A stretch of DNA of 42,481 nucleotides from Sulfurimonadaceae bacterium (GTDB taxonomy: Bacteria; Campylobacterota; Campylobacteria; Campylobacterales; Sulfurimonadaceae). Positions 1 to 42,481 of the stretch are shown here, in pieces (within the stretch, counting starts at the first letter, position 1; each line of letters begins with the position of its first letter). Below the pieces are notes generated by a model that did not search any database, had not been told where the DNA came from, and saw nothing but the letters and a program-made list of their open reading frames with translations. A program made the position numbers and the translations under genes. The stretch is from the NCBI GenBank assembly GCA_028683835.1, contig JAQUHB010000022.1:1-42481 (forward strand). Reading direction: 5' to 3'.

Positions 1-228
1 GAGCGAAAAAAACCTCCACGAAACTTCATAAAGATTAAAATATGCGATTGAGCCTATTTTTAGAAAAAGTAAAATTGAAAAAACAAGAAAAAAATGTTCT
101 AGATAAGTACCATCAACAGTAAAATTGAATCGTAGATTATAGGCTAGAAAAAGTGTTCCTAGAGAGATGAAAATATCAAAAAATACAAAAAATAGTGCTC
201 TCTTTAGCGGTGATGGTTTTAAAATCAT
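1..228 (-). CDS. PglF/WbpM-type nucleotide-sugar 4,6-dehydratase, N-terminal part (cut by window edge)
   Basis: Only the first 76 codons are present; the gene runs off the left edge. The start ATG (226-228) overlaps the stop of the upstream sugar-phosphate transferase by 4 bases (ATGA). The visible protein opens MILKPSPLKRALFF and has at least two hydrophobic helices with a short basic link containing NLRFNF. This is how membrane-anchored UDP-GlcNAc 4,6-dehydratases (PglF, WbpM, FlaA1-long family) begin, with four N-terminal helices before a Rossmann domain. The neighbours agree: a WbpL-like transferase and a reductase-like epimerase lie directly upstream, the wbpV-wbpL-wbpM arrangement known from Pseudomonas O-antigen loci. 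The catalytic domain is not visible, so the call rests on the N-terminus and context. Confidence 0.65.
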   Translation of the reverse strand, partial: MILKPSPLKRALFFVFFDIFISLGTLFLAYNLRFNFTVDGTYLEHFFLVFSILLFLKIGSIAYFNLYEVSWRFFSL

Positions 229-1187
229 TCAAACCCTTTTTTGGTATCGACAAATTTCATGGAAGTGTATAGCAATACAAGCGAAATTGCAAAGGCGATA
301 AATAGATTTGAAACAAAATATACTAAGGCCAATACAACAAAGTTAAGTAAAATCGAAAATAAAACAACTTTTTGATGACTCCAACCACTTTGCGTAAGTC
401 TTTGATAGGCGTGTTTTCTATGCGCTTGACTCAACTTTTCTTTATTCTTAAATCTTCTCAAGAGTGTCAAAGTTGCATCAAACCAAAACACTCCAAAAAG
501 TGTGATCCAAATCCACAGATTCACACTTGCTTCATTTGCATAATAGAGCGTAAATATGGCAATATTGTATCCTAAAAGTGTGCTTCCTACATCTCCCATA
601 AAGATCTTCGCTCTTTGCCAGTTCCATACTAAAAATCCTAAAACTGCTACAGCTAACACTAAAAAATGAGCCCCACCAAAAAGCAAAAAGCCAGCCAATG
701 ACAAGAAAATAGCTTCACTTCCTGCATAAGCGTCAATGCCGTCTAAAAAATTATAAAGATTGATAAACCAGACTATTAAAAAAAATGCAAAGAGGTTTGT
801 AAGTAATTGATTTTCAATGCTAAAGACTCCAAGATTAATAATATGTAGGCCACCGATAAGATAAAGTCCGCCAAGTGCGACACCGCTTTGTGTCAAAAGC
901 CTTAATTTTGGACTGAGCTCAAACAGATCATCGAGATAACTCACAACCGATATCACAATCCCCACCATCAATACATAAAAAAGTATCGTGTCTATTTGAG
1001 AGCTTACATGTAAGTAAATCAAACCGCTAAACCAAGTAATGGCAATGGCGACTCCTCCGCCATGCGGTGTTGCAACGGTGTGAGAACTTCTCTCATTTAC
1101 CCGTGCTACTAATGATTTTTTAATGGCATAGTTTTTTATGAGATAGGTGAGGAGAAAAGAGGATATAAAGACAACAATATAAAGCAT
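225..1187 (-). CDS. WecA/WbpL-type polyprenyl-phosphate N-acetylhexosamine-1-phosphate transferase
   Basis: A 320-residue polytopic membrane protein of the MraY/WecA family (glycosyl transferase family 4, PF00953). These enzymes start glycan assembly by moving a sugar-1-phosphate from a UDP-sugar to undecaprenyl phosphate on the cytoplasmic face of the inner membrane. Family motifs in order: NERSSH and PHGGG near residues 31-45, YLDDLFELSP (Mg-binding DD), NLYNFLDGID, KIFMGDVGS, and the C-terminal loop SQAHRKHAYQRL. About ten hydrophobic helices are evident. The length suits the shorter WbpL/WecA group. The gene directly follows the epimerase gene (1188) and overlaps the dehydratase gene, so it is probably the initiating transferase of this locus, perhaps for a QuiNAc- or FucNAc-type sugar (inference). 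One TTACATGTAA palindrome lies in frame as Leu-His-Val at about residue 59. Confidence 0.9.
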   Translation of the reverse strand: MLYIVVFISSFLLTYLIKNYAIKKSLVARVNERSSHTVATPHGGGVAIAITWFSGLIYLHVSSQIDTILFYVLMVGIVISVVSYLDDLFELSPKLRLLTQSGVALGGLYLIGGLHIINLGVFSIENQLLTNLFAFFLIVWFINLYNFLDGIDAYAGSEAIFLSLAGFLLFGGAHFLVLAVAVLGFLVWNWQRAKIFMGDVGSTLLGYNIAIFTLYYANEASVNLWIWITLFGVFWFDATLTLLRRFKNKEKLSQAHRKHAYQRLTQSGWSHQKVVLFSILLNFVVLALVYFVSNLFIAFAISLVLLYTSMKFVDTKKGFE

Positions 1188-2042
1188 TTATTTTTCTCCT
1201 TTTATCATACACTGTATCCCATTTTCCACACTGTAAGGATTTTTAAGGCTTAGTTTTTGTTTTGTAAGCGTATTGTCAACTTCCAAACTTCCATAAAGTC
1301 TTTTATAAAAAGATGGTTTTAGTAACTTTAAAAATGTCCCAAAAAATGGCACTTTGATAAAAAATATTTTTTTATCTAGATTTTTAGCAATGAGTTCTAT
1401 CAGCTTTGTAGTGCTCAAAGGTTCATCATCACTTGCTAAAAAAATGCCATTTTGCTTTTGTTTTATAAGCTCATCTATCAAATGACAAAGATTACCCACA
1501 TAGACCATACTTCTTTTATTTTTTATATTTCCAAACGGCAGTAAAGGAACTTTGTTTACTAAATTTACAAGGTTTTTTATATTTGCTTTTACTCCGTAAC
1601 CGTAAACGATAGGAGTTCTGATGATAGTGACATTAAAATATTCATCTTCGAGTTCTAGGAGTTCATTTTCCGCTTTGAGTTTACTTTTACCATACTCATC
1701 TTCAGGCTTACATATAAGAGTTTCAGTGTACACCTCATTACTCTCTTCGCCGTATACTTTGACCGTGCTCATAAAAATAAACTGTCTCACTCCGCTTTTT
1801 TTTGCTTTTTTTGCGAGTTCTAAAGTTTGAGTAACATTGATGCTCTCATACTCATCCGCACTTGCTCCGCCCATCTGATGAACAAGCGCTGAAAGATGAA
1901 TGACAACATCCACATCCTTTACATGTAAGCTTTGAAAATCATCCTTTAAAAATGAGAATTTCTGTATCTTGTATTGATTGGTATAATGGTTTATAAAATA
2001 GTTTCCGATAAAACCGTTTGAACCGGTGAGTAAGAGTTTCAT
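1188..2042 (-). CDS. NAD-dependent epimerase/reductase, WbpV/WbpK-like
   Basis: A 284-residue extended short-chain dehydrogenase (NAD-dependent epimerase/dehydratase family). The nucleotide-binding GSNGFIG motif is at residues 7-13, STVKVYG holds the active-site Ser/Thr region, and YGKSK is the catalytic Tyr-xxx-Lys. It is somewhat shorter than most family members (about 310-330). Placed just before a WbpL-like transferase and a WbpM-like dehydratase, it is best read as the C4 reductase (or epimerase) that finishes a 4-keto-6-deoxy UDP-sugar, as WbpV does. That substrate is inferred from gene order, not from residues. Its start overlaps the stop of the upstream GT4 gene by 4 bases. A TTACATGTAA copy is in frame as Leu-His-Val near residue 39. 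Confidence 0.8.
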   Translation of the reverse strand: MKLLLTGSNGFIGNYFINHYTNQYKIQKFSFLKDDFQSLHVKDVDVVIHLSALVHQMGGASADEYESINVTQTLELAKKAKKSGVRQFIFMSTVKVYGEESNEVYTETLICKPEDEYGKSKLKAENELLELEDEYFNVTIIRTPIVYGYGVKANIKNLVNLVNKVPLLPFGNIKNKRSMVYVGNLCHLIDELIKQKQNGIFLASDDEPLSTTKLIELIAKNLDKKIFFIKVPFFGTFLKLLKPSFYKRLYGSLEVDNTLTKQKLSLKNPYSVENGIQCMIKGEK

Positions 2043-3244
2043 TTATTATTCTCAAATATCGTCAACAACTGTTTGATTACTATTGTTTGATCAAATTCTT
2101 TAATTCTCTGAGATGCTTGCCTTATTTTTGAAATTCTATACTTTTCATCGTTTACTACAAGATAAATTTTACTGGCAAGTTCATCTATATTTCCCACTTC
2201 AAAAAGTTCACCACATTCGCCACTTTTCAAAATTTCTTTAGGACCTGTTTTACAATCAGATGATATAACAAAAGTTTCTAATGCCATAGCCTCAATCAAA
2301 ACTGTTGGCAAACCTTCAAATTTAGATGATAAAATAAAAATATCGGTATGTTTCATCCATATAAATGGATTGATTTTTTTACCTAAAAATATTATCTTTT
2401 TTGAGAGCTTCTTATCTTGTACAAAATCCTCTAACATCTTTTTATGTGGTCCATCACCTATAATATATAATTTACAACTTATTTTTTTTTCTTGCCATAA
2501 TTTTTCATAAGCCAAAATAAGAGTAGTGATATCTTTTTGATTTTCATCGAGTCTTGATACTGTACAAATATAATCATCTTGAAGTAATTTTATATCTTCT
2601 TCATCTAATAACTTTTTATCGGCTTGAACTTTAATGTTCTGAAAATCAAAAGGATTATAAATTCTCTGAATTTTATTTTTTGAAATGTTTGGATAAAAAT
2701 TTTCTAGCTGTTCTTTCATCTCATCGGCAATAGTTACAATATAGTCATATCTATTCAATTTTTTTTCATATCTATTTTTAAATATTTTCGTAATACCGCC
2801 AAAAAAATGTTCCACGGAACCGTGAAGCCAAATCATATGTTTCATAGATTTGTTATCCGTCAAATATGCCGGTAAAAATTGATAGAAACTGATCGTAAAA
2901 TCATAATTGCCATTTTGAACAATTTTTTTGACTTTTGCATGATAATAATAGAAATCAGCCATTATCATGAAGATATATAAAAATATAATAAAAACTTTAT
3001 ACCTCTTTCCTAAAGTTCTGAAATAATAAATAAATTTAGATATTTTTTCTGATTTGATGTATTGACAAGAGACCTCTTTAGGTAACATCTCTTCAAAAGT
3101 AAGTAACTCTTCTCCCATATTAAAATCAACTATCAAATCTACTTTATATTGATGGTCCACTAAAAGTCTTAAATAATCAACAGAAACTTTTTGTAATCCA
3201 CCGCCAACTGTTATGAAAGATGTATAAAAAAGTATTTTTTTCAC
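2039..3244 (-). CDS. Glycosyltransferase family 4
   Basis: A 401-residue GT-B fold glycosyltransferase (Glyco_transf_4 plus Glycos_transf_1 domains). The N-terminal half has TVGGGLQKV, the glycine-rich acceptor-side loop. The C-terminal half has VSRLDENQKD, IIGDGPHKKML and SKFEGLPTVLIEAMAL, the E-x7-E element that contacts the nucleotide-sugar. It probably adds a sugar to the lipid-linked glycan in the cytoplasm; donor and acceptor cannot be read from the sequence. It overlaps both neighbours by 4 bases (ATGA type), consistent with translation as part of one polycistron. The reading is AT-rich and Lys/Ile-rich like the genes up to about 11 kb. Confidence 0.88.
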   Translation of the reverse strand: MKKILFYTSFITVGGGLQKVSVDYLRLLVDHQYKVDLIVDFNMGEELLTFEEMLPKEVSCQYIKSEKISKFIYYFRTLGKRYKVFIIFLYIFMIMADFYYYHAKVKKIVQNGNYDFTISFYQFLPAYLTDNKSMKHMIWLHGSVEHFFGGITKIFKNRYEKKLNRYDYIVTIADEMKEQLENFYPNISKNKIQRIYNPFDFQNIKVQADKKLLDEEDIKLLQDDYICTVSRLDENQKDITTLILAYEKLWQEKKISCKLYIIGDGPHKKMLEDFVQDKKLSKKIIFLGKKINPFIWMKHTDIFILSSKFEGLPTVLIEAMALETFVISSDCKTGPKEILKSGECGELFEVGNIDELASKIYLVVNDEKYRISKIRQASQRIKEFDQTIVIKQLLTIFENNK

Positions 3245-4095
3245 GATTTAAATTTTCCCATATTTTTGTTTATAGCATCTTTTATAGCTAAATAATTATA
3301 TTTTAATCTCAATATTTTATTATCAACGAATAATAAGTTCAATGTAATATTCATAAGTCGTCTTAAAATATAATAGAGAATAGTCAGCTTGCTCTTTTTA
3401 TGCTTATACAACGCTAAATATAATACATTTCTCATTTGATAATAATTTCTAATAGGCGATGATATAGGTAAAACTTTAAATGGCAATTTTATTGTATTTA
3501 TCCCAACTTCATGACCCATTTTAATATTCCTATCGACCACTACCAAAAAGCCCTCTTCCTTTGCTCTCCAACATAGTTCAAAATCAATCATATCTAAGAA
3601 TAAATCTTCATCAAAGCCACCAATGGCCTTAATATTTAATGGTTCAAAAGTCATTCCAGAGGTAATTATTTCTGTCGCAAGATACAAATCATCTTCTATC
3701 TTTTGAGACAATTTTATGGGATATATGCCTCCATCAGACATTATTGGCTGTGGACCAAGTAATAAAATATTTGTATATTTCTTTTTATATTTTATATATG
3801 AATTGAAAAGATTCGAAATAAGTGAAATATCTATCTTGGAATCTTGATCAAAATAAACAATATAGTTTATTTGATCTTCTATGGCAATATTAAGACAATG
3901 ATTGATCCCTTTTGCAAGCCCTCCATTATCTTTATCATGAAAATAATAAATGCTTTCATTTTCTATCTTTAGACCTTCTTTAGAATTATCATATACATAT
4001 AATCGATATTTCTTAGACAATTCCGATATATTACCCATAAAAGAACTTATTTCATTCTCATATCTTACGATTATAATCCCATTTTTATTTATCAT
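3241..4095 (-). CDS. Glycosyltransferase family 2, rhamnosyltransferase-like
   Basis: A 284-residue GT-A fold family 2 glycosyltransferase. It has VYDNSKEG near the start, a DQDS motif (DxD-type metal site) in YIVYFDQDSKID, and GGFDEDLFLDMIDFELCWRAKE, a pattern shared with proteins annotated as rhamnosyltransferases (RfbF/WbbL type). The C-terminal third is basic and hydrophobic (RNYYQMRNVLYLALYKHKK), suggesting peripheral membrane association. Its start overlaps the downstream end of another rhamnosyltransferase-like gene at 4092 by 4 bases, and the two proteins resemble each other (DQDS, then FIDCVDTDYCLR or FLDMIDFELCWR), so they are probably paralogues. No rml genes for dTDP-rhamnose are in the window, so rhamnose as donor is not established. 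Confidence 0.82.
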   Translation of the reverse strand: MINKNGIIIVRYENEISSFMGNISELSKKYRLYVYDNSKEGLKIENESIYYFHDKDNGGLAKGINHCLNIAIEDQINYIVYFDQDSKIDISLISNLFNSYIKYKKKYTNILLLGPQPIMSDGGIYPIKLSQKIEDDLYLATEIITSGMTFEPLNIKAIGGFDEDLFLDMIDFELCWRAKEEGFLVVVDRNIKMGHEVGINTIKLPFKVLPISSPIRNYYQMRNVLYLALYKHKKSKLTILYYILRRLMNITLNLLFVDNKILRLKYNYLAIKDAINKNMGKFKS

Positions 4096-4943
4096 ATACG
4101 TTCTTTAAGCTGTTCATTATATTTTCCAAATATATTACGTTCATAATCTCGATACCCTCGATAAATCATTTTTAATTTTTTTAACTTATCACTTTCCAAT
4201 AGTATTATTTTTATTATTGCTTTGATTGTTATCAATTTTTCATATCTTATATAGTCGCTATAAACATCACTGTATTTATTCCATAGATATAATCTATTTC
4301 TCATCATGTAATAACTTCTTATATAATTATGTTGCGCAAATGTAAAATATCTATTTGTTTGCTTCTGCCCTAATTCATGTTCTAATAAAATATTTTTAAA
4401 CCTTTTTATTTTAAATCCATATTGCTTGATTCTCAAACAATAATCAGTATCCACACAATCTATAAATAGTTTTTCTTCAAATCCACCTAGCTGTTGCAAA
4501 ACCTTTAATTTTATTAAGTTACCCGAAGTCATTGTTATATAATCATAATACATTTTATAATTATCGATTTCTTTTTGTAAATGCATTGGAGAGAGCAATA
4601 CAATATTATCTTCAAGGCTACAATCTTTTATTTCCTCTATCATAGTATCTAAATTATTTTCATTAAATTGACTATCTTGATCCATTGTCAGCAACCAACT
4701 AGCTCCATCTTCTATAGCTAATCTTGCACCTAAATTTAAAGCTTGAGCGATACCTTGATTGCCATTATTATCAATATATATACATTTATTTGATAATGCT
4801 TTCACTTGATGAGTCAACTCATTATTTTTATTTTCTGAATTGTCTATAACATACAGCTTATCAACACTATCTATATATGATTTAATATTTAATAGAATAT
4901 TATTATCTGGATGATATAAGACTAAAACGCCTGCTATTTGCAC
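4092..4943 (-). CDS. Glycosyltransferase family 2, rhamnosyltransferase-like
   Basis: A 283-residue family 2 glycosyltransferase. It opens with GVLVLYHPDNNILLNIKSYI, has VIDNSENKNN, a DQDSQF metal-site motif, and GGFEEKLFIDCVDTDYCLRIKQ. It starts at GTG (4941-4943), since the upstream methyltransferase stop overlaps by 10 bases and no ATG fits the conserved N-terminus. It is related to the gene at 3241 and also to the decayed fragment at 5808-5944, whose first 35 or so codons match this gene's N-terminus after correcting one missing base. It acts in the cytoplasm on a lipid-linked intermediate; specificity is unknown. Confidence 0.82.
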   Translation of the reverse strand: MQIAGVLVLYHPDNNILLNIKSYIDSVDKLYVIDNSENKNNELTHQVKALSNKCIYIDNNGNQGIAQALNLGARLAIEDGASWLLTMDQDSQFNENNLDTMIEEIKDCSLEDNIVLLSPMHLQKEIDNYKMYYDYITMTSGNLIKLKVLQQLGGFEEKLFIDCVDTDYCLRIKQYGFKIKRFKNILLEHELGQKQTNRYFTFAQHNYIRSYYMMRNRLYLWNKYSDVYSDYIRYEKLITIKAIIKIILLESDKLKKLKMIYRGYRDYERNIFGKYNEQLKERI

Positions 4944-5815
4944 CGTAATACTCTATCTGAAGGAAATGGTGTATTGAATTTATAAGATTTAATATATTCA
5001 AATATTTCATTATTATTTACATCTTCTACTATTGGCTTTTGTGCAACAATCAGTATATGCATTGGATATATAGCTTCTACCGCTATTATTTTTAAGTTTA
5101 AAGAATCAATAAGTTCTACTGCTATATGTGAATCAAAAACGTGATGATGTAAACATCTATTTTCACTATTTTTTTTAGAACGTTCATGAAATTCTTGATG
5201 AGATCCAGCTTCCAAATCCATCGATAGGTCATGTAACTTTAAAATTTCATCAAGATGTGTTAAGTCATCTTCTTTTATATTATCGTTATAGTCTTGAATT
5301 AGATGTTTTAATGTCGTAACTGGACGATTATGATCAAATGTTCCGTCTTTATGTGGTATTAATAAGATTAAATGACCACCAGGTATTACAACGCGTATCC
5401 ACTCTTTTAAAGATTTTATGGGATTTGCTGTATGCTCAATCATATGAGAAGAAAGCAAAAAATCATATGTATCATTTTTTATTTCATATAGGTCAGTTGC
5501 TTCAAGTAAAAACTGTTGCCCATTCTTATGATTTTTATCATAGTGATAAGTAAACCCTTGGTTTATATCTCCCTCCCATACGGTAGTATGAGAGAAATTA
5601 CAATTATCTAGATTTGACACATAAGAATATATTGGTAAAATACCGTTTTTTTTGAAAACAGAACTTATCCCTCCTATTTCTAGTCCATATCCTGAGGAAA
5701 CTATCTCTTTTACAACATGATAATATCTTGCTTTACTTTTATGAACACGTCCCCATAAAGCTTTTATTAAACCGTTTAAACCTTTTTGTTGAATAGTAGA
5801 CATTATATTATTCAT
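4934..5815 (-). CDS. SAM-dependent class I methyltransferase
   Basis: A 293-residue protein with a Methyltransf_11-like core. GLEIGG near residue 45 looks like motif I for SAM binding, and FLLSSHMIEHTANPIKSLKEW followed by VIPGGHLILLIPHK are motifs that follow the Rossmann core in this group. The segment HDGTFDHNRPVTTLKHL and the His-rich part around residues 215-225 are seen in methyltransferases from surface-polysaccharide loci. It may methylate a sugar of the glycan, an inference from context only. The start (ATG, 5813-5815) lies inside the tail of the decayed GT2 fragment, whose shifted frame stops within this gene's first codons. Confidence 0.75.
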   Translation of the reverse strand: MNNIMSTIQQKGLNGLIKALWGRVHKSKARYYHVVKEIVSSGYGLEIGGISSVFKKNGILPIYSYVSNLDNCNFSHTTVWEGDINQGFTYHYDKNHKNGQQFLLEATDLYEIKNDTYDFLLSSHMIEHTANPIKSLKEWIRVVIPGGHLILLIPHKDGTFDHNRPVTTLKHLIQDYNDNIKEDDLTHLDEILKLHDLSMDLEAGSHQEFHERSKKNSENRCLHHHVFDSHIAVELIDSLNLKIIAVEAIYPMHILIVAQKPIVEDVNNNEIFEYIKSYKFNTPFPSDRVLRCK

Positions 5816-5944
5816 TACTATCAGTTTCCTTCAATATACTTATTTTTTTAGGCAATAAATATTCAATATTATTTATATAAGACTCAATCTTAATAAAATT
5901 ATTTCATCTGAATGATATAAAACTACCACATCCACTACACTCAT
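5808..5944 (-). pseudogene. 5' remnant of a GT2 (rhamnosyltransferase-like) gene, frameshifted
   Basis: Reading from ATG at 5944 gives MSVVDVVVLYHSDEIILL and then a stop at LSLI. Shifting frame by one missing base after the ILL codons restores IESYINNIEYLLPKKISIL, ending at a stop at 5808-5810. Joined, this parallels the start of the intact GT2 at 4943 (VLVLYHPDNNILLNIKSYIDSVDKL). The nucleotide sequences also line up here with a single-base gap. Nothing after about codon 40 survives, because the methyltransferase gene begins. It looks like a leftover from duplication or cassette exchange that placed the methyltransferase between a broken and an intact GT2. Confidence 0.7.
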
Positions 5945-5948
5945 GATT

Positions 5949-6887
5949 TCATCCAATTATATCATTTATGATATTTTTAATAAAAAAAGGATTTTTATTA
6001 AAATATATATGGCTCGAATTTTTACATCCAATTAAAAAAGTTTTAAAATGTATCAAGGAGTTTAAATAGTTTTCAAAATAAATTATAGCTTCATCAATTT
6101 TAGTGATTTTTTCATTATCAAAATTTAGATACATACTTTTTAATGCATATAAATTCTTCACTTGTGTTTCATAAATTGTTTGTCTACGTATTGTATTTCC
6201 TTTAAATCTTAATATTTTATTAATAATTAAAGCTTGGAATTTGCCTTCTATATATGCACTAGTATTTTGATTTATATGTTGTCTATATTTTATTAATGGC
6301 TTATTAATATATACAATTTTATTGTCTTTTGCTGCATTAATAGATAGATACCAATCATGATAAGTCAATCCTTCAGGGAAAGGTAATATTCTTTCTAATA
6401 ATTTTTTTTTGAACATAATAGTACATCCTGTTGCAACATTTGAAAATAAAAAATCTTCAAAAACTTTATGAGATTTTAATTCGTTTTTCCAAGTTTTTGA
6501 AATTGTTTGACCATTTTCATCTATGAGTTCGCAATCAGAATGAATAAGTAAATTATCTTCGATGTTTGCAAGAAGAAACTCTATTTTATTTTCTAACCAA
6601 ATATCATCTTGATCAGCCAATGCAATATAATCTCCATTGCATAAATTAATTGCCCTTTCAAAATTTTTCACATATCCCAAGTTTTGTTCATTCATGTAAT
6701 ATTTCAAACCGTACTTAATCTCATACATTTTAAGAATTTCAATAGTTTTATCAGAAGAACAATCATCACAAACTATCACTTCAATATTTTTATATGATTG
6801 TGCATAAATAGAGTCAAGCTGTTCTTTTAAGAACTCATCACCATTGTAAGTTGCCATCGCAATAGAAACAAGTGCTTGTGTATTCAT
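5949..6887 (-). CDS. Glycosyltransferase family 2
   Basis: A 312-residue GT-A family 2 glycosyltransferase. It opens VSIAMATYNGDEFLKEQL, with QSYKNIEVIVCDDCSSD (the DD donor-site motif) and ALADQDDIW (DxD metal site). LTYHDWYLSINAAK and KPLIKYRQHINQNTS follow the pattern of WfgD/alpha-L-Rha-type transferases in O-antigen clusters. The C-terminal about 90 residues are Asn/Ile/Lys-rich with no clear domain. It ends 4 bases before the GT2 remnant start and begins directly after the methyltransferase stop at 6888. Donor and acceptor are unknown. Confidence 0.85.
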   Translation of the reverse strand: MNTQALVSIAMATYNGDEFLKEQLDSIYAQSYKNIEVIVCDDCSSDKTIEILKMYEIKYGLKYYMNEQNLGYVKNFERAINLCNGDYIALADQDDIWLENKIEFLLANIEDNLLIHSDCELIDENGQTISKTWKNELKSHKVFEDFLFSNVATGCTIMFKKKLLERILPFPEGLTYHDWYLSINAAKDNKIVYINKPLIKYRQHINQNTSAYIEGKFQALIINKILRFKGNTIRRQTIYETQVKNLYALKSMYLNFDNEKITKIDEAIIYFENYLNSLIHFKTFLIGCKNSSHIYFNKNPFFIKNIINDIIG

Positions 6888-7634
6888 CTATTTCTCTACC
6901 AAAATAAGATTCTCATTAACGTTCACTCCATATTTTTTAGAATCTATTTTTACTAAAATTTCTTGATGATGTTTCACTCTTAATTGAAAACCTACATCCT
7001 CTAATTTATTGAAAAGATCATGTCCAAAAACTCTCACATGATCTTCCTGTCCATAAAATTGCATTCTCAAAACATCAGAATTTATATTTTTATCTTGAAA
7101 AGAGTTAGATAAAAGATTCGAATAAGGCGTTTGCAGAATTGCCATTCCTCCCTTTCGTAAAACTCGATAAATTTCCATTAAAGCTGTCTCTATATCTTCA
7201 ATATGCTCTAGTACATGGTTACAAATTAAAAAATCAAAAGAATTATTAGCATAGGGTATAGCAGTAATATCAATCTTTTCTACATCATCGTCATTAGAAT
7301 ACAAATCTGCTTTAACATATTGTTCAGGTCTTAATGCTGCAATTTTATCTGACAAATGAACTTCTGGAGCGAAATGTAATACTCTTCCTTTTAATACTTT
7401 CCATAAGTCAAGTGTATCAATATACATAAGGAGGTGTCGTTCCCTATCATGACTCCAACAATACGGACAAGAAAAATTTTTTATATCACTACCAATCATT
7501 TGTAACGCTTGAGTAAAATATGATATTTTTTCACTTTCTCTATAAGGTATAAAATAGGTGAAAGTATTTCCACACACATAACAACTTTTACTATTACCTA
7601 GTCTGTTTAATACATTTTTAATACGCTTTATCAT
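6888..7634 (-). CDS. Class I methyltransferase with N-terminal zinc-ribbon-like cysteines
   Basis: A 248-residue SAM-dependent methyltransferase. The N-terminus has two CxxC pairs (Cys18/21 and Cys56/59), likely a metal-binding knuckle. LHFAPEVHLSDKI is motif I, and FDFLICNHVLEHIEDIETAL followed by LRKGGMAILQTPY are the Methyltransf_11 motifs. The combination of paired cysteines plus HFAPE is typical of methyltransferases embedded in glycan loci; the substrate is probably a sugar hydroxyl, but the sequence does not show which. The stop abuts the start of the GT2 gene at 6887 with no spacer. Confidence 0.8.
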   Translation of the reverse strand: MIKRIKNVLNRLGNSKSCYVCGNTFTYFIPYRESEKISYFTQALQMIGSDIKNFSCPYCWSHDRERHLLMYIDTLDLWKVLKGRVLHFAPEVHLSDKIAALRPEQYVKADLYSNDDDVEKIDITAIPYANNSFDFLICNHVLEHIEDIETALMEIYRVLRKGGMAILQTPYSNLLSNSFQDKNINSDVLRMQFYGQEDHVRVFGHDLFNKLEDVGFQLRVKHHQEILVKIDSKKYGVNVNENLILVEK

Positions 7635-7655
7635 AAATTATCCTTCATTTCAATT

Positions 7656-8579
7656 TCACCCAATTACACTTTTAAATATTTTTTTCACTCCAGCATATTT
7701 TCTAATTAAATATTTTTTTAAAGAGTAGGTAAATATAAAAAAAGTTGAATCTGTTGTATTCAATATCATTTCTAAAATTCTTTTTTTATAATATTTCATC
7801 ATCTCTTTATCATCAATCCGTTTGTAATAAGCAAACATCATACTAAATGAGATTAAACTATTGTCATATACTTCACTCATAGATAGCATTGAGTGGACTC
7901 CAGTTCTGTGAATGCGATACATTGATGGGCTGATGTTATCCAAATATTTACCCTGACCATAATCAGATAATAATGCCCAAAGAAAGAGATCACCATATTT
8001 TGCTTGAGAAAACTCCAAAGGAAAAGACTTAATAATATTTCTAAAACATACAGTCAATGTATTTATAGGTGTTGCTTCCCTTAGCTCTTTACTACTTAAA
8101 TCTTTTTTTACTCCTCCAATATACTTTTTTATTAATCCTTGATCATTAAATCCAATGACAGAAGAGTAAGTAATTACATATTCTTTATTTTTATCTAAAA
8201 AATCTTTTTGTAATTGTAACTTTTTAGAATCTGTCCAATAATCATCCCCTTCACATATAGCTATATATTCACCTTTACAAGCCAATAGTGTTCGTATAAA
8301 ATTCGGATTCATGCCAACATTATTTTCACTTGTAATAAGCTTAATTATATTTGGATATTTTTCCATATACTTTTTAATTATGTTGATAGTAGTATCTAAA
8401 CTGTAATCTTCCCCTATAACTATTTCGAATGGAAAATCTGTCTCTTGCATCAAAAAACTATCTATTGCTTCACTTATATACTTTTCATGATTATATGTAA
8501 TTGTACATATGCTTACCACTGGTAATGAATTATTGGTTTGCCAATGTTTCATAATCTCTTCTTCTGTTTTATGGAACAT
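7656..8579 (-). CDS. Glycosyltransferase family 2
   Basis: A 307-residue family 2 glycosyltransferase. VSICTITYNHEKYISEAIDSFL is the N-terminal beta-alpha unit, EIVIGEDYSLD the donor-site acidic motif, and AICEGDDYW the DxD-type metal site. The start used (ATG 8577-8579) directly follows the flippase stop codon and has AAGGA five bases upstream, inside the flippase's last codons. An internal ATG at 8552 also has a good purine-rich site (AAGAAGAG), so the first nine residues are uncertain. It belongs to the flippase-led run of glycan genes. Confidence 0.85.
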   Translation of the reverse strand: MFHKTEEEIMKHWQTNNSLPVVSICTITYNHEKYISEAIDSFLMQETDFPFEIVIGEDYSLDTTINIIKKYMEKYPNIIKLITSENNVGMNPNFIRTLLACKGEYIAICEGDDYWTDSKKLQLQKDFLDKNKEYVITYSSVIGFNDQGLIKKYIGGVKKDLSSKELREATPINTLTVCFRNIIKSFPLEFSQAKYGDLFLWALLSDYGQGKYLDNISPSMYRIHRTGVHSMLSMSEVYDNSLISFSMMFAYYKRIDDKEMMKYYKKRILEMILNTTDSTFFIFTYSLKKYLIRKYAGVKKIFKSVIG

Positions 8580-10124
8580 TTACTTCCTTTTTTTAAATAT
8601 CTTATTTAAAATTATTTTTCTAGTATATGGATATACTAAAATATTTAAGCTTAATAATATAATTCCTATTATTAATAAAATTCCAAAAATTTCCATTCTA
8701 TTAAAAATATCAAATTGAATATTTAAAATTTTTAAAATAATGAGATATATACTCGTAACTATAAATGCTGGAAATACATCTTGAAAAATCCAATTTGTAT
8801 GAATTCCTGGTGCAAATTTATTATGTACATATGATGGCCATACTAAGAAACTTATAAGCTGTATTCCAAACCAAGTTATACCTGCACCAATTGCACCATA
8901 ATTTTTTACTGCAAAATAAACTATAGGTAATGCAATAAAAGGAAAATATGTGTTAAATCTAAGATGATACTTTAAGTTACCATGTGCAAATTGTAAATAA
9001 TACTGAAAAGCTAAAATAGTCAAGATGCCATTGCCCATTGCATACCAAAATAATACTGGAGCTGCCCATATCGAAGCTTCTATATTTCCGCTCCAAGAAA
9101 ACAATAGCTCATAAGAATAAAAAGAAACTATACCCACTACTGAAAACATTCCTATAGAAACAAATTGTGTACCTCTTCTATATAAATTCAGCATTTCTAA
9201 TTCTCTACCATTAGATAAAAGTGAAGTCATTCGTGGCAATATAGCTTGACTTATAGGATTTGAAATCTGCAATATGGCCGTTGAAATAGTAACTACTAAA
9301 GCAAAATATCCATACTGATGTAAAGATATATAATGTGATAGCAACAACTTATCCAATTGTGTATAGATAATCCAAATACCTGACATATATGCCAAACTTA
9401 ACGCAAATGGAGCTATTTTTTTCATATTTATAATAGATGGAATTAAAAAACTTGTCTTTGGAAGATTCCGATAAACCTTGATATTTAAAATATAAACCTC
9501 GAACAGAGCAATTATAAACTGATACATAAAGAAATAAAAAATATCATTACTAATAAATAAGATTAATATTAATCCACCTACAAATCTAAGGGTAGCAATA
9601 ATTATTGTATATATATTCAACCATACTTGTTGTTCTAACCCAATAATGAGGCCATTATATAAACTCACATACCATTTAAACGCAATCATAAAACCCATCA
9701 ACTTTATACTTTTCTCAACTAAGTCATAACTCAATACTTTAATTTGTAACCATTGATTAACAATCCAGTCAGTTGAAAAAAATACTCCTATTACTATAAA
9801 AATAGCTAGTACAAGAATCATGCTTTCTATACTTCTTAATATCTCTTTTATTTCAAAAAGACCACCAATCTTATCTTTTAACTTTGCGGTTTCTCTAGTT
9901 AGAGCTTGAGAAAATCCCATATCTAGAAGCATCATAATTGATGTAAGCATAGTAAAGAAACCAACCAATCCATAAGCTTCTGCACCTAAATGTTTTATAT
10001 AAAAAGGAAGCATAAATATACCGATAAACATCGTATAAAACTGCCCTATATAGTTGGCTATAGTATTTTTTTTAAGATTAATTTGTTTATTCAATACTTT
10101 GTACCATACCAAAACAAATCTCAA
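8580..10124 (-). CDS. wzx: Wzx-type oligosaccharide flippase (MVF/MATE superfamily)
   Basis: A 514-residue protein with about 12-14 hydrophobic helices and the usual Polysacc_synt N-terminus: NTIANYIGQFYTMFIGIFML, then YIKHLGAEAYGLVGFF and LLDMGFSQALTRE. Such proteins move undecaprenyl-linked oligosaccharides from the cytoplasmic to the periplasmic face of the inner membrane. The start is unclear: the longest frame opens with TTG at 10122-10124, the next candidate is TTG at 10094, and there is no in-frame ATG until residue 32, within the first helix. No strong ribosome-binding site is visible at either TTG. It is the only flippase in the window; no Wzy polymerase or Wzz was found. Confidence 0.85.
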   Translation of the reverse strand: MRFVLVWYKVLNKQINLKKNTIANYIGQFYTMFIGIFMLPFYIKHLGAEAYGLVGFFTMLTSIMMLLDMGFSQALTRETAKLKDKIGGLFEIKEILRSIESMILVLAIFIVIGVFFSTDWIVNQWLQIKVLSYDLVEKSIKLMGFMIAFKWYVSLYNGLIIGLEQQVWLNIYTIIIATLRFVGGLILILFISNDIFYFFMYQFIIALFEVYILNIKVYRNLPKTSFLIPSIINMKKIAPFALSLAYMSGIWIIYTQLDKLLLSHYISLHQYGYFALVVTISTAILQISNPISQAILPRMTSLLSNGRELEMLNLYRRGTQFVSIGMFSVVGIVSFYSYELLFSWSGNIEASIWAAPVLFWYAMGNGILTILAFQYYLQFAHGNLKYHLRFNTYFPFIALPIVYFAVKNYGAIGAGITWFGIQLISFLVWPSYVHNKFAPGIHTNWIFQDVFPAFIVTSIYLIILKILNIQFDIFNRMEIFGILLIIGIILLSLNILVYPYTRKIILNKIFKKRK

Positions 10125-10209
10125 AGCTAGGAAAATAATAATCTATATGAGATATTAAATATTTATTCATCATCTATTTTATATAATAAATCGATTACAA
10201 ATTGTAAAA

Positions 10210-10764
10210 TCATCTAAACAAATTCCCAACTCTCTCATTTTCTGAAGTATTTAGAAATCTTTCGTAGTTTTTTAAAACGTCTTCTTTATTTCTAGTTCCA
10301 ATCTTTTTATTGCCTATATAAATACCCCATGGTTTCAGATCTTTTGTTACTACCGAGTTCGCGCCTACCGTCGATCCCTCTCCAATATTTACACCAGGAA
10401 GAACAACAGAATTAGCTCCAATAATACAATAATTTCCAATATAAATAGGTGCACTTTTAATATTTCTGTATATATTGTTTATAGTAGAATTACCAAAACC
10501 AAAATCTTTAAAATCGTCCGTTGCGGTCAATATTCTACATCCTTGAGAAATTGCAGAAAAATCACCTAATTCAAGTTTATTACCACCGGTTATTGATGCA
10601 AAATTTGCAATATGAACATAGTTTCCTATTTTAATTTTTTCTTTTGCATAAATCAGAACGAAGTCATCTATGATAATATTTTCACCAAACTCTATATTCT
10701 CTAAACCTATTATTTTTGTATATTCAAATGTTTTTACGTAAGGTATCTTGTACTTATCCATCAT
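10210..10764 (-). CDS. Hexapeptide-repeat sugar O/N-acyltransferase (left-handed beta-helix)
   Basis: A 184-residue protein with imperfect hexapeptide repeats (IEFGENIIIDDFVLI, IKIGNYVHIANFASI, IYIGNYCIIGANSVVLPGVNIGEGSTVGANSVVTKDL), which form a left-handed beta-helix as in the NodL/WbbJ/VioB acetyltransferases. It uses an acyl-CoA donor in the cytoplasm. It overlaps the sugar aminotransferase gene by 4 bases, so the simplest reading is that it acylates the 4-amino group made by that enzyme. That pairing is inferred. It lacks the N-terminal Rossmann-like domain of PglD-type enzymes. Confidence 0.8.
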   Translation of the reverse strand: MMDKYKIPYVKTFEYTKIIGLENIEFGENIIIDDFVLIYAKEKIKIGNYVHIANFASITGGNKLELGDFSAISQGCRILTATDDFKDFGFGNSTINNIYRNIKSAPIYIGNYCIIGANSVVLPGVNIGEGSTVGANSVVTKDLKPWGIYIGNKKIGTRNKEDVLKNYERFLNTSENERVGNLFR

Positions 10765-11834
10765 AGTGCCTTTTTTACAATCTCTATTATTTTATCCTGC
10801 ATATTTGGCTCTAACTCAGCATAAATAGGCAAACAAAGTATTCGTTTACTTATATCTCTTGAGATAGGCATTACTTGTTTTGGCTCTATATAACTTAAAG
10901 TATCAAGTGATGGATAAAAATATCTTCTTGGAAATATTTGCACATTATTTAAGGCTTTTTGTACTACTAAAAGTTGTTCTTCACTTTTGAAAACTATTGG
11001 GAAATAGCTATAGTTTTCAGTAGCATTTTCATTTTGCTCTTGAAACTTGACTAAACCTTTCAACTCTTGTCTATAAAATGCTAATACTACTTTTCTTTTT
11101 TGTTTTATCTCTTCTATATCATCAAGTACACATAAGCCCATAGCCGCTTCAAATTCATTCATCTTTGCATTTGTTCCAAGATGGGGTATTTCTTCTTGAT
11201 TTTTAATTCCAAAATTTATAAGATATCTTGCTTTTTCTACAAGCTTATCATCATTTATGATTAATGCACCGCCTTCGATACTATGAAAGAGTTTTGTAGC
11301 ATGAAAACTAAGAGTAGAAATATCTCCATAGTTCAATACGCTTTGATTTTTATACTTTACATCAAAAGCATGCGCTGCATCATAAATTACTTTTAAGTTG
11401 TACTTATTCGCAATTTGTTTTATCTCTTCAACTTCACAAGCATTGCCAAATACATGTACTGGAAGTATTGCAGATGTATTTGGGGTTATTGATTTTTCTA
11501 TATTTTTTGGATTTAGATTCAGCGTATTTTCATCTATATCAGCAAATATTGGAAGTAAATCATTAGTTACCAGTGAACTTGTAGTTGCTACAAAACTAAA
11601 AGGTGTAGTAATGACAAAACCCTCAAGATCAAGAGTTCTATACGCTATTTCAAGCGCTACTGTACCATTTGAAACTAGGACTATATTTTTAACTCCCAAA
11701 TATTCTGCAAGTCTTTTTTCAAGTCTTTGTACAAGTGGACCATTATTTGTTAGCCATCCATTTTCATAGATTTCATCTATATATTTTTTATATTTTTCTT
11801 TATTTGGTAAATAGGTTTTTGTTACATTTATCAT
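10761..11834 (-). CDS. DegT/DnrJ/EryC1/StrS-family PLP-dependent sugar aminotransferase (VioA-like)
   Basis: A 357-residue PLP enzyme of the DegT family, which transfers an amino group from glutamate to a nucleotide-linked keto-sugar. SNGTVALEIAYRTL holds the PLP phosphate site, YDAAHAFDVKYKNQ the Asp that contacts the pyridine ring, and FHATKLFHSIEGG the Schiff-base lysine. LGTNAKMNEFEAAMGL is a further family motif. The overall sequence style is closest to VioA-type enzymes acting on dTDP-4-keto-6-deoxyglucose (recollection, not searched). The next gene is an acyltransferase with a 4-base overlap, as expected for an N-acylamino sugar branch. No rmlA or rmlB is in the window to supply a dTDP-keto sugar. 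Confidence 0.85.
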   Translation of the reverse strand: MINVTKTYLPNKEKYKKYIDEIYENGWLTNNGPLVQRLEKRLAEYLGVKNIVLVSNGTVALEIAYRTLDLEGFVITTPFSFVATTSSLVTNDLLPIFADIDENTLNLNPKNIEKSITPNTSAILPVHVFGNACEVEEIKQIANKYNLKVIYDAAHAFDVKYKNQSVLNYGDISTLSFHATKLFHSIEGGALIINDDKLVEKARYLINFGIKNQEEIPHLGTNAKMNEFEAAMGLCVLDDIEEIKQKRKVVLAFYRQELKGLVKFQEQNENATENYSYFPIVFKSEEQLLVVQKALNNVQIFPRRYFYPSLDTLSYIEPKQVMPISRDISKRILCLPIYAELEPNMQDKIIEIVKKAL

Positions 11835-11838
11835 TTAA

Positions 11839-11931
11839 TTATTCCACACTTTTTAAAGAACAATTTATATATTCTTGTATTACTCTTTTCGAGTTTAACA
11901 TGATATTTCCATTCAAGTGATCATTTGTCAT
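11839..11931 (-). other. Short ORF between galE and the aminotransferase gene
   Basis: A 30-codon ATG-initiated ORF whose ATG overlaps the galE stop (ATGA). It ends 4 bases before the aminotransferase start and reads MTNDHLNGNIMLNSKR at its N-terminus. I do not recognise it. It may be a coupling leader, a gene scrap or chance; the overlap with galE is the only argument for it. Confidence 0.2.
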
Positions 11932-12926
11932 ACTCTACTTTCCCACGCATAAGCACTCTCACAAATAAGTGCTAAATCTTCATATTTTGGAGTCCAGTTC
12001 ATTTTGCTTTTTATCTTACGATTGTCTGAGATAAGAATTGCTGGATCACCATCTCGGCGAGGTGCAATTTCAACTTGAAATTCTGTAGATGTGACTTGCT
12101 TCATAGTTTCTACGACATCTCTTACACTAAAACCTCTGCCATAACCACAATTGAAAATATCACTTCTGTTATTTTCTAAATAACTTATAGCCTGAATATG
12201 TGCATCAGCTAAATCCAAAACATGTACATAATCTCTTATATTTGTTCCATCAATTGTCTTATAATCATCTCCAAAAATCATAATCTTATCTCTTTTACCG
12301 AGAGCTGTTTTAGCGACTAATGGTATTAGATGAGTTTCTGGATCATGACACTCACCAATCGTAAGATCATGACTTGTACCGGCAACATTGAAGTATCTAA
12401 AGATCACATATTTGAAATCTTTATGCGCTAAAGCCGTGTCTTGGATAATTCTTTCGCTCATTAATTTACTCATTCCATAAGGATTGATAGGAGATGTTTC
12501 ATAGTCTTCATCGATTCCTGTTTCATGGAGATTTGCAGGCTCACCATAAACTGCCGCCGTGCTTGAAAAGATAAATCTTTTTACATCGTTTGCCACTGCG
12601 CAGCGGATTAAGTTTGTTGTGTTGACAGTGTTATTCATATAATATTTTAAAGGATTTTCGACAGATTCAGAAACGACAATAGATGCAGCAAAGTGGATAA
12701 TAGTGTCTATATGATTTTCTTTTAAAACTTCACAAACGGTGTCAAACTCATTTAAATCCATCTGAAGAAATTTAAAATCTCTTATCTCTCTTAGGGTATC
12801 AAGAGTTTTTGCGCTTCCGGTACTAAGATTATCCAATATTGTAATGTTGTGTTGTGAAGTTTCTAGGAGTTGTTTCGTCACATGCGAGCCTATATATCCA
12901 GCTCCGCCAGTTATGAGTATATTCAT
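11928..12926 (-). CDS. galE: UDP-glucose 4-epimerase
   Basis: A 332-residue extended SDR with the NAD-binding GGAGYIGSH at residues 7-15, FSSTAAVYG, and the catalytic Tyr-Lys pair in YGMSK. FRYFNVAGTS, HLIPLVAKTALG and GTNIRDYVHVLDLADAH are signatures of GalE itself. It interconverts UDP-Glc and UDP-Gal (possibly the N-acetyl forms) in the cytoplasm to supply glycan building blocks. It sits between the GT2 gene that follows mqnE and the aminotransferase gene. A plausible sigma-70 promoter lies directly upstream. Its base composition is closer to housekeeping genes than to the very AT-rich genes at 2-10 kb. Confidence 0.95.
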   Translation of the reverse strand: MNILITGGAGYIGSHVTKQLLETSQHNITILDNLSTGSAKTLDTLREIRDFKFLQMDLNEFDTVCEVLKENHIDTIIHFAASIVVSESVENPLKYYMNNTVNTTNLIRCAVANDVKRFIFSSTAAVYGEPANLHETGIDEDYETSPINPYGMSKLMSERIIQDTALAHKDFKYVIFRYFNVAGTSHDLTIGECHDPETHLIPLVAKTALGKRDKIMIFGDDYKTIDGTNIRDYVHVLDLADAHIQAISYLENNRSDIFNCGYGRGFSVRDVVETMKQVTSTEFQVEIAPRRDGDPAILISDNRKIKSKMNWTPKYEDLALICESAYAWESRV

Positions 12927-12947
12927 CTGTCCAACTTTAATAATTAT

Positions 12948-12975
12948 TTTATATTTGAGACTATTATTTTATCAA
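12948..12975 (-). promoter_or_regulatory. Possible sigma-70 promoter for galE and the glycan genes
   Basis: On the minus strand TTGATA (12970-12975) and TATAAA (12948-12953) are separated by 16 bases, ending about 22 bases before the galE ATG. The 57-base gap is otherwise AT-rich. It could allow galE and downstream genes to be expressed separately from mqnE. Confidence 0.4.
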
Positions 12976-12983
12976 ATTTACTC

Positions 12984-13796
12984 TTAATACTCAGTGGCTA
13001 AACTCTTTAAGCGCTCTTCATAGAGTTTTGCATCTTTTATTTTTTGATATTTTCGTACACCTTGAAGTAAGATATTGTACTTTTGCACAAGTATCTCTTT
13101 CACCTCATCTTCTTTTATATGTGAAGATAAAAGTTTTTCTAGTGCTACCACTCGGAATCTGTCCATTCCCCAATATTTCATCGAAAGTTGATCCGTATGT
13201 CCACCATATTTTATAGTCATAGCTTGTTCTATGAGCCCTACTTTATGCTTCCATGTAAGCCTCAACCAAAGATCATAATCCTCACACACTTCCAAACTTT
13301 CATCAAAAACGCCAATATCTTCAAAGAGTTTTTTATGTATAAAAGCCGATGAAGGTGCGATGATGCAGTGAGACAGACACTGTGAAAAAATATCTCCGCT
13401 AAATTTTTGAAACTTTTTCGGAACTTTCATCTCTTTGCCATCACGAATCCACTGTTCATCTGTGTAAGAAAAAAACAGCTCTTTATCTGCTTTGTGAAGG
13501 CTTACATGTAAAGCAAGTTTCTCTTCATGCCACGCATCATCGGAATCTAAAAAAGCGATCCACTCATATGAACAAAGCGAGATACCGAGATTACGAGCAG
13601 AAGAAACTCCGGCATTGTTTTGATATCTGTAAATGATGGAAGGAAAATCTTGAATGATTTTGGAAGTTTCATCACTCGAGCCATCATCGATGACAATCAC
13701 TTCTGATGGCTGATAGGTTTGAGCAAAGACAGATGCCAATGCTCTTTTTAAAACTTCGTAGCGGTTGTATGTAGGAATAACTACGGAAATTTTCAC
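12984..13796 (-). CDS. Glycosyltransferase family 2
   Basis: A 270-residue GT-A family 2 glycosyltransferase. VSVVIPTYNR-type opening (ISVVIPTYNRYEVLKRAL), VIVIDDGSSDET as donor-site motif, and AFLDSDDAWH as the DxD metal site are all present. FDESLEVCEDYDLWLRL is the usual downstream motif. It overlaps mqnE by 4 bases (ATGA) and so is translationally coupled to a menaquinone gene, an odd pairing that probably reflects only position. A TTACATGTAA copy is in frame as Leu-His-Val near residue 96. Confidence 0.85.
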   Translation of the reverse strand: MKISVVIPTYNRYEVLKRALASVFAQTYQPSEVIVIDDGSSDETSKIIQDFPSIIYRYQNNAGVSSARNLGISLCSYEWIAFLDSDDAWHEEKLALHVSLHKADKELFFSYTDEQWIRDGKEMKVPKKFQKFSGDIFSQCLSHCIIAPSSAFIHKKLFEDIGVFDESLEVCEDYDLWLRLTWKHKVGLIEQAMTIKYGGHTDQLSMKYWGMDRFRVVALEKLLSSHIKEDEVKEILVQKYNILLQGVRKYQKIKDAKLYEERLKSLATEY

Positions 13797-14827
13797 CAGA
13801 CTTTTAACTCATGATAGACACTGTCACGTTCTACTGGAATAAATCCGCTATTTTTGATGAGCTGTACAAAATCTTCTAGTACGACACCGTTTGCACTCTT
13901 AGCGCCTGCTGCAGAGTTTATAGACTCTTTTTCTATCGTTCCGTCCATATCGTTTGCTCCGAATTCTTGAGCCACAAGAGCCAGATTAACCGTTGAAGTT
14001 ACCCAGTATGCTTTGAGATTTGGCACGTTATCAAGTACCAGACGGCTGATCGCCATCGTGCGTAAAATCTCATTTGCCGTGATATCTTTTTTAATATTTA
14101 AAAAGTTGTTTTGTGTCTGATACACAAGCGGTATAAAGCAGTTAAATCCGCCTGTTTCATCTTGAAGATCACGGATACGCATCATATGATCGATGCGGTG
14201 TTCACGATTTTCTATGTGTCCAAAAAGCATCGTGACATTGCTTTTTTTACCTCTTTGATGCCATTTTTTATGGATTTCAAGCCATTGCTCAGAGGTCACT
14301 TTCCCTTTACAGATAAAATCTCTCACCTTTTCATCAAAGATCTCAGCTCCACCTCCAGGCATAGAATCCACCCCGTTTTCCACCATAAGGTCTAAGATCT
14401 CATCATAACTTTTGTTATATTCTTCAGCCAAAAAGTTGACTTCAGCGGCTGTAAGGGCTTTTACATGTAAGTGTGGATATTCTGTTTTTATTCTCTTGAA
14501 AATTTCCAAATACCATTCCAAACCCGTATTTGGATTATGAGCAGAGACTATATGCACCTCTTTTATTCCGCGTGAATCGATATCCTTCACAATCTCCATA
14601 ATCTCATCATGACTCATCGTATATTGGTTTGGATTTTTACGACTTGCGCTGTAAGCACAAAATTTACAAACATCTTTGCATACATTTGTCGGATTTATAT
14701 GACGGTTGATATTAAAATAAGTTTTTTTACCGTGAAGTTCCTTTCTTTTCTTATCTGCCAATTGTGCCAGATCAAAAAACTCCATGTCATACATCTTTAA
14801 CGCTTCATCAAAAGAGATCCTGCTCAT
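13793..14827 (-). CDS. mqnE: Aminofutalosine synthase, radical SAM (futalosine menaquinone pathway)
   Basis: A 344-residue radical SAM enzyme. The [4Fe-4S]-binding CxxxCxxC is Cys50/Cys54/Cys57 in NVCKDVCKFCAYS. HIVSAHNPNTGLEWYLEIF, PGGGAEIFDE and AYWVTSTVNLALVAQEFGANDMDGT are features of the MqnE/MqnC/CofH group, and CKFCAYS with the overall pattern favours MqnE. It joins 3-[(1-carboxyvinyl)oxy]benzoate with SAM to make 6-amino-6-deoxyfutalosine, the route to menaquinone used by Campylobacterota. It is divergent from glnD across a 101-base gap containing back-to-back -10-like elements. A TTACATGTAA copy encodes Leu-His-Val near residue 120. Confidence 0.9.
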   Translation of the reverse strand: MSRISFDEALKMYDMEFFDLAQLADKKRKELHGKKTYFNINRHINPTNVCKDVCKFCAYSASRKNPNQYTMSHDEIMEIVKDIDSRGIKEVHIVSAHNPNTGLEWYLEIFKRIKTEYPHLHVKALTAAEVNFLAEEYNKSYDEILDLMVENGVDSMPGGGAEIFDEKVRDFICKGKVTSEQWLEIHKKWHQRGKKSNVTMLFGHIENREHRIDHMMRIRDLQDETGGFNCFIPLVYQTQNNFLNIKKDITANEILRTMAISRLVLDNVPNLKAYWVTSTVNLALVAQEFGANDMDGTIEKESINSAAGAKSANGVVLEDFVQLIKNSGFIPVERDSVYHELKVW

Positions 14828-14879
14828 ACTTTACCTTTTAAAAAAATTGCTTAAAATTTAGTTTATTTTACGGATTCGA

Positions 14880-14915
14880 ATTATAACCAATATACTATAA
14901 TGTTAAAAATTTAAC
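14880..14915. promoter_or_regulatory. Divergent mqnE/glnD promoter region with palindrome
   Basis: A minus-strand TATAAT (14880-14885) faces mqnE and a plus-strand TATAAT (14896-14901) faces glnD. Immediately after the latter is a perfect inverted repeat with arms GTTAAA and TTTAAC (14902-14915), which could be an operator. The -35 elements are weak. Confidence 0.45.
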
Positions 14916-14928
14916 AAAAGATTTTAAG

Positions 14929-17436
14929 ATGGATATCATACTTCAAATTGAAGATACAATTGAAAGAAACGGCTCGGATTTTGAGCTTTCAAAAGTTTTT
15001 AAACAATATATCAAGGAATATAAAGACTCTTTGCCTGCCCTTTTTGAAAAAAATCAGGGAAAAGATTTTCTAGTAAAACACACAAAAGAACTCGACAAAA
15101 TCATCATTCTTATGTACAAAACAGTTCTTCGCCGTATCTTTGGTATTTATGTACCAATGAGCGGTTCTGTACCTATTACTATCGTCGCACTTGGAAGCTA
15201 TGGACGTGAACAACTCTGTGTTCATAGTGATATCGATCTGATGATTGTTTATGCGAAGTGCGATGGCTATAACACCGATTTTATCATAGAAAAATTTCTC
15301 TATCTTGCATGGGATGCGGGTTTGAAACTCGGTCATCGTGTGCATGAGCTTAAAGACATCAAAAAAGCGGCTAGTGAAGATGTCACCATTAAAACGGCTT
15401 TAATGGAATCGCGCTATATTACAGGTTCTACCTTTACTTGGCAAGGGGTTCAAAAAGAACTAGGCAAAGCAAGACTCACAAATCAAAAAGAGTTTTTACT
15501 AGCAAAAATAGATGAAGCGACGGCAAGACGTAAAAAATATCCAACCTCCATGCAGCCAAATATCAAAGAGAGTATTGGTGGGCTTCGCGATTCTCAACTT
15601 CTTTATTGGGTAGCTAAGAGTATTTATGATGTACAAAGCCTCAAAGATCTCTGTGGTACGATTTTTACTGATGAAGAGTACAATGAATACCGTGTCTCAC
15701 TCGAACTTCTCTTTCGTGTGCGAAGTGCGTTGCACCTTGTAAACAATAAACAAGAAGATAGACTAAGCCTTGGACAAATGCCTCAAATTTCCCAAATGCT
15801 CGGGTTTAAAAATGAAAAAATCATGGCCACAAAAATCTTTCAAGCACTTTGGAGAATCAATAACTTTTCTCAGATATTTGTTAAAAAAATGGTTCGAACC
15901 TATCTTGTAGACCTGCATTATTTTTCAAAAATCAAAAAGGCAAGAATTGAACATGGCATTTATGTTATGGATACAAGACTCTATGCTTCTTATCACCTCA
16001 AACCTCAATCTATCGAGAAGCTACTAGATCTACTCCTAAGCTTGCCGGATATTCACTATAGGTATGATTCTGGATTTTTAAATCTCTTTACCTATTCTAT
16101 CATCAAACATCCATTTCACACAAAAGTCTATAATCAACTTCGAGAGCTTTTTAAACGTGCCAATAGTTACTGCTTTTTAAAACTCTTTTATGATGCTGGA
16201 ATCTTACATCAGCTCATTATTAGTTTTAGAAAAGTGATGTTTTTACCGCAGTTTGACGGCTATCATCATTATCCTGTCGATATCCATTCCATTAAATGTG
16301 TGCAGGCTTTAGAAAGAATTAAAGAGCCTTTTATCTTGTCTATCTATGATACTTTCAGTATAGAAGAAAAACTACTGTTAAAAATAGCTGTTTTACTTCA
16401 TGATACGGGAAAAGGCAGACGTCAAGACCATAGTGAAATCGGTTCAAAAATCATTGTTCAGTTCGCAAAACAGCTAAAATTTAAAGAAGAGATGACTGAG
16501 CGGGCTTCACTGCTTATCAGACATCATATTTTGATGAGCGGTGTTGCCTTTAGAGAAAACATCTATAATGAAAAAACACTCTATAAATTTTTATCGAGTA
16601 TCAAAGATGAAAAGAACTTAAAACTTCTCTATGTCCTAACATACGCTGATATCAACGGAGTTGGCAAAGGTGTTTATACCTCATTTAGTGCAAAACTTTT
16701 AAAAGAGCTTTATATCGGCGCACTTGAAGTTGTCAAACAAACAGATAGAATCACTGATGCTACAAAACGTTTGCAGATTGAAAAAAAGATTAAAAATTCT
16801 GAACTCTATAGCACTTTATCCACCATAGAGCAAAAAAAAGTTTTACTGGTTGAATCCAATCTTTTTTATTTCAAATACTTACCTGATGAGATTATAAAGA
16901 TAGCAAAACAAGCAAAAGAAACCAAAATTTACAGCTACAGTGTTACAAATACCACAAGGCTCAGTATAGAGATCTATAGAAGAGTTCCACTGAATATCTC
17001 TTATCTTCTTGCGAATCTAAGCTACCTTGATGTTGGTTCTATGGATATTTTTACCCTTTTTGATGGAATAAAATACTTCAAAATAGAGTTTTCACAAAAT
17101 ATAGAAGACGATACGAAAGAGCAGATTGAGCAGATAATAGAAGATTCCTTTGATATGAGTAAAAATATTCTGATCAATAAACCCACGATAAAAAGAGATG
17201 AGATAAGTATTGACTGCGAACACTCTCAAGCTTATGCACAACTCACGATAAATACAAAAAACCAACGCGGTTTACTCGCACATATCATGGACATCTTTGA
17301 AAAAAATAATATAGAAGTTTTAACAGCGAAAGTAGACTCAACCAAGACAAGAGCAAGGGATAATTTCTTAATCGAAAAACAAAACAATCTATGCGATAAT
17401 GTCGAAAATATTTTTAAATCATTAAGTGAAGGGTGA
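14929..17436 (+). CDS. glnD: [Protein-PII] uridylyltransferase / uridylyl-removing enzyme
   Basis: An 835-residue protein with the GlnD domain order. The nucleotidyltransferase motif GSYGREQLCVHSDIDL is at residues 89-104, with the metal aspartates Asp101 and Asp103. A GlnD-UR helper region follows, then an HD domain (LLHDTGKGRRQDHSEIG, His491-Asp492, with upstream HHYPVDIHS). Two C-terminal ACT domains lie at roughly 670-720 and 765-815; the last carries GLLAHIMDIFEKNNIEV, the glutamine sensor. It adds and removes UMP on PII proteins to signal nitrogen status. It ends 7 bases before glmS, another glutamine-using gene. The length is typical (E. coli about 890). Confidence 0.93.
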   Translation: MDIILQIEDTIERNGSDFELSKVFKQYIKEYKDSLPALFEKNQGKDFLVKHTKELDKIIILMYKTVLRRIFGIYVPMSGSVPITIVALGSYGREQLCVHSDIDLMIVYAKCDGYNTDFIIEKFLYLAWDAGLKLGHRVHELKDIKKAASEDVTIKTALMESRYITGSTFTWQGVQKELGKARLTNQKEFLLAKIDEATARRKKYPTSMQPNIKESIGGLRDSQLLYWVAKSIYDVQSLKDLCGTIFTDEEYNEYRVSLELLFRVRSALHLVNNKQEDRLSLGQMPQISQMLGFKNEKIMATKIFQALWRINNFSQIFVKKMVRTYLVDLHYFSKIKKARIEHGIYVMDTRLYASYHLKPQSIEKLLDLLLSLPDIHYRYDSGFLNLFTYSIIKHPFHTKVYNQLRELFKRANSYCFLKLFYDAGILHQLIISFRKVMFLPQFDGYHHYPVDIHSIKCVQALERIKEPFILSIYDTFSIEEKLLLKIAVLLHDTGKGRRQDHSEIGSKIIVQFAKQLKFKEEMTERASLLIRHHILMSGVAFRENIYNEKTLYKFLSSIKDEKNLKLLYVLTYADINGVGKGVYTSFSAKLLKELYIGALEVVKQTDRITDATKRLQIEKKIKNSELYSTLSTIEQKKVLLVESNLFYFKYLPDEIIKIAKQAKETKIYSYSVTNTTRLSIEIYRRVPLNISYLLANLSYLDVGSMDIFTLFDGIKYFKIEFSQNIEDDTKEQIEQIIEDSFDMSKNILINKPTIKRDEISIDCEHSQAYAQLTINTKNQRGLLAHIMDIFEKNNIEVLTAKVDSTKTRARDNFLIEKQNNLCDNVENIFKSLSEG

Positions 17437-17443
17437 CTATTAC

Positions 17444-19258
17444 ATGTGCGGAATTGTTGGATATATAGGCTCAAAAAAAACAAAAGAGATTTTATTAGAG
17501 GGGCTTGCCGAGCTTGAGTATCGCGGATATGATTCTGCTGGAATAGCTGTTTTACAACATGATGATTTTGCAGTCTATAAAGCTGTAGGTAAACTTGTCA
17601 ATCTCCAAGAAAAAGCGCACGATTTTGAACCGACAGGTTTTGCTGTAGGTATTGGTCATACAAGATGGGCGACACATGGAAAGCCAACAGAGCTAAATGC
17701 TCATCCACACTTAGGCAACAGCTCATATGTCGTTCATAACGGGATTATAGAAAACTATGCAACGCTTAAACATGAACTGCAAAGTGAAGGTGTAAACTTT
17801 TTAAGTCAAACCGATACAGAAGTGATCGTTTGGCTTTTTGAAAAAGAGCTTCGAGGCTCTGCTTCTGCCTTTGAAGCTTTTTCAAAAACTATTTCTCAGC
17901 TTCATGGTGCATTTGCGATTTTACTTGTTACAAAAAGCGAAGAAGACACGATCTTTTTTGCAAAACAAGGTTCCCCTATGATACTTGGACGTGATGCAGA
18001 GAATGAAAAATATTTTGCTTCTTCAGACACTCCACTCATCGGAAAATGTAGCGAAGTCGTTTATCTTGAAGATGGAGATTTTGGTTTTGTTAAGCCTTCG
18101 GAGATAATGATAATAGACAAAAATGGGAATAATAAAATTCCTCATTTTTCTAAACTCTCTACAAATAAACTCTCAGCTCAAAAAAATGGGTATAGATTTT
18201 TTATGGAAAAAGAGATCTATGAGCAATCTGACGTTATAACAGATACTCTTTTAGGAAGACTTTCAGGTTCAGAGATCATTTTTGAAGAGCTAGATACAAC
18301 TCTTTTTGATGGGATCAATGAAATCAAACTTTGTGCATGCGGAACCTCTTATCACTCAGCACTGACAGCAAGCTACTTACTTGAGCGATATGCGAAGATC
18401 AGAGTTTCGGTAGAGATCGCAAGTGAATTTAGATATAAAGAACCACTTTTATGTAAAGATACTCTCTTTGTTGCAATCTCACAAAGTGGTGAAACAGCCG
18501 ATACTCTTGAAACTTTGAAGATGGCAAAAGAAGCGGGATTAAAAACGCTTGTTATCTGTAATGTCGATAACTCTTCTATGGTTCGCCTAGCAGATGCTTC
18601 CATACTCACACGTGCAGGCATCGAAAAAGGTGTTGCTTCTACAAAAGCATTTGCGACACAAGTAGCTGTATTTTGGATGCTTTCTCTATACATCGCAAAA
18701 CTCAAAGACTCTCTTACAAGTAAACAGATAGAAGATCAAGTTATGCTTCTACGTGAAGTTCCAAGAGCAGTTAAAATACCAGATGGTCTACACGATAAAA
18801 TCACAAGACTTTCAAAAAGATATCTTCACGGGCACGGATTTTTCTTTATCGGACGTGATGTGTTTTATCCGCTTGCCCTAGAGGGTGCGCTCAAACTCAA
18901 AGAGATAAGTTATATGCATGCAGAAGGATATCCATCAGGCGAGATGAAACACGGTCCTATCGCTTTGGCTGATCCTGAACTTTTTACTATCGCTCTGCTT
19001 CCTCAACATAAATTATATGAAAAAAGTAAAAGTAATGTAGAAGAATTAAGTGCAAGAGATTCAACTATTTGCGCCATTAGTCCTATCGAATTTGACAAAG
19101 CAGATGACTTTATCCAAACATCAAATGCCAAAGATTATATGCTTGAGTTTTTTGAGATGATGGTTGTGTTACAATTACTTTCACTCGAAATTGCAATCAG
19201 ACTTGGTAATGACGTAGATATGCCAAGAAACTTAGCAAAAAGTGTCACGGTAGAATAA
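17444..19258 (+). CDS. glmS: Glutamine-fructose-6-phosphate aminotransferase (isomerizing)
   Basis: A 604-residue enzyme making glucosamine-6-phosphate from fructose-6-phosphate and glutamine, the first step to UDP-GlcNAc. The start is ATG at 17444, not the longer GTG frame from 17426, because the N-terminal nucleophile cysteine must follow the initiator Met (MCGIVGYIG). The glutaminase domain has GHTRWATHG and the tandem SIS domains have CACGTSYHS, SQSGETADTLET and KEISYMHAEGYPSGEMKHGP. The C-terminus DMPRNLAKSVTVE is the usual family ending. It begins 7 bases after glnD and may share its transcript. No glmS ribozyme is evident. Confidence 0.97.
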   Translation: MCGIVGYIGSKKTKEILLEGLAELEYRGYDSAGIAVLQHDDFAVYKAVGKLVNLQEKAHDFEPTGFAVGIGHTRWATHGKPTELNAHPHLGNSSYVVHNGIIENYATLKHELQSEGVNFLSQTDTEVIVWLFEKELRGSASAFEAFSKTISQLHGAFAILLVTKSEEDTIFFAKQGSPMILGRDAENEKYFASSDTPLIGKCSEVVYLEDGDFGFVKPSEIMIIDKNGNNKIPHFSKLSTNKLSAQKNGYRFFMEKEIYEQSDVITDTLLGRLSGSEIIFEELDTTLFDGINEIKLCACGTSYHSALTASYLLERYAKIRVSVEIASEFRYKEPLLCKDTLFVAISQSGETADTLETLKMAKEAGLKTLVICNVDNSSMVRLADASILTRAGIEKGVASTKAFATQVAVFWMLSLYIAKLKDSLTSKQIEDQVMLLREVPRAVKIPDGLHDKITRLSKRYLHGHGFFFIGRDVFYPLALEGALKLKEISYMHAEGYPSGEMKHGPIALADPELFTIALLPQHKLYEKSKSNVEELSARDSTICAISPIEFDKADDFIQTSNAKDYMLEFFEMMVVLQLLSLEIAIRLGNDVDMPRNLAKSVTVE

Positions 19259-19285
19259 GAATTTATAAACTATTAACATTTATTT

Positions 19286-19299
19286 CAGTAACCTTACTG
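19286..19299. repeat. Short inverted repeat upstream of the GGDEF gene
   Basis: Perfect arms CAGTAA and TTACTG separated by CC, 25 bases before the start codon of the diguanylate cyclase. It may be an operator or part of a weak glmS terminator; no T-run follows directly. Confidence 0.35.
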
Positions 19300-19323
19300 T
19301 GACAATAAAACGGTGGGGTGGAT

Positions 19324-21159
19324 ATGAATACAAAAAATAAATTTCTTTTAATGGTAGCTCTTATGCTCGCGGCGCTAGCCACCGCAACTATCATCAATGT
19401 AGGCCTTAACTTCAGAGATTTTGCTATCAATTCAGCCTTGGACAAAGCAAACCTCACCGCAAATATAGTCAAAGATGGCTTGACCTCACATATGGTCAAT
19501 GGCATGATGGACAAAAGAAAATACTTTCTTGATACTATTGCACAAAATGGTGAAATCAAAAAATTATGGATAGTTAGAGGGCAAAAAGTTGTTAATCAGT
19601 ATGGCCCTGGATACAGCTACGAAAACCCTCGTGATGCTATTGATGGACAAGTCCTTGCATCAGGCAATATGATCAAAAAAATTTCTGAAAGTACTGACTC
19701 TGTAAAACTACGTATTACTATTCCCTATAAAGCGGATATCACTTCTAAAGTAAGTTGTCTTGAGTGTCACAACGTCAATGATGGAGACACGCTAGGTGCT
19801 ATCAGTATGGAGTTTGATATTGATAGTGTTAGAAATGCAAGTACGATAACCATTCTAAAGATTTTTGCTATCAATCTCATCTTTCTTATTATCGCTCTTC
19901 TTGTTTTAAACTATTACATTAAGCCTTATATGGATCTTTTTACAAATCTAAGAGATGGCATCAAAAAAGCTCACAGTGGCAACTTTTCATATAGATTTCA
20001 AACCAAAGTGGCTGGGGAAGGGAGAGAAGTCACAGATCAGATCAATACACTTTTTCAGAAGATGGAAGAGACCTTTGGAGAGATTAAATATAGTCTTGCC
20101 ACATTTGTGACAAAATCAAATCTTTCATGTTCAGATCCACTTTTTGAAGCAAAGATAATTATAAAAGAGCTTTCTGATATTTATAAATTTAAAAAGACTA
20201 TAGAACTTGATGATACTAAAAATCTTGTATATCAAAGATTAGTCACTGTATTGAAAGAAAAATACAATATAAAAAACTTTTCTCTTCATGAAATTGATAA
20301 AAATACAAAATTTAGAACTACAATATACACGACAGACCAAGCAATGTGTTCCCCTGCAGTCAATAAAAATGCAGAACTTTGCAGAGCTTACAGGACTCAT
20401 TCTGAAGTAGTTTCTATAGATTTTCCAAACCTTTGTGAAAGTTGTAATGCATTAGAGCATGATTATATTTGTGTTCCTTTTGATATTAATGATGAAGTTT
20501 CTTTAACTCTCAATGTTATCATAAATAATTTATCTGAATTTGACACGATCCATGCAAACACAACTAGCATCAAAAACTATCTTGAAGCAGCAAAACCTGT
20601 GATAGAATCTAAAATATTGACAGATAAACTCAGAGATACTTCACTCAGAGATGGGATGACAGGTCTCTACAATAGAAGATTTTTGGAACAGTTTATAGAC
20701 AAACTAGCAAAACAAGCACTTCGAGGTGAAACAAAGTACAGTGTATTAATGCTGGATATCGATTACTTTAAAATGGTTAATGACACTTATGGTCATGATA
20801 TTGGAGATATTGTTATCAAAGGGCTCTCTGAGGTTATTTCTAAGAATATAAGAGGCTCAGATTTGGCAATACGCTATGGAGGAGAAGAGTTTATTGTCCT
20901 GTTACACAACTCAACACTCGAGGGATCTTTAGAAGTTGCTAATAAAATTCACCAAGAGTTTAATAGACAAAAATTTCACATCGGCCAAGAAGTACTACAA
21001 AAAACTATTAGTATCGGTGTAGCGCAATTTCCAAGTGATGCTGCTTCTATCTGGAAATGTATCAAATTTGCTGATACCGCACTCTATTATGCAAAAGAGC
21101 ATGGAAGAAACCAAGTGATCAAATTTGAATCTGAAATGTTTGAGGGTGAAGATTTTTAA
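19324..21159 (+). CDS. Diguanylate cyclase with periplasmic heme-c sensor region and cytoplasmic Cys-rich domain
   Basis: A 611-residue membrane sensor. The start is the ATG at 19324, preceded by GGTGGGG; the GTG at 19318 is less likely. A TM helix (about 7-27) leads to a periplasmic region with one c-type heme motif CLECH (Cys145, Cys148, His149), then a second TM (about 175-198). HAMP-like sequence follows, then a GAF-like domain with five cysteines (342, 353, 371, 374, 383). The C-terminus is a GGDEF domain with DGMTGLYNRRF, DIDYFKMVNDTYGHD, the inhibitory-site RxxD (RGSD, 510-513) and the active-site GGEEF (519-523), so c-di-GMP synthesis is expected. The heme suggests redox or gas sensing (inference). 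Confidence 0.9.
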   Translation: MNTKNKFLLMVALMLAALATATIINVGLNFRDFAINSALDKANLTANIVKDGLTSHMVNGMMDKRKYFLDTIAQNGEIKKLWIVRGQKVVNQYGPGYSYENPRDAIDGQVLASGNMIKKISESTDSVKLRITIPYKADITSKVSCLECHNVNDGDTLGAISMEFDIDSVRNASTITILKIFAINLIFLIIALLVLNYYIKPYMDLFTNLRDGIKKAHSGNFSYRFQTKVAGEGREVTDQINTLFQKMEETFGEIKYSLATFVTKSNLSCSDPLFEAKIIIKELSDIYKFKKTIELDDTKNLVYQRLVTVLKEKYNIKNFSLHEIDKNTKFRTTIYTTDQAMCSPAVNKNAELCRAYRTHSEVVSIDFPNLCESCNALEHDYICVPFDINDEVSLTLNVIINNLSEFDTIHANTTSIKNYLEAAKPVIESKILTDKLRDTSLRDGMTGLYNRRFLEQFIDKLAKQALRGETKYSVLMLDIDYFKMVNDTYGHDIGDIVIKGLSEVISKNIRGSDLAIRYGGEEFIVLLHNSTLEGSLEVANKIHQEFNRQKFHIGQEVLQKTISIGVAQFPSDAASIWKCIKFADTALYYAKEHGRNQVIKFESEMFEGEDF

Positions 21160-21191
21160 AGAGTCAAAGAGTTTTTAAGAAAGAAAGTTCT

Positions 21192-21216
21192 CTTACATGT
21201 AAAGCTTACATGTAAG
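21192..21216. terminator. Hairpin of two TTACATGTAA palindromes between convergent genes
   Basis: Two copies at 21193-21202 and 21206-21215 can pair as an 11-base stem (CTTACATGTAA with TTACATGTAAG) closed by AGC. It lies between the GGDEF stop and the mrp stop, where a bidirectional terminator is expected. No strong T-run follows on either strand. Confidence 0.5.
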
Positions 21217-21225
21217 AATAAAGCG

Positions 21226-22398
21226 TTAATGACAGCCACATCCTGTACCACAACTTTCAGAACTTTCTTTAGGTTCAACTTTTGGAGCAGCTGCAGTTGA
21301 GCAAGCACTTACGCCCGGAGGTGTATTTGGCTGAATAGCTTGATTATCTACTCCGCCGTCTGCATTTACTTTTTCTATCATAGCCCATACTTTCTCAGCA
21401 GCAGCCATGTAACGTTTTGCAGTCTCACTTGTTGGAAGAACATAAACGATAGGTTTACCCTCATCTCCACCAGCTCTTACAGCCGGCTCTATTGGAATCT
21501 CTGCAACGATAGTTGTACTAAATTCATCAGCCATAGGCTGTGTTGTGCCTTTTCCAAAGATATCATATTCTACGCCAGTATCTGGAGCAATAAAACCACT
21601 CATATTTTCAATTATACCCGCTATTGGAATATTCAATTTTTTGAACATATCTAGAGAACGGCGTGAATCATCCAAAGAAACCATTTGTGGTGTTGTTACA
21701 GTCAAACCGGCAGTCACAGGAACGCTTTGCGCAAGTGTAAGCTGAGCATCACCAGTTCCTGGAGGCATGTCGATAACTAAGACATCCAATTCAGACCATA
21801 AGATATCACGCAAGAACTGCTCAATCGCTTTCATGATCATCGCTCCACGCCAGATCAGTGACTGACCCTCTTCCATAAGTGAACCCATAGACATCATCTC
21901 GATACCATATGCTTTTATCGGAAGGACTTTATTTCCATTGATCTCAGGTTTAAGACTCTCAACACCAAGCATACGAGGAATATTTGGTCCATAGATATCA
22001 GCATCTAAAAGACCTACTTTTTTCCCTTGCATTGCAAGTGCAATAGCAATATTTACTGATGTAGTCGATTTACCGACTCCACCTTTTCCTGAACTTACCA
22101 TCAGGAAGTTCTTTACTTGCGGAGCAATGTTTTTACCGCGTGATGAACTCTCGCGAGGCATTTTTGGAGCAGCAATGTTGATATTGATCTCTGTTGCCCC
22201 CATAGCTTTTAATTCAGCTGTCGCTTCATCTTTGATCTGTGCCGCCACCTCTGGTGCACTTGACGTAATGTCAACAGTCAAACTTACTGCCGTACCATTA
22301 ACATTGATGTTATTTACAAATCCAAAAGTCACGATATCCTTGGTAAAACCTGGATACATTACTTTAGAAAGTGCAGTTTTTACATTTTCTTGAGTCAT
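21226..22398 (-). CDS. mrp: Mrp/ApbC-family P-loop ATPase, iron-sulfur cluster carrier
   Basis: A 390-residue protein: N-terminal MIP18/DUF59 domain (residues 1-75) then a Mrp/NBP35 ATPase. The deviant Walker A GKGGVGKST is at 104-112, with LLDADIYGPNIPRMLG and DVLVIDMPPGTGDAQL. The family binds and transfers Fe-S clusters, usually through a CxxC soon after ENMS. Here that position reads ENMSGFIAPDTGVEYD, with no cysteine. The only cysteines in the protein are Cys366, Cys383, Cys387 and Cys389 in a tail ending CGTGCGCH. The tail may take over cluster binding (inference). A good ribosome-binding sequence (AGGGGCGAG) precedes the ATG. In C. jejuni mrp also sits next to ispDF; here thiC intervenes. 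Confidence 0.92.
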   Translation of the reverse strand: MTQENVKTALSKVMYPGFTKDIVTFGFVNNINVNGTAVSLTVDITSSAPEVAAQIKDEATAELKAMGATEININIAAPKMPRESSSRGKNIAPQVKNFLMVSSGKGGVGKSTTSVNIAIALAMQGKKVGLLDADIYGPNIPRMLGVESLKPEINGNKVLPIKAYGIEMMSMGSLMEEGQSLIWRGAMIMKAIEQFLRDILWSELDVLVIDMPPGTGDAQLTLAQSVPVTAGLTVTTPQMVSLDDSRRSLDMFKKLNIPIAGIIENMSGFIAPDTGVEYDIFGKGTTQPMADEFSTTIVAEIPIEPAVRAGGDEGKPIVYVLPTSETAKRYMAAAEKVWAMIEKVNADGGVDNQAIQPNTPPGVSACSTAAAPKVEPKESSESCGTGCGCH

Positions 22399-22586
22399 TC
22401 TCGCCCCTATAATTTAGTATTGAATTAAATGTTACTTTGTCTAAATAGAGTTATATCAAAAGTTCATTAATCTTATCTGAATAGATTATCTCGATTTTTT
22501 ATTTTCAGCAAAAGAGGATAAAAAGTATCTTGTTTTACACAATGAAAATAAATAGCACTTGGATGTAAGATAAAGTGGAATAGAAA

Positions 22587-22607
22587 CGTTGTCCACTTGG
22601 GACAACG
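22587..22607 (-). terminator. Probable thiC terminator hairpin
   Basis: Arms CGTTGTCC and GGACAACG (8 bases, perfect) enclose ACTTG, starting 9 bases after the thiC stop on the minus strand. The following minus-strand bases are only moderately T-rich, so termination may be weak. The remaining gap 22399-22586 is AT-rich upstream sequence of mrp, with no gene seen. Confidence 0.55.
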
Positions 22608-22615
22608 ATAGAAAG

Positions 22616-24001
<1,386 letters not shown>

Positions 24002-24140
24002 CTATTTTCAAACTCTTTATGTACTTATACAAGAGGGCACAAAAATCTACCATCTGTATAATCAGTAATACAAAATATTTCAACTAGTTTTAAAGTTACA
24101 GAATTTTACACAAACAAGATAAAAAAAAGCTTTTTATATG

Positions 24141-24173
24141 TATAATTTCGTAACAGTTTTACCGATACAGGAG
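24141..24173 (+). promoter_or_regulatory. ispDF promoter -10 element and Shine-Dalgarno for a TTG start
   Basis: TATAAT at 24141-24146 is followed by AGGAGA at 24168-24173, spaced correctly for the TTG codon at 24179. The strong ribosome-binding site and the conserved IspD N-terminus decide this non-ATG start. The rest of 23993-24178 is AT-rich; a minus-strand TATAAG near 24023-24032 may serve thiC. Confidence 0.55.
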
Positions 24174-24178
24174 ACTTT

Positions 24179-25300
24179 TTGTCTGATTTAACTCTCATTA
24201 TACTTGCTGCTGGAGATTCTACACGTTTTAAAACCCCTATTAAGAAACAATGGTTAAGAATTGGTATGGAACCTCTATGGAATTTTGTAGCTTCTAGATT
24301 TGAAAAAACGGAAAAATTTTCTAAAATCATCATTACAGCTTCAAAAAACGATGTTTCATTTATGCACAGCTATACAGAACACCAGATCATCCAAGGCGGA
24401 GCAACGCGCCAAGAATCACTCAAAAATGCTCTCTTACATGTAAACACTCCTTATGTTCTCGTCACAGACGTTGCACGTGCTTGTATAAGCGATCTTCTGT
24501 TACAAAGAATTTTAGATACAAAAGATCAAGCCGACTGCATCGTTCCTGCCTTACATGTAAGCGATACTATTGTTTATGAGCATGACACTGTAGATCGAAA
24601 TAACATTCTCCGCATCCAAACACCCCAACTTTCACGCACAGATGCTTTGAAGCAGGCACTCCAAACCCAAGTAGAATATACAGATGAAAGCAGTGCTATC
24701 GTTGCCAACGGCGGAACAAGAGTATTTGTTGATGGAGAAGATGAAGCGTTTAAGCTGACATTTGCCGGAGATATCAAAGAACTTGGATGTCTAAGTGCAC
24801 CTTCTAATGTTACATTAGTCGGTAACGGTTTTGATGTGCATGCTTTTGATGATAAGGGAGAGATGTTTTTATGTGGAGTCAAGATTGAGAGTGATTTTGG
24901 ATTTTTGGCACACAGTGATGGCGATGTTGCTATTCATTCGCTTATCGATGCTCTTTTGGGTGCCGCTGGAATGGGTGATATAGGAATACTTTTCCCTGAT
25001 AATGATGATACTTACAAAGGCATTAATTCAACAATATTACTTAGAGATGTTGTCAAAAAACTTCTCAGTTTTGGATATGCGATAGTAAACGTCGATATCA
25101 CCATTATCGCAGAAACTCCGCGTATCGGAAAATATAAAGATGAGATGAGAAAAACTCTTTCGAAAATACTTGAAATTCCCACATTTTGTGTAAATGTAAA
25201 AGCGACAACTACAGAAAAACTTGGATTTATAGGACGCAAAGAGGGTGTCGGCGTTCTTAGCTGTGCATCATTAAACTACTACAATTGGACGAACAAGTGA
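24179..25300 (+). CDS. ispDF: Bifunctional IspD/IspF: MEP cytidylyltransferase / MECDP synthase
   Basis: A 373-residue fusion of two enzymes of the MEP isoprenoid pathway. The IspD part (residues 1 to about 210) has the CTP-binding LAAGDSTRFKTPIKKQW, GGATRQESL, VTDVARA and RIQTPQLSR. The IspF part (about 215-373) has GNGFDVHAF with the metal Asp-x-His, FLAHSDGDVAIHSLIDALLGAAGMGDIG, FPDNDDTYKG and ATTTEKLGFIGRKEGV. The fusion is common in Campylobacterota. Translation starts at TTG. Two TTACATGTAA copies lie in frame in the IspD half (24434, 24551), both encoding Leu-His-Val. The stop overlaps the next gene's GTG by GTGA. Confidence 0.96.
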   Translation: MSDLTLIILAAGDSTRFKTPIKKQWLRIGMEPLWNFVASRFEKTEKFSKIIITASKNDVSFMHSYTEHQIIQGGATRQESLKNALLHVNTPYVLVTDVARACISDLLLQRILDTKDQADCIVPALHVSDTIVYEHDTVDRNNILRIQTPQLSRTDALKQALQTQVEYTDESSAIVANGGTRVFVDGEDEAFKLTFAGDIKELGCLSAPSNVTLVGNGFDVHAFDDKGEMFLCGVKIESDFGFLAHSDGDVAIHSLIDALLGAAGMGDIGILFPDNDDTYKGINSTILLRDVVKKLLSFGYAIVNVDITIIAETPRIGKYKDEMRKTLSKILEIPTFCVNVKATTTEKLGFIGRKEGVGVLSCASLNYYNWTNK

Positions 25301-26184
25301 AAATACTAATTATTGAAAATGAGATCTATCTTGCGCAAAGCATTGCAACAAAACTAGGTGAACTCGGTCACATCTGTGACATGTGTACCTCTACAAAAGA
25401 TGCCCTAAAAAGTAATCTTTATGATGTCGTTTTACTCTCTACCAATATCAATGGTCAAGATTTTAATCCTATCATTGAAGCTTTCAGAAAATCTATTGTT
25501 ATATTGATGGTTTCGTATATCAGCAATGATACCGTTTCAAAACCACTCTCGCTAGGTGCTAAAGATTACATTCTCAAGCCGTTCATGATAGAAGAACTGA
25601 TCCGAAAAATCAACCATTTTCAAGATTATGAACGTCTAAAGCATCAATCAGAATCATATGAACGATACCTTAATCATAATTTTGCATCTATTACCGATGA
25701 GCCTAATATTGCAAATATGGAACTTCCGATTTTCATCTCGTGTAATTTTCAAAAGTATTCAGATTCATTTGCTTTTAAATATGCAAATAAACAAAATAAA
25801 CCACTCTATTTTGTCTCTCTTACAAATCCTAAAGCGATGAGTGAAATCTCGATGCTTCCAATTAGCACCATCATCTATGTTACAGATTTTCAAGTGATCA
25901 AGAAATCTGATAAAAAAGAGTTTTTGGATCTTATTAAAGGTAGAAATGTTATCGTCTCCAGTACAGATAAGATAGATGATGTAGACTATGAGATCATCGA
26001 TATCAAAAGTGATAACAATATTTTTGATCAAAGCGACATCCTACCTATCGAGGATTATGTCAAATATATTGTGTTAAACTACCAACATAAATTTCCAGAT
26101 ACAGAACTCTCCAAAAAACTTGGAATATCAAGAAAAAGCTTATGGGAAAAGAGAAAGAAATATGGCATCGCAAAGAAAAAATAG
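25297..26184 (+). CDS. Atypical orphan response regulator, HP1021/Cj1608-like
   Basis: A 295-residue protein with a degenerate receiver domain (1 to about 115) and a C-terminal Fis-type helix-turn-helix (ELSKKLGISRKSLWEKRKKYGI). In the receiver the phosphoacceptor position is Ser48 (YDVVLLSTN in place of Asp), though the KPF lysine (Lys94) is kept, so it cannot be phosphorylated normally. Helicobacter HP1021 and Campylobacter Cj1608, recalled as origin-binding and redox-linked regulators, share these traits and the ispDF neighbour. A CxxC (Cys27-Cys30) is present. I chose GTG at 25297, overlapping the ispDF stop, over the longer TTG frame at 25285, because MKILIIENE fits the receiver start. 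Confidence 0.85.
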   Translation: MKILIIENEIYLAQSIATKLGELGHICDMCTSTKDALKSNLYDVVLLSTNINGQDFNPIIEAFRKSIVILMVSYISNDTVSKPLSLGAKDYILKPFMIEELIRKINHFQDYERLKHQSESYERYLNHNFASITDEPNIANMELPIFISCNFQKYSDSFAFKYANKQNKPLYFVSLTNPKAMSEISMLPISTIIYVTDFQVIKKSDKKEFLDLIKGRNVIVSSTDKIDDVDYEIIDIKSDNNIFDQSDILPIEDYVKYIVLNYQHKFPDTELSKKLGISRKSLWEKRKKYGIAKKK

Positions 26185-27352
26185 AGTTCTTGTAATCGAC
26201 TCTGAAGCAGCTTCAGCTTTAGAGTTTTTAAAAGCTGGGCTGTTGTACCCTGTTGTCTCATTAATGAATAAAACTGAAGTTTCGGAAGTTCTCTCAACCT
26301 CAACAGTAAATAAAAAAATATTTCCCTTCCCTTTTATCCTTGCACCCTCTGGAAAACGTAATGAAGTGGTTCTTCAAGAGATGCATACCGATGAAAAACT
26401 TGATCTCATATGTAATGGAGAACTCTTTGCCACACTTATTGTGGAAGAGGTTTTTGAGATTGACCCCAAAGAGAGACTTCGCCACATCTACGGAACAGAT
26501 GATGAAACGCATCCGGGAGTAAGATCGACAAGTAAAAGACTTGGCAGATATGCTGTTTGTGGTGATTATACACTTACTAATGAGATTCCAGATCTTCATA
26601 AAGAGTATATCAAAGAAGCTATAGAGCTCTTAAATGCCAAAAATATCACGGCTATTATGATGGCAGTAAATCCTCTTCATCGTGCACATGAAAAACTGAT
26701 AAGACAGTCTCTTGAGTCCAGTGATCTTACTGTCATATTTTTACTCAAGCCTTATGAAACGGCTGACCTTCAGTACTCTCTTCGATATGAAGCTTTAAAA
26801 TACTTTATTGACAATTATTTGCCAAAAAATAGAGTGATTATTGTTCCTTTGGAAACTAACTATATCTTTGCGGGGATCAATGAGATCATCATTGATGCTA
26901 TTGTAGCAAAAAACTATGGCTGTACAAAGCTTACGATTGGACCAAATCATGCAGGTCTTGGGATGTACTATGATAGTAATACAAACAAATCGATTCTTGA
27001 TCGCGTAACTGATATCGGTATTAATATCTCTATTGCAAGTGAATATGTTTACTGCAATATTTGTAAAACACTTGTTAGTACAAATACTTGTCCTCATGGG
27101 CAACATCACCATATCTCTTATCATGCAGAGTCTATTTTGGAACTTTTAAAACTTGGTATCGTTCCTCCTGCGGTACTTGTAAGGAAAGAGATCTCGGCAC
27201 TTTTACTCTCAAAAATGTTTAAAAATAGATTTAAAAATCTTGAAAAAATGTACTATAACCTCCTTCCTATCGGTGGACTTCTAGAAAGCCATACAGAAGA
27301 AGAGTTTTACAAAGAACTTATGAATCTTTACCAAACAACATCACTTACTTAG
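26162..27352 (+). CDS. ATP-sulfurylase-like protein with altered active site
   Basis: A 396-residue homologue of the single-domain ATP sulfurylases (PUA-like N-terminal domain, then the ATP-sulfurylase core). The nucleotide-binding HxxH is present (His173, His176 in NPLHRAHE), but the sulfate-binding QTRN before it reads MAVN, so the arginine is lost. The usual GRDHAG reads GPNHAG (260-265). A zinc-ribbon-like CNICKTLVSTNTCPHG (Cys298, 301, 310, His312), known from thermophile and archaeal sulfurylases, is kept. The ATG at 26162 lies within the regulator gene (23-base overlap). It matches Cj1609 by position, annotated sat. Sulfate activation is doubtful; the real role is unknown. Confidence 0.75.
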   Translation: MASQRKNRVLVIDSEAASALEFLKAGLLYPVVSLMNKTEVSEVLSTSTVNKKIFPFPFILAPSGKRNEVVLQEMHTDEKLDLICNGELFATLIVEEVFEIDPKERLRHIYGTDDETHPGVRSTSKRLGRYAVCGDYTLTNEIPDLHKEYIKEAIELLNAKNITAIMMAVNPLHRAHEKLIRQSLESSDLTVIFLLKPYETADLQYSLRYEALKYFIDNYLPKNRVIIVPLETNYIFAGINEIIIDAIVAKNYGCTKLTIGPNHAGLGMYYDSNTNKSILDRVTDIGINISIASEYVYCNICKTLVSTNTCPHGQHHHISYHAESILELLKLGIVPPAVLVRKEISALLLSKMFKNRFKNLEKMYYNLLPIGGLLESHTEEEFYKELMNLYQTTSLT

Positions 27353-27359
27353 GATTTTA

Positions 27360-27869
27360 ATGAACCGTTTTTTTATAACACTATTTTACAGCGGACTCTC
27401 GCCAAAAGCGCCGGGAACAGTAGGCTCTTTTGTTGCGCTTCTTATCGGAATCCCTGCCCTTGCTTATCTTGGTAATCAGCTTATGTTTACACTCACACTT
27501 CTTATCTCTGCTATTGCAGTCAAAGAGATCAACCGTTATGAGGTGACAAGCGGTACACATGATGATAAAAGTATTGTTATTGATGAGCTTGCTGGGATGT
27601 GGTTTGCACTTTCTATTGCACCGGGGACGATGCTAAACTTCAGTGATATTTTTGATTTTTCTAATGGTTTTTTAATTCAATCACTTTTAGCATTTGTCCT
27701 TTTTCGATATTTTGATATTGTAAAACCTTCTATTATAGGAAGAATCGATAGAAATATGAGCGGAGGTCTTGGAGTGATGCTCGATGATATCGTTGCAGGA
27801 TTTGCCGCTGGAATATCTGCGGCATTTTTGTGGCAAATGGGTTTAAAACTTTTGCCCTATCTTTCATAA
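27360..27869 (+). CDS. pgpA: Phosphatidylglycerophosphatase A
   Basis: A 169-residue PgpA-family membrane protein that dephosphorylates phosphatidylglycerol-phosphate. GLSPKAPGTVGSFVAL near the N-terminus, DDKSIVIDELAGMWFAL with the metal acidic residues, and GGLGVMLDDIVAGFAAG near the C-terminus are family motifs, with about four hydrophobic helices. The start ATG follows AGGATTTTA and lies 7 bases after the upstream stop, so it is the last gene of the ispDF-led operon. C. jejuni has the same neighbour order. Confidence 0.92.
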   Translation: MNRFFITLFYSGLSPKAPGTVGSFVALLIGIPALAYLGNQLMFTLTLLISAIAVKEINRYEVTSGTHDDKSIVIDELAGMWFALSIAPGTMLNFSDIFDFSNGFLIQSLLAFVLFRYFDIVKPSIIGRIDRNMSGGLGVMLDDIVAGFAAGISAAFLWQMGLKLLPYLS

Positions 27870-27873
27870 TAAA

Positions 27874-27907
27874 GCCTTACACGTGAAGTACCCTTTGGGT
27901 ATAAGGC
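27874..27907. terminator. Bidirectional terminator between pgpA and gdhA
   Basis: A two-part stem: GCCTTA (27874-27879) pairs with TAAGGC (27902-27907), and TACCC (27889-27893) pairs with GGGTA (27897-27901) around TTT. It sits 5 bases after the pgpA stop and 16 bases past the gdhA end on the other strand. The left arm contains CTTACACGTGAAG, a degenerate cousin of the CTTACATGTAAG repeat. Confidence 0.65.
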
Positions 27908-27922
27908 GTTAGTTAAAAACTC

Positions 27923-29281
27923 TTAAATCCCTTCAGCAATCATCGCATCAGCAACACGTTTAAATCCTGCAATATTCGCGCCATCTATATAATTTCCTTC
28001 AACACCGTAATCTTTTGCTGTTAAAGCGATACGCTTACAAATCTGTTGCATTGTTTCTTTCAACTTTTCATCCACTTTTGCAAAAGACCATTTTTGCATA
28101 GAAGCATTTTGACTCATCTCAAACTCGCTCACAGAAACTCCACCAGCATTTGCAGCTTTTGCGGGAGCAAAGCATATTTTATGGGCTAAAAAGAGCTCCG
28201 TAGCTTCAGGAGTTGAGGGCATATTTGCTCCTTCACTTACTGAAACACAACCATTTTTTATAAGATTATCGGCATCCACTTTTGTCAACTCGTTTTGTGT
28301 TGCACATGGAAATGCCGCATAACAAGGAATCGTCCATACAGAATGTCCTCCATCTGGATAGTCTGCTAGTGGAATATAATTGGCACCGTTATGAACACTA
28401 AGATACTCTTTTAAAGAGCCTCGTCTTTCAAGTTTAATCTCTTTAATCAATTTTAAATTTATCCCTCGACTGTCATATAATGTCCCTGCCGAATCTGAAC
28501 AGCTTACAACTAGAGCTCCAAGTGACTGAAGTTTTTCTATCGTATATATCGCAACATTTCCCGCACCGCTGACTGTACATATTTTTCCATTAAGCGGTTC
28601 TTTTCTCTCATGTTCTAACATCGCTTCAGTAAAATATACAACACCGTATCCTGTCGCTTCAGGACGCATTAAAGAGCCGCCAAAAATAAAAGGCTTTCCT
28701 GTCAAAACACCTTCATATGTAGATGTTATTTTTTTATACTCACCAAAAAGATACCCTATTTCACGAGCGCCTACGCCGATGTCACCTGCAGGCACATCCA
28801 TACGAGGGCCTATATATTTGTGAAGTTCCGTCATAAAAGCAGAACAAAACTTCATGATTTCAAAATCACTTTTTCCCTTGGGATCAAAATCACTTCCACC
28901 CTTTGCCCCGCCTATAGGAAGACCGGTAAGAGAATTTTTAAGTATCTGCTCAAATCCCAAAAATTTAAGTATCCCTTCATTCACCGTTGGATGAAATCGA
29001 AGTCCACCTTTGTAGGGTCCAAGAGAGTTATTAAATTGAACTCTATAACCGGTATTGACTTGAATATTTTGCTGATCATCCATCCATGTAACTTTAAATT
29101 TTATAATTCTATCTGGAATAATCAGACGATCTAAAATAGCGTGTCTCTTATATCTTGGATCAGATTCTAACAATGGTGCGATAGAAGTTATTACCTCTTC
29201 CATCGCCTGAAAAAATATAGCATCATCCGCACAGTTTGACTCTTTGAATTTATTGAGTTCATTTTTTATAATATCTAACAT
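27923..29281 (-). CDS. gdhA: NADP-type glutamate dehydrogenase
   Basis: A 452-residue hexameric-type glutamate dehydrogenase, making glutamate from 2-oxoglutarate and ammonium. Motifs are GPYKGGLRFHPTVNEGILKFLGFEQ, the active-site lysine in LPIGGAKGGSDFDPKGKSD, DVPAGDIGVGAREIGY, and the dinucleotide-binding SGAGNVAIYTIEKL. The length matches E. coli GdhA (447). Residue context (SDSAGTLYD after the beta-strand) fits NADP rather than NAD, but this is not certain. A TATAAT lies upstream at 29310-29315, giving it its own promoter. Confidence 0.95.
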   Translation of the reverse strand: MLDIIKNELNKFKESNCADDAIFFQAMEEVITSIAPLLESDPRYKRHAILDRLIIPDRIIKFKVTWMDDQQNIQVNTGYRVQFNNSLGPYKGGLRFHPTVNEGILKFLGFEQILKNSLTGLPIGGAKGGSDFDPKGKSDFEIMKFCSAFMTELHKYIGPRMDVPAGDIGVGAREIGYLFGEYKKITSTYEGVLTGKPFIFGGSLMRPEATGYGVVYFTEAMLEHERKEPLNGKICTVSGAGNVAIYTIEKLQSLGALVVSCSDSAGTLYDSRGINLKLIKEIKLERRGSLKEYLSVHNGANYIPLADYPDGGHSVWTIPCYAAFPCATQNELTKVDADNLIKNGCVSVSEGANMPSTPEATELFLAHKICFAPAKAANAGGVSVSEFEMSQNASMQKWSFAKVDEKLKETMQQICKRIALTAKDYGVEGNYIDGANIAGFKRVADAMIAEGI

Positions 29282-29309
29282 CTCTTCTCCATATCTCTTA
29301 ATATAATTT

Positions 29310-29315
29310 ATTATA
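29310..29315 (-). promoter_or_regulatory. gdhA -10 element
   Basis: TATAAT on the minus strand, 28 bases before the gdhA ATG, in the 48-base gap after the permease gene. GGAGAAGAG before the ATG is the ribosome-binding site. The -35 is weak. Confidence 0.5.
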
Positions 29316-29329
29316 CCAGATGTTAAAAA

Positions 29330-30130
29330 TCAGTTTCTAATCTCTTTTTGATTTGTGAGCTGTTGTAAGTAGTTTGAAATGTTAATGAGTGAAAAGGTAA
29401 TTAAAAAAATCAAAAGTCCCGGAAAAAAGCTCACCCACCAAGCGATTTGTATCACCTCTTTTCCATCACTCATGATACTTCCCCAACTCATCTGTGGAGC
29501 CACGATGCCAAGACCTAAAAAGCTCAAAGCCGATTCTGAAAGGATCGCACCGCCAACTCCAAAAGTAAAACTGACAAAAAATATCGGTGCTAAAAGCGGT
29601 ACATAATATTTTAAAATTATTTTTGCCTTGGAAACATTTGCAATACGAAGTATTTTAATAAAAGGTTGTGCACCAATAGAGTAGCTTTCACTTCTTACGA
29701 GTCTTGCTGTTGTCATCCATCCAGTTAGAGAGATAATAAGGACCAATACCCAGACAGAAGCGTTCACATAACTCACAAGTGCCAAAAGTAAAAAGAAAGT
29801 GGGAAAAGTTAAAAATAGATCTACTATTAAAACAAAACTTTTGTCTGTTCTGCCTTTAAAATATCCTGCAGTAGCACCGACAATAAGACCAATAAATGTG
29901 GATAAAAAGGCACTGAGTATCCCGATGAGCAAAGAAACCTGTCCCCCTTCTATGAGGCGTGCAAGAAGATCACGTCCTAGTCTGTCAGTTCCAAGAAGAT
30001 ATGTAGACGAAGGTGCACTTAATATTGCGCTTACATGTAAGGCTGTTGGAGAAACGGAATAAAATAAAGACCCTATAAAACTAAAAAGCATGACAAAAAT
30101 TAAAATTACAATACTAAAGTAAGGGATCAA
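29330..30130 (-). CDS. ABC transporter permease, OppC/DppC type (orphan)
   Basis: A 266-residue BPD_transp_1 permease with about six TM helices. LLGTDRLGRDLLARLIEGGQVSLLIG near residue 44 and ESALSFLGLGIVAPQMSWGSIM near residue 200 are standard for the C-type permease of peptide and nickel importers. An in-frame TAA (the flgK stop) precedes it and no ATG is near, so it probably starts at TTG (30128-30130). It begins 12 bases after flgK. The partner genes (B permease, ATPases, binding protein) are not in the window, so it must work with subunits encoded elsewhere. A CTTACATGTAAG copy is in frame near residue 31. Confidence 0.85.
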   Translation of the reverse strand: MIPYFSIVILIFVMLFSFIGSLFYSVSPTALHVSAILSAPSSTYLLGTDRLGRDLLARLIEGGQVSLLIGILSAFLSTFIGLIVGATAGYFKGRTDKSFVLIVDLFLTFPTFFLLLALVSYVNASVWVLVLIISLTGWMTTARLVRSESYSIGAQPFIKILRIANVSKAKIILKYYVPLLAPIFFVSFTFGVGGAILSESALSFLGLGIVAPQMSWGSIMSDGKEVIQIAWWVSFFPGLLIFLITFSLINISNYLQQLTNQKEIRN

Positions 30131-30142
30131 ATGAAAATCACT

Positions 30143-32011
30143 TTACTGTTTGATACCAAGAAGAGTAGTCATCATTTGATCAATAGTCGTAATAATTTTT
30201 GCACATGCACCGTATGAAGTTTGATACTTAATGAGATTTGTCATCTCTTCATCCATATTCACTTTTGAAACGGAATCATACTCTTGTTGTGCTGCTGTGT
30301 AGCGGGCTGTAATAGTATCATTTGCTGCGATAGCCGCATTTGTTTGAGATCCGACTGTTGTAGCGATAGTATCAAACATCCCATAAGTTGTATCACTATA
30401 AGTAGCACCACTATTTTTTTGTGTAAATTTGATATTTTCAAACTGTGACTGAACCATAGCCATAGCGATTGCATTATTACCAGAAGTTGGTGCCGTGTTA
30501 GCGGCAATTTGCGTAGGATCTTTTTTGAGTTTACTAGCCAAATCTATATTACTTGCATCGGTTCCATCAAAAAATTTATTTAAACCCATAGCTCCCGCGA
30601 AATTTGTTCCTGAACCAAAACTATTATTTGAATCTAAATTGTCTTTGATAGCGAAAGTATAGCCTTGTGATTGCAAGCTAGAATCTTTTAAATTAATTCC
30701 TAAAGAACCATTTGAATAACTTACAGATAGGAAAGAATTAACATCATTGTTTGCATTGTTATCGGCATTATCATCTTTACTTGCGGCAACTTGTGCTTGA
30801 ATAGAGTTTGAACCAGAAGTAAAAGTAGTCAAATCATCTACATTAATAGTACGATTTGCAACTACATTTCCATTAATATCATATACGATGAGATCAAAAC
30901 TTCCTTTTTGTATTCCCAAACCTGTATTTATAAGTGCATCTGATGGGTTTGAGATCACTGGATTTGACTGCATAGAAGTTGTTGTACTTTGTGCATAAAT
31001 ATTGTTTGTACTTTGGATTAACCCTGCTGCAAACATATCTAGTTGATCGCTTATTCCCTGCAATACTCCATTTGTCGGCTTTCCATCAGCACCTATGTCA
31101 GAACCTCTAAGATTTAAAAGAGCACCGACACTTCCACCAGTTATATTTTGAGTAAATGGTATCTGAGCACCATCTTGACGCTGATAGTAAAGCGAATACA
31201 TACCACTTTTACTTGAAGTGTTATCCAAACCTATAGGATGATAACCTGTTCCATCAACAATATTGAAACCATTAATACTGATACTATAACTACCATTTTT
31301 AATTGCCAGATTAGAATCAACTGCATTATTTGACTCTATCTGACCAGACATCACATTTGCACCAACAAGGTTAGCTAACGAAAGTTCAAGAGTACTTCGT
31401 TGATCTCTTAAATCATTTGCATTATTCGCACCACCAGCTTCAGTAGTTCCAATAGCCGTATTTAGACTTGCTATCTGTTTTGCTATATTATTCACTTCAT
31501 CAATATTCGTTTTGAGCTGATCGTTCAGCTGACTTTGAAGCGAAGAAACCTGCGCTTGTGTTGTTTGAATATGTTGCGTTAAGACCTGTGTTTGCTGTGA
31601 AAGTGCCACTTTTACCGCATTATTATCAGGATTATCAGCCAAAGATTGCCACATATTATAATAAGCACTCAAATCTGATTTGATTCCAACACCGTCTATT
31701 TCAGGAAAATAAGTTGAAACCTGTTGCAATGTACTTTTTGTAAAATCTGATGCCTGTTTATCCGCAGAAGAAGAGGTATAACTGTTAAAAGTGAATTGAT
31801 CAAAAATACGTGCAATTTGCTGTATTTGAGTTCCATTACCTACTGCACCTGGAGTAAGATTGATTGGTGGAGCAGCCTGCGTCATCACTCGCTGACGACT
31901 GTACCCATCGGTATTGGCATTTGTAATATTGTGTCCAGTCGTATCTATTGCAACTTGCGCTGCATTAAGTCCTGAATACCCGATGCTAAGAGAGTTAATT
32001 ATTGATGCCAT
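30143..32011 (-). CDS. flgK: Flagellar hook-associated protein 1
   Basis: A 622-residue hook-filament junction protein, exported by the flagellar type III system. The N-terminal region IINSLSIGYSGLNAAQVAIDTTGHNITNANTDGYSRQR and the C-terminal MDEEMTNLIKYQTSYGACAKIITTIDQMM are the conserved coiled-coil ends of the FlgK/FlgE family. The middle is Ser/Asn/Gly-rich and variable. There is no signal peptide, as expected. It follows flgN, its likely export chaperone, by 3 bases. Confidence 0.95.
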   Translation of the reverse strand: MASIINSLSIGYSGLNAAQVAIDTTGHNITNANTDGYSRQRVMTQAAPPINLTPGAVGNGTQIQQIARIFDQFTFNSYTSSSADKQASDFTKSTLQQVSTYFPEIDGVGIKSDLSAYYNMWQSLADNPDNNAVKVALSQQTQVLTQHIQTTQAQVSSLQSQLNDQLKTNIDEVNNIAKQIASLNTAIGTTEAGGANNANDLRDQRSTLELSLANLVGANVMSGQIESNNAVDSNLAIKNGSYSISINGFNIVDGTGYHPIGLDNTSSKSGMYSLYYQRQDGAQIPFTQNITGGSVGALLNLRGSDIGADGKPTNGVLQGISDQLDMFAAGLIQSTNNIYAQSTTTSMQSNPVISNPSDALINTGLGIQKGSFDLIVYDINGNVVANRTINVDDLTTFTSGSNSIQAQVAASKDDNADNNANNDVNSFLSVSYSNGSLGINLKDSSLQSQGYTFAIKDNLDSNNSFGSGTNFAGAMGLNKFFDGTDASNIDLASKLKKDPTQIAANTAPTSGNNAIAMAMVQSQFENIKFTQKNSGATYSDTTYGMFDTIATTVGSQTNAAIAANDTITARYTAAQQEYDSVSKVNMDEEMTNLIKYQTSYGACAKIITTIDQMMTTLLGIKQ

Positions 32012-32014
32012 GAC

Positions 32015-32443
32015 CTACGCTCTAATTTCCAAAAATGATGGGTTTTTTGATGCAACTCTTTGATATCCATTCATCTCCGTAGGAACGATACGCTCCAACA
32101 AAGTATTATAAAATGCACTGACGGTCAAAACCATTTTTGCATATTTTTGATTAGTTATCCTTAAGTTTGAAAGTTCATCTCTTAGTTCACCAAGTGCACT
32201 ATGCTCTTCACTATTTAACAAATTTGCAAGATCCTTCTGCGGATTTTTGCTCATGAGTTTTGATATTTCATGATCAATCATAGCTTTTTTAGATTCAAAA
32301 CTTTTAATTTTTTCATCTTTAAGCGGTAATCGATCAAACTGAGGAGCTTGCTTTGCTTCTTTTATATCCTCAATATCAGTCTCTGTCATGCGTATAAGAT
32401 CTTTTAAGTCTCCAACCGCACTTTGTAAATGGTGTAACAGCAT
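32015..32443 (-). CDS. flgN: FlgN-like flagellar export chaperone
   Basis: A 142-residue, highly charged and mostly helical protein beginning MLLHHLQSAVGDLKDLIRMTETDIEDIKEAKQ, matching the FlgN fold (chaperone of FlgK and FlgL in the cytoplasm). Sequence conservation in this family is low; the call rests on length, helical pattern, and position between flgM and flgK, the same order as in C. jejuni. The C-terminus RVASKNPSFLEIRA is the probable substrate-binding end. Confidence 0.75.
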   Translation of the reverse strand: MLLHHLQSAVGDLKDLIRMTETDIEDIKEAKQAPQFDRLPLKDEKIKSFESKKAMIDHEISKLMSKNPQKDLANLLNSEEHSALGELRDELSNLRITNQKYAKMVLTVSAFYNTLLERIVPTEMNGYQRVASKNPSFLEIRA

Positions 32444-32460
32444 TTTAAACTCCTGATTGT

Positions 32461-32670
32461 TTATTGCAATAACTCATCGGCGATACGCTTTGAAAGCGTA
32501 GAGAGATCAAGTTTATATTCTCCAGACGCTATTGAATCTTTTAACTGACCAACTTTACTCATATCAGCATCTTTATTCATTTGCTCTGTTTTTTTTGTAT
32601 TAGACTTTACTTCAGTATTTATACTTTGAAAAGCCGCGCTTCCAACCACGCTATTTAACTGATTTATCAT
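32461..32670 (-). CDS. flgM: Anti-sigma-28 factor FlgM
   Basis: A 69-residue protein. The C-terminal half, VGQLKDSIASGEYKLDLSTLSKRIADELLQ, is the sigma-28-binding helix pair of FlgM; the N-terminus is polar and disordered-looking. It holds FliA inactive until the hook is finished. The gene has AAGGA before its ATG and a sigma-28-type promoter 57-83 bases upstream, so it is probably autoregulated within the late flagellar class. It leads flgM-flgN-flgK. Confidence 0.9.
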   Translation of the reverse strand: MINQLNSVVGSAAFQSINTEVKSNTKKTEQMNKDADMSKVGQLKDSIASGEYKLDLSTLSKRIADELLQ

Positions 32671-32726
32671 CGGTATTCCTTACCTCTTATATCAAGAGTA
32701 GCATTTAGCTTATAATTTATACTCTC

Positions 32727-32753
32727 ATATCGGCAAATACACATTTTCTTTTA
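32727..32753 (-). promoter_or_regulatory. Sigma-28 (FliA) promoter upstream of flgM
   Basis: On the minus strand TAAAAGAA (32746-32753), 11 bases, then GCCGATAT (32727-32734). This matches the FliA consensus TAAAGTTT-N11-GCCGATAA in both boxes and in spacing. It overlaps the last codon of flgJ and would start a transcript about 50 bases before flgM. Confidence 0.85.
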
Positions 32754-33071
32754 ACTTGGCTTTACTTGTTTTTGACTTAGATAATCATATAGCATTTGTG
32801 AAAATCCAAAACTTCCAGCACTTTGCTTACTGAGTTCATCGCGGTACATGGACTGGTACATCTTATCTCCTGGATCATTTTGAGAACTAAAAAGACTCTT
32901 TTCATCCTTCATCGCATCATCCATCATCATTTTTATAATAACTGACTCAAATGCATCTGTTTGTTCACGTAATTTTTTATCATCTTGAGTTGCCGTGATC
33001 TTTGGTGTAGAACCAACATCATTGGACAATAAAGCCTGTTGCATAGACGTTGAACCTATAAGACTGCTCAT
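32751..33071 (-). CDS. flgJ: FlgJ-like rod-binding protein (single domain)
   Basis: A 106-residue protein matching the rod-binding N-terminal domain of FlgJ: LREQTDAFESVIIKMMMDDAMKDEKSLFS and DKMYQSMYRDELSKQSAGSFGFSQMLYDYL. The peptidoglycan-hydrolase domain of enterobacterial FlgJ is missing, which is usual in Campylobacterota. It would cap the growing rod in the periplasm. The ATG overlaps the flgI stop (TAATG), indicating translational coupling. Confidence 0.88.
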   Translation of the reverse strand: MSSLIGSTSMQQALLSNDVGSTPKITATQDDKKLREQTDAFESVIIKMMMDDAMKDEKSLFSSQNDPGDKMYQSMYRDELSKQSAGSFGFSQMLYDYLSQKQVKPS

Positions 33072-34117
33072 TATATAACCTCCAGTTCAGCTGAGATAGA
33101 ACCTGCGCTTTTCATCGCCTCAAGGATTGAGATGATCGCTTTTGGAGTAGCGCCCAATTTTTGTAACGATCTCACGATATTTGCTACTGTTGTTGTTCCT
33201 GCTTTTGTGTAAACCTCATTTTGATTTAAGCCAATGACAAGATCATTATCTAGTTTCACAGCTCCTGCTGGAGATTCAGCCTGTGCAGATGGCTTTATTT
33301 TTATTGTAATATCCCCTTGGGTGATGACAACCGGCTTCACTTCTATATCAACACCGGCGATGATAGTCCCAGTTCTTTCATTGATAACTATTTTACTCTC
33401 CGGTGTATAGTCCATATTAATATTTTCAACTTTTGAGAGAAACTCTACCATTGTCTGGTTTGTCGGTCGTTGTAGTTTAATAGTACGAGAGTCAAGAGCT
33501 ACTGCTATTTGTGAATTATATGATGCATTGATAGCTTTTTGCACAGCAACTGCATTTTCAAAATTTGACTCTTTTAAAGAGAGTGTCGCGTATTGCTGAT
33601 GAGCGATATCTATATCTATCTCTCGTTCTATCATACCGCCGCCATAGACAAGACCTGCAGTTGGATGAGAATCCGCACCTGCACCACGCTCATTTTTTCC
33701 GCCGATACTCACAGGACCTTGAGCAAGTGCGTATATCTTGCCATCAACTCCCTTTAAAGGTGTCATCAAAAGTGTACCGCCTTGTAGCGACTGTGCATCT
33801 CCTATTGAAGAGACTGTCACATCTAGTTTATCGCCCTGTCTTGTAAATGCGCCTATTTTAGCCGTTACAACAACAGCTGCAACATTTTTAGACTTGATAT
33901 CTGCAGGATTCATATCTATATTCATAGCTTTAAGCATGTTTGCAATTGATTGTAAGGTGAATTTTGAAGTTGTCCCATCACCCGTTTTTTTCAAACCGAC
34001 GACCAAAGAATAACCAATAACCTGATTTTCTCTGACGCCAACGATAGAAGAAACATCTTTTATCTTAGTCGCCCCGAGGGCTAGTGACAGTATTAAAAGT
34101 AGTAAAAATGATTTCAT
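33071..34117 (-). CDS. flgI: Flagellar P-ring protein FlgI
   Basis: A 348-residue protein with a signal peptide (MKSFLLLLILSLALGATKI, cleavage after ALGA) and FlgI motifs along its length: VVGLKKTGDGTTSKFTLQSIANML, VVVTAKIGAFTRQGDKLDVTVSSIGDA, LQGGTLLMTPLKG, INERTGTIIAGVDIEVKPVVI, and a C-terminal NIVRSLQKLGATPKAIISILEAMKSAGSISAELEVI. It forms the periplasmic P-ring around the rod. AAGGA precedes the ATG. A sigma-54-type promoter lies just upstream, so flgI and flgJ fit the middle flagellar class. Confidence 0.96.
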   Translation of the reverse strand: MKSFLLLLILSLALGATKIKDVSSIVGVRENQVIGYSLVVGLKKTGDGTTSKFTLQSIANMLKAMNIDMNPADIKSKNVAAVVVTAKIGAFTRQGDKLDVTVSSIGDAQSLQGGTLLMTPLKGVDGKIYALAQGPVSIGGKNERGAGADSHPTAGLVYGGGMIEREIDIDIAHQQYATLSLKESNFENAVAVQKAINASYNSQIAVALDSRTIKLQRPTNQTMVEFLSKVENINMDYTPESKIVINERTGTIIAGVDIEVKPVVITQGDITIKIKPSAQAESPAGAVKLDNDLVIGLNQNEVYTKAGTTTVANIVRSLQKLGATPKAIISILEAMKSAGSISAELEVI

Positions 34118-34151
34118 TGCTATCCTTGCTTCTTAAGAGCAAGAATAGCAA
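34117..34151. repeat. Long inverted repeat between rsmD and flgI
   Basis: Arms TTGCTATCCTTGCT (34117-34130) and AGCAAGAATAGCAA (34138-34151) are complementary except at one base, with a 7-base centre. One end touches the flgI start codon and contains its ribosome-binding site; the other contains the -12 GC of the sigma-54-type promoter. No T-run follows. Confidence 0.7.
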
Positions 34152-34164
34152 TTTATGTTCCAAA
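34147..34164 (-). promoter_or_regulatory. Sigma-54 (RpoN) type promoter for flgI-flgJ
   Basis: The minus strand reads TTTGGAACATAAATTGCT, with GG (34160-34161) and GC (34148-34149) exactly 10 bases apart, as sigma-54 promoters require. The -24 box is TGGAAC rather than TGGCAC. Predicted start is near 34136, about 20 bases before the flgI ATG. Confidence 0.7.
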
Positions 34165-34165
34165 A

Positions 34166-34753
34166 TTAGTTATAGTAAGTTAAAGAAGTGTTTCCGAATT
34201 TTTTCGTTTTTGTCTTAATGTACTCTCCTATCATTTCAGGCAGTTCAAGAGAACTCATATGTTCTATAATAACCATTTCACAAAGCTCATGAGGAAACTC
34301 ACGGATGAGTTCTATCATCTTGTCATAAATATCTTCCATCCCTTCACGAACAGAAAAAGGGGGATCGATATAAAGATAAGCACTTTCTCCCAGATTTTTG
34401 ATTTTATTTATTACCGTTTTGATATTTGTAAAACTATCTCCACTCAAAACTTCACATGCAGCTGAATCAGTTTGTGCAATATTTTCATGTAATATTTTCA
34501 GAGCATCTCTGTCTTTTTCCATAAAAATGATCTTTTTTGCGCCGCGACTAAGTGCTTCTAAGCCTACAGATCCACTTCCTGAAAACACCTCAATAAAAAT
34601 AGCATCCATGATAGCAAACTGAATTGTATTGAAAAAAGATTCCAATACTATGACTTTTGAGGTACGTGTTGTTGTTTTGGAAGGAAGTTTAAGAGTTTTA
34701 CCCTTATACTTGCCTGCGATAATTTTTTTTGTAAAATTCGTACTATTTTTCAT
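34166..34753 (-). CDS. rsmD: 16S rRNA (guanine966-N2)-methyltransferase
   Basis: A 195-residue RsmD-family protein. IIAGKYKGKTLKLPSKTTTRTSKVIVLESFFNTI is the typical N-terminus, VFSGSGSVGLEALSRGAKKIIFMEKD the SAM-binding motif, and YIDPPF the catalytic (N/D)PPF of amino-methyltransferases acting on guanine. It modifies the small ribosomal subunit. Its start overlaps the upstream receiver-like gene by 11 bases. C. jejuni also keeps an rsmD homologue next to flgI. Confidence 0.92.
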   Translation of the reverse strand: MKNSTNFTKKIIAGKYKGKTLKLPSKTTTRTSKVIVLESFFNTIQFAIMDAIFIEVFSGSGSVGLEALSRGAKKIIFMEKDRDALKILHENIAQTDSAACEVLSGDSFTNIKTVINKIKNLGESAYLYIDPPFSVREGMEDIYDKMIELIREFPHELCEMVIIEHMSSLELPEMIGEYIKTKTKKFGNTSLTYYN

Positions 34754-35141
34754 AAAACGCTCTTATTGTCTTGATTAAATTTTCTTGATATTCTTGTGTG
34801 AGTTTTTCAATTCTCTCTTGCAAAAATGTGAAATCCAAACCTTTATCTGTAGTTTCAAAACTCTCTTTTTGTTCAAGTTCGTCTATCATAGAAAGAAAGC
34901 TTTGATTTTTTTTCTCATCGCTCATCACTTTTTCTAGAGCCAAAACAAGCTGAGATTTTGAAAATGGTTTCAGTAAATCCGCGTCACTCTCATTTGAGAT
35001 GTAGAGTATATGTTTATCGATATCAAGTTTTTGATCACTTACAACAATATCGCAGTTTTTAATGGGACTGAGTTCTTTCTCTAAAAACAGCTCTACGCTT
35101 CTCTGTAGAAGCGGAGATTCACATTTGACAGATACTCGCAT
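34743..35141 (-). CDS. Hypothetical protein with receiver-like segment
   Basis: A 132-residue protein I cannot name. Residues 30-36 (CDIVVSD) resemble beta-3 of a response-regulator receiver ending in the phosphoacceptor Asp, and residues 55-74 (DLLKPFSKSQLVLALEKVM) resemble the conserved Lys-Pro-Phe and last helix. Only about 22 residues separate them, half the normal spacing, so any receiver fold is shortened. The C-terminal 50 residues are predicted helix, rich in Glu/Lys. It lies between pglB and rsmD with an 11-base overlap into rsmD; C. jejuni has a hypothetical gene in the same place. Confidence 0.7.
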   Translation of the reverse strand: MRVSVKCESPLLQRSVELFLEKELSPIKNCDIVVSDQKLDIDKHILYISNESDADLLKPFSKSQLVLALEKVMSDEKKNQSFLSMIDELEQKESFETTDKGLDFTFLQERIEKLTQEYQENLIKTIRAFYEK

Positions 35142-35144
35142 CTG

Positions 35145-37277
35145 CTAAATCTTCAACTTATATATTTTTGCGTATGGAGTCATTTCAACTGGTTCATAAA
35201 GATTTTTATCATAATGTTCAAGTACAAAAAGTTGTACGTATGTAGAATTAAAACTTGCTTCATCGAGAATTAAAAACTGCCCATAACTCGCCAAATAAAT
35301 CACAGTAATGCTTGCCATAGAGTTTAACTGTTTAGTGTCAATACTAAGCTTTCCATCTTTTTCATATCCTGTTTTTATAAATCTGTTGATCGGCATCTCT
35401 TTATCTCCAAACTTCACACTAGCAGTTGTCTTATTGATAGAGATTCCATTTTGAAGATAGATGAAATGTTCATCTTCATTGCTCGCTTGCGAAGCGAAGA
35501 AAATAGGGTCTGCGTATCTGCTGCCACTCATAAGATCAAGATTTGAAAAGAGTGTAACAGTCGGATAAATACTGAGCATTCTATATGGAAGATAAAGGTA
35601 CACATCTTTTGTCTTTTTAGGCAAAGTAATATTTGCCCCGCTCTCTAATGCACTTAAAAAATCGTTTGTGTCTTTAAAGCCGTTTGCTTTTGTCATCTCT
35701 TCTATATTTGAAGCAACTTTAGTCTGATTTGCTTCACTTTTTTTAGCATTCTCATTTGAAATCTTAAACGCACGTGCATCATACTCCACATCAAGTCTTG
35801 CCATTTTAGCTGCCGCGTCTTGGGGCTTTGTTAAAATGTAACTCACAGGAAAATTCACATCGCCATCATGTTTGCCTCCATCTACTAAAGTAAACATATC
35901 TGCATAATAACGAAGAGGATAGCCATAATCCCACCAGCTGATAATATAATCTTCTCTGCTTGTTTTTCCTTTTAATTTATCAAGCATAACGACTTCATCT
36001 TTGTTAAACACTGTGGGAACCTGATACTCTTTGACATGTAAGATATTTGGAAGTAAAACAAGAACTGCACCTATAAAAAGTGTCGCATACTGCATAAAAT
36101 AACTTGGCATCTTATTTGCAATTTCAGAGATAATAAAAGCAACACCAAAAGCTAATGGAACGATGGCATAGATAGTAAAACGAAGCCCGCCACTCTCTGC
36201 TAAAAAACCAAGACCAATCAAAGGAAGTGCTAAAAGCATTACACGATATCTGTATGAAAGCCAAATATACCCTGCGATTGAAAGGATAAATGTAATAGGA
36301 TTCCCACTGATCCTGCTTGCAAACTCGGAAAATGGAACTTGTCCCGCTTCACGAACAGTTTGCATAACGGTAAAGAAATGCAGTCCAAGTCCAGCAGTTG
36401 AAGCATCTATACTCTCTCTAAAAACATATGCTTTTAATCTTACTGTGATAGGCTCTAAACCACCGCTTGCAAGAAATGCAAGAACTCCCGCTCCTAAAAT
36501 ATAATAAACATATTTATCAAAATTTTTATTTTTAAAAATGAAATAAAGAGCCACAACAATAGGGAAACGAATAAGTTCACTCGTCATCATCATCGCAAAA
36601 AGCATAATTGCCAAGAGCTTAAAGTTAAAACTGTTTTTTTTATCAAAGAAAAGTGCATATACAAGAATAAGTCCAAAGAAAGCAGATTCTAGTGCAATAC
36701 TTTGCGGATACCACCACCTATATACCAAAATATCAAGTGCAGTTATGAGAAGGAATTTGTCCTGATTTGAATTAATTGCCCAGATAATAGACCAAAGTAA
36801 AACTGTCGGCAAAACGATAGTAAGCATATCCGTGTCGTAATATCCGACCATCGTACGGTTATAATAACTCCAAGCGATCGAAGCAAGAAGTGCTGCAATA
36901 AAACCCATATCCAGACGTTTAATACTATAAGAAATCAAGATAATAGGTATAACAAGCAGTGAACCTAAAAATGCAGGTATATAAAAAAATATACTCTCGA
37001 TTGAAAAAGGTAAAATTTTTGCTAGAACATAGGTAAGTTGTGACGTTGCACTATCTACAGGGGAAAGATCACCAGCTTGATGAAAACCAGCAAGTAAGTC
37101 TCTTGCACCCTCTGCGAAGAAATACCCATCATTGGTATTAATCATGAACTGTCCATGAAACATAAATGGTTCGTAACCATAAAACTGGTACACCCAGATC
37201 AACCGCACGGCAATACTAAACAGATACGCTATCGTAATAAGCAACAATACTTTTTTATTCTCTTGCGAAATTGTCAT
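35145..37277 (-). CDS. pglB: Oligosaccharyltransferase PglB (STT3 family)
   Basis: A 710-residue membrane protein with about 13 N-terminal TM helices and a soluble periplasmic C-domain. It transfers a lipid-linked glycan to asparagine in D/E-x-N-x-S/T sequons. Motifs are NTNDGYFFAEGARD (Asp50, matching catalytic Asp56 of C. lari PglB), GYYDTDML (148-150), a Glu310 in TVREAG matching Glu319, RISGN, and the signature WWDYG at 448-452. I chose ATG 37277 (AAGAGA upstream; 710 residues against 712-713 in Campylobacter) over ATG 37310, which overlaps the upstream stop. It is not inside a pgl cluster. Confidence 0.93.
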   Translation of the reverse strand: MTISQENKKVLLLITIAYLFSIAVRLIWVYQFYGYEPFMFHGQFMINTNDGYFFAEGARDLLAGFHQAGDLSPVDSATSQLTYVLAKILPFSIESIFFYIPAFLGSLLVIPIILISYSIKRLDMGFIAALLASIAWSYYNRTMVGYYDTDMLTIVLPTVLLWSIIWAINSNQDKFLLITALDILVYRWWYPQSIALESAFFGLILVYALFFDKKNSFNFKLLAIMLFAMMMTSELIRFPIVVALYFIFKNKNFDKYVYYILGAGVLAFLASGGLEPITVRLKAYVFRESIDASTAGLGLHFFTVMQTVREAGQVPFSEFASRISGNPITFILSIAGYIWLSYRYRVMLLALPLIGLGFLAESGGLRFTIYAIVPLAFGVAFIISEIANKMPSYFMQYATLFIGAVLVLLPNILHVKEYQVPTVFNKDEVVMLDKLKGKTSREDYIISWWDYGYPLRYYADMFTLVDGGKHDGDVNFPVSYILTKPQDAAAKMARLDVEYDARAFKISNENAKKSEANQTKVASNIEEMTKANGFKDTNDFLSALESGANITLPKKTKDVYLYLPYRMLSIYPTVTLFSNLDLMSGSRYADPIFFASQASNEDEHFIYLQNGISINKTTASVKFGDKEMPINRFIKTGYEKDGKLSIDTKQLNSMASITVIYLASYGQFLILDEASFNSTYVQLFVLEHYDKNLYEPVEMTPYAKIYKLKI

Positions 37278-37309
37278 TTTTTCTCTTTTTACTAATTTTT
37301 CGACGCGCA

Positions 37310-38020
37310 TTATAGCATCTTCATGTAATACTCAATGGAGTATCTCATATCTTCATCAAGTGATTCAACACTACTTAACATCCAGCTAAGATATGCAATA
37401 TCATTCATAACAATCTCTTCTATAAAACGACCTTTATATTTTCCAAAACTCAGCTTTTGTAACAAGGCTGGACGAGAACTTAGTTGTTGGAGTTTTTCAT
37501 CATTAGCTATATCATTTAAGTAGCTATGCAAAAGCCTTGCGTGTAAAGCATCGCTAAGCACTTCATGAGCACATAATTCTATCCCAAATTCATCTGCAAC
37601 TTTTTTCTCATTTTTATAAAGTTTAAGTTCATATCGAAGATACTGCAAAGAAAACTGCTCACACTCTTGTATTAAAGCTCTTGTACATTTAAGAGTGTCA
37701 ATGAATGCTCCATGAAAAATAAATCCCTCATATTTAAGCATTGCAATATCAAAAGCAATATTATGGCCAACAAAAGTCATATCAGGTCTATTATATTTTT
37801 CCAGTATCTCTTTGATTTGTGAATTTTCAAAACTCTTTTTCTCTTTGAGCATTTCATCTGTTATATGGTTTACAGCAGAAGCTTCCGAGCGCATCTTTTT
37901 TTGAGGTTTGATCAGTTCTTTATAAACTAAAACTTTTTCATCAAACACAATCAAACCAATAGCACATATTCTATCATTTTGCTCTAAGCCCGTGGTTTCT
38001 ATATCAATATAAATTAGCAT
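37310..38020 (-). CDS. DnaQ-like DEDD 3'-5' exonuclease with C-terminal DUF3820-like motif
   Basis: A 236-residue exonuclease of the DnaQ/RNase T superfamily. Exo I is YIDIETTGLE (Asp-x-Glu), exo II is FVGHNIAFDIAML, and exo III is AHEVLSDALHARLL (His-x4-Asp), so all catalytic acids are present. After residue 190 is a short extra module, LSFGKYKGRFIEEIVMNDIAYLSWML, which resembles DUF3820. Proteins of this build are often labelled DNA polymerase III epsilon-like; a replication or repair role is likely but unproven. Its start overlaps the small membrane protein's end by 7 bases. Confidence 0.85.
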   Translation of the reverse strand: MLIYIDIETTGLEQNDRICAIGLIVFDEKVLVYKELIKPQKKMRSEASAVNHITDEMLKEKKSFENSQIKEILEKYNRPDMTFVGHNIAFDIAMLKYEGFIFHGAFIDTLKCTRALIQECEQFSLQYLRYELKLYKNEKKVADEFGIELCAHEVLSDALHARLLHSYLNDIANDEKLQQLSSRPALLQKLSFGKYKGRFIEEIVMNDIAYLSWMLSSVESLDEDMRYSIEYYMKML

Positions 38021-38544
38021 ACGTAAAGTTTCACTCCTTTACATCTATGCCCCATCAACGGCAAAGTGATTCCTCCAGAAATAAGGATAAAAATATACAT
38101 TACGTAAATATTATACCAATTATAGAAACTTAGTAGAAAATAGCTCACTATAAAGGAGAGAATCATCAAAGTAAGTAGAGACAATATCATCGACATCATC
38201 CATTTGCGAAAAAGAGGCGTGAGATCGCCATAACCAATTGTTTCAATAACTTCATCACCCTTACATGTAAGCAATTTAAGAGCATATCCTTCGTAGCAAC
38301 GATTGAAAAGATATTTAAGTCCACGAAACAAAGAGACTAGAAGTGTTATACTCCAAAAAATCATAAACGAAAATTGAAAAATCGTACCCAGCGCAAAAAG
38401 AAACTCTTTTTGAAGAGGAGGCATCCCTTTTGAAAAATATATTGCACTACAAAGCAAAAAAGCAAGTATAAAAGCATAAAGCAAACTTTCTATACTAAGT
38501 CGCACGGCCCAAGAAAGCCAAAGTTTAAACCAAAATCTACGCAC
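38014..38544 (-). CDS. Hypothetical small membrane protein with a TIGYGD sequence
   Basis: A 176-residue protein with about four hydrophobic segments (near 18-37, 48-72, 116-136, 140-160). Between the second and third it has ETIGYGDLTP (TIGYGD at 102-107), identical to the potassium-channel selectivity filter followed by xxP. The preceding residues (LLTCKGDEVIE) are polar, unlike a true pore helix, so a channel function is not established. It starts at GTG, overlapping the upstream gene's stop by 8 bases. A CTTACATGTAAG copy encodes LTCK here, the only copy not in the Leu-His-Val frame. Confidence 0.65.
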   Translation of the reverse strand: MRRFWFKLWLSWAVRLSIESLLYAFILAFLLCSAIYFSKGMPPLQKEFLFALGTIFQFSFMIFWSITLLVSLFRGLKYLFNRCYEGYALKLLTCKGDEVIETIGYGDLTPLFRKWMMSMILSLLTLMILSFIVSYFLLSFYNWYNIYVMYIFILISGGITLPLMGHRCKGVKLYVC

Positions 38545-38962
38545 TTGTGTGAGATTCCAAAAGGTTGTGATAATGTTCTAATGTCATGAAACTTTTTTCA
38601 AATCTCCACCTTAAAACAAAAGCGACAACATCATCTTTTAGTTTTTCATCTACATTTTCCACACGTCCAAAATATGCAAGCGAAATATTTTTACTCTTAA
38701 CTACCGCCTCTTTATCATAGGAAATTGCAAGTATCTGAAGATATTTCCCTTTTTTTATTTTGCCCAGATCTTCATCTTTAAGAGAAACTCCTGAAAGGTT
38801 AATCGCTTTAAAGTCGAAAATATTTGAAAAATCTTCTATCTTTTCGCTTACCTGTAAGCTTTTAAAAAGCTCTTCAAGTAATTTGAGATTTTCTTTTCTC
38901 GTCATCTCATATCCAGAAATTTTGGAAGTGAGATTTTTCAATCTATCTAATGCACTACTCAT
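38537..38962 (-). CDS. Hypothetical protein
   Basis: A 141-residue soluble, charged protein (MSSALDRLKNLTSKISGYEM at the N-terminus) with helical ends and a beta-rich middle (INLSGVSL, LQILAISYDKEAVV). No domain recognised. It heads the run hypothetical - membrane protein - exonuclease - pglB, with overlapping ends, and is divergent from murA across 72 bases. A degenerate palindrome CTTACCTGTAAG lies near 38849. Confidence 0.65.
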   Translation of the reverse strand: MSSALDRLKNLTSKISGYEMTRKENLKLLEELFKSLQVSEKIEDFSNIFDFKAINLSGVSLKDEDLGKIKKGKYLQILAISYDKEAVVKSKNISLAYFGRVENVDEKLKDDVVAFVLRWRFEKSFMTLEHYHNLLESHTSA

Positions 38963-39004
38963 AATTTATAACTTCCTTTTATGCAAAAACAAACTTTAAA
39001 AAGA

Positions 39005-39010
39005 TATAAT
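39005..39010 (+). promoter_or_regulatory. murA -10 element within a short palindrome
   Basis: TATAAT, centred in the inverted repeat AAGATATAATATCTT (39001-39015), 24 bases before the ATG at 39035. Because it lies downstream of the ATG at 38981, it argues against the longer frame from that codon. Confidence 0.5.
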
Positions 39011-39034
39011 ATCTTAAAAAAGATAAAGACAAAC

Positions 39035-40297
39035 ATGGATTACTTAAAGATACAAGGCAATACAAAACTTAGTGGAACGATAGAAATATCAGGCGCAAAA
39101 AATGCAGCTTTACCTATCATAGCGATGACTATTTTAGCAAAAAGTGATTTACAAATTACTAATCTTCCGGAGGTCGTTGATATAAAAACGCTTCTAAAAC
39201 TTCTCGGCAATTTAGGTGCAGAGTACACGTTTGCCAATAACACTTTAGATATCAATACATCAACTGTACATCACACAAAAGCAACTTACGATATTGTCAA
39301 AACTATGCGCGCTTCTATTTTGGTTTTAGGACCACTTTTGGCTCGTTTTGGACATTGTGAAGTTTCTCTTCCTGGCGGATGTGCCATCGGTCAGCGTCCA
39401 ATAGATTTGCACCTCAAAGCGTTAGAGCAAATGGGCGCAAAGATCACCATTGAAGCTGGATATGTCAAAGCTGAAGCGCCAGATGGCTTAGTCGGTTGTG
39501 ATATCAACTTCGACAAGATTACGGTTACAGGAACAGCGAATATCGTAATGGCAGCAGCTCTTGCTCGCGGAACGACAACTATCAACAACGCAGCACGTGA
39601 ACCTGAAGTAGTACAACTATGTGAAGTTTTAAGAGACAGCGGTGTAAAGATCAATGGAGTCGGAACTGCAATACTGACTATAGAGGGAACTAATAGAGAA
39701 CTTATCGATATCAAAACATTTAGCGTTATCCCTGACCGTATCGAGATCGGGACTTATCTTTGTGCAGCAGCAATTACATATTCTGAACTCACTCTCAACA
39801 AAGTAAAGATGGGTCATCTTGGTGCGATCATCTCAAAACTCGAAGAGATGGGCTGTAGCTTTACAAAAGGGGAAAATACTCTGACTATTCATCCAGCAAA
39901 AGTTATCAAAGCTGTGGATATCGTAACTCAAGAGTATCCTGGATTTCCTACAGATATGCAAGCTCAGTTTTTGGCACTTGCAACTCAGGCAGAGGGTGTT
40001 TCTACTATAGAAGAGCGTTTATTTGAAAACAGATTTATGCATGTGAGCGAATTACAGCGTCTTGGTGCAGATATCAAACTAAACGGGCATACAGCGACTA
40101 TCAAAGGTGCTACAAAACTCTCTGGCACAGATGTTATGGCTACAGACCTTAGAGCATCTAGCGCACTTGTTTTAGCGGCAATGGTGGCAGATGGAGAAAC
40201 AAGTATCCACCGTATCTATCATCTTGATCGTGGATATGAAAAACTGGAGAAAAAGCTCGAAGCTGTCGGAGCAAAAATAGAAAGAGCAAAAGAGTAG
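39035..40297 (+). CDS. murA: UDP-N-acetylglucosamine 1-carboxyvinyltransferase
   Basis: A 420-residue MurA, the first committed step of peptidoglycan synthesis. The start is the ATG at 39035, giving [27 protein letters not shown]; the longer frame from 38981 adds an unconserved basic extension. Lys22-Asn23 bind substrate, and Cys116 in [16 protein letters not shown] is the PEP-adduct cysteine, so fosfomycin sensitivity would be expected at this residue. [12 protein letters not shown] and the C-terminal [19 protein letters not shown] and [13 protein letters not shown] are family motifs. It converges on hspR with a shared terminator. Confidence 0.97.
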
Positions 40298-40313
40298 AAA
40301 ATTTCTACTCTTT
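40289..40313. terminator. Symmetric terminator containing both the murA and hspR stop codons
   Basis: Arms AAAGAGTAGAAA (40289-40300) and TTTCTACTCTTT (40302-40313) are perfectly complementary around one base. The murA TAG (40295-40297) and the hspR TAG (40305-40307, minus) both fall inside the stem. T-runs follow on both strands, as expected of a bidirectional intrinsic terminator. Confidence 0.75.
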
Positions 40314-40682
40314 AAAAATAATCATCTCGTAGATACTTTTTTTCGTCACCAAAGATTTATCTGGGGCGACTGAAGAGGAGTTTCGTAGACGCGAGATCTC
40401 ATGACGCAATTCTGCGATCTCCAACTCCATATCATCTATCTGATCTTTGAGTCTTATTGCCACATCCACACCGGCTAGATTTACACCAAGCTCACGAGTC
40501 AAACGTAAAATCATCTTGATCTTGTCTATATCACGTTGTGAATACATACGAATACGTCCATCAGAACGTGATGGAATAATGAGATTCTCTCTCTCATACT
40601 GGCGTAGTGTCTGAGGATGGATTTCCAAGATCTTAGAAACAACACTTATGAGATAAACTGGTTCATCATAATGGTGTGGCAT
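40305..40682 (-). CDS. hspR: HspR-type MerR-family heat-shock repressor
   Basis: A 125-residue MerR-family protein. The helix-turn-helix and wing are YLISVVSKILEIHPQTLRQYERENLIIPSRSDGRIRMYSQRDIDKI, followed by a coiled-coil dimerisation helix (DDMELEIAELRHEISRLRN). Family members bind HAIR repeats and repress chaperone genes. It follows cbpA by 3 bases, the cbpA-hspR arrangement of Helicobacter and Campylobacter. A HAIR-like sequence overlaps the operon's promoter, so autorepression is expected. Confidence 0.92.
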   Translation of the reverse strand: MPHHYDEPVYLISVVSKILEIHPQTLRQYERENLIIPSRSDGRIRMYSQRDIDKIKMILRLTRELGVNLAGVDVAIRLKDQIDDMELEIAELRHEISRLRNSSSVAPDKSLVTKKSIYEMIIFKE

Positions 40683-40685
40683 GCC

Positions 40686-41576
40686 CTACTCCTGCGGTAA
40701 TTTTTCTTGCATCATTTTTACCAATGCTTCATCTAGACTCTCAACTTGAGGCAACACTATATTTGCTTTAAGATACAAATCACCCCTACTGTTTGTTTTA
40801 CGATTTAAGACACCCATCTCTCTGACACGAAAACTTTGACCGTTCTTTGTATTTTGAGGAACTTTGAGTTTGATTTCTTTATCAAGTGTTTGGATGCTAA
40901 TTTTATCTCCAAAAAGTGCTGCATGAAGTGGTACATCAAAAGTTTTGACCAAATTATCGCCATCCCTTTCATACTCACTCGAAGTCGCAACATTTATCTT
41001 TAAAAAAAGATCTCCTGCACGTCCCCCTTGAGCATGTCCTTTTCCTCGCACACGAAGTTTTTCGCCGCTTTTTACACCCGCTGGAACTTTGATATCAAAT
41101 CTTTCGCCATTGACAGACACTGAATGAGAACCACCTAAGATAGAAACGACAAAAGGGATCGTTACATTGGACTCGATATCAAGATTTGTCTCTTGCTGGA
41201 ATCCTCCGCCAAAACCGCCACCTCCGAAACCGCCACCTCCAAAACCGCCACGTGAACCTCCGCCAAAACCGCCGCCTCCGCCAAACATATTACGAAGGAT
41301 CTCATCAAGATCGACATTGCCTCCTCGTGAACTTGCAAAGTCATGAAAGTTTTGTCCGCCAAACATAGAGTCGCCATGTTGATCATACTGCGCGCGTTTT
41401 GTTTTATCGCTTAGTATCTCATACGCGGCATTGACCTCTTTAAATTTCTCTTCTGCATCAGCCTCTTTATTAATATCTGGATGGAACTGTCTTGCTAATT
41501 TTCTATACGCTTTTTTTATATCTGCTTCTGAAGCATTCTGGGAAACACCCAAAGTCTCATATAGTGATTTACTCAT
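40686..41576 (-). CDS. cbpA: CbpA/DnaJ-type co-chaperone (no zinc finger)
   Basis: A 296-residue class B J-protein. The J domain (1-70) has the DnaK-stimulating HPD at 32-34. A Gly/Phe-rich linker with GGFGGG repeats (about 95-125) follows, its DNA made of near-identical short repeats at 41210-41290. The C-terminal substrate-binding domains include [21 protein letters not shown] and [10 protein letters not shown]. The four CxxCxGxG zinc motifs of DnaJ are missing, which separates it from DnaJ. It is the first gene of the cbpA-hspR heat-shock operon. Confidence 0.93.
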
Positions 41577-41615
41577 ATTTATATCCTGATTATATATATT
41601 AAATTGTTATGCAGG

Positions 41616-41645
41616 ATTATATCACAAAACTTGAGTCAGTGTCAA
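41616..41645 (-). promoter_or_regulatory. Strong sigma-70 promoter of the cbpA-hspR operon
   Basis: On the minus strand TTGACA (41640-41645) and TATAAT (41616-41621) are both exact consensus, separated by 18 bases, ending about 40 bases before the cbpA ATG. Confidence 0.85.
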
Positions 41646-41650
41646 TCAAG
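41630..41650. promoter_or_regulatory. HAIR-like HspR operator
   Basis: CTTGAGT, 7 bases, AATCAAG. This matches the HspR inverted repeat CTTGAGT-N7-ACTCAAG with one mismatch, and it covers the -35 box and part of the spacer of the cbpA promoter, so bound HspR would block RNA polymerase. Confidence 0.85.
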
Positions 41651-41683
41651 TTTTTTGAAGAAGTTTTGTAGTTACATGTAAGG

Positions 41684-41712
41684 AAAAAAGCTTATGCCCA
41701 CAGGGGGCACTT
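41684..41712 (-). terminator. purH terminator
   Basis: TGCCC (41695-41699) and GGGCA (41705-41709) form a stem with a 5-base loop, followed on the minus strand by a run of six T (41684-41689). It lies just downstream of the purH stop. A TTACATGTAA copy follows at 41672-41681. Confidence 0.6.
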
Positions 41713-41731
41713 TGCGTATAAAAAGTTTTTT

Positions 41732-42481
41732 TTAATGAAGAAAGTGTCTAGTCTCAGAGAAGTAAAGTGCCATGCCATGCTCGTTTGCAGCGGTTATGAC
41801 CTCATCATCACGAATGCTTCCACCCGGTTCGATCACACTTTTAACACCCGCCGCAGCAGCCGCATCGATGCTGTCACGGAAAGGGAAAAATGCTTCTGAA
41901 GCTAATGCTGCTCCGCTCACATCCAGACCCATCTCTTTGGCTTTTTTCAGTGCACACTGAGATGCATCAACGCGAGATGTCATACCCATTCCTACAGCTA
42001 CCATTGCAGAATCTTTGACATAAACGACGCAGTTCGATTTAGTCAAAGATGCTACTTTGTAAGCGATCTCCATATCTTTGAGTTCTTGTACAGTTGCTGT
42101 TTTTGCACTTACAAGTTTCGAGTTTTTCACTTCATCTTCACCCACTTTATCAGCGTCTTGGAATACAAAACCGCCATCAATATGTTTGAAATCATAAGTG
42201 TCATTTGCAAGCACTAACTTGTCACTCCCATACTCAAAAAGCTTGATACGTTTTTTAGATTCAAACACCTCTTGTGCCTCTGCTGTGAAGCGTCCAGCGA
42301 TGATGACTTCTAGGAAAATCTCATTCATCTTTTCTGCCAGCGCTTTATCTACAGTACCGTTTACCGCAACAACACCGCCAAATGCAGAAACAGGATCACA
42401 TTTAAGTGCTTCTGTATAAGCTTCTAAAAGGTCGCCTTTGATAGCAAAACCACAAGGATTTCCATGTTTTACGATACATAC
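41732..42481 (-). CDS. purH: Bifunctional purine synthesis protein PurH, C-terminal half (cut by window edge)
   Basis: The frame is open to the right edge; 249 codons of the usual 510 or so are present, all from the AICAR transformylase domain. KHGNPCG near the edge holds the catalytic Lys-His pair (usually KHTNPCG), then [64 protein letters not shown] and the C-terminal [13 protein letters not shown]. It formylates AICAR and, through the missing IMP cyclohydrolase half, closes the ring to IMP. The Met at 42328 is internal and not the start. Confidence 0.95.

Follow-up and report, generated by a model that had tools for sequence, protein, structure and literature searches.

SatL, the product of the gene satL of a Sulfurimonadaceae bacterium, has the fold of ATP sulfurylase (Sat) and almost certainly no longer activates sulfate, its sequence and that of its relatives pointing to a sister of ATP sulfurylase that is old in the order Campylobacterales and has been inherited vertically there. 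For the whole of the explanation preferred here, in which sulfate activation has been lost and SatL would act as a nucleotide-binding partner in the circuit of the response regulator CemR, we put the probability at about 0.5.

Organization of the satL locus

The window, i.e., the whole stretch of 42,481 nt that was analysed, carries satL in the gene order ispDF-cemR-satL-pgpA, with the following features (window coordinates):

24179..25300, + strand, ispDF, at the start of the conserved block (Pfam)
25285..26184, + strand, gene for an HP1021/Cj1608-type atypical response regulator of 299 aa (Pfam), which by homology we take to be cemR
26162..26184, + strand, coding overlap of cemR and satL, 23 nt
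26162..27352, + strand, satL, encoding an ATP-sulfurylase-fold protein of 396 aa (PF01747, 185 bits, cut-off 24.3; PF14306, 64 bits, cut-off 27)
27360..27869, + strand, pgpA, at the end of the conserved block (Pfam)
27923-29281, gdhA, named by eye

The start of satL was taken to be the ATG at 26162 (396 aa); a mechanical choice of start gives the TTG at 26120 and 410 aa. An earlier note on this DNA had described the ORF at 26162-27352 as an ATP-sulfurylase homologue without signature residues, overlapping the gene of an HP1021-type regulator by 23 bases and followed by pgpA, with no further sulfate-assimilation gene nearby. Translation, Pfam matches and alignments confirmed the first point, the overlap proved exact with cemR ending at 26184, and pgpA starts at 27360. 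Of the ORFs in the window, 42 have 110 aa or more; a Pfam scan of 34 of these detected no sulfate-assimilation family, the eight outside the scan being gdhA and short or overlapping ORFs. Elsewhere, the window encodes a PglB-type oligosaccharyltransferase with STT3/PglB domains (35145-37310), and the region 225-13796 contains glycosyltransferase, methyltransferase and polysaccharide-synthesis genes.

SatL is composed of a PUA-like N-terminal domain, a nucleotidyltransferase core, a zinc knuckle and a C-terminal extension. PF01747, the domain of ATP sulfurylases, was matched far above its cut-off, and a profile-profile alignment of SatL with Sat gave a probability of 100 over columns 4-352. The scores lay below the NCBIfam cut-offs (143 versus 323 for TIGR00339 and 201 versus 387 for PRK04149); since a motif-complete canonical Sat (L003) also missed both (278 and 384.6), this shortfall is by itself a weak criterion. 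The nearest solved structures, by phmmer and by profile search of the PDB, were the Sat proteins of Thermus (1v47) and Methanothermococcus (8a8d). An AlphaFold2 model built from a five-sequence alignment had a pLDDT of 47.7, and the conclusions given here stand apart from it.

Loss of the substrate-site motifs

The following sites of SatL correspond to substrate-binding motifs of ATP sulfurylase:

26660..26692, + strand, codons 167-177, MAVNPLHRAHE in place of QTRNPxHRAHE, Gln and Arg absent, both His kept
26939..26956, + strand, codons 260-265, GPNHAG in place of GRDHAG, Gly260 and His263 kept, Arg and Asp lost
27122..27139, + strand, codons 321-326, HAESIL in place of the PPi-binding SGTxxR, which is lost

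The first two replacements had been pointed out in the earlier note and were found as described. A comparison of orthologues, which that note had proposed, was made with 59 SatL sequences (55 from 150 genomes and 4 from further genome contigs) and extended them to the family: Gln and Arg of QxRN each occurred in 0/59 and Asn in 28/59, while GRD occurred in 0/59, with Gly260 present in 57/59 and Arg261 in 5/59. The Pro of GPNHAG is local to the window species (2/59), Gln being the usual residue there (34/59). Two further motifs, beyond those listed earlier, are lost as well. In the GxxKxxD mobile loop, where the alignment is slightly uncertain, Gly was seen in 0/59 and Asp in 7/59, and a second alignment had K or R at the Gly column for 43 out of 50 SatL; in the SGTxxR motif of the PPi site, SGT was seen in 0/59 and Arg in 2/59. 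The second alignment, which includes nine canonical Sat, shows 26 canonical-specific columns that are lost in SatL. The possibility that the motifs are shifted instead of missing was rejected, because phmmer, profile-PDB, profile-profile and multi-sequence alignments agreed, all four assigning identical SatL residues to the Q, T and R positions of QTRN and to the R and D positions of GRD.

The HxxH motif is retained in the window protein as H-R-A-H, and the pair is present in 50 of the 59 members. Position 173 is H in 50, N in 6 and T in 3, so that the family largely shows the (T/H)xxH pattern of the (T/H)xGH nucleotidyltransferase superfamily, and the second His (H176) is conserved in 58, the exception (L044) having Gln and lacking the first His too. 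Other residues of the old active site are still conserved, namely E177 (59/59) and the above Gly260, which occurs together with His263 in 50/59. ISSTxxR is the name of the second motif in the (T/H)xGH superfamily, and no motif of this type was found in SatL.

In the Sat of Allochromatium, sulfate is bound through its oxygens to Gln199, Arg201 and the amide of Ala299. Thr200, Arg201 and Asn202 contact the alpha-phosphate; Gly295, His298 and the backbone of Arg296 contact the ribose; and Asn202, His205, His208 and Arg365 of SGTxxR form the PPi side (PMC3779200). The same report describes the substrate site as virtually identical across ATP sulfurylases. All the substrate-contact motifs that PMC3779200 gives for ATP sulfurylase, except HxxH, are lost family-wide in SatL. 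These alignments show a site whose sulfate and pyrophosphate parts are lost and whose nucleoside part is partly retained; a nucleotide may still be bound by SatL.

Zinc knuckle and C-terminal extension

Two elements lie beside or beyond the former PPi site:

27053..27121, + strand, codons 298-320, zinc knuckle Cx2C...CPHGxHHHxxY, from the alignment with canonical Sat
27218..27349, + strand, codons 353-396, C-terminal extension ending in FYKELMNLYQTTSLT, missing from canonical Sat

The zinc knuckle had been called intact, and it is: the ligands C298, C301, C310 and H312 of the window protein are the same four as in the Thermus and Methanothermococcus Sat, occur in 59/59 SatL and are followed by family-specific His residues and Tyr320. 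Together with these ligands, H315 and F382-Y383 of the tail (each 59/59) are the most conserved elements of the family. Positions conserved specifically in SatL include K/R178, K/R196, H315, Y320, R356 and, in the tail, F382, Y383 and Q391, and the new conserved His and Tyr flank the old PPi motif.

Compared with homo-oligomeric Sat (PF01747, TIGR00339; 8a8d, 1v47 and 1jhd), SatL shares the fold over 4-352, the PUA-like domain, the zinc knuckle and HxxH, but it lacks QxRN, GRD, GxxKxxD and SGTxxR, has about 45 additional aa in the tail and shows no genomic link to sulfate metabolism.

Distribution, phylogeny and selection

The 150 genomes drawn all belong to Campylobacterales, and statements are therefore made for this order and not for the phylum. 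A PF01747 match was found in 121 of them, one in each except G120, which has two. SatL was assigned to 120 genomes: G120 encodes both a canonical Sat (L003) and SatL (L046), and G122, whose sole match is canonical (L002), was removed from the count. Apart from the 55 genomes whose sequences were read, the other 65 of the 120 were called by the PF01747 score alone or by this score plus a SatL profile (50/61 genomes). In a maximum-likelihood tree of 60 proteins, near-copies having been dropped, 51 SatL and 9 canonical Sat were split with 100/100 support; SatL is thus one clade, separate from canonical Sat.

The dN/dS ratio was 0.024 between the satL sequences P0001 and L033, and ranged from 0.024 to 0.059 in the nine pairs with usable dS among P0001, L031, L032, L033 and L020, saturated pairs being excluded. 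SatL is under strong purifying selection. This value of 0.024 and the intact frames reject a decaying pseudogene, and the motif loss common to 59 orthologues rejects an oddity of one genome. A phage or mobile gene was also rejected, no relative having been found in 50,697 phage records or in viral contigs (two scans), and a single very weak PADLOC match (E 0.003) was disregarded as a sign of a defence gene. Matches were obtained in 29 plasmid records, and among the 15 listed the one from Sulfurovum alone was SatL-like (47.7% identity). The satL of Sulfurovum mangrovi (L077, 2256-3440) lies with ispDF, cemR and pgpA on a 395-kb record labelled as a plasmid and has in-frame stops near the C-terminus, which may be due to sequencing error or decay; the copy in G049 has an apparent frameshift near the N-terminus.

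Sulfate metabolism in genomes with SatL

The earlier note had suggested looking for a second, canonical sat, and no second PF01747 gene was present in the genome to which the window belongs. Contig C49 of this genome encodes CysD, CysN, CysH, a sulfite/nitrite-reductase-family protein and a cysteine-synthase-type protein. Among the 120 genomes with SatL, 29 had strong CysD/CysH matches (below E 1e-25, a threshold chosen in this analysis), 52 had an APS-kinase-family match and 61 had neither; AprA scored above its cut-off in 0/150 genomes. Given the motif loss, the 61 of 120 genomes in which no use of APS was found and the presence of CysDN-CysH elsewhere, SatL is very probably not an ATP sulfurylase. 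The suggestion that a repurposed protein is likelier than sulfate activation is supported by the same three lines of evidence.

The canonical Sat of G120 and that of G122 each lie beside a gene for a pyruvate-kinase-barrel protein; G122 also has an APS kinase there, and G120 has a Na+/H+ exchanger. As seen in L074 (2862-6115) and L075 (4831-8118), the canonical Sat is directly followed by the pyruvate-kinase-barrel protein, one cassette also having an APS kinase and a TauE-type exporter and the other a Na+/H+ exchanger. This arrangement looks like a conserved sulfate-related polysaccharide cassette. The surroundings of both canonical Sats resemble a capsule cluster that has been published for one C. 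jejuni isolate (PMC2993937); G120, one of the two genomes, is a member of genus g13, in which SatL is present. The two true Sats accompany sulfation- or capsule-type genes; SatL does not.

Association of satL with cemR

CemR was found in 145 of the 150 genomes. Both proteins were present in 120 genomes, SatL alone in none, CemR alone in 25 and neither in 5 (Fisher p 2.4e-4, relatedness ignored). SatL thus never occurred without CemR (0/120 exceptions), but CemR did occur without SatL. At 57 of the 59 loci read, cemR lies upstream of satL. At L036 and L043, the two exceptions, satL adjoins queH and cemR is elsewhere; in these loci of family f7 (L036, 3371-6230; L043, 3195-5927), satL is divergent to queH and is followed by a small lipoprotein-like ORF, which in L036 had no Pfam match.

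In the 50 genomes in which both genes were located, cemR and satL overlap by 23 nt in 42 and by 14 nt in 3, are separated by a gap in 4, two of these gaps stemming from incomplete alignments, and are unlinked in 1. The 23-nt overlap, found across many families, is an unusually fixed coding overlap. These arrangements indicate that satL is usually translationally coupled to cemR.

Where satL is missing, the block has been altered in several ways. In L131, L132, L133, L138 and L139, ispDF-cemR-pgpA is closed up, and the same order is seen in L134 and L135, in which satL is located elsewhere. In L137, ispDF-cemR is preserved and pgpA lies close by on the opposite strand, and L136 has ispDF-cemR with pgpA absent within the stretch. 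L129 (G141) and L130 (G117) keep ispDF and have neither cemR nor satL, and L140 and L141 have ispDF without cemR.

Evolutionary rates of cemR and satL covaried with a partial r of 0.606 by distances (40 loci), the highest of six gene pairs. By branches (38 loci, two near-duplicates having been removed), cemR-satL was again the highest pair with 0.696, and ispDF-pgpA was close at 0.654; without the fast L060 tip, cemR-satL fell to 0.506, below ispDF-pgpA at 0.582. The covariation gives mild support to the link. No CemR residue was found that changes convincingly and consistently with the loss of SatL, and a change at CemR residue 299 falls within the coding overlap.

Possible functions of SatL

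The CemR family (HP1021, Cj1608 and Abu0127) has been reported as a regulator of energy conversion (PMC11334517) that is redox-controlled via a cysteine (PMC12632262). Of the roles considered, binding of an adenine-type nucleotide combined with action in the CemR circuit appears the most likely, with odds falling a little short of even. SatL keeps the fold, the zinc knuckle, usually HxxH and the ribose-contacting Gly and His, but its sulfate and PPi sites are lost, and it has K/R196, H315, Y320, R356 and the C-terminal tail instead. It could either report the nucleotide state to the CemR circuit or restrain CemR, possibly by contact with it; a CemR-coupled protein with a probable nucleotide site would suit as an input to CemR or as a brake. 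The most specific version, a retired sulfurylase that binds adenine nucleotide, passes the energy state to CemR and possibly restrains it, is proposed tentatively and must be considered somewhat unlikely. Within the reading of SatL as a nucleotide-responsive partner of CemR, a redox function of the Cys3His zinc site may perhaps have a place.

Several observations weigh against a role in the CemR circuit. CemR works without SatL, as judged from the 25 of 150 genomes with CemR alone and from the deletion studies reported in H. pylori and A. butzleri (PMC11334517), and satL has moved away from cemR in L036 and L043. The joint losses amount to roughly three to four events, and a single deletion can remove neighbouring genes at once; the covariation drops without the L060 tip and CemR residues do not track the loss of SatL. 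In addition, Cj1609, called a sulfate adenylyltransferase, was reported to be essential in only two of the four species compared, namely C. jejuni and C. coli (PMC10077673), but C. jejuni tolerates the deletion of cemR (PMC11334517). By the published gene numbers, Cj1609 adjoins Cj1607 (IspDF) and Cj1608 (CemR) as SatL does (PMC4435418), and it is probably the SatL orthologue, an assignment based on gene position and on the presence of SatL in genus g13. Essential Cj1609 together with dispensable cemR would mean that SatL has a role independent of CemR, that it restrains CemR or that the insertions were polar on pgpA. Restraint of CemR by SatL would explain why satL is reported to be essential without cemR being so.

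A working nucleotidyltransferase with a new acceptor (a small molecule, a protein or RNA) that acts independently of CemR, the operon being of historical origin only, is the main rival reading, and we hold it to be somewhat less likely than not. It is favoured by the conservation of the HxxH pair and of its second His, by the new His and Tyr around the old PPi motif, and by the replacement of the first His by Asn or Thr in 9/59. Thr at this place occurs in several (T/H)xGH enzymes. The citrate-lyase-ligase model TIGR00124 matched 17 of 44 SatL and an FAD-synthetase model matched 3 of 44, both matching 0 of 7 canonical Sat; this likeness to (T/H)xGH enzymes such as CitC spans the HxxH region in the window protein. 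Unlike these enzymes, SatL is without the second motif (SGTxxR/ISSTxxR; SGT in 0/59 and Arg in 2/59), L044 has Gln at the second His, and no acceptor or partner pathway was found; nor would such an enzyme predict the family-wide co-occurrence of SatL and CemR. The genomes with satL apart from cemR, two in number, and the reported essentiality of Cj1609 but not of cemR (PMC10077673, PMC11334517) speak for it. The CemR-circuit reading is slightly preferred to an independent enzyme; the CemR link is supported and so are the features of a retained nucleotide site.

It is improbable that SatL is a pseudoenzyme scaffold, binding no nucleotide and functioning through the zinc knuckle and the C-terminal tail. 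The highest conservation is indeed that of the zinc ligands, H315 and F382-Y383, and the lost former active-site columns have a mean entropy of 2.06 versus 1.72 in the core, but E177, H176 and G260 persist in the old site and the canonical active-site columns taken together show no more variation than the remaining columns (1.67 versus 1.72). That SatL is a genuine ATP sulfurylase, as its annotation says, but with unusual residues, is highly improbable: the fold, PF01747, the zinc site, one plasmid record naming a sulfate adenylyltransferase and the acceptance of so-named genes as such in PMC10092268, PMC4674564 and PMC10077673 are set against the family-wide loss of every side-chain sulfate contact and of the PPi Arg from a site virtually identical among ATP sulfurylases (PMC3779200), and against the 61 of 120 genomes in which use of APS was not found.

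Implications for Campylobacterales

In the accessible parts of the open-access literature on Cj1609, Cj1608, HP1021 and Campylobacter sulfate adenylyltransferase, no report of a SatL-type protein lacking the sulfurylase residues was found, nor was an ATP sulfurylase described as a pseudoenzyme in the open-access literature so covered; mutant or essentiality data on Cj1609/SatL were found there in PMC10077673 alone. A lone 'sat' has been described as conspicuous in the genome of an epsilonproteobacterium (PMC4674564), a proteomic study of Nautilia took a so-named gene to encode a dissimilatory sulfate adenylyltransferase (PMC10092268), and sulfate assimilation in Sulfurimonas was posited to involve a Sat-type enzyme (PMC4584964). 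If the sat genes of these three reports are satL, those readings of sulfate activation would be wrong. Many Campylobacter relatives carry SatL under the label of a sulfate-activating enzyme in databases. Since C. jejuni and C. coli reportedly cannot do without a homologue (PMC10077673), the true role of SatL stands out as a gap in what is understood of this group's biology. If the proposed role is true, SatL would be an input route to a pseudo-receiver regulator besides the reported cysteine switch.
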